From Fistulifera solaris (lineage: Eukaryota > Bacillariophyta > Bacillariophyceae > Naviculales > Stauroneidaceae): a stretch of 46,932 bases of DNA. Below the pieces are notes generated by a model. That model made no database searches. It worked only from the letters and a program-made list of their open reading frames with translations, and had not been told where the DNA came from. The translations under genes were made by a program, and so were the position numbers. The stretch covers positions 1 through 46,932 of the forward strand of contig AP026168.1 in NCBI GenBank assembly GCA_030295235.1. The letters are read 5' to 3'. This document shows, one piece after another, positions 1 through 46,932 of the stretch. Positions within the stretch are counted from its first letter, which is position 1; the number at the start of each line of letters is the position of its first letter.

Positions 1-350
1 CTCCTAACTCCTAACTCCTAACTCCTTCCTAACCCTAACTCCTAACTCCTAACTCCCTAACTCCTAACTCCTAACTCCTAACTCCTAACTCCTAACCCTA
101 ACTCCTAACTCCTAACTCCTAACTCCTAACTCCTAACCCTAACTCCTAACCTCTAACTCCTAACCCTAACCCCAACCCCAACCCTAACCTAACCCTAACC
201 TCTAACCCCTAACCCTAACCCTAACCTCCTAACCCTAACCCTAACCCTAACCCTAACTCCTAACCCTAACTCCTAACCCTAACCCTAACCCTAACCCTAA
301 CCCCTAACCCCTAACCCCTAACCCCAACCCTAACCCCAACCCTAACCCTA
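1..350. repeat. Telomere repeat, C-rich strand, degenerate
   Basis: The first 350 bases are made of CCCTAA units (TTAGGG on the other strand) mixed with a longer variant, CTCCTAA. The variant dominates the outermost 150 bases and canonical CCCTAA dominates from about 180 to 340. A C-rich strand at the 5' end of the + strand is the expected orientation for a left chromosome end. The repeat grades directly into the TTGCAC array near 350. The variant units could be real degenerate telomere or base-calling artefact, since telomeric repeats are often miscalled by nanopore sequencing. Confidence 0.93.
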
Positions 351-3300
351 ACTTGCACTTGCACAACGACTTGCACAACTTGCACTTGCACTTGCACAAC
401 CTGCACAATGCATTTGCACTTCTTGCACAACGCACTTGCACTACTTTGCACACTTGCACTTGAACTTCTTGCACTTGCACTTTAACAACGACTTGCACAA
501 CTTGCACTTGCACAACGCACTTGCACTTGCACTTGCACAACCTGCACAATGCACTTGCACAACCTGCACAATGCATTTGCACTTGCACAACACACTTGCA
601 CAACTAGAACTTGCATTTGCACAACTTGCACAACGCACTTGCCAACAAGCTGCACTTGCACTTGCACTTGCACAACGCACTTGCACAACTTGCACTTGCA
701 CTCTATCAACCCGCACAACTTGGAAAACGACATGCACAACGACTTGCACAACTTGCACTTGCACTTGCACTTGCACAACCTGCACAATGCATTTGCACTT
801 CTTGCACAATGCACTTGCACTACTTGCACACTTGCACTTGAACTTTCTTGCACTTGCACTTTAACAACGGACTTGCACAACTTGCACTTGCACAACGACT
901 TGCACTTGCACTTGCACAACCTGCACAATGCACTTGCACAACCTGCACAATGCATTTGCACTTGCACAACACACTTGCACAACTAGAACTTGCATTTGCA
1001 CAACTTGCACAACGACTTGCCAACAAGCTGCACTTGCACAACGACTTGCACAACTTGCACTTGCAAAACCTGCACTTGCACAAAGAACTTGCACAACTTG
1101 CACTTGCACAACATGCACAACGACTTGCACTTGCACAACCTGCACAATGCACTTGCACAACCTGCACAATGCATTTGCACTTGCACAACACACTTGCACA
1201 ACTAGAACTTGCATTTGCACAACTTGCACAACGCACTTGCCAACAAGCTGCACTTGCACTTGCACTTGCACAACGCACTTGCACAACTTGCACTTGCCAA
1301 CAACTTGCACTTGCACTTGCACTTGCACAAAGAACTTGCACAACTTGCACTTGCACAACATGCACAACGACTTGCACAACTTGCACTTGCACTTGCACAA
1401 CTTGCACAACGCACTTGCATAACTTGAAGAATGCACTTGCACAACCTGCACTTGCACAACACACAACTTGCACTTGCAGAACTTGCACTTGCACTACTTG
1501 CACAACTTGCACACTTGCACTTGAACTTTGCACTTGCACTTGCACTACTTGCACACTTGCACTTGAACTCTTGCACTTGCAATGTAACAACGACTTGCAC
1601 TTGCACTTGAACAACACACTTGCACTTGCACTTGCACTTGCACAACTTGCACTTTCATTTGCACTTGCAAAACGCACATGCACAACTTGCACTTGCACAA
1701 CACTAGCACAACATGCACTTGCACTTGCACTTGCACAACCTGCACAATGCATTTTCTTGCACAACGACTTGCACAACTTGCACTTGCACAACTTGCACTT
1801 GCATTTGCACTTGCACTCTGCACAACTTGCACTTGCACAACGCACTAGCACAACATGCACTTGCACTTGCACAACCTGCACAATGCATTTGCACTTTTGC
1901 ACAACGCACTTGCACTTGCACAACTTGCACTTGCACTTGCAAAACGCACATGCACAACTTGCACTTGCACAACGCACTTGCACAACTTGCACTTGCAGTT
2001 GCACTTGCACAACCTGCACAATGCATTTGCACTTCTTGCACAACGACTTGCACTACTTGTACACTTGCACTTGAACTTCTTGCACTTGCACTGTAACAAC
2101 GACTTGCACAACTTGCACTTGCACAACGACTTGCACTTGCACAACCTGCACAATGCATTTGCACTTCTTGCACAACGCACTTGCACAACTTGCACTTGCA
2201 TTTGCACTTGCACTCGCACAACTTGCACTTGCACAACGACTTGCACATCGACTTGCACAACCTGCACAATGCACTTGCACTTGCACTTGCACAACCTGCA
2301 CAATGCATTTGCACTTCATGGAAAACGACTTGCACAACTTGCACTTGCACAACTTGCACTTGAACTACTTGCACTTGCACTTGAACAACTACTTGCACAA
2401 CTTTCACACTTGCACTTGAACTTCTTGCACTTGCACTTGCACTACTTGCACAACTTGCACACTTGCACTTGAACTTCTTGCACTTGCACTTGAACTCTTG
2501 CACTTGCACTTGAACAACGACTTGCACTTGCACTTGAGCAACACACTTGCACTTGCACTTGCACAACTTGCACTTGCACTTGCACTTGCACTTGCAAAAC
2601 GCATGCACAACTTGCACTTGCACAACGCACTTGCACAACTTGCACTTGCACTTGCACTTGCACAACCTGCACAATGCATTTGCACTTTGCACAACCACTT
2701 GCACTACTTGCAGACTTGCACTTGAACTCTTGCACTTGCAATGTAACAACGCACTTGCACAACTTGCACTTTCACAACTTGCACTTGCATTTGCACTTGC
2801 ACAACGCACTTGCACTTGCACAACACACTTGCACAACTAGAACTTGCATTTGCACAACTTGCACAACGCACTTGCCAACAAGCTGCACTTGCACTTGCAC
2901 TTGCACTTGCACAACTTGCACTTTCACAACGACTTGCACTTGCACAACCTGCACAATGCACTTGCACTTGCACAACACACTTGCACAACTAGAACTTGCA
3001 TTTGCACAACTTGCACAACGACTTGCCAACAAGCTGCACTTGCACTTGCACTTACACTTGCACAACGACTTGCACAACTTGCACTTGCACTTGCACAACT
3101 TGCACTTGCACAACTTGCACACTTGCACTTGAACTTCTTGCACTTGCACTTGCACTACTTGCACACTTGCACTTGAACTTCTTGCACTTGCACTTTAACA
3201 ACGCACGCACTTGCACTTGAACAACACACCTGCACTTGCACTTGCACAACTTGCACTTGCATTTGCACTTGCAAAACGACTTGCACAACGACTTGCACAA

Positions 3301-3892
3301 CATGCACACTTGCACTTGAACTTTGCACTTGCACTTGCACTACTTGCACAACTTGCACACTTGCACTTGAACTTTTGCACTTGCACTTGAACAACGCACT
3401 TGCACTTGCACTTGAACAACACACTTGCACTTGCACTTGCACAACTTGCACTTGCATTTGCACTTGCAAACATGCACAACTTGCACTTGCACAATGCACT
3501 TGCACAACTTGCACTTGCACTTGCACTTGCACAACCTGCACAATGCATTTGCACTTTGCACAACGACTTGCACTACTTGCACACTTGCACTTGAACTTTG
3601 CACTTGCACTTTAACAACGACTTGCACAACTTGCACTTGCACAACGACTTGCACTTGCACAACCTGCACAATGCACTTGCACAACCTGCACAATGCATTT
3701 GCACTTGCACAACACACTTGCACAACTAGAACTTGCATTTGCACAACTTGCACAATGCACTTGCCAACAAGCTGCACTTGCACTTGCACTTGCACAAAGA
3801 TTTGCACAATTTGCACTTTGCACTTGCACAACCTGCACAACTTGCACAACGCACTTGCACAACTTGCACTTGCAGAACCTGCACAACGACTG
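350..3892. repeat. Subtelomeric TTGCAC / TTGCACAAC satellite array
   Basis: About 3.5 kb built almost entirely from TTGCAC hexamers and TTGCACAAC nonamers, with interspersed variants such as CTGCACAATGCA, TTGCACTTGAAC and TTGCATTTGCAC. Unit length varies by multiples of three, so long stretches lack stop codons in several frames on both strands. The strand is strongly skewed: G is nearly confined to the one position in TTGCAC. The array abuts the telomere on the left and ends abruptly at about 3892. Longer units recur within it (see the 50-bp phase marker). I regard it as non-coding satellite. Confidence 0.93.
604..3775. repeat. 50-bp phase-marker unit recurring six times inside the satellite
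   Basis: A distinctive segment beginning CTAGAACTTGCATTTGC and ending CCAACAAGCTGC interrupts the monotonous hexamers at 604-653, 983-1031, 1202-1251, 2837-2886, 2989-3037 and 3726-3775. Copies differ by one or two bases (CGCACTT versus CGACTT or TGCACTT). Each is preceded by CACTTGCACAACACACTTGCACAA and usually by a CCTGCACAATGCA block. Spacing is irregular (about 150 to 1590 bp), suggesting segmental duplication within the array rather than one regular higher-order repeat. Confidence 0.85.
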
Positions 3893-4402
3893 GTTTTCAG
3901 AGTTCTAGCTTAGTTTCTTCCTATAGCTGTGTTTTTCCACCCAAACCCGAACCCTAACCCAAAATATAAATGTCAACTTCATCATGAAATTGCTGTCAAT
4001 TAAGTATTTATTTTACATCTTTTACTAAATCTTCTTCTTTCCCTTATTTCCACCATTTTTCTATTCCATCTTCCTTACTCCCTTGTTACTGATTCCTACT
4101 TCCTATTTACCTAGTTCTAAGTTCCTTTTCCAAGTTCCAAGTTCCATATCCCAATTTCCAAATTTCTAACCCTAACCGACTATAGCTGATAATGTTTTTA
4201 GTGATTCTGAGACAGATTTTGCCGCGGCAGATTTTAACGCCGTTTCCCGAAATGCTAAATTACCTGGTATTACCTTAAAGCAAGCACCCGTTCACACTCG
4301 TAAGCAACCGGCATCTCGTTCCTTTAAAATACATTTTTATTTCGCCTGGGCCTTTGTAGTTCTTTCGCTCTCCAACAATCATTTCAACTATCAATTCAAA
4401 CC
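3893..4402. other. Non-coding junction between subtelomere and first gene, with short interstitial telomere motifs
   Basis: No gene is visible. The segment is AT-rich and pyrimidine-rich. Two short telomere-like motifs, ACCCTAACCC near 3950 and CTAACCCTAACC near 4168, lie inside it and look like remnants of older chromosome ends. The stretch before 4403 presumably carries the promoter of the TFIIB-like gene, but I see no clear core element. Confidence 0.6.
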
Positions 4403-6477
4403 ATGGCAAACTTAGCATCGGACCCTCCGTTGTGGGAATTCGATGAAAATGAAGCCTCTGATTGGTTAACGAAAACGTTGCGCGAAGCGTACAGAATCGT
4501 TTCAGAGGATGGCCTTGTAGAAACGGCTTCGAACGAAAAGCTCGATCTGTGGCAAAAATATAGTTTCGTCGGCGCAGGCAGTTGCTTTTTCATCGGTACA
4601 TCAAGGAAGTAATGGAGAAGATGACGACGATGCCCCACCTGCAAAAAGAAAGCAAGCGTTTCTCGACGATCCCGTCATGTCTGGTGGATATCGAAATACA
4701 CGGAGAAACCGGCGGACTTAGAGGAAGCGAAGAAGACGTACCGCGGTGTTGGGTGGAAGACTTGCTCAATTTACTCCTGGTGCGTGGTTGAATGCAATGG
4801 CAGCAGCACCAGTCGTTCGAAAATCACATCCGTCGTCGAAATTAGTTCAAGAAGGAGCCAAGGCATCGCCGTCTCTCTTGCCTTCGAATGCAACGACTGA
4901 AAAAAAATACATGTTGGAAGTCTGGGGAGTCGCGCAGGAGTCTATCGGTTGGCACAGGCAGCCGTTCAGAAAGACATTTGGCGTACAACGCCTTATCGAA
5001 TTCAGCAACGTCTGGCTCCGGAAGTGCCAGCCCAAGAGTTCGCGTCGATCCGAAAGCGAATTTACGATACTGTCATTCTGGGAAAAGGTCTGCATGTGAA
5101 TGAAGAGGATGATGATACCGCTGTCGCTATTGGCTCGCAAGTTCACGAGAGCGAAAAGTTTAAAAGTGTCCGAATTGTGGAAATATGGATCAGTCGTCAT
5201 TTGCGTTGGATCAAAAAATGGCGATATTATCTGCTCGAATTGCGGCGTCGTCGTTTCGGAGTCATTGATGCATGAAGGTTCAGCGTACCGTAAATTCGAA
5301 GGCGAAGAAGATCGAAATCACCATGGCGATGCACCCACTTTTCTCAAATGCGCGGAATTTATCGACGAGCTTGTCTGGAATAGCCCGACCAGTGGCATTG
5401 GGGCTACAAAGGAGGCGGTGGAAGTCTGGAAACCATCTTACGCAATACGCATGCATATACAGAACTCAATGTCAGTCAGTACGGAAAACAGACCGTCGCA
5501 CGCGAGAGGGGTACAAAGATCGACAAAGAAGGAAGCTTTCGTTCAAATGACTCATACTGGTGATGCTTTGAATTTGCACGAAGCTGTTGTTCGGCGTGCC
5601 AAAGAATTGTTTGCAGGATTTCGTGATGATCGTGAACTGGTGCAGCAATTCAAAGGCGTGTTGGCAGCTTGTTTGTGCGAAGCGTTCGAGCAACTAGCTG
5701 CAGAAGGTTCAGACGGTATGCTCGTGAAAGGGGTTGGTTCTTCTGCTATTAATTTAGCAATCGAGGAACTCGATGAATCTCAGCTTACGGGTCGAGCAGC
5801 TAGGAGGAATCAGCTACACAAAGTAACACTAGCTGGAAAAGGTGGATTGCAAGTTGATTTTAGCAGCATCGAAGAAAAGGAGCAACGATTAGGAAACCGT
5901 CGCGCAGTGGAATTTGAAGATTGTCGATCGTGGCTTTTAAGGCTTCGGAGAAAGATTGCGCAACAGTGGGTTGAGGACCGGCAAGCCGCTCCCGCTTCCA
6001 AGCGTAATCAATGGCCCGAGGGTTCTCTGGAAGAACTGGAAGGCCAACTTGTAGAGCACTCGATTACATTGTGTGAGCACTTAGAGGAAGAACTTAAATC
6101 ACGCAACAAAGGCGACACTAAAACGCGCATAGTTACACCTCGGATTATTGACATGTCCAAGCTGGGTATAAAATGGCAGTAGCATGCACGAGCGTGGCTC
6201 GGGTGGAAAAGGTGGACTCGGTGGGAGCGGTCCGCAGGCAGCGAACGTGACAGGGTCAGAGCGGACGGCTGGTCAAACTATGCTGAGACAAAATGCGAAA
6301 AAGCTGGCGATGATCATAAAGGACCAACGAGCAGCGGAAGCATTGCACAAAGAGCTTCGGCGGGAAGTGGGAAAGGAGGAAGAGCTGAAACGAAAACAGA
6401 TTCATGAACAAGCATCTCGTCAAAGACTGAAGCAAATGCAGCGTAAGCGATGGTTGCAAGCCAAAGTACAAGGGTAA
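4403..6477 (+). CDS. TFIIB-like zinc-ribbon protein, several frameshifts
   Basis: The recognisable core is a TFIIB-type zinc ribbon. CPNCGN at 5167-5184 and CSNCG from 5232 give C-x2-C and C-x2-C pairs with TFIIB-like spacing, followed by a B-reader-like stretch (VVSES..EGSAYRKF) and then PLFSNARNLSTSLSG, resembling the TFIIB linker. The two halves of the ribbon lie in different frames, separated by a run of six A near 5214 where seven would restore the frame. The N-terminal about 250 residues carry an acidic DDDD stretch and a KRK cluster. The long C-terminal part (about 5500-6180) is helical and charged, without a clear cyclin fold. A Lys/Arg/Glu-rich coiled tail at 6184-6477 is probably the same protein after another shift. 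At least five shifts are needed (about 4580, 4725, 4950, 5165-5215, 5340-5510). Full length would be about 690 aa, roughly twice classical TFIIB. It could be an assembly-damaged gene or a decaying subtelomeric paralogue. Confidence 0.7.
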
Positions 6478-6615
6478 ACTGTTGATCCGATATGGACGTT
6501 TGTCACAGACCGAGAAGTATTAGTGGGGACTAAATCCAAAATTTAGAAAAATTTAAATTAAAAGGTCCCCGAAAATACATCAAAATAAAAATTAACATGT
6601 GCTCGCCCGGATCTT

Positions 6616-8167
6616 TTACGGAGCTCCTTCCTGTCCCAGCCGCTTCTTGTGTCGGCGCTCTTCCAGTTCCGCTAGCGCTTTCATGTCAATATCATCATCG
6701 GGCGCAGCCACAAGTGCGTTAGCGTGATAGCTCATGTCCAAGCCCACAAGCTCTTCCAAACTGTCGGATCGTAGCCATCCCATGTAATTCAACCAAAAAG
6801 AAGGGAGACATGACTCTGATTGGCCATCCGATAAAACAGCATAGCCAACAGTTGATTGGCTAAAAGTGTCGCGTCGGCTTCCCCACGGCCGAGGGAATAA
6901 AACCATCCAACATGGTCTGAGGAACCAAACGCTGCTGACACGCGGGCCGGAGAAGTAAACAATCCCGTCGCAATCAAACCCCAGACGCCGCTGAACAAAT
7001 GAACAGGAATAGCATCTACAGCATCATCAATCTTCCACTTGATTAGCAAAGCGGACCCGCCAATGTAGATCCAGCCTGCCGCCATTCCAATCAGACACGC
7101 GGCCCACGGTTCAATCGTGGCACAGGGAGCTGTGACAGCTACGAGGCCACTTAACAAACCATTCATGGCCATCGTGAGACTAAAAGATAGATCGCCCGTC
7201 CGTCGTTCTTCCAAGTACAGATTGGTAAATATAGCGGTGATTGCCCCCGAAGCGGCCGATAGAGATGTGTTGATGGCGGCAAGAGCCGCAATGGATCCAG
7301 CGTTCTCCACGCCTAACAATAACGCAGAACCCGGATTGAATCCATACCCTATTGTGTGTGGAAAGAGTGCGTTAGCATAGGCTGATGATGCAACTTAGAT
7401 GTGAGAACTCATGGCACTTACATCCGAACCACAACACCATAGTACCCATGAGCTGCAAAGCGACCGAATGCCCGGGAAAATCTTTCGAACAGCTAAGGGC
7501 GCCTTTGGCATCATAAAACGACCCTTTCGAGCACCTAAAATCTTGGCGGCAATCAGAGCCGTCATTCCTCCAGTAGTGTACAACACCGCTACCCGCAAAA
7601 TCAATGGCACCGATTCCTCCCAGTGGATTGGGTTGCGTAGCGCTGAGAAATCCGTACGAGCTCCAGATGGCACGAGCCGAGATGGGATATACAAAACCTG
7701 TCAAAACAAACTGTACATCAAATAGGCGGCCATTTGGCAACGTTCCGCTAAAGTGCCGGCAACAATCGTCACGGCTGTTGAAAGCGTATTGAAAGAACCA
7801 AAACGCCGGATCCACATCACCCATGTATAAAAGCTACCAGAGCCGATGTACGACGTGTCACCGGAACCAGGTTTACCAAAGGCAAAAGCAAAGCCGGTGA
7901 CATACCAAGCCGCTAGGTACAGCGCGTCGAGTAAATTCTTCAGCATCGTGTTTTGTACGTTTTTCTTGCGCACACAGCCGGCGCAAAGCATCGCAAATCC
8001 AGCTTGCATGAAAAGACTAACGCACCAGTTAGAACAAGCAGCCAGGAATGTGTATTAGAGATTGCCGCTTGTGCCTCGGCCTGCAGCTGGTCGGCGATGC
8101 ACTGCAACACTGCATCCGTCTCGCCATGGTATTCGACGGCGCAGCTCTGATAAAGCGTGTGACTCAT
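6616..8167 (-). CDS. Ammonium transporter AMT-A (Amt/Mep/Rh family)
   Basis: Plasma-membrane ammonium channel/transporter, about 492 aa when frames are joined. Amt signatures in order: AGFAMLCAG near the N-terminus (phenylalanine-gate helix), AERCQMAAYL, DFAGSGVVH (first pore histidine), TGGMTALIAAKILG, LWFGWYGFNPGS, and AIPVHLFSGVWG (second pore histidine). It starts MSHTLYQSCAVEYHGETDAVLQC. One 73-nt intron (7349-7421, GTAAGT..AATAG) splits the tryptophan codon in FGWYGF. Frame breaks occur at A-runs 8011-8014, 7703-7706 and 7515-7518, near 7575-7585 and near 6830; each A-run has four A where five restore the frame. The C-terminus (GLDMSYHANA) departs from the GxDxxxHGGxAY consensus kept in the other pair. 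It lies head-to-tail with AMT-B, its closest relative here. Confidence 0.93.
7349..7421 (-). other. AMT-A intron (73 nt)
   Basis: Donor GTAAGT at 7421 and acceptor AATAG ending at 7349 join GGA-T to GG-TAT, restoring the conserved FGWYGFNPG. The same position is split in AMT-B, AMT-C and AMT-D, so this intron predates the duplications. Confidence 0.9.
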
Positions 8168-9142
8168 TATTTTAAAGGCACGGAACGACTTGAATTGTTA
8201 ATAGTGAGTGTCTCGCAAAATATTTTTCGTCGTCTTTCTGTAAAAGAGTTTCGCCTTTGTGTTTTTTTATCTTCTCGGAAAACGCTCGGAAGTTTGACAA
8301 GATTGGTCATTGACCGCTATTGATTATTGTTTGGGCTTTTTCCATTCATAAACATGATGTATGAAAGCAGTGTAGCCGTAGTCCGTAGTATTACTTTGTA
8401 CTTATTCTTTGAAAAGTACTTTGTACGAACGGCCAACGGCCAACGGCCGGAAACAAAGAAGGGACAAGGGTCATTGATCTTATGACCCTACTTTTCATTG
8501 ATGTCCGGCGCTTGCACATTCATGGACAGAAAACAACATCAAACGTCAAGAATCAAGAACCACGATCAGCCTCCGTGCCGCGTGCCGTGCTGTGTAGCTT
8601 GCGGAGTGCGGAGTGCGTGCGGAGCGCAGACGTCTCTTTCAGGACCCAGCCAGTTCCGGATAAGCCCGCTCTCCGGGACTCTTCTTCCCCGAGATGCCAA
8701 TGTTCTTATGCTTTCGATGACCAAATCAAAATGAGAAGGATTGTTGCAAAAGTTGCAATGGGTCAAGGCATAAGAAATCGTTAACATTGGCATCAAAAGA
8801 TCACAGTCACGAGAGCGCAATTTTTCCAAACGCAGCAGCGTGATGATTCAGGCAGATTTAAGAGCACATCGGCGAGTTCCACAAATGCTGTTCAGCGACG
8901 AGCTCATTGATCACGAGCAAAAATATTGATTTCTTTGATCAACTGTAACCAATGCTTTGCCCTCTTATTTGTAACTCGATAATCCTTTGGGGCTCACTAC
9001 ACCGGGAGGTTTTGAAAGTCGTTTCGTCGTGAGTTACGTCTTTCCAGTACGTTTTGTTAGACGGTTTTATAGTTTAATTTGCATTTTCTATTCTTTGTCA
9101 TTTACACCTGCCGTATGTATTGCTGGGTGATAGAATCTTGAC
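8168..9142. other. Intergenic region between AMT-A and AMT-B
   Basis: No supported gene. It must contain the upstream region of AMT-A (minus strand, starting at 8167) and the 3' region of AMT-B. A short CGGCCAA tandem (about 8430-8450) is visible. Short open frames around 8480-8830 on both strands overlap one another and have no protein-like features. Confidence 0.6.
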
Positions 9143-10816
9143 TTATAGGTTGCACTCAGGGCGCTCCTTCTTGTCCGGTGCGCTTTTGTGTTTTCTTTCC
9201 TCCAGTTCAGCCAGCGCCTTCTCATCAACATCGTCGTTCGTAGCACCGTTGGTGCGTTCACATGATAAGCCATATCCAGACCCACCAACTCTTCCAGGGT
9301 ATCCGATCGTAACCATTTCATATAGTTCAACCACAAGAAGAAAGGGTTATTGTTCCTAACGGCCATGCAAGTAGAAACAACACAGCCAAGATTTGATTTC
9401 CCAAAAGTGTCGCGTCGACTTCTCCTCGTCCAAGAGAGTAAAACCAACCCACATGATCCGAAGAACCAAATGCGGTGAGTATGCGAGTCGGGGCCGTAAA
9501 TAGCCCGGTCGCGATCATGCCCCAAACGCCACTAAATAAATGAACTGGAATCGCATCCACAGCGTCATCGATTCTCCATCGGATGAGCAAAGACGACCCG
9601 GCAACGTAAATCCAGCCTGCTGTCATTCCGATCAGACCAGCCGCCCACGGTTCGATAAGAGCACAAGAAGCTGTGACAGCCACGAGTCCGCTCAATAGAC
9701 CGTTCATAGCCATGGTTAGGTTGAAGGACAAGCCCCCGTTCGTCGCTCTTCCAGGTACAATTCGGTGAACATTGCCGTTATGGCCCCAGAAGCACCCGAG
9801 ATCGATGTATTGATGGCAGCCAGAGCGGCAATCGGACCGGAATTCTCCACTCCTAGCAGCAACGCAGATCCTGGATTAAATCCATACCCTTTATAGTGTG
9901 AATAGAGTAAGAATAAGCATCCAAAAGGATTGATGAAGTTGAGCGAAAAGGAGAAACGCGTCACTTACAGCCAAACCACAACATCATCGTCCCCATGAGT
10001 TGCAGAGCGATCGAATGACCGGGAAAATGTTTTGGTTTGGACAATGGTGACCCTTTGGAGTCATAGAATCGACCTTTCGAGCTCCCAATATCTTCGCAGC
10101 AATCAGAGCTGTCATTCCTCCAGTAATATGAACGACACCGCTGCCAGCAAAATCAATGGCTCCAATTCCTCCTAGCGGATCGGGCTGCTTAGCACTTAGG
10201 AATCCATGCGAGCTCCACATGGCACGAGCCGACATGGGATAGACGAACCCAGTCAAAACAAGCTGTATAGTAGATAAGCGGTCATCTGACAGCGTTCAGC
10301 CAATGTACCGGCTACGATAGTAACAGCCGTCGCCGAAAAGGCGTATTGAAAACCAATAGGCCGCGTCAACATCTCCAATGTACAAAACCACCTGTGCCGA
10401 TAAACGAAGTTTCGCCCGATCCAGGTTGACCAAAGGCAAAAGCGTAACCGGTAGTATACCAAGCCAAAGCAGCGCCACAAGCGTCGAGTAAATTCTTGAG
10501 CATTGTATTTTGTACGTTTTTCTTGCGCACACAGCCTAAAACGAGTTGAAAAGCAAAGGAGTCTTTGCGTGAGACACTTTATGGAAAAGAACGATGCGCA
10601 ATTGATCAGTGTTGACGAATTTCGACTTACCAGCACAAAGGACTGCAAAGCCAGCTTGCATGAAAAGAGAAGTGCAGCTGACAAGACGAGAAGCCACGTG
10701 AGTGTCTAAAGCGGCTTTTGGGTCTCAGCCTGTAGTTTATCGGTAATACATTGTAGAACGGCATCGGTCTCGCCTTCGTAAAGGATTGCGCAGCTCGAGT
10801 AAAACGAATTACTCAT
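9143..10816 (-). CDS. Ammonium transporter AMT-B (Amt/Mep/Rh family)
   Basis: Tandem paralogue of AMT-A, about 500 aa when joined. It starts MSNSFYSSCAILYEGETDAVLQC and keeps AGFA.LCAG, CVRKKNVQNTMLKNLLDACGAALAWY, DFAGSGVVHITGGMTALIAAK, FGWYGFNPGS and IPVHLFSGVWG, including both pore histidines. It has two introns: 10536-10630 (95 nt, inside the CAG-CVRKK glycine codon) and 9889-9968 (80 nt, at the shared FG-W position). The first is absent from AMT-A. Frames break at A-runs 10663-10666 and 10255-10258 (same codons as in AMT-A), and near 10380, 10050, 9735 and 9340. The C-terminus GLDMAYHVNAP resembles AMT-A and lacks the usual GGxAY. Predicted role: high-affinity ammonium uptake. Confidence 0.93.
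9889..9968 (-). other. AMT-B shared-position intron (80 nt)
   Basis: Donor GTAAGT at 9968 and acceptor AAAG ending at 9889 restore the FG-WYGFNPG reading, as in the other three AMT genes. Confidence 0.88.
10536..10630 (-). other. AMT-B-specific intron (95 nt)
   Basis: Donor GTAAGT at 10630 and acceptor TTTTAG ending at 10536. Removing it joins G to GC within the conserved LCAG-CVRKK. AMT-A is uninterrupted at the same codon (TGCGCCGGCTGTGTGCGC on the minus strand), so the intron was gained in AMT-B or lost from AMT-A after duplication. Confidence 0.85.
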
Positions 10817-11249
10817 CTTTCTCTATAGGCAGTCTATGTTATGAACAATGTTTCGTCGCAATACGTTTTCGTCTGCTTTCAGATGAAGTTGTGAATGACA
10901 ATGAAAATACAAAGCCAAATCCGACCAGACAGACTATGAAAGCCGATCGATCGACGCAGTGCGGTGTTTCGGAAAAAGCGTGAGGCTTTTTGTCCTCCAA
11001 TCTCGATCCTGGACCATCAGAAATGTTGCAATAAATGTCACGTATGAAAATACCGGGAAAATGATGCATCATTGCCTGTGGCTCGCCTACGACGTACGTA
11101 GTATTAAGAACAAAATGCTTGACTCTTGTTCTTTCGAATGTCTGCAACGTACGTACGATGAATTCGACTCCGTGCAGTTTTTGATTAGGGCCTCTGGCTT
11201 TCCTACTTTTCGTATGCATTTTGAATTTTGATGATGTCTGTTGTCTGTT

Positions 11250-11580
11250 TAGACTTCTGTCCGTTCTCCGTTTAACAGGGAATTCCCAACTGGGATCACA
11301 GTTCAATTCCCTTCCTCGTTCATTTTCCCAATTCCCTGTTTAACAGGGAATAAGTGGGTGGATGTCTGACCGGCACTCAAAGGCCTTTATTCCCTTGTTT
11401 GCGCGGTGAATGAACAGAAAATCTCTTGTCTAAAGCGTTAAGGATTAGGGACTGACTACCATATTTCGTACACGGGACTCATTAATTCGAACAGGGAATG
11501 CTCCCAGTTCACTCCTTGTTCGATCAAAATCCCTGTTCACTCCCTCCTGTTGGAGTGAACTGGGAACGGACAGAGGTCTA
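11250..11580. mobile_element. hAT-like MITE, 331 bp, 8-bp target-site duplication
   Basis: The element begins TAGACTTCTGTCCGTTC and ends with its inverted complement GAACGGACAGAGGTCTA (17-bp terminal inverted repeats, one mismatch). It is flanked by perfect 8-bp direct repeats TGTCTGTT at 11242-11249 and 11581-11588. An 8-bp duplication is typical of hAT transposons. Internally it holds further palindromes: CCCTGTTTAACAGGG at about 11334-11348, and TCCCAGTTCACTCC (11502-11515) facing its complement at 11552-11565. There is no coding capacity, so it would need a transposase from elsewhere. Confidence 0.82.
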
Positions 11581-11660
11581 TGTCTGTTGCAGTTTAGTTT
11601 GTAAATAATGACATTAAAGGGAATTCGGAATTCACGGACCCAAGCCCCAAGTATAAGTAA

Positions 11661-11996
11661 TCATCAGTTCAATGTTTGATACCCGGCAGTTCGTGACCAC
11701 AAATAATGAGAAACGCAAGGCCTTGCTTTTGTAAGCCATCATTAAATAATAATCATCTCAACGATGAGATGGACAATAAGAATATATCGTGATGATTTAA
11801 AAACATTGTTTTGTCCGCTGTTCAGATTATCCATTCATTGCGACATTGCAATGAATTCGTACCAAAAGTCCCGGAATGAGTAAAGGTCATGCCATAGTGT
11901 AAAAGACTTTCTCACACTTGCAGTCATCAGTGCAATATTCGATACCCGGCAGTTCGTGACTACAAATGAGAAACTCGAAGCCTTGCTTTGTAAGCC
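11661..11996. repeat. Imperfect direct repeat, two copies of about 75 bp
   Basis: Copy 1 at 11661-11737 and copy 2 at 11924-11996 share TCATCAGT, GATACCCGGCAGTTCGTGAC, ATGAGAAAC and GCCTTGCTTT(T)GTAAGCC. They are separated by about 190 bp of unrelated AT-rich sequence. There are no obvious terminal inverted repeats or coding sequence. It could be the remnant of a larger element. Confidence 0.7.
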
Positions 11997-12835
11997 CTAA
12001 TCAATTGATGTCTTGTACCTCTTTACGCCTTTCGCTTTAAACTCTCTTTTCAGCATACGCGACCTTTAGTAATACTGTTTTCGACTATCTCGGCGTCGAT
12101 TCCGATCAGCATTTAAGACCATAATCCAGACCAAAGCTGAAGTCTTAACGCAATCTAGTAAGCCATGCAGCAAGTCTATTGCGGGTTTGTATACGCCTGG
12201 GGCTGCTATTTATTTAAGGATGTGGCGCACTTTTGTTTTTTAACCGAACTTGGCTGTTTTAAGATTTGTCGATGTACCAGATATCGTGCTATGCTCGTAG
12301 GTCCTCCTCTCTCTAGCCAATATTCACTATCAACCGTCTTATGCTCATGCCACCTAAAAAGTCAATATACTGATTTTGAATTGCATGTGGTTGTGGGAGA
12401 GAACGATGGATTTGTGATTATTATTTGTGATCGTTCGTGACAGAGTGTGCCTTGGCCACTTCGGTCTTCGGTGTCGATTGTCGATCAAACGCTATGGGAC
12501 ATTTCACATTTTATTCTATAGAGTGCACGAACACAAAGAAATGATGATCAGGCCCAATTTAAGAAGCCTACCTGAGAAACTATCATAAGAAAAGTACTTC
12601 GTTTTAAAACTCTGATTCAAGCTGGTTCGTGGATGACGTTTTGAGGTCACTGAAACACATTGAGCACAGCACGGAGAAACAAAGCGGTCATTTTCATGTC
12701 CAGTATCATTCTCAGCCCCTCATTCTTCGATATTATAATCGAACACAACGAACCCGTTAACGCAAACAAAGCCTCTCAACACAACATCTACGACGTCGTC
12801 CAGAGTCGAGGACTGCTGTTACTTTCACAATAATC

Positions 12836-14550
12836 ATGGGCTTCCTTCGACTTTGCTCTCTGGCTCTTCTTGTCCTGCTGAAAAGCAGCGTATTAAAGGC
12901 ACTCGAAGTGATAGAAGTGCCGGCTGCCAGTATGACGAAAAGCGACGGCACAAGTGTCGTCTTTACGACGGAACGCTTCGAGAGCTACGCTTTTATACGC
13001 ACGGGTGATGAGATCCGATTCAGCATTACTACCAATTCGAGTGGTATCTTTACCTTACATGCCAGTATATCGAATCCTTCCGATTTAGGAGCTTTGCGAT
13101 TACGAATAGCGAAACGTCCCAAATTTACGGAGCTTCGGTCAGTTTGCCCGTTTCACAAAGCTGGGATGAATGGCATACCATTACAGTTGACAACATTCGT
13201 CTTAGAGAAGGAACACATCCACTGGAGTTGACCGTCATTGAAGGCGGCTGGAAAATACAGTATCTTTATCTCGTTCAAATGGAAGAAGTCGATGTCATCG
13301 GTCCTCATCACTACATGATTCCTGGAGTTGACTTGATGGATTTTGGTATCGAGTATTATCCCTACGAGAAAATTGTTGCAAAATTGAGCGAGGGATTGGT
13401 TTGTTTACAATTTGCCCGTCAAGACCGCCGGAAATTACACATTTTTTGGGTCGCGAGTCCAGAGGGAGGAGGGAGCTTTCGCGTTTTGAATGGCGCCACT
13501 AAGAAACCATACGCCAGCATTCGAAAATTGCCCATGACTGGCGACTGGTTGGATTGGGCAATTGTTGATGTGCCGGATGTACAACTTATTGCGGGTAATG
13601 TTCCCATTAATATATCGGTTACCAGCGACGGGTGGAACTTTTGCATGTTGTCGTACGAGTTATACGATCCTGCACACGATCCTATGAATACAGAAACTAC
13701 TTGTGGAACCAACTTAACAACCACAAATATGGCGGTGGGTGCCTCGACGACTTTTGCAGCCGAGACCATTTGCGACAATGAAGGCATTTCCTTCGAAACG
13801 AGTTCCGAAGGTGGCCTGAATATTGGGTGGTTGGACGAAGGCAACTGGGTTGCTTACGATGTGAACCTTGCGACTGCAGGCATCTACGACGTGGGTGTTC
13901 GATATTCTTCGGTTGATGGTGACGGAGGATTCATGCTTTCGAATTTACTCACTGGTACAGTCTATCACGTGCAGCAAGAACTCGAGTCCACGGGAGATTG
14001 GCAGGCCTGGAGTACCCTTCAAAATGCCACAGTGTCGTTACCGAGTGGTATATCTGTAATACAACTGAAGTCGTTAGGAGGTGGCTGGAATCTCCAATCT
14101 ATTCAACTGACGCGAAGAGAAGCAGGAGCTCCAGTGTCGCCTCCGGTTGCTCCACCGGTGCTACGGCCGGCAGAGTCCCCGGTGCAGGCCACTAATTCTT
14201 GGTCAAGTACCAGGTGTAGCCCCTGTTGGTATCACGCCTGTTCAAAGTCCGTTGCTGTACCGGGAATGCCGGTATTAGCCCCAGTTCCGGTACAAATTCC
14301 AGTAAGGCCAGTTGGTCAGGTAATGCAATCTCCAGTCCCAGCACCGTTGCCGGCGAGACCCTCGAGTACGTTGCCCGTTGTAGTCACCCAAACTGAGGGT
14401 GCTCCTGTCCGATCCCCAACGCCCCTTTTACCAGTGCAGGCGCCGATTCCATTACCAGCTCAATTAATGCCCACAACTCTGTCTCCGCTTCCACTGCAAC
14501 CCGTTCTAGTACCCGCTCGAGCACCCTTTATGTCCCCTACTCTGCTGTGA
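12836..14550 (+). CDS. Secreted protein with three carbohydrate-binding-like modules and a Pro/Val-rich tail
   Basis: Starts MGFLRLCSLALLVLLKSSVLKA, a clear signal peptide. Three repeated beta-sandwich-like modules follow, each ending with a W..W.......G...L.....GGW.....L pattern: DEWHTITVDN..EGGWKIQYLYLV, GDWLDWAIVDV..SDGWNFCML and GDWQAWSTLQN..GGGWNLQSIQL. This matches the style of CBM6/CBM35 galactose-binding-like modules. The C-terminal about 145 residues are a Pro/Val/Ala-rich linker (repeats like PVPAPLPARP) resembling the low-complexity tails of algal cell-wall proteins. Frame breaks occur near 13085-13100 and in the tail near 14205-14260. No catalytic domain is visible. Likely extracellular, binding wall or mucilage polysaccharide. 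About 570 aa. Confidence 0.75.
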
Positions 14551-14644
14551 TGGAAACCCACGATCGCGATACCTTGCGTAGTCGTCACTCAACAGTGGCG
14601 ATTTGCATGATTTTCACAAAACGTTACTATCTCATAACAATACG

Positions 14645-15956
14645 TTAGAGAAAATTAATCTCGCGGTTTTCATCCGTGAACATCTTCACAATCCGCTGCA
14701 ATCCGTTATTGTACTTCCAAAGTCCCATAATTTGTTTCGATGTTATAATGTCATGCGCTTGTTCGTGATGCGTTACATCATAAGTTGTTCCGAATGCAGC
14801 GTAGAAGGGCATTGTGTAGAATGGACACGCCCCCGCGAAACTTTGATTTGCCATGATGAGTCGAGTAAATGCGAGCGCGACGCTTTCATCGGGAGAATTG
14901 CGGAGCTCGACTCGAGCTTGAGGAAATTTCTTCTTCAAGTATTGTTGCAATGCATTCAAGCGAGGACACCGACGCTTTTCGAACGGTCGACCTTGCGAGT
15001 CTGGCCACTGAAAGGCTGTGTGACAATACCGATGGACTGCGCTTCTGAAGAGATAAGTTTTGCTAAGGCTGACCACCGAACGTAGTTATAATTCGGATGA
15101 AAGTGCCGTTCTATGATATCGCCACAACGGAAGTGGATTGCAACGTCATCTATATCGGCATTCGGAAATAGAGGCGAAGCTTCCATTGGTACCTGCAAAT
15201 GCTGTTCTCGCAAGTCATCCTTTAAGAAGTGAGCCGCCGGGTGGCCCGCGTAAGGGACTCCGACTATACTCAAAGTCATGCGACGAAGTTCATACTTGAT
15301 ATCATTAATGATAATGGGTGCATTTTTGGCTGAAATCTCTCACAGGCATCCGCAAGCACAGACAATTGCTTAGAATCAGATGATGCGTTACTGGGCTTAA
15401 AGGTTCCCATAATCCACGGAAAGACCAAGCTGCTCTTCGTCTCCAGTGCATCTCCACATTCCATCTTCACTTCGACGTTTCCGACTAAGTGTGCAACAAT
15501 CCGAATATTATAAATCGTACGGAGTACGTTTCCTGTACCAAACTTGTTCGATTCAAACAAATGAGCACAACTCATTCGAAAAGAGGTCTGAACAGCAAAA
15601 CCGGGAGGCGAAGGAAGCTCGTTGGGCGACTTTTCCAGCTTTGCCAGATCGGAGCAAAGCACATTGTGATGCAGCATCATTGATTGATGAATAGCTGGTA
15701 CAATATCGTTCGGTGTGTGGTCGATGACAACATTGGTAGCGTCTATATTGGTGGGCTCTTGCGCATCCGTTGCAGAAGAAAATGAAGAATAAAAGTCAGT
15801 GAAAGACAAAAGAGTTTGTAGCATAAGGATTCCCAAAACGCAGACCAGAATTCGGATGATCCCAATAGTTCTTTGATGTCGTTGCTGTTTAGGCACATGG
15901 ATTAAACTTCCAAAGCCACTCATCTTTGCTCTTATCAAAGGTTCGTTGACGAGCAA
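14645..15956 (-). CDS. Type II membrane glycosyltransferase-like protein with HxRxGD motif
   Basis: The N-terminus is a short basic segment followed by a single membrane anchor (IGIIRILVCVLGILMLQTLL), the topology of Golgi glycosyltransferases. The luminal part contains VAIHFRCGDII, resembling the H-x-R-x-GD nucleotide-sugar motif of fucosyltransferase-like families (GT11/GT23/O-FucT), and later NSPDESVALAFTRLIMANQSF, also typical of such proteins. About 437 aa across three frames, with breaks near 15280 and 15000-15075. Start is either 15956 or an internal Met at 15923 (MSGFGSLIH); I cannot decide. Donor and acceptor sugars are unknown. The gene ends 94 bp from the convergent carbohydrate-binding-like gene. 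Confidence 0.6.
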
Positions 15957-16022
15957 TTGATGGTTTAAGGTCGACTTAAAAATATGGAGAATGAGAACAA
16001 TGATGATAAGAACTTCATCGCT

Positions 16023-17772
16023 TCAATAATTATCGTCGTTTTCATTGGCGCTGCTGCAGGAGATACAGAACACAAAAGCCACGATGTCCACGATCCACGA
16101 TACAAACTCTCGGAGACAAGGACAAGCAAAGCAAGAAAAGGTCGTCAAGTAGAAAATGCACTGGCAATAGAGGCGCCCACGTCTCGACCCACAGTACTGA
16201 GTCACTTCTCTCTGTTCCTCTTGCAAGGGAAGCCGAGCTATACCGGCATAAGGTTCACATATCCGTGATCGACACGGCACAAATCCTCGCGAAAACCAGT
16301 CAGGATATTCGATCCCAAGGTCCCTAAGTCGTTTCGCAAACCTTTCTTCTTGATCCATCAAATATAGAGCGAGATCTCCAAATCCTTGCATTCCCGCAAT
16401 ATCGGACGGTAAACAGCCATCCTCATCCGGTCCTATCAGACGCCAGTCAGATTCAAGGCAAAGGACAAACTTCACAAACCATTCACAAATATCGCGATTC
16501 CCTCGCTGCGCCGCCTTGTGTAATACGCCATGCTGTGCATAATTGACCACGTTCAGAGGACATTCCATGTTTTGTAATAGTCGAAACGTAGCCACACCGG
16601 CTGCACCTTGTACCATACGCATTGCATCCGTACGAGTTCGAATGATGTACCAATCTTTTGAATCGTCGGTCGATTCAATCAACAGCTGCAGAATGTCCAC
16701 GTGTCCTTGCCAGGCAGTCCAGTGAAATGCTGTGGTTCCATCCTCCGTCTCAGCATATATATCGGCTCCTTGTTGTAGCAAATACTGAACAAGCTGAACG
16801 TGACCGTTTCGTGCCGCCCAATGCAATGCCGTCCGACCCGAAAACGATCTCCTTCCGTGTTGTGCTTGCTGGACGCAACATTCGATATCTTCGACTAAAT
16901 AACGGACCATTTCCAATCGACTCCCGGCGGCCCACATGAGAATTGTGGCGCCGTTCCGATCTCTCGCGGTTTCGGGATGGAAGTGCGGATTGTTGATCAA
17001 ATACTGTTGCAGTTTGCGTAAATTTCCTTCTTTGCATATAACCACGGATTTTCGGATTGCTCGTTTAACTTGTTCTTTTGTTGGTTGTCGTGTTATCACT
17101 GGTAGTGTTGTTCTTTGCAGATAAACAAAGATGACTGAGTGCCGTTCTGTTTTCCTGATACACGATGAGAGCGAGCTCATTCTCCAGTGGTGATTGCTGC
17201 AATGTGACATGAAACTCTTGTTGATGCTGTTGCAGACAGTGCCAACGCAACCCTTTGATACCTTTGAGCCACTCGGCACATTCTGGGCACGGTAACCAAC
17301 CGTCACTTTCGAGTTGCAACGCACGTTCGGGTGTTGTAATACACACAAAGCCGTGTTCGATACGCACAATCGGTTTTGTGTCGAACGTAGCACGAAAGAA
17401 ATCAAACGTACACGTTTCCAGAGAAGGTAATAGCTCTTGGGCTAATTGTTGGGCCGAATCAAAGGTCCGTGATACATTCCAAGGCGATACAGCCGTCCAT
17501 TTTTCGTTTTGTGATCACGAAATCGTTTCATTAGAGCCGGAAGCGTACGAATTACCACGTCGTAGTGCTTATTGGAAGCGATAGAAACGCTTTGTGACAC
17601 ATTTGAAGAAGCTTCTCCATTGATTGATTGTTACATTATTAGCGCTTGAATTATCGCTACACGTATCGTCGTTTTCTTGTTCGAGTGCGGATCGACCCGC
17701 AATTTGAAGTAGGACTGGGTAAACGACTTTTTCCGCTATCAGAGCACCCAACTCGTTATGAGAATTACTCAT
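16023..17772 (-). CDS. Ankyrin-repeat protein with an N-terminal zinc-finger-like motif
   Basis: About 580 aa when joined. It starts MSNSHNELGALIAEKVVYPVL. A central CPECAEWLKGIKGLRWHCLQQHQQEFH reads as a C-x2-C..H..H zinc-finger-like segment. It is followed by at least four ankyrin repeats: RNGATILMWAAGSRLEMVRYL, GRTALHWAARNGHVQLVQYLL, GTTAFHWTAWQGHVDILQLLI and HGVLHKAAQRGNRDICEWFV. These are typical TALHxAAxxGH units for protein-protein contact. Frames break near 17580, 17450 and 17100-17125. The last about 60 codons, to 16023, become Cys- and hydrophobic-rich and may be read-through past a frameshifted true stop near 16230. The gene lies 66 bp upstream of, and in the same direction as, the glycosyltransferase-like gene. 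Function unknown. Confidence 0.75.
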
Positions 17773-17849
17773 TGCTCATTCTGAAATATTGAATAAAATG
17801 CTAACCGCAACTTATAGCTTTGATAGATGATTGAACAAGAGGTAGCGCG

Positions 17850-18064
17850 TTGCCAACCAACAACATTGTTATTATTTTGTGTTTAGTGTGTTGCGTTTTT
17901 GGTTGGACGGAGTTTTGTGCGGTCAAGGAGGTCAACATTACCCGGGACTGCGATTATTGCGAGTCGCGGAAAAAGACTGAATTTTTATTGCCGCTAGGAA
18001 AATCGGCACAATTTTATTCCTACACAATCGTCAAGATGAACAACGTCAAGAAAATCATACTCCG
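17850..18064 (+). CDS. Possible fifth member of the PPC-like secreted family, partial
   Basis: A short reading with a strong signal-peptide-like N-terminus (IVIILCLVCCVFGWTEFCAV), then a cysteine-containing stretch and SAQFYSYTIVKMNN, which loosely resembles the NLFRRYSFTV strand of the family at 18437-25517. It ends at a good donor (CCGTAAGTAAAT near 18067), so more exons may follow, but I cannot identify them. No in-frame ATG is visible: the frame opens at a TTG, and the ATG at 17827 is out of frame, so either a base is missing or this is decaying. Confidence 0.35.
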
Positions 18065-18436
18065 TAAGTAAATAATGTGTACCATTCAACTTTATAAGTT
18101 TATCTATTATCCAACGGGTGAAAAGGATAGCTTGATTTCAAATCAATTGAATTCGAAAAGGCAGCTTACTTGAAACATTGTAAAATGTAATATTTCCCTG
18201 AAGCAGCATCGAAGCTGCTTACATTGATGATTCTCTAGATGCCTTTCTTTTAAACTATGAAAATGAGAAGAACTTCCACGTCAGGATTGGATATAACATG
18301 GAAAACTAAATGAGTCCCGCTTGTAAAACCAGTATGAACGGGCCAAACCTCATCGTCACTTTTCCTTCAGCAACACCAATCATCAATACTATAGTATTCA
18401 CATCGGCAATCCACTCGACGATGAGATCGTAATACG

Positions 18437-18978
18437 ATGATGCAACTCGACAAAATCCGTGTAGCCCCTCTTCTGGCTCTGCTCGTAACAAGGGCAATAT
18501 TGCCTCACTCAAAGACCGCCAATATCAAACTCGATCTCTTTGATCGATATCAAGCAAGTCAGAGAGGTCTGTTCTTATGCTATGGCGACCGAATCACTGA
18601 CATTGTTCAATTGAAGTTGGGCTTGTTCGATGGTTCAACGTTTTGATGTCTGACGACTATGATGGTTATTCCTTCCGTTCCGTATGTTGTTGTTTGGTCT
18701 CAATCATGCCATTTGTTTTACAGAGGGCGTTGAGAGTCATGACATGGGTCACGTAGACGTGTATGTTTGTTCGGACCCCGATCCTGAACTATGTTGGAAA
18801 GATCCGGAGTATTCTTCCATGAGCGGCACAAAGAGGAGGAGATAAAACAGTGAATGGTCCGAAAGTGTGGTACGTGATGGTTAAAGCAGTCGTGGGCACC
18901 TCGTCCTATATGAATCATCGATGTGATGAAAACGAGCATTCTTTGACTGATAATTCCGTAACGCATAGCCATCCTTGA
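18437..18978 (+). CDS. Small secreted PPC-like family protein, copy 1 (broken)
   Basis: Starts MMQLDKIRVAPLLALLVTRA, a signal peptide. Family landmarks in order: LFDRYQASQRGLFLCYGDRITDIVQL (matches LFGGR..FLCFG..DIVKL), DGYSFRS, VDVYVCSDPDPELCWKDPEYSSMSG (matches DLFxCxxPDxExCxxNPN), and KVWYVMVKAVVGTSSY..HRCDEN (matches TWYVIVKA..YTVRCDE). Frames break near 18640 and 18840. A possible 42-nt intron (GTATGT..TTTTACAG, 18682-18723) lies between them, but the phase does not fit cleanly. It is the only copy on the + strand and the most diverged. Confidence 0.6.
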
Positions 18979-19475
18979 TTCTTCCGCCGAAAGAATTTCA
19001 TCTCTTGTGTCGGCAGAAAATCGTGTCACAGAATCAAATAGATCCAACTTCTTTCTCCTTTGTATGTCGCACTCAAACGAACCCACGCTACTAGGATATC
19101 AGTAAAGCACCTCCAATTGATTCTTATTGTGCATGTCATCGGGCATGCTTACTAGAGAGAGACGGCCCGCAGCCAACAGCTAGCACACAAGCGCATCAGA
19201 AATGCCACGTTTGCATTACCGTTGACTTTTCTGTATCATCTGTACCGTACATCTTCGGAAAAGGCTTCTCCTTCTGTAGATTCTCATTGACAATATAGTC
19301 GATGGATGAGCATTCAACGTGGCTTACGTCATCCTTACAAAGTTTGCTACGTCACATTGACGACAAAGATTGCGCGTCCCTCTAGTGATGAGACAAGTTC
19401 CGTTACGTCGCTCCTTTCTCATTCCTTTTCGCAATCTTTCATTCATTCGAATAAGAAGATTGTATTATTTCCATC
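18979..19475. other. Intergenic region upstream of the bestrophin-like gene
   Basis: No gene is supported. The minus-strand open frame across 18718-19086 is the antisense shadow of the PPC-like gene. The segment presumably holds the bestrophin-like promoter; no recognisable motif is seen. Confidence 0.5.
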
Positions 19476-20913
19476 ATGCGAATTTCTTCTTCTTCTTATT
19501 CTTCTTTCTATTGCGTCCTCCTGTTGTTGCCGGCATGCATCGCGGCCAGCCCTCCCCAAGTCGCGGTCGCTCCGCCGGCAACTTCGACGACGATGACACC
19601 GACGAAGAATTCTCCTTTGCAGAAAGTTCAAGCGGTCGTCCCTCCCATCGGCACTACTGTTTCGTCGACCGACAACAGTCCCACTACGTATGCTTTCATG
19701 AAGCCCCTCTGCGGATTCTGGAATGCGTTACAGCAGTAACGACTGGTTTATTACTTTGCTTGCAACACCGACTTCTTACATCTTGCGTCGCATCGGAAGT
19801 CACTTTCTCTTCAATTTAATGATCAGTATTGCCGTCGCGTATGCTTCAATTCGTTATCCGGATATCAATTTATCAATTCCCATGGTCGGACACAATCTCT
19901 TGGGTTCGTCGCTCGGTCTGCTGTTGTCGTATCGCACGAACTCGGCGTATGCACGCTTCTGGGAGGCACGCGGATACTGGACGCAATGCAAATCGACTTG
20001 CCGCAACTTGGCGACTATGATGCAATCCTACATATCGCATCATTCCCCAAAGTCTGCAGAAAAGTTCTTGGTCTATTTAGCTGCCTACCCTCTCGCTCTT
20101 ATGGTACGAAGAATGCTCGAGTATAATCCGTTGAAACATTCCCCTTTCACTTAAGCCTTTCCTTTCACTGACCCTACCCTAAAACAGCACCTTTGTCTTG
20201 GTGGGCACGCCATCCTGTCGGAACAAGTGCAAAACTGATTCCACAGCCCGCGTATCCTGAACAATTCTACGAGAGCCCTTCCTTGCCGGCAATCTTATTG
20301 GGCCGTGAATTGCACAACTTGTTGCGCCAGGCGGCCGACGAATCGCCCACCAGTCAACGACACTTGGTGGAAGCCAAGCACTTGTGCGAATGCAGTCACA
20401 TGGTGGATAGTTTAATCAGTAGTATGTCGAGCTGTGAAAGATCTTGCGTACGCCTGTGCCGTGGACGTATTCGCGACACACGTCGCGCTTCCTGACGCTT
20501 TGGATGGGCACTCTCCTTTGCTCTCGTCGGTACGGTCAAGCCTTTCATGATTGTAGCCGTGGTAGCTGCAACGTCCTTTTGCATGTTCGGAATTGAAGGT
20601 AAGTACATAGACGTCGCGGACAACTCACGTTCAATCGCGTTGCTAACCAATTAACTTTAACCATGCGTCGCGCGGGTTTTGGCTTTTATCAATAGAGCTG
20701 GGCCATTTGATAGAGCAACCGTACCTCGGTGATCCACTGGGAAGCGATGATATGTTTGTGGCAGGTCGAATGGAAAATGGTAAACTGACGGATTTAATGG
20801 AGCGCGGTCAGAAGACTCGTCCATACGATATTGGTATTCCGGTCTGCTCTTTGGCGGTACAAATACGCAAGGAAGTGCAGTTGATTGCTTCTATTGGAGG
20901 TAAGAAGCATTAA
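19476..20913 (+). CDS. Bestrophin-like anion channel (UPF0187/RFP-TM type)
   Basis: Starts MRISSSSYSSFYCVLLLLPACIAA, a signal-peptide-like N-terminus. The bestrophin signature follows: GSSLGLLLSYRTNSAYARFWEARGYW, the near-universal RTNxxYxRFWExR motif, preceded by a membrane helix (FLFNLMISIAVAYASIRY). Later frames give VRTPVPWTYSRHTSRFLTLWMGTL, the second hallmark, then hydrophobic helices and GIEELGHLIEQPY, matching the conserved EEIG.xIE.PF element. A 97-nt intron (20599-20695, GTAAGT..AATAG) restores GIE-ELGH. A probable intron lies at about 20104-20187. Frames break near 19735, 20190, 20440 and 20480. The likely stop is 20911-20913. Family members conduct chloride or bicarbonate; algal ones act in thylakoid bicarbonate transport, but no ASAF-type plastid motif is visible here. 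Confidence 0.85.
20599..20695 (+). other. Bestrophin-like gene intron (97 nt)
   Basis: Donor GTAAGT at 20599 and acceptor CAATAG ending at 20695. The join GAA-G / AG-CTG gives GIEELGHLIE, matching the conserved post-helix segment of bestrophin-like proteins. Confidence 0.82.
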
Positions 20914-21077
20914 AAGGAAGAAAGACTTTGATCAGAGACGAATAGTTTATGGCAACAGGTTTTGAAAGGAGTAGTGCTTAGATTCGAGAACCGGTGTGAC
21001 TACGGATTTATACCGGGTATAGTCAACTTTAACCCTACTGATATGAAAATGGTTCATTTGTTTTACTACGTAATAGA

Positions 21078-21558
21078 TTACGGTAGGGGCAAGTTCTCGT
21101 CGCATCGGACTGAGAACGAAGTCGGCGCCAAGCCCGCCTTGACGATCACATACCAGGTTTGCGCTCCTACAATCGTAGCAACAGATTCGCTAGTACCACT
21201 TTCGGTCGAGGAATCGTGTGGGTTTTCCATGCAGGCGCCGGCATCGGAGGTATCGCAAATGAACAAATCGACATCGCCGTTGTCGCCTCCTGTAGTGACG
21301 CATTCGGCGATGTTCGTTTCCTTGTGGTCAAGGTAGAACGAATACCGTCGAAAAAAGGTTCGCACCCAACACAGACGTTCTGGTGGCTTGACCGTCGTTC
21401 AGTTTGACGATATCAAAGTCTTCTCCCAAACACAGAAACTGGTTCCGGCGCCCACCAAACAAATTCATGTCGATGGCTGAGCTTTGGCCTAAAGAAAGGG
21501 CCAAACTTGACAGCATCAAAGCAAAGAAAGTGGAACCACAAGTCCTGTTGAAAGTCAT
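21078..21558 (-). CDS. Small secreted PPC-like family protein, copy 2
   Basis: About 160 aa. It starts MTFNRTCGSTFFALMLSSLALSLGQSSA, a signal peptide. Then come MNLFGGRRNQFLCLGEDFDIVKLNDG, LGANLF, RRYSFYLDHKETNIAECVTTGG, GDVDLFICDTSDAGACMENPH, and GAQTWYVIVKAGLAPTSFSVRCDE near the end. One frameshift near 21340 separates LGANLF from RRYSFY. The GDxDLFxC and TWYVIVKA strands are the pattern of bacterial pre-peptidase C-terminal (PPC) beta-sandwich domains. Conserved cysteines (FLC, AEC, FIC, GAC, VRC) suggest disulfides. Extracellular or vesicular location is inferred; the function is unknown. Confidence 0.78.
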
Positions 21559-21995
21559 GGTCTCGGTTGAATGTTTTGGTAGAAGAATCGATGACCTTTT
21601 TCTTCAGCAAGTATCTGGTAGAATTATTATGAGATGAGATTCAAATGATCGATGCATTCTTCGGTCTCCGATGCCGGCAGAAAACGGCACATTTTGTTTT
21701 CGGTTTTCGGTGAAACTTACGTAAACGCCCAATGCGTTGGCTCGGTCATCGATGATTTCGTTCTGTACAGACTTGCCCGAGTTTCAGGATCTTCAGGATT
21801 CAGGATGCTTCATTTTTTAATAAAAGCAAAACTCTACTGGTAGCCTACAGTCTACAGAATGTACCAAAAGTTACTCCGTTTTATTTTTACGACCTGTAAT
21901 TCTGAATTCTACCCCGTATCCGTCACATGAGTCGTCGTTGTCAACGTTTTCAATCGCCTGCGTCCAGTCGTCAGTCGTCAGTCTTAGGAGCGGGG
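21559..21995. other. Intergenic region upstream of PPC-like copy 2
   Basis: No gene is supported. It contains a poly-T/A stretch (about 21810) and ends at the duplicated target site of the 22.0-22.55 kb MITE. Confidence 0.5.
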
Positions 21996-22006
21996 ATAGC
22001 AGTCAC

Positions 22007-22551
22007 TATAGTTCGTCATAAACATGTTTATGAAAAATCGTATGCAGTTTATGCAAGTTTATTCAGTTTATTGTCTGTCCCTCGTCCCGCTCGCACCAGC
22101 AGAGGTTATCCCGTCTTCAATGATTTTAGACATATCTAAGTATGTTAAATTGCTCCACATTTGAATGGTCAACAACTATTTTGATGGTGGCTTTGAATGT
22201 TGGACGAATTTATGCACCTTTTCTACTTTTTAACATCATATCTATATTTTGCGGTCTTTGGTTGATCAGCAACCCGGCTAACCAAAGCACAACGAATAAT
22301 TTTAGGACATTCAAGCTTTCCAAGTTGTTTGTGTTGCCGTTGTTTAGCTGGTTCAATGCTCAGGGCTTAAAACCATGTTTAGGTTGCTCTGTAATAATTC
22401 ACGCATGCAAACAATGCACGCACAAACCCGTACCACGGACAGACGCTAAAGGCATAAACATGTTTATGAAAAATCGTAAACGAATAAACACGTTTATAAA
22501 CCGTTTAAACAGTTTATGTTTATTGACCAAATAAACACGTGCCGAACTATA
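22007..22551. mobile_element. Second hAT-like MITE, 545 bp, 8-bp target-site duplication
   Basis: Ends are TATAGTTCG at 22007-22015 and its complement CGAACTATA at 22543-22551. Direct repeats flank them: GCAGTCAC at 21999-22006 and 22552-22559. The repeated flank can be read as up to 13 bp (ATAGCAGTCACTA at 21996-22008 and 22549-22561) because it partly overlaps the inverted ends. Inside, an identical 26-bp subterminal direct repeat beginning CATAAACATGTTTATG lies at 22017-22042 and 22453-22478, and GTTTAT/ATAAAC motifs are clustered at both ends, a common transposase-binding layout. The one long open frame (22142-22534) has no transposase features. Confidence 0.8.
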
Positions 22552-22739
22552 GCAGTCACTACTTGTAGATACTTTCTACGTAAACGGGCCATGGAGCAAG
22601 CGGCATGGCGCCTGGCCACATGGCCACCGAAGTGTCGCCCTAAAGATGTTTCATGGTTCATGATTCGAAATTGAAGAGTTTGCTGGAACAAATCAACGGC
22701 TGCATCAGTGCTGTGTATGATACGAAGAACCAATCTAAC

Positions 22740-23239
22740 TTATATTTTCAGCAAGTTAATTGTTTTATACACTGCCATTACTCGCTGGTAACTTAGAAGA
22801 GGAACCTCGTTACACGTGATCGTGTATTCAGAGACTTCGGGCTGCGCTTTGACAATGATGTACCAAGTTCTTTTCCGCCAGCAGTAAAACGGTTTCAGAG
22901 CTACTTTTGGGTTGCGCGACTCATGTTGGGGTTTTGAATACACTCTTCTCCATCGGGATCCTCACAAACGAACAGATCAATGTCACCCGATCCAGTTGTC
23001 GTGCATTCAGCTTTGCTTAGACTTTCCTGGACGTAGAAGGAGTAGCGACGGAAAAGGTTTGCGGCGAGAATGCCACTCTTAGGCTCACCATCGTTCAACT
23101 TGACAATGTCAGAGTTTCTTCCGAAGCACAAGAACTGGTTTTCGCGTCCTCCGAAGAGGTTCGAGTCGACGCCGTAACTCTGACCCATGGAGAGGGCAAA
23201 GAGAGTCGTCATGAGAGCGAAGATGTTGAAAGAGGTCAT
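22740..23239 (-). CDS. Small secreted PPC-like family protein, copy 3
   Basis: Starts MTSFNIFALMTTLFALSMGQSYG, a signal peptide, then DSNLFGGRENQFLCFGRNSDIVKLNDGEP, ANLFRRYSFYVQESLSKAEC, GSGDIDLFVCEDPDGEECIQNPN, and, after a frameshift near 22910, RTWYIIVKAQPEVSEYTITCNE. All family landmarks are present. The segment between the GDIDLF and TWYIIV strands is shorter than in copy 4. The C-terminus runs about 20 residues past the last conserved cysteine. It is the closest match to copy 2. Confidence 0.78.
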
Positions 23240-24317
23240 GATTTGAAGTTTTTGCTGAAGAACTGATGAAGTTGATCGTTTTGACAAAACAAATGAATTA
23301 TGAGACCAGGAAGGAGGATAATTTGCGATGGATGCGATGAACTCTTGACACGATGACCGAAAACGATTACAAAACGTAAAAGTCCTCTTCACAAGTGCCA
23401 CGAAGTCATTTTCGTGCATTCGTAAGGCCCAGAGACACTATATGTAAACGTGTACGTCAATCAGATGGACGTAATGCCAGCTATCTTCTTCGTAAGATTC
23501 ATCATCAATTCGAAGGCTAACGATTTCTTGATACCGATACCGGTACCTGTCAGTATAATAACAATTTAATCGTCAGTCTTTCTTCAGTGGACATTTTTGG
23601 GCGGGGCATGGCACTTGGCACTTCGCACGCAGTATTGTCAGCTGGCAAGATCGAGAATGAATCAATCAAGAATCAAGATCAGCGTGTGCAATACGCAATA
23701 CAAGTAGATCCAAAATAACTTTATCATCACGGTTTGAGCTGAGCTTTCTTAGCTCTTAGTCTTGTTTGAAGTAGTAGCTAGGTAGCTAGTACTCCGTAGT
23801 ACTTAACTACCAAACTCTTTGTTTTTATTTTATTCCGCTGAATGTACGTGAAACGTAAAATCTGTATCCAATCTATGATGTGAGACCTGAGACTGAGACT
23901 ATCAGCTATCAGATACCAGATACCATGTAAGACGTAAGAACGATGACTATGACCAACTCACTGACTCACGACTCCTCGTGACGTTTACTACAATATGCTG
24001 GGCGACTTAAAACTTCGTTCTTCGTTCACACTTCACACCACTACATGATATTTATATAGTCGTTTCATGTGTGTCCAACGATGACGCAGAGAACGTCAGC
24101 TGTTTCACGACCGACCAGGTGATTGTGAGTTGTGAGCTGTGGACTGTGAACCTCTGGCTTCTGGCTAGATTGAGACCCAGTCAGACGTGAACTTTTTCCT
24201 AGGACCTGATACAACATGGATGTACAAAGGTACGGTACGTAGTGGCACCGTGCCGTACTGGTACTGTACCATACCAGTACAAGTATCTTCCAACTTCGAA
24301 CGCATCACGCCGCAACA
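23240..24317. other. Intergenic region between PPC-like copy 3 and the unknown gene at 24318
   Basis: No gene is supported. Short redundant words (for example GAGACTGAGACT and ATCAGATACCAGATACCA around 23885-23925) and a compact inverted-repeat cluster at 24230-24279 (listed separately) are visible. The region separates divergent genes, so it should contain two promoters. Confidence 0.5.
24230..24279. repeat. Cluster of short palindromes upstream of the 24318 gene
   Basis: Three nested or adjacent inverted repeats: GTACGG (24230-24235) with CCGTAC (24253-24258); GGCACCGTGCC, perfect about its central C (24244-24254); and TACTGGTA (24256-24263) with TACCAGTA (24272-24279). They end about 40 bp before the start codon, so they could form hairpins in the 5' leader or bind dimeric regulators. 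Confidence 0.6.
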
Positions 24318-24854
24318 ATGGCAGCGGCTACTTTATCAATGGGATGTTCACTCTGCCATGGGACGCCGATCCTCTTTCACTCCTCAAGGTGTGTTGAGTA
24401 TCTCCATACGAGTAGCTTTACGAACGATCAGACAACGATATCGCAAAGACGTTTTTCCGTCGAAACCAAGGGGAACGAGGTTCGCTTACTCCGTCAATCG
24501 CGGCCGTTGACAACTACTCTTTACGACTTACATTATATGCCAGAGGATTATCTCGTTGTTGGGATTTTGACGCCTCCCAAAGACGATGGGACCTGTGAAG
24601 CACAAATTCTACTCGATCCGTACGGAAGAATATTAGGAGAACAGCGTTATGTCACGGTCACTTCCTACAAAGGACGATCGACGGCCGCATCACTTTCTCA
24701 ACAGTTTCGACAGCGACGGGAAGAACGAATCAAAGAAGAAGACACGAAACAGTACAGGTATTTCAGATTTGGGGATCGATTTGTCGATTGCGCTTCTTTA
24801 CCCTTTGTTGTGGAGGAAGTGGATGGATTGCCTGAGAAGGAATCAACGCTGTAA
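24318..24854 (+). CDS. Hypothetical protein, 178 aa, intact
   Basis: One of the few uninterrupted genes. It starts MAAATLSMGCSLCHGTPILF. The first about 50 residues are Ser/Thr- and Arg-rich with few acidic residues, compatible with an organelle-targeting sequence. The middle (DYLVVGILTPPKDDGTCEAQILLDPYGRILGEQRYVTV) is predicted beta-rich. A charged helix follows (QQFRQRREERIKEEDTKQYRYF), and the end is acidic. I do not recognise a family. The next gene, on the other strand, ends at 24996, 142 bp away (convergent). Confidence 0.55.
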   Translation: MAAATLSMGCSLCHGTPILFHSSRCVEYLHTSSFTNDQTTISQRRFSVETKGNEVRLLRQSRPLTTTLYDLHYMPEDYLVVGILTPPKDDGTCEAQILLDPYGRILGEQRYVTVTSYKGRSTAASLSQQFRQRREERIKEEDTKQYRYFRFGDRFVDCASLPFVVEEVDGLPEKESTL

Positions 24855-24995
24855 CGTATTATTTCGTCTTTAAAGCTTATCCATATGTGGTTTCAAGCAA
24901 CGAACGATGAAATAAAAAGAGAATGGAGACTACAGGTTCGGAATAGCAATGAGTTATACCAGGTATACATCTTATCGAAGTGGGTCGTCAACCGC

Positions 24996-25517
24996 TTAAA
25001 AGAAGTCCTTTTCGTCACAACGAACGGTGTACGTGACTGCATCCAAATTGGCTTTCACAATCACGTACCACGTCTGTGCACCGAATCCCGTCGTTATTTC
25101 CTCTTCGCTATCCGGAGAGATGGAAGAAAAGTTGGGATTGGCAAAGCAATCTTCCGCATCGGGGTTCTTACAGAGAAACAAGTCAACATCGCCGTTTTGA
25201 TCATTCCCGACGCCTACGGTGATGCACCGGGCTCGATTGAAGTTACTACGCACGGTGAAGGAATAACGTCGGAAGAGGTTCAAGCCCAAGACATTGGGAC
25301 CATTCGGTTCACCGTTGTTCAGTTTGATGATGTCTGTCGTTCCTCCAAAGCACAGGAATTGTGTTCCTCGACCGCCTTCAAACAAGCTCGCTTGAATGTT
25401 GCTCGATCTACCCAAAGTGAAGCAGAACACAGCCATGCTGATGAGAACGGCAATCGATGTTGCGGCGGTTCGTGTCATGGTCGATTCGGTCATCTTGGAA
25501 ATATGTTCCTGCATCAA
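24996..25517 (-). CDS. Small secreted PPC-like family protein, copy 4 (intact reference copy)
   Basis: A single uninterrupted exon of 173 aa, and therefore the best template for the family. It starts MMQEHISKMTESTMTRT; the Met at residue 9 or 15 is an alternative start just before the hydrophobic signal segment (SIAVLISMAVFCFTLG). The mature part has SLFEGGRGTQFLCFGGTTDIIKLNNGEP, LGLNLFRRYSFTVRSNFNRARC, NGDVDLFLCKNPDAEDCFANPNFS, then GAQTWYVIVKANLDAVTYTVRCDE at the C-terminus. The YSFTV..GDVDLFLC..TWYVIVKA..YTV strand order matches the PPC fold. Five conserved cysteines recur in every copy. There is no protease domain, so these are free-standing PPC-like modules. Function unknown. Confidence 0.82.
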   Translation of the reverse strand: MMQEHISKMTESTMTRTAATSIAVLISMAVFCFTLGRSSNIQASLFEGGRGTQFLCFGGTTDIIKLNNGEPNGPNVLGLNLFRRYSFTVRSNFNRARCITVGVGNDQNGDVDLFLCKNPDAEDCFANPNFSSISPDSEEEITTGFGAQTWYVIVKANLDAVTYTVRCDEKDFF

Positions 25518-25984
25518 GTAATGAATGTTGGGAAGGCGTGCCGCAAGAAGCGTTCGTATTTGTGTAAAACGACAGACTAGGCTTCCTCTTCTGAGAAATC
25601 TTTGTGCGAGACTTAGTGCGTGTCAAGAACGACGAAGAAAGTTCCAGTCAAAAATTTAGAGTAGCGAAAAAGTACTTTCAGTCTTGCCAACTCATCCGTG
25701 ATGCAAGGAGACCCGACTGGACCTAAGTCTGGCCTAAATTCAATGAGCAGGTCTTTATTTGAACGAGGGTGGAAAATAGGCTTGTGACGGGGAAGTTGGC
25801 GCGTGTTCAAGTCGTAGTTGAGAAAGGCTTTGACAGGTAATCATCGAAGCCATTGGATCGCCAGCGTATGCGTATTCCTTAGCCATACACTCCAATTCAT
25901 GCCATGTTAATTAGTTATCAACGGCACAATATCAATATGATGTATTCATAATAATTCTAACTTAACAGCTACACCAGTCCCTTC
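25518..25984. other. Intergenic region
   Basis: No gene or recognisable element. It lies between the start of PPC-like copy 4 and the 3' end of the M14 carboxypeptidase, both on the minus strand. Confidence 0.5.
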
Positions 25985-27393
25985 TTATTCTTTCTTCCCT
26001 TGATCCAAACCGCTCGTTTCTTTCTTGTGAATTTCGTGCACATCCGAATAAAAGCGTCTATTCAATTGAATAAACTGATAGAGCGGCATGGTTTCTTCCA
26101 AATGGCGATAATCATCGGTGGGTTCAACGTAACGATCCTCCAACGGCAACTGCGTCCAAAATTCCGTGTCATCCCGCAAATAAGGATGCACGTAAACGAA
26201 TGCTTCCAAAACGCCAGCACCCAATTGTCGCGAACGAGCTGGACTCCATCCTCGTTCAGGATTCTTGTTAGTCCAGCAATCCTTGAAAGGCATTTCCAAT
26301 GTCATACCCAAGCAATTGAAGCGATTGCTCACTTGATTCGTAGCCACATTCATATACTGCGCAGCCTGTTCGGGTGACTCGGGCGGCGGATAACCGATTT
26401 CTAATTGCATGTCCGAGTTCGAACGTTCGTAGGCAGCACCAAAGGCTCCGTGCAAGCTTGTAACTGGGGCCCCTATGTTGGGGTCTGTTCCGCACCACTA
26501 AGGAAATTGTAGGGAATCTCTTCATCTCCGTGTACATCCAAAAGACGTCCACACCGGTTTCGTCCATGTGTCGTAACACCCAAAACACTTCCGGACTACG
26601 TTCCAACGTGGGTGCCTCGTAATAGTGTTTGGTCGCCCATTCTCGATTCAAATTTGCTCCGGCCGCGTTGGTGCGCAAATGGCCTCGTACCGCACCGTCA
26701 GGGCACATGCACGGAACAATATAAAACGTGTACATTTCGAGAACTTGTTTTACCACAGGATCGTTCGTCGAATCATCATCATTGAGATTCAACAAACGAC
26801 TCAACAATCCTTCGGCATAGAATTCTGCCATGGTTTCTCCCGGATGTTGTCGATGAATGATCCAGGCAAGGCGTTCTCCGGTTCCTACTTTAACACATTC
26901 GATTTCACGCCCTCCAACGACTGTCCCAATGATAGGACAGTTGTCTTTGCTGACACTTGGAAATCAGATCCAAGTGACGTTGATACGAGAAAGGAGGAAA
27001 ATAGGCAAAGTACATGGTCCCCGTGTGTTGCATATCCCAAACGAGCTTGCCATTTTCGTAACGCGTATTCAAGACACGTTTCCAACTATCCGGATCGTAC
27101 AAATCAGAACTGTAGCACACCGTAGCATCCTTCCAAGCTTCTGGATAAGAAGTCGTAGAAGCATTATCGAGAATGTATCGACATTTGGTTATGGAATCGT
27201 TGACCGTCGAACGAAAGGAAAAGTATTGCTTGTGTGCAATCTGCTCGAGTTCGGTGTATTCATCTTGTTTTACAACGACAATTACATCCGTAATGGTAGA
27301 ATCTAATTCATTGGGACGTGTACTGCGAAACTGAATGTTCCCTCCGTCATAAGCACAAGAAATACGAACCGTGTTGTGATTGCTGTTCATCAT
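25985..27393 (-). CDS. AGBL/CCP-type M14 metallocarboxypeptidase
   Basis: About 469 aa across three frames, starting MMNSNHNTVRISCAYDGGNI. It has the N-terminal beta domain typical of cytosolic carboxypeptidases, then YFAYFPPFSYQRHLDLI. The catalytic domain follows: IIHRQHPGETMAEFYAEGLL (zinc ligands His and Glu in HPGE), FYIVPCMCPDGAVRGHLRTN, AGANLNREW (substrate-binding Asn-Arg), DVHGDEEIPYN (third zinc ligand His) and LEMPFKD near 26290 (Glu at the catalytic position). All key residues are present. Frames break near 26890-26930 and 26470. The family removes C-terminal or side-chain glutamates, for example from tubulin, in the cytosol; the substrate here is unknown. Confidence 0.9.
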
Positions 27394-27723
27394 TATTTGA
27401 AGACTACTACTGCTGCTCGATGTTGTCCGTGCAAGACACTGCGAAGTCGGCCACGAAAAGCCCGTGAAGTCACAAGGAAATAAGACTGTTAAGGGGAATG
27501 CAGCGAAACCGCATTCACTATCAAAAGATTAAGAAGAGATGAAATAGAATGGATTACTCTAGTCACCGCGATGCAAAGACAAGTAGTAATGAGTGATGAT
27601 GTATTTGATGCGTTGTTGCGTTGTTGCGTTGATGTTGTCTCGCTCCTCAATCTGTACGTCGTCAGTTTCCGCGACTGTAATTCAGTCACGAATGATTTTT
27701 AGAATGATAAAATACGAGTACTT
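27394..27723. other. Intergenic region
   Basis: No gene is supported. It contains TGATG/GTTGTTGCG simple runs around 27590-27640. It separates two minus-strand genes. Confidence 0.5.
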
Positions 27724-30183
27724 TCAACTAAACTGGTCATGAAAGGGTCTACCTGTCATATCTATGTTAAGACTCGGCTGTAGTTCCGTCAACCAAAGTC
27801 CAATCACGTTGCAATCCGCAGGCTTCGGCGCATTCCCTGACGCTCGGAAAAGGAAGCGTACAGACTGCACAATCCACGACGCGCGGCCGCTTGGCACCAT
27901 CCCAAGCGAGCCGGTCGAGGCTTGGTAATTGTCACGTCGTAATAACTGCTCTTGCAAGTCTGTGGCCCAACCGAATGTTGGTAGTTCTTGGTCAAGACTT
28001 TGTCCCTTCCGCGAGCCGCTTTCAGAGTCGCATCCTTATGAAACAATGCCGACGGATAAATCGTAAAATCAAACAAAGCACTTTCAATTTCTTCTTGTTC
28101 GTGCAGTTGTTTGCGTTCTTTCACGCGCTTTCGTTCTTCTTCACGTTCGTTTCCACGGCTGTATCCAGGACGGCGATCTTTGATGTGTTCTTTTCCCAAA
28201 GCCGTGTTGGGCGTAAAGTTGATCAAAATGATTCCAAATCACCCAGTGGCATGACAGCTTGAGGAAGCGGCGGACAATTGTCGGCGTGCGAGGCATCCCT
28301 GTGGCGACAGGTCAATGCCTGAACCAACTGCAAACGCTGTTGCTCCGATACCATCCAGACAAAGTTGGAACCTCCTTGCACGACGGCGGGGTGATTTCGT
28401 TCGCAAATACTTCAGGGAGACGGGCATTTGCAACTCAGTAAAGTACACCCACCATTGACCGGCGGCATCGTCGGCACTGTGACCAATCCAAGTCACGTCG
28501 AATGAGTCCTTGCAAATTTCCCAGGCGGCGGGGTGGAAGAAATCACCATGCATACGCCACTTGGCGACCTTGGCGTTCTCTTCACTTACGTACGAGACAC
28601 GAACAAAGGAAGGAACCAAAATGGACTCGATGGTCCTTCAATGACCGCGTCCGAGTTTTGTGCAGCATTGGTCAGGTCGGTGGAGGCTGCAAAAAGCATG
28701 CACGGCACGAATGGTGACCAAAGAAGACCATTTGGTCGATACGTACAAGTCGTGATGATCACTACTGACCAAATCGGGGTGCGTTGCCTTGTATAACGAA
28801 CTCGCATTTTCATCCAAATACGGTGGCGCCAATACCAAATCTTGTTGTCGCTTCTCCATAAATCCTGATTTCAGGTCATGACACGTATCGGCAGTGGTGG
28901 CACTAGCGGCTACCACAATCTGCACCGGACTGGGTCGTTCCTCCAAAGTCACATCCTCTTCGCCGAGCTTGCGATGCAACTTCCAGGGCTTTCCTCCACA
29001 GGCTGTCAACTTCGAATCCATCCAGTCGGTCCATCGGTGACTAATAGGTTCGCAGACCATAATTTGGACTCGAGCAGCAATCAAGCCAGAAGCACACATC
29101 TGATTGATTTCTTCCAATTGTCGTTCTAAATGTGTAGCAGCGGTCTCTTGTTCCGACGTCCAAACAGCAGGACCCTCCGCATTCGGGAGCGGAGGCGCGG
29201 TTTCCAGAGCATCGTACTGCCGCGACCGACACCGACGGTATTGATATTGAAGAGAATGCGACAGCGATCGGGAGCTTCCGTCGACGAACTGCCGCTGCCA
29301 AACCAATCGTTCCAGAGAGAACCCGTACCACGTGCCGGACGAGTCAAACTACCCAACGCCAAGCACTGTTTCAGCAATGCCTGATTCTCAGTATGAGGCG
29401 GAGGAGCATAAAAGTCACGAAATTCTTGTGTACCTCCTGCATCCGCAATGAAGCGAGCCGACACGACACCCGAATCGTCTCTTCCTTCAAAGTAATCGGC
29501 CTTGCCGCGGGAACGAGAAAAGCGGTAGTAGTATTTCTGTGTGATACATATATAGAGAGAGTAAGAGAAATGTGAGATTTGAATATTTAAAACAAACGAA
29601 AAAGACGCTTTTCACGGTGGATGCGACAAGGATCTGAACATGTTGGGATGATAAACTGTCATTCAATGACGGAACACGCATGAAAAGGATGACTTTATCG
29701 TGAAATGCTCCTTTCAGATGAACTATGCTTATAATATCAATGGTCTCTTCCTTTCCTTGTCGTCTAACAATACTCAACGGAAACATCACCAAGCTCCAAA
29801 CCAATTTTCACCGAGACACAAATCAACGTACCTGCAGGGCCCTGCATACTCAAACCAGTATTTGACTTCCTCGGGTGGTGTATTCGCAAACAACTGCTCT
29901 CGTTCGTGCAAATCTTGATACAAGGGTGCCAAGAAAGGAGCCAAGGGAGACGATTGTGCGGCCACGGGCATGTGCGTTGTATCGACTTCCGTCAAACGAC
30001 GATGCTGTAGCGATGATTTGACCGATGACTGGTACGTTTCCTTCGATGAGTAATACATGGTGTGCGCATTCCAGCAGAAAAAGCCGCCGCAATAAGCTTC
30101 GCACTCGTCCAACCCCAAGAAACGCCTCGCGACGATGATTCGTCCTCGATGGTTGTTGTTGTTGTATTCGTTTCTATTGACAT
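27724..30183 (-). CDS. Large unrecognised protein, one intron, multiple frameshifts
   Basis: About 720 codons from MSIETNTTTTTIEDESSSRG at 30183 to a stop at 27724. Exon 1 contains ANTPPEEVKYWFEYAGPC. A 295-nt intron (29537-29831, GTACGT..CACAG) separates it from KYYYRFSRSRGKADYFEGRDDSGVVSARF. Later conserved-looking segments are DRCRILFNINTVGVGRG, ARVQIMVCEPISHRWTDWMDSKL, LAPPYLDENASSLYKATHPDL, WGIC-like AAWEICKDSFDVTWIGHSADDAAGQWWVYFTEL, a charged coiled segment (GNEREEERKRVKERKQLHEQEE) and YYDVTITKPRPARLG. There are at least six frame breaks (about 30100, 29200, 28640, 28400-28440, 28235, 27900). I do not recognise a family. The continuity of protein-like sequence argues for one gene. No signal peptide or membrane segment is evident. 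Confidence 0.55.
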
Positions 30184-30707
30184 GTTTTCGCCTTATTCTG
30201 CTGCGATCCTCAGTATTTTTGTTGAAGTGTTCTTGGTGAAAAGGAGAAGGATACGAACAACGATCAATTACAAGCAACAGTTCCAGCAACAATGAATACA
30301 CACAAGGCAAGAAAGTAGCAGTCTTACAAAGCTGTACCTGGTGCTGTAAAATCACGTGATAAAATTCTTTGGTGCGTTTTTAACGCGGGGCGACACGTGT
30401 GCGAATAATCATCATCGACGCTCAACGGACACATTGCTGATACAAGAGAGTACACGCGGGGACAACCGTGACTGACAATTTTATCCGTGGATGGGCGGAA
30501 GAACGCACGGCAAACAGGGACTCAAATAATAAAGGATCAGTTCAGTGTCAGCCCTATTCCTACCAACAGAAGGCTATCCGCAGCGTGCGGCGCAACAAGA
30601 ACCAATTTAACACGACGACGATAAAACAAAAGAACAAAGGAATACAAAGTCAAAAAGAGCAGATTCGTTTTCATACGCAAAGGAATCAAAAGAGGATTAG
30701 TATCTTA
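30184..30707. other. Intergenic, divergent promoter region
   Basis: It lies between the minus-strand gene starting at 30183 and the plus-strand small membrane protein. A basic Gln/Lys-rich open frame at 30468-30710 has no protein-like conservation and is probably chance. Confidence 0.5.
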
Positions 30708-31319
30708 TGAATATGACATCTTCACGTAGCAGTCAAAGTCACAAGGACGCGAGAACAGCAGCAGTAACAAACGACAGCAACGACTTGAACGACTCTCAAT
30801 CAGATATTCTTTTCTACGCGGGGCCATTCTGGTTGTTTTGATTGCGGTGAAAGCAGTGTTACAAGCTCTCACGAGTTCTTTGATCGTTCTGCCTTTATTG
30901 TATTTCTATTTATTGTCATCGTGTCCTCCCTTGCGTCATTTCATGCCAAACAAGAATTAAAACGAGTCCTACGTGGTCATCATTTGCCGGAACAACATCC
31001 GAATAAACCGACGGGATTTTGGGAACAAACGATCGCTCGCGTTACCGCTAGTGTCACGACCGAGCTGGCAACGACAGTGGCGGGCTATGAAGTGACGTCT
31101 GTCTCTTTGGCGGGCGGTGCGGCTTGGTTTCAAACCGTCAAGCTGGGGCAACAAGAATTTTACTGGATCGGAGCCGCACAGCGATGGTGGTATTTGTTTT
31201 CGCGAGAATTGTCGCCGTCATCGAGCTCTACAAAAAGAAGTGATTTGAATAAGGCAAGGAAAAAGGAGAAGGGAGAAACAATCAAGCCATCAAGGAGGGG
31301 TATATTTATAGTGTTGTGA
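30708..31319 (+). CDS. Small membrane protein, unrecognised
   Basis: Across three frames I read an N-terminal polar segment with Ser/Asn/Gln runs, then RLSIRYSFLRGAILVVLIAVKAVLQALTSSLIVLPLLYFYLLSSCPP (one or two membrane helices). Next comes HAKQELKRVLRGHHLPEQHPNKPTGFWEQTIARV, a Thr/Val/Ala-rich segment, and GAAQRWWYLFSREL, before a basic tail to 31319. Frame breaks lie near 30780-30835 and 30930. About 200 aa. I know no family for it. The soluble part after the helices is the best-preserved portion. Confidence 0.45.
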
Positions 31320-31649
31320 AATTAGGTTTTGAACTTCATACTTGCCGTAGTCGAGGCTCAGTTTATCTTTTTATTCCTTTTATTCAATCTGATTTTGAGG
31401 GAGGTCTTACCAGCAACAAAGATCATCAAGCTGTTGACTCGCGCGACAATCTGGTTGTCAGAAGCCTCGGCACTCATCAGGATTTTATAACACGAGAAAT
31501 ACACTAGATTGAGGACCAACAGGGCTTGTTTAAACGGTAATATTTTAAAAGCTGAGTACTATTCTAAAGTTCCTTTACCCTTCTAATTAACGCGACCAAC
31601 AACAACACAGAACACAGACACGGCGATAACACCCTCTTTCTCCTCTATT
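31320..31649. other. Convergent 3' region
   Basis: No gene is supported. It lies between the 3' ends of the small membrane protein (+) and AMT-C (-). Confidence 0.5.
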
Positions 31650-33790
31650 CTACTCAGCAGCGTTTTCGACAGCTTTCACTTCCTTTGTCGTGTCGATTTT
31701 GCCGTGTTTCGACGCTCGAACTTCCATGAGCTCATCCACATCTTCCTTTCTGGGACCACTTATGTCGTACGCCGAACCGCGGTGACTGGAAATGTCCAAA
31801 CCCACCTCTTCTTCCAAGGGGTCGACACGGAACATACCGGCCGCGTTCAAAAGCATGAAAAACGGGTTGTGACACAACTGACCCATCCAATAATCCAAAA
31901 GATACAGCAGACCTGTACCAACAAAGATGACCATCAAAACCGCCCTCCGAGTAAAACAAACCAGGATTGGCTGAGTTGTACCCGGCAAGGTCCATTAGTT
32001 CCGGCCAACAAGCCGTGCGCGAGGAGGCCCCACATGCCGTTACCCAAATGCACGGGGATACCGTCCACGGAATCATCAACTTTAGAGCGATGAGTAGTTT
32101 CGACCAGGCAATGTAAACCCATCCTCCGACGATTCCAATGATGATGGCAGCCCAGGAGTCACACAAGCCGTTCCAGCAGTGACAGCCACAAGACCACCAA
32201 GACCTCCATTCATGGCCATGTGAGATTCGTAACTTGTTTCTTCCGTCGCCATGGATTCCAAAATCGAATCCGTAAACAAGGCAGATACACAAGCGGATGC
32301 ACCGGCTAGAGTCGTCGTGACGGCACTTAGGAAGCAACGGCTGCCGAGTCCTCGTTTGCAATTGCGAGAGCCGATCCGGAATTGAATCCGTACCCTGGTG
32401 GAAGCAACCGAAGCCAAAGAAGGAAAGGTCAGCGTTGGCTATTCGAGTAGCGCATGAACTCGACATTCGGTTAGCCATCAGTGGCACTTACATCCAAACC
32501 ACAAAATCAATGTACCCAACACCTGAAGAGCAACGCTGTGGGCTGGAAGGTGACGGGTGTCTCCAGGGTTTCCATCTTCGTCGTAGAAACGTCCCTTGCG
32601 CGGTCCGAGGATAACAGCAGCAATCAATGCCGTGAGACCACCCGTCATATGGACGACACCAGATCCCGCAAAATCGATGCATCCCACATCGCGAAAGTAA
32701 CCGTCGTTATTGAAAGCCGACAGAAAGCCGTTGGAGCTCCACATGGAGTGTGCTACGACAGGGCAAAACCCGTCAAGATCGAGTACAGAGATAGGCTGAC
32801 ATTTTGCATCGTTCGGCGACAGTACCAGCGACGATTGTGGCACAAGTCGCGGCGAAAGCAAACTGGAAGAAGAAACTAGCCCAAGAGTTGAAGTCACGGA
32901 GTCCAAAATAACTGTTACCAATGAAGGTCGAGCCAATGTGGTCGGCTCCACCGTATGCAAATCCGTAACCGACGGTGTAGAATCCGATCGATCCAGCACA
33001 AATATCGAGAATATTTTGCAGCATAATGTTCTTGACGTTCTTGGCGCGAATGCACCCAGCGCAGAGCATGGCAAAGCCAGCTTGCATCACAAAGACGAGC
33101 GATCCCTATGGAAATGAATACCATGAAACGGAAATGTGAAAGCGTGACATAGCAAGGATTGTTTGGTCATTTCAAATAAAAATAGAAGATGAACCAAAGT
33201 CACAAGGAGAAATCAAGAAAGAAGATAAAAGTGAGAGGCGATGCTTCAGCAGAACGTCCTCCTTTCGGACAGACTTTGAATATACACGCAATAAGTGGGA
33301 AAGGTGTCACCCTTCTACTCTTTGTACCGCATTCCAATTCCCACGAAGTCAGCTGGCAATAATTGACATTGCAGCTCATAGGCACGATGAGAATGTTGCA
33401 ACAATTTGAACCAAACAAGCAAGGAGAATCAGCAGCATCGTCGCTCACAAACCAATCGAATGTGATCGTAGGATAACGGCGGCGCGTATTCGATTCAAAT
33501 CGAGAGGCGGCCCTCCCATTCAAGCTACAAAAAGGATTTCGCATACAAAAATGATAACAAATCGGAAATAACACAGTCATTCCTCGTCTTGTTTTCGAAT
33601 AAAAGCAGCTGAAACAGTGCTCAAAGAGCTTCGTCAAGCGCAGCAGTGTGTAGCTTTTCGTGCTTACCGCATAGATAAGATAGAAGGTATCCAAACCAGT
33701 GGTGAGGCCCATCGTAATGTCGTAAACATTACAGATTTGCGTCGCGAATTCACCGTCTCGGGCGGAGCAGTACGTTTCGATATCACTCAT
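31650..33790 (-). CDS. Ammonium transporter AMT-C (Amt/Mep/Rh family)
   Basis: Three exons: 33668-33790, 32492-33105 and 31650-32394 (1482 nt, about 493 aa). Exon 1 encodes MSDIETYCSARDGEFATQICNVYDI..TFYLIYA. Introns are 33106-33667 (562 nt, GTAAGC..CCATAG) and 32395-32491 (97 nt, GTAAGT..ACCAG). Signatures: VMQAGFAMLCAGCIRAKNVKNIML, TVAERCKMSAYL, DFAGSGVVHMTGG, FGWYGFNSGSA, GIPVHLGNGMWG (both pore histidines present) and the C-terminal VGLDISSHRGSAYD, the conserved Amt regulatory tail. There are at least six frameshifts, near 32800, 32760, 32340, 32180, 32080 and 31930-31960. It is paired with AMT-D, and the two share exon structure and the KEDVDELMEVRASKHGK tail. Confidence 0.92.
32395..32491 (-). 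other. AMT-C shared-position intron (97 nt)
   Basis: Donor GTAAGT at 32491 and acceptor CACCAG ending at 32395 restore FG-WYGFN, the position common to all four AMT genes. Confidence 0.88.
33106..33667 (-). other. AMT-C first intron (562 nt)
   Basis: Donor GTAAGC at 33667 and acceptor CTATAG ending at 33106. It joins ..IYA to GSLVFVMQAGF, matching AMT-D. It is several times longer than the other introns in the window and holds no recognisable gene. Confidence 0.8.
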
Positions 33791-34220
33791 GGCAAATAAA
33801 AGGACGCTGAGAAAGAGCTTGACAATTCAAAACCCGAGTAATAAAATACTCCGTAATGATGAAAAGGTAGCGAAAGAATGTGAAGCGAAGTTGTTGTCAT
33901 CCGCCACAAAAAGTTTGATTCGGGTTCGCGCGGTCACGCGCAAGGTACATTTACTGCCATACGAAGGAGCCACTCGATACGAGACAACGATGGAACTTTC
34001 GTCGGAGGTGTTGCAACTTCTTGCACCTTCAACGGCACCTATAACTATGCACAAGCATAAAACTAAGAAATCGATAAGTATTTTTCAACGATAGAAAACG
34101 TCAGGAGCACAAACATTGAAATTGATAAAAGCCGTAAATTGATAACACTCGCGTGAACGACAATTTCCAAAACAAACAAGAAACAAATAGCATCATCCCA
34201 ACAAGGGATAATTCGCCTGT
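33791..34220. other. Intergenic region between AMT-C and AMT-D
   Basis: It contains the AMT-C upstream region (minus strand) and the AMT-D 3' end. An open frame at 33789-34094 (+) overlaps the AMT-C start and has no protein-like support. No motif is recognised. Confidence 0.5.
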
Positions 34221-36289
34221 TTAGGCATCCGCGTCTTCCGCAGCCTGAGCGACCTCTTTGGGAACTTCGACCTTGCCGTGCTTCGAGGCACGGACTTCCA
34301 TAAGCTCATCGACATCTTCTTTCTTGGGACCGGTCAAGTCATAGGCGGAACCACACGGTGCGAGATATCCAGACCAACTTCCTCTTCCAAAGCATCCACG
34401 CGGAACATACCAGCAGCGTTCAACAACATAAAGAATGGTGTCATGGTAAAAGCGACCCATCCAAAACCCAGCAGACAGAGCAGATTTGCACCAACAAAAG
34501 TTGACCGTCAAAACCACCTTCCGAGTAGAATAAACCAGGGTTGGCCGAGTTGTATCCGGCCAAATCCATAAGCTCGGGCTTGGCGAATAAGCCGACGGCC
34601 AACACACCACATACCGTTGGCAAAGTGTACTGGAACAGCATCGACAGCGTCATCAATCTTCAAGGCAACCAACGTCTTGGACATGGCAATGTACGCCCAG
34701 CCCCGACGGTACCAATGAGGATCGCAGCCCAGGGAGTAATGACAGAACATCCGGCAGTGACAGCCAAGACCACCAAGTGCACCGTTCATGGCCATGGTTA
34801 AGTCGTAGCTGGTTTCACCTGAGGACAGGCCTTCCAAAATGGAATCCGTAAACATGGCAGAAATGCAACCGGCAGCGGCACCATGGTGGTGGTGACAGCG
34901 CACAGAGAAGCGACTTGGGCAGATCCGGCGTTGGCAATCACGAGAGCGGAACCGGGGTTGAATCCGTACCCTAATTAAAATCAAGAGAAAAGTGAGTTAC
35001 GAATGGTACAAAATCAACACCCTTCGACTTCAGTCCTTGCAACTTACAGCCGACCCAGAGGATGAAGGTACCCAAGATCTGCAAAGCGACACTGTGGGGC
35101 TGGAAGGTGACGGGTGTCTCCAAGGGGTTACCATCTTCGTCATAGAAGCGTCCCTTGCGGGGTCCGAGCACAATCGCCGCAATGAGGGCGGTGACACCAC
35201 CAGTCATGTGCACGACACCGGATCCGGCAAAGTCGATGACACCAATATCGCGGAACAAGCTTTCGTTGTTAAAAGCGGAAAGGAAACCATTCGAGCTCCA
35301 CATAGAGTGGACTACGACGGGTACACGAAACCCGTCAAAAGACGGAGTAGCACAAGTAGGCAGCCATCTTGCATCGCTCGGCAACCGTACCGGCAACGAT
35401 CGTGGCAGCCGTCGCCGCGAACGCGAATTGGAAGAAGAAACCAATCCACGAGTCGAAATCACGTAGACCAAAGTAGCTGTCACCAATAAAGGTGCTACCA
35501 ATGCGGTCAGATCCGCCGTAGGCAAATCCGTATCCGACCGTGAAGAAACCAATGGCTCCACCACAGGCATCCAACAAGTTCTTGAGCATGATGTTCTTGA
35601 CGTTCTTGGCACGCACGGAACCAGCGCAAAGCATGGCGAAACCGGCTTGCATCATGAAGACGAGGGCTCCCTGTTAAAGTTGAGATACGACCAAGATGAC
35701 AAACAGGAGAAGATCGCGCAGTCAAGAAGGATAGAGCAAGCAACCATAAAGTTGAAGATAGAGAAAGAAAGTGAGACGTTGTCATGCAAAGCAATCCGAA
35801 TAAGGATTCTTTGACCGATCAACGGTAGGCGAAACACGACGCTCTCGCTCTCTTTAAACACACGCACGCAGCGTCAGAGGCAACACTTGGTATCGCCTCT
35901 GCAATGCTATCCCCAAGCAAATCAGGGCTTCTGAAGCGATCCAAGTGGATGTTGATACTGCGGAACGACAGAGCGCGATACTACCGTTCGACGACGACGA
36001 CGACGACGACAAAACAACAACAACAAGCCTTCCTGTCTTGCTATCGGAAGACTAGCCTTTGTGGATGGGTTTTTTTTCGTTGTAAAAAAACCAGTCGCTC
36101 TAGACAACATATCTCACAACAGCAGAGGCAATCGTGTCAATACGAATGAGATCCGATCGCAACTTACCGCAAAAGGAGAAAGAAGGTATCGACACCGGTG
36201 ACAATGTCATTCGTAATATCGTAGACTCCGCAAATATGAACGGCGACATCTCCATCCGGAGCGGCGCAATAAGCTTCAAAGTCTGCCAT
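34221..36289 (-). CDS. Ammonium transporter AMT-D (Amt/Mep/Rh family)
   Basis: Three exons: 36168-36289, 35048-35670 and 34221-34970 (about 498 codons). It starts MADFEAYCAAPDGDVAVHICGVYDI. Introns are 35671-36167 (497 nt, GTAAGT..AACAG) and 34971-35047 (77 nt, GTAAGT..ATTAG). Signatures: GALVFMMQAGFAMLCAGSVRAKNVKNIML, TVAERCKMAAYL, DFAGSGVVHMTGG, GYGFNPGSALVIAN, AVPVHFANGMW, GYNSANPGLFYS and the C-terminal GLDISHR..GSAYD..GPKKEDVDELMEVRASKHGK. Both pore histidines are present. Frame breaks occur at A-runs 36171-36174 and 35337-35340 (both AAAA where five are expected), and near 34885, 34765, 34690, 34615, 34510 and 34355. It is more GC-rich in its codons than AMT-A and AMT-B. Confidence 0.92.
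34971..35047 (-). other. AMT-D shared-position intron (77 nt)
   Basis: Donor GTAAGT at 35047 and acceptor AATTAG ending at 34971, at the FG-WYGFN position. Confidence 0.88.
35671..36167 (-). other. AMT-D first intron (497 nt)
   Basis: Donor GTAAGT at 36167 and acceptor TTAACAG ending at 35671. It occupies the same codon as the long first intron of AMT-C, so both come from their common ancestor. It contains a CGACGACGACGACGACGAC run near 35990-36010 and an eight-T run near 36070. Confidence 0.8.
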
Positions 36290-37400
36290 TGTATTAAACT
36301 GAATTCAATCGATGAAGGATAATGAACAAAAAGAAAGTAAACCTCCTATCAGGCTAATGCCTTCTTTGTGACAACAAACGTCAAAATGAGAAAAGAGAAG
36401 ATGTCGATCTTTGTTCGGCCGCGTTGAAACGCGCGATCGCGCTCCTACTCTTAACGCGACAGTGAGTCAGTCCAGTCCAGCCGAACGTCAAACTTCCGTT
36501 CCTTCAAATGGAACTTTCTCAATTGGAACGATCGGCTTCGATTTCATTATTACACTCTAGCAGTGTGGTACACTCTTTTCTCACACTGGAGATTCTTTTT
36601 ACACGGATACGCAACTTACGGCTCACCTACTGGAACCGTTTTCACCGACTTGAGGAGTCATTTATTTTTGTGTATTCTGAATCACACAGAATATTTCTGT
36701 GTCTTTGTAGCTAATAGTCAAAGCGATAAGATTTATTCGTGACTGATGTTAAAACTGGAAAAGCCAACGCAAACGCACGTGTCAACCAAGATCGATGCAT
36801 CATTGTGTGGCGGACAAGCTGGCGTGGGATACTGCCACAGGCATTCGTTGAGTCACGACGTCATTATTTTCTGATTCAGGGGAACGACAGAAAAGGACCA
36901 CAAGAATAAGGGAACTTTTCAAGTTCTCAATCGCCAAGGGAACTTTGTCTTGCCGTATCAACGTACCCTACCAGGTACGGCGTCAAAACCCTTTTCCTTT
37001 GGTTCACGGAATTCTATGCATCGCGCGCATTGGGATATCGGTTCGCAGTTTTAGTTACGTAGTCGATGATCGAGCTGCGTGGGACTACTCGAAGCTGTAG
37101 AAAGCACCACGCAAGAAACCACAAAATTTTGTACGAATGAGCGCTTCTCTGGCTGCTGGCGTGGATTTATGTGTTTGTATTTTTAGTTTCTATGATCAGG
37201 TATAGTAGTTTAATAAGAGAATGGGATCAGTTGACCAGCTTTCTTCTAGCTGGAAACAGGAGTCGAATGGTTGATCGAGGAACTAGGCGCCCCCAGAAGT
37301 TAAAGCTAGCTCAAGCGTCGCTCAACGGTGAGAAACGAACTTCGAATGCATAGTATGATTTGAGAGAAGGCAATGAGAAAACTCCAGTCGCATATGAGGC
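36290..37400. other. 1.1-kb gene-free region upstream of AMT-D
   Basis: No gene is supported. It must contain the AMT-D promoter. A small hairpin ATTCTGAATCACACAGAAT lies near 36674. No other recognisable element. Confidence 0.5.
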
Positions 37401-38273
37401 TCAGTCATGAAAGCTCCATTGACAAATGCCACAGTTTGGCACTTCAACTTGTGTAAAATGATGTAAAACGCCCCAATGTGTCACGAGCACTACCGTCTTC
37501 CCGACAAACTCACGCCGCAACCACTTCTAATACTTGCAATCGCTCCCGAAACACATCCTCAGGTTCACCCGGAACAGCATAATGTTGCTGCTCATCACAG
37601 GGACGCCATTCTACTCTGGCGGTGCTTTTGCCCGTCAGGTATCGTATACCACCATGATTCGTCGACCGCGGGAGTCTTGCAGAAGACTCCAGTCCAAGCT
37701 TGCCGCAATATCCTTTGTGAAAAGTTCACGACATTTGTTTTGCAGAAGGCCCCAAGGCTGTCCAGTATCGCTCGCGGAATAGATTCGTTCTCGTAATAAC
37801 GGCACAATCATGGTAGGCACCGACGGAAGCAACGGCTGCACACCGTAAAACCAAGTTTGCAAGCACCTCATTAACGGTGACACCAAAACAATTACATCAT
37901 CAAGGTTCGTTGAATCAAGAATGCATTGCAACTCTTTCGGTAATTCTTGTTGTGCTTGTGCGATTCCTGTTTCCGATAGAGGCGAATCGGCCAACTGAAT
38001 ATCATCGCAAAACGTGGGAGAAAACCAAGCATTCGAACCTGTCATCCATTCATTTGAAACACTGCTGCCATGGCGAATAGCGATGATGTTGATTGTTGAT
38101 GTCGTTGTTGTAGATGTTTCTTCGCAGGTCAAATCGGATTGCGGCGGCATTTTGCGTTTCTGATCGAAAGACCGTGTCGACGCCGTAAAAGAGAGGTCAA
38201 AGGGCTTACAAAGGCGACACAAAGGCTTTCCTTCCACCAAACAAGACAAAAGAGTAGATAGAAAGAGAAACAA
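37401..38273 (-). CDS. Histidine phosphatase superfamily (phosphoglycerate-mutase-like) protein
   Basis: About 290 aa. The catalytic motif NIIAIRHGSSVSNEW carries the RHG phosphohistidine. Downstream are DSPLSETGIAQAQ (typical LTxxGxxQA), VSPLMRCLQTWF (typical SPLxRxxQT) and, after a frameshift, VVLVTHWGVLHHF (second catalytic His). The set is complete for the family. The start is 38273 (MFLFLSTLLSCLVEGKPLCRLC, signal-like) or 38153 (MPPQSDLTC). Frames break near 37650 and 37480-37500. The stop TGA is at 37401-37403. Substrate is unknown; this branch resembles uncharacterised eukaryotic phosphatases more than glycolytic mutase. Confidence 0.85.
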
Positions 38274-39524
38274 TCGAGATTATAAGATGTCGCGTACATG
38301 AATCAGTGTTTGTGTGTTCAGTGAAACGGGAAACGGGTGTTTAATCGGGTGTGACTATGGGCGTTGTGTGATGACGGGTGTGACCACGTGACCACTGATT
38401 AATTTTACCTAAGGACTGAGTACCGTTGCGCAGGAGTGAGAAGCGAGCTTTTGAGTCACGACTCAGGGCTAAAGTCAAAATGCAACTTTGACATTCGACT
38501 GATTTTTCCATTGTTCTTTTCATTTTCTCACAAATAGTTCAATCTCTAGCACTGTGCTTTAGGAAATCCTAACTTCGCAAAAGCGAAATGCGCGCGTGAT
38601 TAGAAACTAGAACAGTTAGCAGAATTACGAATTATCACTTGAAAACATTGCAACTAAAACGAGTGTCCCCAAAATTGTCGAATGAAATTCCAAAAGGAAT
38701 TTTTGACTGTCCTCCTGGTAAGTCTTTGTGGTTGGTGATTTTAGTGCTATGTGGTGCTATGTGCTATCCATTCACAGTGTGTGGAGGGGAGTTAAAAAGT
38801 TAAAAGCTGAAGAATCCGCATGAATTGGGGGCCATTGAAGTAGTGTACAGCCCTACAGCGCACAGCATTTCCCAAGATCCCGACAGTTGATCATTCCTGT
38901 GCTTTACAAGATGGATTGCAGATTTTAGTAAACCTCAACAAAAACATTAAGTAGCATGTAGCATGTTCGTGGAACTGTAACCGCTGAAGCGGATTCTAGG
39001 GTCTTCGCAACTACTTCCCTGCACAACAATCATTGCTTCGTGACCCAAGACGAAAATGAAACAAACAGACAACGCGAAGTCCGTTAGTCATTGGATACAA
39101 GTTAAAACGAAAGTAAAGAACCATGAAGGCCTCCGACGAGACGAATCATCCCCGATTACAGAGAGAAGTGCTGCGTCTATCTAACTTGTCGATACTGCCA
39201 GTAATTCATTCTGACCCCAAAAATAACCTTTCCCTTCAGTTTGGTGAGGTGGCACAGCAAGATTTCAAGTGAAAGGTTGAGAGTGATCCTCAACCAAGCT
39301 CGCTCTGCTAGAGGACGACACGAAAAGCGTCTTCGGTGACCATTTCTAAGACTTTCATCATAGACATCAACCGAAGTATCATGACTATGTCAAGAGTCAT
39401 TGTTCCAGTCAGCAGGTGTTTTCAAAGCAAACATCTCTTAAAACTTATTAGAAAGCTTTTGAAATGAGTGCTTTTCGTGGTATAACTCGTACAGCATGTA
39501 TGGCGAACGGTTTCTTTTTGTAGT
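38274..39524. other. 1.25-kb intergenic region
   Basis: No gene is supported on either strand. A GGTGCTATGTGGTGCTATGTGCTAT short tandem lies near 38745-38765. Otherwise featureless to my eye. Confidence 0.5.
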
Positions 39525-41661
39525 CTATAACTTCATTTGCGCTACTCCCACAGCCAATCGCGCTGTCTTAGTTTGCGGAGCCACGGCCACTGCGGATCGA
39601 ATACGGTCCATGTCCAAAGGGCGCCCTGTCTGGGAAGGAGACGAAAGAGAAGGTTGCAAGTCCACATCCGCCAAGACTTGTGTTCGCACCAACCATGATT
39701 CCATCCAGGAGCATCTCCCATGGCCGCCAACAAGGGTGCGAACAACGAAGAAAACACCAGCGGCGGTAAGTCAAACAAGGCTTCCGCACCTGGTCACGAG
39801 ACCAAATTCTCCGACAAAGAAGAGCACTTCGAAAGCAACTGCTCGAAACGCTTTGCGCGCTCGTTTGGGTATCTTCCAACGATCCGCAGTCTGTTTAAGC
39901 GACTGAATCGACATGGATAAAGTTCTATCCTGTATTTCAATCGAGTCTTGATACCCCGCCACGTCGATTGCAATGATGGCTGCCAATCGCTCTTGCACTA
40001 GCGCTCGGAGAGCAAATGACGGTTTTGAATCACCATGAGAGTATCAGCCCCGAAGGATCCGATGAATTCGCCTTGACAAACTCAGAGGTAGCCAGCACAG
40101 CTTTACCACCACCATCATCCGATTGAGCCAGGTCCGCATGGACTGCTTGCAGTACTTCTCGCATAGTTATCATGGACGAGGTAGCCTCTTGTGTGGTTGT
40201 AGTACTGGCCGTCGAGGCGGTGGAAGTATCGTCGGAAGGAGTTGGCGTTATTGTTTCGACAGAAAACGACGACAGGGGCTGCTGTTCAACGGTTTGCAAT
40301 ATCCGTTCGCGACGATGTTTGGCCGAACCTAATGTCCCAAACAGTCGTCGCACTGCATGTCGCCGTTTCCTGCGTTGTTGTTGTCGTAATTTCTCGTGAC
40401 GAGGAATATTTTCGAATCCATCACCGTCCTGACTTCGAGTGCTCTTTCTACTGACTCCTTCCATTTCACCACCTGACGACTCGGGATCCGTTTCGTCATC
40501 ATCATCATCATCGTGATCCAACTCGTTTCCGTTTGTATCATTCGGATCAGCACTGTCATGATGACGGTGTTCTCCTCTACTTTCGTCCCAGTGCCGTTTC
40601 CGTTGCAAAATTTGAGCCTTGCGCAATTGCTGTTCAATGCGCAAAATGTTCGAATCCGATAATCGTATGTAAACGCTGCCACATTCGTCAAATACAGCGA
40701 CATGAATCCGACACTGAAGGGCAGCCAAATGACACAAAACCTAAAATTACTCGCCGGATTTGTGTCGGATAATAATCCCCGAATCCGACGGTCGTTAATG
40801 AAACAACACTGAAATACAAGGCTTCCACAATCGTCCATCCTTCCAGAGGCCCTACTACCAAAGCACCCAAACCGATCAAGCCAACAAACGGAAACAATAC
40901 CGACAATCCTCGTCCTACTTCATCTTCTTTAAAGAACGTTTGCAATTGATCAATGATCTGAAAGAATTGATCCATCGTATGCGTCGGAACATGCAAGAAA
41001 TCTCCCAATTGCGTGACCGATTGTCGTGTCATGGTCGTCCGACGATGATGTTGGGCCAAGGGCGACGTAAGAGGTTGTTCGCGTTCCGACTGCGCTCGAC
41101 TCGCTTCGAGTGCGACATTGATAGACTTGTGCGACCAGAATGGTCAACGTCGCAATCCCCATGAGAATAAAGAATATCGTGTAAAGTTGAAAGGCTGGTG
41201 TATCCGGACTGTGCAAATGTCCGTATCCGACGGTCGTCATCGCGTAGACACTAAACAAGAGAGCATCTTTCGTATCCCAATCTTCGGTTTGTTGTACAAA
41301 AGATGACACTGATGGTCATGAAAACGGTCATGAAAGTAACGGCACAGCAAGCCGATTGTCGGACGGATTGATAACGAGCGTGATAGGCGACATCTCGTTC
41401 TTCTAAAGCCCATTCGTATTCTTGATCCAGTTGTTGAGTTAATTGTGTATCGACTATTCGTCGTGTAGGTATAGGAGAAGAGATAGAAGGACTCTCTGCA
41501 TCATGAATAACAGTAGGATTCCTCGGGGACAATGTCGAAGAATCCGTTTCGTTCTTGGATGTCTCTGTGCGCGATAATTCGACCACCCCGCTTGTCATTT
41601 CTTCTTCTTCTTCTTCTTTTACAATCAATTCCTTTGATTGAGAGACCGCGATGAGAGCCAA
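39525..41661 (-). CDS. Two-pore-domain potassium channel (TPK-like) with long C-terminal region
   Basis: About 710 aa when joined. The N-terminus is acidic and Ser/Thr-rich (MALIAVSQSKELIVKEEEEEE). Pore 1: FSVYAMTTVGYGHLHSPDTP, with a membrane helix before and FFILMGIATLTILVAQVY after. Pore 2: FSVVSLTTVGFGDYYPTQIRR, preceded by FPFVGLIGLGALVVG and followed by WLPFSVGFMSLYLTNVAAF. The selectivity filters TVGYG and TVGFGD define the family. The cytosolic part has SDSNILRIEQQLRKA, an acidic DHDDDDDDETDPE patch, a basic QQQRRKRRHAVRR stretch, and QERLAAIIAIDVAGYQDSIEI followed by a conserved-looking tail to the stop at 39525. No EF hand is seen. Frames break near 41300, 41080, 40770, 40680, 40000 and 39730-39780. 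Divergent from UTP15 (505 bp between starts). Confidence 0.85.
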
Positions 41662-42166
41662 GACGGTAATTCAACTAAATGAGGAGCAATACCTGGTAAT
41701 GATTGTGAAGAAAAGTCGTTGCGTTTATCGATTGTTTCTCCGCTCGTCGCGTTTGCAGCACGATGATAATAATATGCGAGGGCGGGGACGAGAGAGAGAG
41801 ACGTTGGGGATTGGGATTAATTGCGGACAGAGAACCGAAAAGTAGCTCTGTAGGGCTATTGTGTAGCCGAGACTCTCACGATTGAGTGTTGCAATCATGA
41901 GGTCGTTTTGGAAGTTGAGTAATTCACGCCTTTATTTAGGTCTCCCCAATCCCCAATCGATCCTGCGGAGAATAAGATAAACTGCTGGTCGGACAGACCA
42001 CTATACCATCACCACGAAAACAGAAACGCCACAATTTCCCACATTCTTTTGTTCGAAGGATCCTTCCCTATAATTGTTAATATCGTTTCGTTTTTCGTCT
42101 CAAACCTATCCTATCTATTATTACCTCTTCCATTCTCTTCAAATATAACATCCAACTGAAAGCATC
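41662..42166. promoter_or_regulatory. Bidirectional promoter region between the K+ channel and UTP15
   Basis: A 505-bp spacer separating two divergent start codons. Apart from purine-rich GAGAGAGAGA near 41790 I see no defined element. Called from arrangement only. Confidence 0.5.
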
Positions 42167-43983
42167 ATGACGACAACGGCTACTTTAACGACAACTACAA
42201 CAAATACAAGTTCTACAACAACACCCTTTCAATCCTCACAGGATTTGCGGACACTCGTAACAAGCACGCGATCGCTGTTACCGCCCTCCGAAGACTATCA
42301 TCCCGGGAAGAGCGATATTGGAACAACGATCAGACCCATTATCAGCCATTGCACACACGGAAACACTCGGAATTCAACAATTCTTATCGCCGCAACGCAC
42401 GCTGGCGGCGACGGAGGACCCCGCATTTCGTTTTGGACGTCGCCCCTCGACAAGTCGTTGCATCACACGCAACAACGCTTTTCGTCGGCACAAATCAAAG
42501 CGAAACAAATCTCGACGTCGGGTCAGTTAACCACGGCAGTTGCATTTCGACACGATGGGCAGTTAATGGCGGTCGGTAATCTCAAAGGACAAGTGCAAAT
42601 CATTCAGTGTGCGACACGAGCGGTCTTGACGACGTGGTCGTGTTCCACGTTGCCGATTCGGGCGGTCGTTTGGCAAGATGATCAAACCGTGTGGGTGGGT
42701 GGAGATGATGCGCGATTGTCGAAATGGTCCTTGCAATCGACGAAACCGAGCGCCGGGACTCACTTAAGCAGCACACGGGGATGGAATTACCTGTATTCGA
42801 TTACAAGATGAATATGTTGTCTCGGTCAGTGCGGATCATACCGTTCGTTTGTGGATGAAATCACCAGAGGCGAATGATGAAATACAAAGTAATGATATTG
42901 ATACAAAGAAGCCCTCGCGGTTTGGAGACACGCCGGACCGGTGCAAGATATAGTGTGGGTACCCAGTTCCGTTCAAGACACGAATGCGAAAAGCACTGCG
43001 TGTTGCATTACCGCCTCAGGTACCGAATTGACGGTATGGAATCCAAATCACGTCCAATTGTTGCAACAAGTGCCGACACGACATGTCAAGACCATTACTG
43101 CATTGTGTTACATACTACGAAGACGTCGCAAGACGAATGCGAGTAGCAGTAGCAAAAGAACGAGGAAGAAGACGATTTTCAACATTGCGTTTTACCGCAG
43201 CGTTGGATGGGGCATTGCGATTGCATGAATGGAATCCGCAGACCCGACAACTCGTTTCATTGATTCGATTGTCACTTCCTTCGCAGCAGCCCGAGACCAG
43301 TACGCCTAGTACCATGCAACGCGCGATCACCGCGTTGACGGTGTTTTCGCATCGTGGATGTATTGTCTTGGCGTGCGGCTTCAGTCATGGCCAGGTTTTG
43401 TTGCGAACGACGGCACCACCGCCGACGGTCATGAAACGACGTGTTCAAGAACCACCCGCGGGGACCTATGCGTACTTTATGCGAGGACCACGTGTCCCAT
43501 TGACTACCACGACGGATGACCTCGATACGACCGTTGTAGCTGCCACTGGCAATAAGAAACGAAAGTACAAGTCGTACGATTTGTGTTTGAAACAATTTAG
43601 GTATGCGGACGCCTTGGACGAGGCCTTGGCGACCCGCAATGCACAAACTGTATTGAATGTACTGGAGGCGTTGGGACAGCGTCCGAATGGATTGGATACG
43701 GCCTTATCAAATGCATCAACGCTGGAGCCTCTAATAAGTTTCTGTTTGTCATTTCTAAAGCAGCATACCCAGCATCAACATGCGACAACCTGTGTGTTGG
43801 GTGTCTTGAACGAATGTTGGCGTCGACGAGCTAACAATGAAGCAGATGAATTGTGGTGGAAGATTCGGTAAGCGGTGTAACATGGGAGTGCAAACGCAAA
43901 CATGTTTGTTGCGGACGTTGGGACAGATTGATGGATTGCTGGGGACTCGTGCTTTGGAAGGCAATCAAACTGATGATGATTAG
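42167..43983 (+). CDS. UTP15: UTP15, U3 snoRNP WD40 ribosome-biogenesis factor
   Basis: About 605 aa when joined. A Thr-rich start (MTTTATLTTTTTNTSSTTT) is followed by WD40 blades, for example AVAFRHDGQLMAVGNLKGQVQII, IRAVVWQDDQTVWVGGDDARLSKWSL, DEYVVSVSADHTVRLWM and CCITASGTELTVWNPNHVQLL. The C-terminal domain KKRKYKSYDLCLKQFRYADALDEALATRNAQTVLNVLEAL is the UTP15 C-terminal signature. The end GQIDGLLGTRALE follows a frameshift near 43870, and the stop TAG is at 43981-43983. Other breaks are near 42770, 42935 and 43110. UTP15 acts in the nucleolar small-subunit processome (t-UTP subcomplex) in pre-rRNA transcription and processing. Because it should be essential, its frameshifts argue for sequence error rather than decay. 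Confidence 0.85.
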
Positions 43984-44255
43984 TTGAAAATAGCTCGTAA
44001 GAAGAGCGACAAAGTACGTAGAGAATATTATGACAAAATGCACAAGCTGCATAGAAAGTTAACTTATACTCCAGTACAAGGTAACCCTTTCGTTAATGGT
44101 AGCATTTCGTGCAAAAGTTATGAACATTATAATAGATTGTCTGTGCTCGTTGCGAAAGTTACAATTGTGAATTCATGGACTTTTCACGTGTTGTAGACAA
44201 GCTCAAACGTCGAGTCGTTTGTTTCCACCATCGACTCTTGGATCACTTGTGTTTG

Positions 44256-45993
44256 TCAGTACCAGGCCGGCGAAGGGCCCATAGTGACAACTTCTCGTTG
44301 AGCAATACCATGACCCAAAGGACCCACGAGGGACGAAGCAGCGGACAAGGAAGAAACAGTAGAAGCAGCCGTCGAAACTGTTCGCAAAGTTGATGCATTG
44401 CTCGTCATCGACCATCGTCTGGAACGATGCAGCGATGCTTTGCGTTGCAACGGTGATGTCTGAGTGGAGTCCGCATGCGATGATTTCAATGCGTGTACAA
44501 CATGTGATTCAATGAACCACGTCGGGGAACTTCGAATCACTCCTTGTTTTGGACCATATGTCTTTCATATCATCATCAATTGACGGCTGAGAATGATTTA
44601 ACGACAATCGTTTCCAAGCACGTCGGAGTACGTTTGATTTCGTCGTAGAAGAATCTGGTACTTCGCAGCAACTTTCATTCTCGAATGTACTCGACGTGAC
44701 ATCTCTTTCGACTTCGTCTTGATAGTACTTCTTGTATTCTTCTTCGTCGTTGTGGCTTTCGTCCACGTCGATACTAAAGTCTTCCTCGTGTTTCTCGGCA
44801 TTTGAAGGTTCTCTTTGATGATGTCTACCTCCGAGCTCGAGTCCGACGATTCATTTAACATTTCTTCTGTAGATTCGTCTTCAATTTCTTCAAAATCAGA
44901 GTCGGACGACGCAAACGATTCATTTCTCAGCATCCTTTCTACACTCGACTCCGGATGAGGAAGCAAAAGTATGCATTGAGTTGTGGATTCTCCGTCCAAA
45001 CTACTAGAATTGGACGACGCGAAAGAATCGTTTCGCTGAAAAATGTTCTCTTCCCTTTCTCCCAAGCCACAAATGCCGCCGCTCGTATTCTAGCTTGTTC
45101 TTCCGCGTACGATTCATAACTACTCGTGCGGTGTGTTCGTCTTTGCCGTTGCTGTTGTGGCGATTCGTTCTTCGTGGCATTCTTAGGGCTGTTGGAATCT
45201 CCGTGTAAACTGGACCGCCGTACTGGCATGGTGTAAGCACCTGCCGGAAAGCTTCAAAGCCACTTCGACGCTTGGATGGACTAGCTTCCGCCGAAGGAGG
45301 AGAAGTCGATAAAGTAGATTGCAGCTCATTCTTTCCTTGTTGTTGTTCATCGTCTTGATCAAAACTGGAGTTTCGCTCCGGTTTCGGAAGGGATTTTGCT
45401 AAACGGATCGAGGTTTCATCTTCAAAATAAGACTGGCAGCTGCTATTGCGTTGAAAAGAAGATTTCAGAGAAGATCTTCGGACGGGCATGCGGAGTGCAG
45501 TGCTCACTGAGTGAGAAGGCAAGGAGGAAGTGTGACTTTGAATTTTACCCGTCGCGGAAGTGCTTCTTTTCTCTGCGCGGGTTGAATCATATCCGATGAA
45601 AAGGTACCGGAAGCAACATATGGGCGGCGCAAGGGCATTTTCAATTCACTTTGCGGAGTTGATTGATTTGTTTCGAGAATATCGATAGGAGCTATGTAAT
45701 CTTTGATCGATTCAGCTTTGACGGAAGAGCGCCGTATTGGCTTATTGGGAGAAGAAGACTGCTCAGTTCCTAAAGATCCTAAAGGAGATAAAGGTGATGG
45801 TGAAGGTGATTTGGATAGGGATGCTAATGATGATTGTTGCATAGAATGCCGTATTCGTTGTTTGGGAATTGTGGGTATAGGAGAATCCCTCGATACCACA
45901 GGAGGCGCAGCTGTCGACCAGCGGTTCGGTAAAACCATTCCGCGACGTTGGTAACTCCTTTTCCTTCTCACTTATTCGTTGCAACGGCGCCAT
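44256..45993 (-). CDS. Serine-rich disordered protein with repeated RRSS and RN(D/E)SFASS motifs
   Basis: About 580 aa across roughly six frame segments, starting MAPLQRISEKEKELPTSRNG. It is dominated by Ser, Arg, Glu and Pro. Recurrent short motifs are PIRRSSVKAES, MPVRRSSLKSSFQRNSSCQS, MPVRRSSLHGDSNS, FQRNDSFASSNSSS and LRNESFASSDSDFEE. RRxS is a basophilic (PKA/AGC-type) kinase consensus and the S-x-S-D-x-E-E stretch suits casein kinase 2, so heavy phosphorylation is plausible. A mid-protein charged helix (YAEEQARIRAAAFVAWEKGK) and late LKSSHADSTQTS / SMTSNASTLRTVSTAASTVSSLSAASS complete it. There is no catalytic domain. The protein-like repeats persist across frame breaks, supporting one gene. 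It converges on UTP15. Function unknown. Confidence 0.6.
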
Positions 45994-46932
45994 TTGTTGT
46001 CGCTCAGAAACAGAAAAGGTGGCGTTTTCGCGTTGTCGACACGAATGACAACGTCTCCCTCATGCCGCGCTATTAACGAATGCACGGCTGCGGGAAGCAT
46101 CACAATTGAAATTACAGCAAAGAGAGAAACGCACAGGAAAGGCTTGCAACAAAAGAGAACTATAGCAACACCTCTTTCGATAAAGCGCTTTGCTATCGTT
46201 CTTGTCTCTGCTGGTTCCCACCTACATTTTTTCGTTGGAAGGGCCAAAGGATCTCATTCACGTCCGTGTGTCCGTGCTAACGTAACGTCTCTATCCTCTA
46301 TCTACGAAGTGTACTAAGTAAGCCACTTGCATTGCGCTGAGCGTTAAACTATTTAACTCGACCAAGATATAATTGCTCCAGTGGGTGTACTACGTAGTAA
46401 GAGGGCGCGATAGAGAACAACTGATGATTCTTCTACCGGCACTCAAAATTGCTATGATTACGTTTTCGAACAGCGAATACAACATAGAACACGGCATTCA
46501 ACCATTACATTCAACATCAAACCTCAATTCGCAATTCGCGGTTCCGAGGCTCGCATGTCTGTAATTCCGTTTTCGTTCTTCACAAGCGAAACATTTCTCA
46601 CCTGAAGAGCAGTATCAAACAAAGTGTGATGTGTGATGATGACTTTCTAAGTAAGGATTGACGTCCATTAAGTAATTGACCAACGGATCGCATTCCGTTT
46701 TATAGTAGTTTGACTCCTATTATTCTTTAACGTTTAACCCTTGTGGGGTTTGGTATTCGGCCGACGTATTGCGACTTGCGACGCCGACATTATAGAAACC
46801 CGCAGTTCTCCGCACAAAGTGAGTTGTTGCAGTTAAACGTTCCACATTGACACTCACGTTTCCCTTTCAATAGCCCCAGGCCTTCGACAAACGGAGCAAC
46901 GGAATGCAAAAACATCCTCTGTCGCCGGAAAG
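45994..46932. other. Right-edge intergenic region
   Basis: No gene is supported. It contains the upstream region of the serine-rich gene. Small open frames (45979-46317 +, 45972-46247 -, 46373-46564 +) overlap each other or are short and random in composition. A gene could begin beyond the window. Confidence 0.5.

Follow-up and report, generated by a model that had tools for sequence, protein, structure and literature searches.

A tandem family of small signal-bearing proteins with a PPC-like domain near a chromosome end of the diatom Fistulifera solaris

What kind of protein is encoded by a row of small, mutually similar genes lying close to a chromosome end of Fistulifera solaris, and how much of that row is intact? 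The stretch of DNA analysed here (the window) comprises the 46,932 nucleotides of contig AP026168.1 (C53), belonging to a genome assembly of 51.7 Mb in 61 contigs, and shows CCCTAA telomere-type repeats at its start. F. solaris is described as an allodiploid diatom (PMC5935921, PMC13276009), and homologous tips are present on two further contigs, C24 and C23. The assignment to this species is borne out by the sequence: the guide-RNA target published for its two homoeologous apt genes (PMC13276009) is present exactly twice in the assembly, on C38 and C39, each site carrying one of the two homoeolog-specific bases reported, and the g510 primer has a single site, on C39, where the g510 base is found. 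Across the 29 kb compared, the window and the C24 tip are 98.8% identical. In the 9.5 kb from 17,001 to 26,500, 66 aligned columns differ between them: 49 correspond to bases absent from the window, 6 to extra bases and 11 to substitutions. C53 is an error-rich redundant duplicate of the C24 tip, and because of its many single-base gaps with respect to C24, single-base frame breaks in the window are unsafe if read alone. As 49 of the 66 differing columns are missing bases, part of the frame damage seen in the window copies is probably due to assembly error. The tip of C23 is homoeologous to that of C24 and is 77 to 93% alike to the window (collinear blocks listed, longer than 300 bp and past 4 kb). 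Adjacent to the telomere, the window includes a degenerate TTGCAC-type tandem repeat of 3.5 kb (350-3884); the long ORFs found within it on both strands are probably spurious.

The earlier note had proposed four related gene copies in this region, and both the ORFs and a tblastn search with copy 4 bear this out. Copy 1 (18437..18978) lies on the plus strand, and copy 2 (21078..21558), copy 3 (22740..23239) and copy 4 (24996..25514) on the minus strand. Upon searching the whole genome with copy 4, at least 16 matches at E ≤ 0.01 were obtained, 16 of 16 being located in the three contig ends (five in C53, six in C24 and five in C23). Within the window, the best matches beyond copy 4 itself were copy 3 (1.6e-28), copy 2 (1.4e-21) and copy 1 (2.3e-5). 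When C23 copy 2 was used as the query, at least 16 matches at E ≤ 10 were found, all within the C53, C24 and C23 tips. These counts are lower bounds, as only the best candidates were scored and introns were ignored; in this lower-bound search, neither query found family matches elsewhere in the genome. We also built a family profile from the four copies and their C24 and C23 counterparts. In the six frames of the window it matched eight fragments at E ≤ 1.1e-4; none of the eight lay outside the four copies, and the next match had an E of 1.2. The best match in the reversed window had an E of 0.11. Since it was built from the copies, the profile matches them by construction, and the tblastn search with copy 4 is the independent test. 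A fifth, weaker candidate previously suggested at 17850 is not supported: it is absent from the family-profile matches at E ≤ 10, its best Pfam match is not significant (E 0.82) and nothing in C23 aligns with the stretch. Searches of viral contigs (queries copies 4 and 2) and of prokaryote genomes and plasmids (query copy 2) gave no relatives.

The copies differ in their state. Copy 4 has an uninterrupted frame encoding 172 aa, with a signal-like N-terminus and one domain resembling the bacterial pre-peptidase C-terminal (PPC) domain; the frame is open in the window and in C24, where it is 100% identical, and has one split in C23. Copy 2 has one break both in the window and in C24, and is open (159 aa) in C23. 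Copy 3 lacks an intact frame in the window, and its C24 and C23 counterparts have one break apiece. As single-base gaps are so frequent in C53, such single splits are not safely separable from errors. Copy 1 is a degenerate member, with several frame breaks in the window and C24 and an in-frame TGA in C23. Because it is broken differently in C24 and C23 and has lost the first Asp of the motif described below, copy 1 is most likely a pseudogene.

The likeness to PPC domains, put forward in the earlier note from the sequence alone, holds for copy 2, which passes the curated gathering cut-off of the Pfam profile PF04151 (25.9) in both subgenomes, with 28.1-28.6 bits in C24 and 26.1-27.2 bits in C23; for copies 1, 3 and 4, which stay below that cut-off, it does not hold on the same footing. 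As copy 2 passes in both C24 and C23, the PPC idea is stronger than the earlier note could show. The match spans positions 4-69 of the 70 in the profile; the corresponding part of copy 2 in the window (21138..21347, minus strand) reaches 20.8 bits, below the cut-off. C23 copy 3 part scores 16.4 bits, also below it, and copies 1 and 4 have no PF04151 match, copy 4 being devoid of any Pfam match. In total, PF04151 matched three of the nine family rows scanned at E ≤ 10, copies 1, 3 and 4 being assigned to PPC by homology to copy 2. In agreement with the previous claim that no protease is attached, the 172- and 159-aa frames include no peptidase family at E ≤ 10. A first structure model had a mean pLDDT of 43.6, and in the low-confidence model of copy 4 the similarity to PPC domains was tied with that to other jelly rolls. 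Sequence searches of the PDB with copy 4, with the nine-row family profile and with the C24 copy-2 piece gave no matches; GDVDLF of copy 2 aligns over GDADLY of 2luw (E 0.48). Lactococcin (E 0.16) and Afaf (E 0.23) also gave weak Pfam matches, each to a single row among the nine; these were taken as chance, as was an NCBIfam match to copy 4 (E 0.014, 14.7 bits against a cut-off of 300).

In the PPC domains of the metalloprotease E495 from Pseudoalteromonas, mutating D26, D28, Y30 or Y/W65 was reported to cut protein binding (PMC3327674). Judging from the aligned residues, copies 2, 3 and 4 have counterparts of these four positions with almost the same spacing. The motif D-x-D-x-[F/Y] followed later by W-Y is kept in the three copies, as GDVDL[F/Y] and WYV in copies 2 and 4 and as GDIDLF and WYI in copy 3; copy 1 reads GHV[N/D], without the first Asp. 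The Trp lies 40 or 41 residues past the first Asp, the distance from D26 to residue 65 in E495 being 39. At the position of the E495 Tyr, copies 2, 3 and 4 have Phe, with the exception of C23 copy 4, which has Tyr. E495 differs in having a catalytic domain and in its Tyr where most copies here have Phe, and binding by the diatom proteins is predicted. The five recurring cysteines described previously are confirmed in the mature part, C23 copy 1 having a sixth.

A signal peptide had also been claimed, and the N-terminus is hydrophobic and signal-like: in copies 4, 2 and 3, respectively, 2, 61 and 42 of 1000 shuffles were as high. Past residue 45, the best 19-residue hydropathy is 0.55 in copy 4 and 1.32 in copy 2, and no C-terminal transmembrane-like stretch was detected by hydropathy in either. 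The ends of copies 2 and 4 show no retention-like tail. Plastid targeting follows a rule of a Phe after the cleavage site, and no plastid-type Phe was seen near the end of the hydrophobic stretch.

The copies are interleaved with other sequences, much as anticipated: the predicted bestrophin-like channel, transposon and unknown gene correspond to a bestrophin-like gene (PF25539, E 1.5e-25), a repeated element and, at 24318-24854, a gene without Pfam match at E ≤ 1. The repeated element, of about 540 bp (22000-22540), has a 17-nt inverted repeat and ten matches on nine contigs, including the window and C24; at the corresponding place in C23 there is almost no aligned counterpart. Parts of ammonium-transporter genes flank the array on both sides, at 6792-7172, 9330-9713 and 34974-35570 (PF00909, E 9.6e-26, 1.2e-27 and 5.8e-20, respectively). 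At 13279-14550, the window encodes a protein that combines a CBM6 domain (PF03422, E 1.3e-20) with a tail rich in Pro; its dN/dS between subgenomes is 0.11.

The row of genes is also present on the homoeologous contig C23. In the family tree, which was built from eight rows including several partial ones, copies 1, 2 and 3 of C24 and C23 pair by position with bootstrap/SH-aLRT values of 100/99, 99/99 and 92/92, respectively. The pair formed by the copy-4 rows of C24 and C23 is unresolved in the tree; these rows are 90% identical, against 41 to 54% for copy 4 versus the other rows. As the copies pair by position between both contigs, the four-gene row is most likely older than the split of the two parental genomes. 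The homoeologous pairs look constrained, with dN/dS values, averaged over whole pieces in all four copies, of 0.11 (0.05-0.22) for copy 4, 0.23 (0.07-0.49) for copy 2, 0.36 (0.22-0.59) for copy 3 and 0.39 (0.19-0.80) for copy 1, all below 1; recounts on local alignments gave 0.11 for copy 4, 0.33 for copy 3 and again 0.39 for copy 1. The rapid divergence attributed to the family in the earlier note is therefore not supported: the copies differ among themselves because they are old, synonymous sites being near saturation between copies 2 and 4 (pS 0.775).

Copy 2 (window 21078-21558, C23:19979-20455) has a dS of about 0.10 between subgenomes, compared with 0.30 to 0.48 in ten neighbouring rows, and the 150-bp bins flanking it are 70 and 73% identical to C23. 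This low dS relative to the neighbours, together with the identity values just outside, suggests gene conversion between homoeologs. The ten neighbouring rows were taken as real genes partly by their low dN/dS, many other rows being wrong-frame ORFs, and the set excludes an ankyrin row with frame trouble (dS 0.80, 53% identity). For copy 2, the row in the neighbour table (dS 0.23) contains an out-of-frame stretch, the in-frame value being about 0.10.

A fourth PF04151 place in the genome, with 20.2 bits and hence below the cut-off, led to a second tandem family, made up of small signal-bearing proteins rich in Cys; it is located on the homoeologous pair C42:358902-372900 and C43:263518-276095 and is interleaved with another Cys-rich signal-bearing family on the opposite strand. 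It resembles the window family in its signal-like N-terminus, its Cys-richness, its tandem arrangement on a homoeologous pair and its weak PF04151 likeness (one of six members, 21.2 bits, E 5.3e-4, below the cut-off), and differs in having eight cysteines in the member counted. No sequence relation between the two families could be detected (hhalign probability 0.2). This second family is a lead and not a member of the window family. A Psu match in one of its six rows (E 0.0041) was taken as chance, and so were the 34 PDB sequences matched by its profile (best E 0.068; one is a synthetic nanobody and the other 33 are elongation factor G).

What, then, may these proteins do? The account that we favour, and to which we give roughly even chances, is that of an old tandem family of small secreted proteins with a single PPC domain and no enzyme, serving as non-enzymatic adhesive or coat proteins of the cell surface or matrix. 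The family, the array, the PPC profile match of copy 2 and the dN/dS values below 1 between subgenomes are observed. A secreted binding protein is the simplest account because the proteins begin with a signal-like sequence and otherwise show neither a membrane-like stretch nor an enzyme domain. In the putative architecture, the signal peptide is followed by a short N-terminal stretch containing Cys and then by one PPC domain. The signal peptide would direct the protein into the ER and on to the cell surface or matrix, where a beta-sandwich held by disulfides among the five conserved cysteines would bind extracellular protein or polysaccharide through D-x-D-x-[F/Y] and the later W-Y, as bacterial PPC binds protein, and so could act as an adhesive or coat. 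Two disulfides formed from five cysteines would leave one unpaired, and this odd cysteine may join two molecules in a covalent pair.

Other explanations have to be weighed against this one. The proteins might be secreted for interaction or defence, binding bacterial proteins, proteases or cell-wall parts and protecting the diatom from associated bacteria. We consider this unlikely, as there is no sign of fast or positive selection in dN/dS values of 0.11 to 0.39 over whole pieces, and both subgenomes retain copies at the same four places. Somewhat less probable still is a mostly decayed family in which one or both of copies 4 and 2 would still be live and the present role would be minor at most. 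In its favour, both subgenomes have a broken copy 1 and a copy 3 with a single break, and intact frames are limited to C23 for copy 2 and to C24 and the window for copy 4; however, some of these breaks may be artefacts, given the many single-base gaps of the window against C24, and dN/dS is below 1 in all four copies, a value that for copy 1 may predate its breaks.

A location inside the cell, as lumenal proteins of the ER, the vacuole or another inner compartment that are not exported, would agree with the signal-like N-terminus, which is the one feature read from the sequence in its favour; copies 2 and 4 lack a retention-like tail and no plastid-type Phe is present around the point where the hydrophobic stretch ends, and we regard this location as improbable. 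That the family is GOLD-like, or belongs to some other jelly-roll group without kinship to PPC, is the least credible reading, and a very improbable one: the structure matches were tied; PPC is the sole Pfam family above cut-off in any copy, and p24 proteins carry a C-terminal membrane anchor of which copies 2 and 4 show no transmembrane-like counterpart.

When the proposed adhesive or coat family is compared with known PPC systems, the differences lie in its setting. In the PPC literature that we met, the domain is part of bacterial proteases or other large proteins (PMC3327674, PMC3236237, PMC6168687). The diatom proteins carry it on its own, preceded by a signal-like peptide, and share five recurring cysteines and, towards the N-terminus, the stretch LFxGGR..FLCFG; unlike the PPC-bearing secreted proteases (M4, M9, S8), the diatom frames have no catalytic domain. 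A related system is Protein C of Myxococcus xanthus, a FibA fragment with two PPC domains described as an extracellular coat protein free of its protease (PMC3236237); it is cut from the protease, whereas the diatom PPC region is encoded by a separate gene. In addition, a PPC-bearing segment of a Grimontia collagenase is reported to bind collagen alone (PMC6168687). In keeping with the view that the family is undescribed, no report of a diatom PPC was found in the open-access literature (most subscription papers lie outside this scope), and among the matches listed that pair pre-peptidase with alga, the subjects are bacterial by title. PPC domains have probably been annotated automatically in other diatoms. 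What is unusual here is the setting of a known domain, which is stand-alone and conserved in a eukaryote.

A broader reading is more tentative, and we hold it as possible though rather doubtful: a bacterial-type PPC substrate-binding domain would have been turned by the diatom into a stand-alone extracellular adhesive or coat family, possibly paired through cysteines, with a second array derived from a separate PPC-like stock. Gene editing is reported to be possible in both subgenomes of F. solaris (PMC13276009), and the role of these proteins is therefore directly testable in this oil-rich diatom, near one of whose chromosome ends the array sits. If the proposed role is true, the stand-alone and conserved diatom set would show the PPC domain in an independent role, and would supply one more candidate for the poorly known adhesion and outer-matrix proteins of diatoms.
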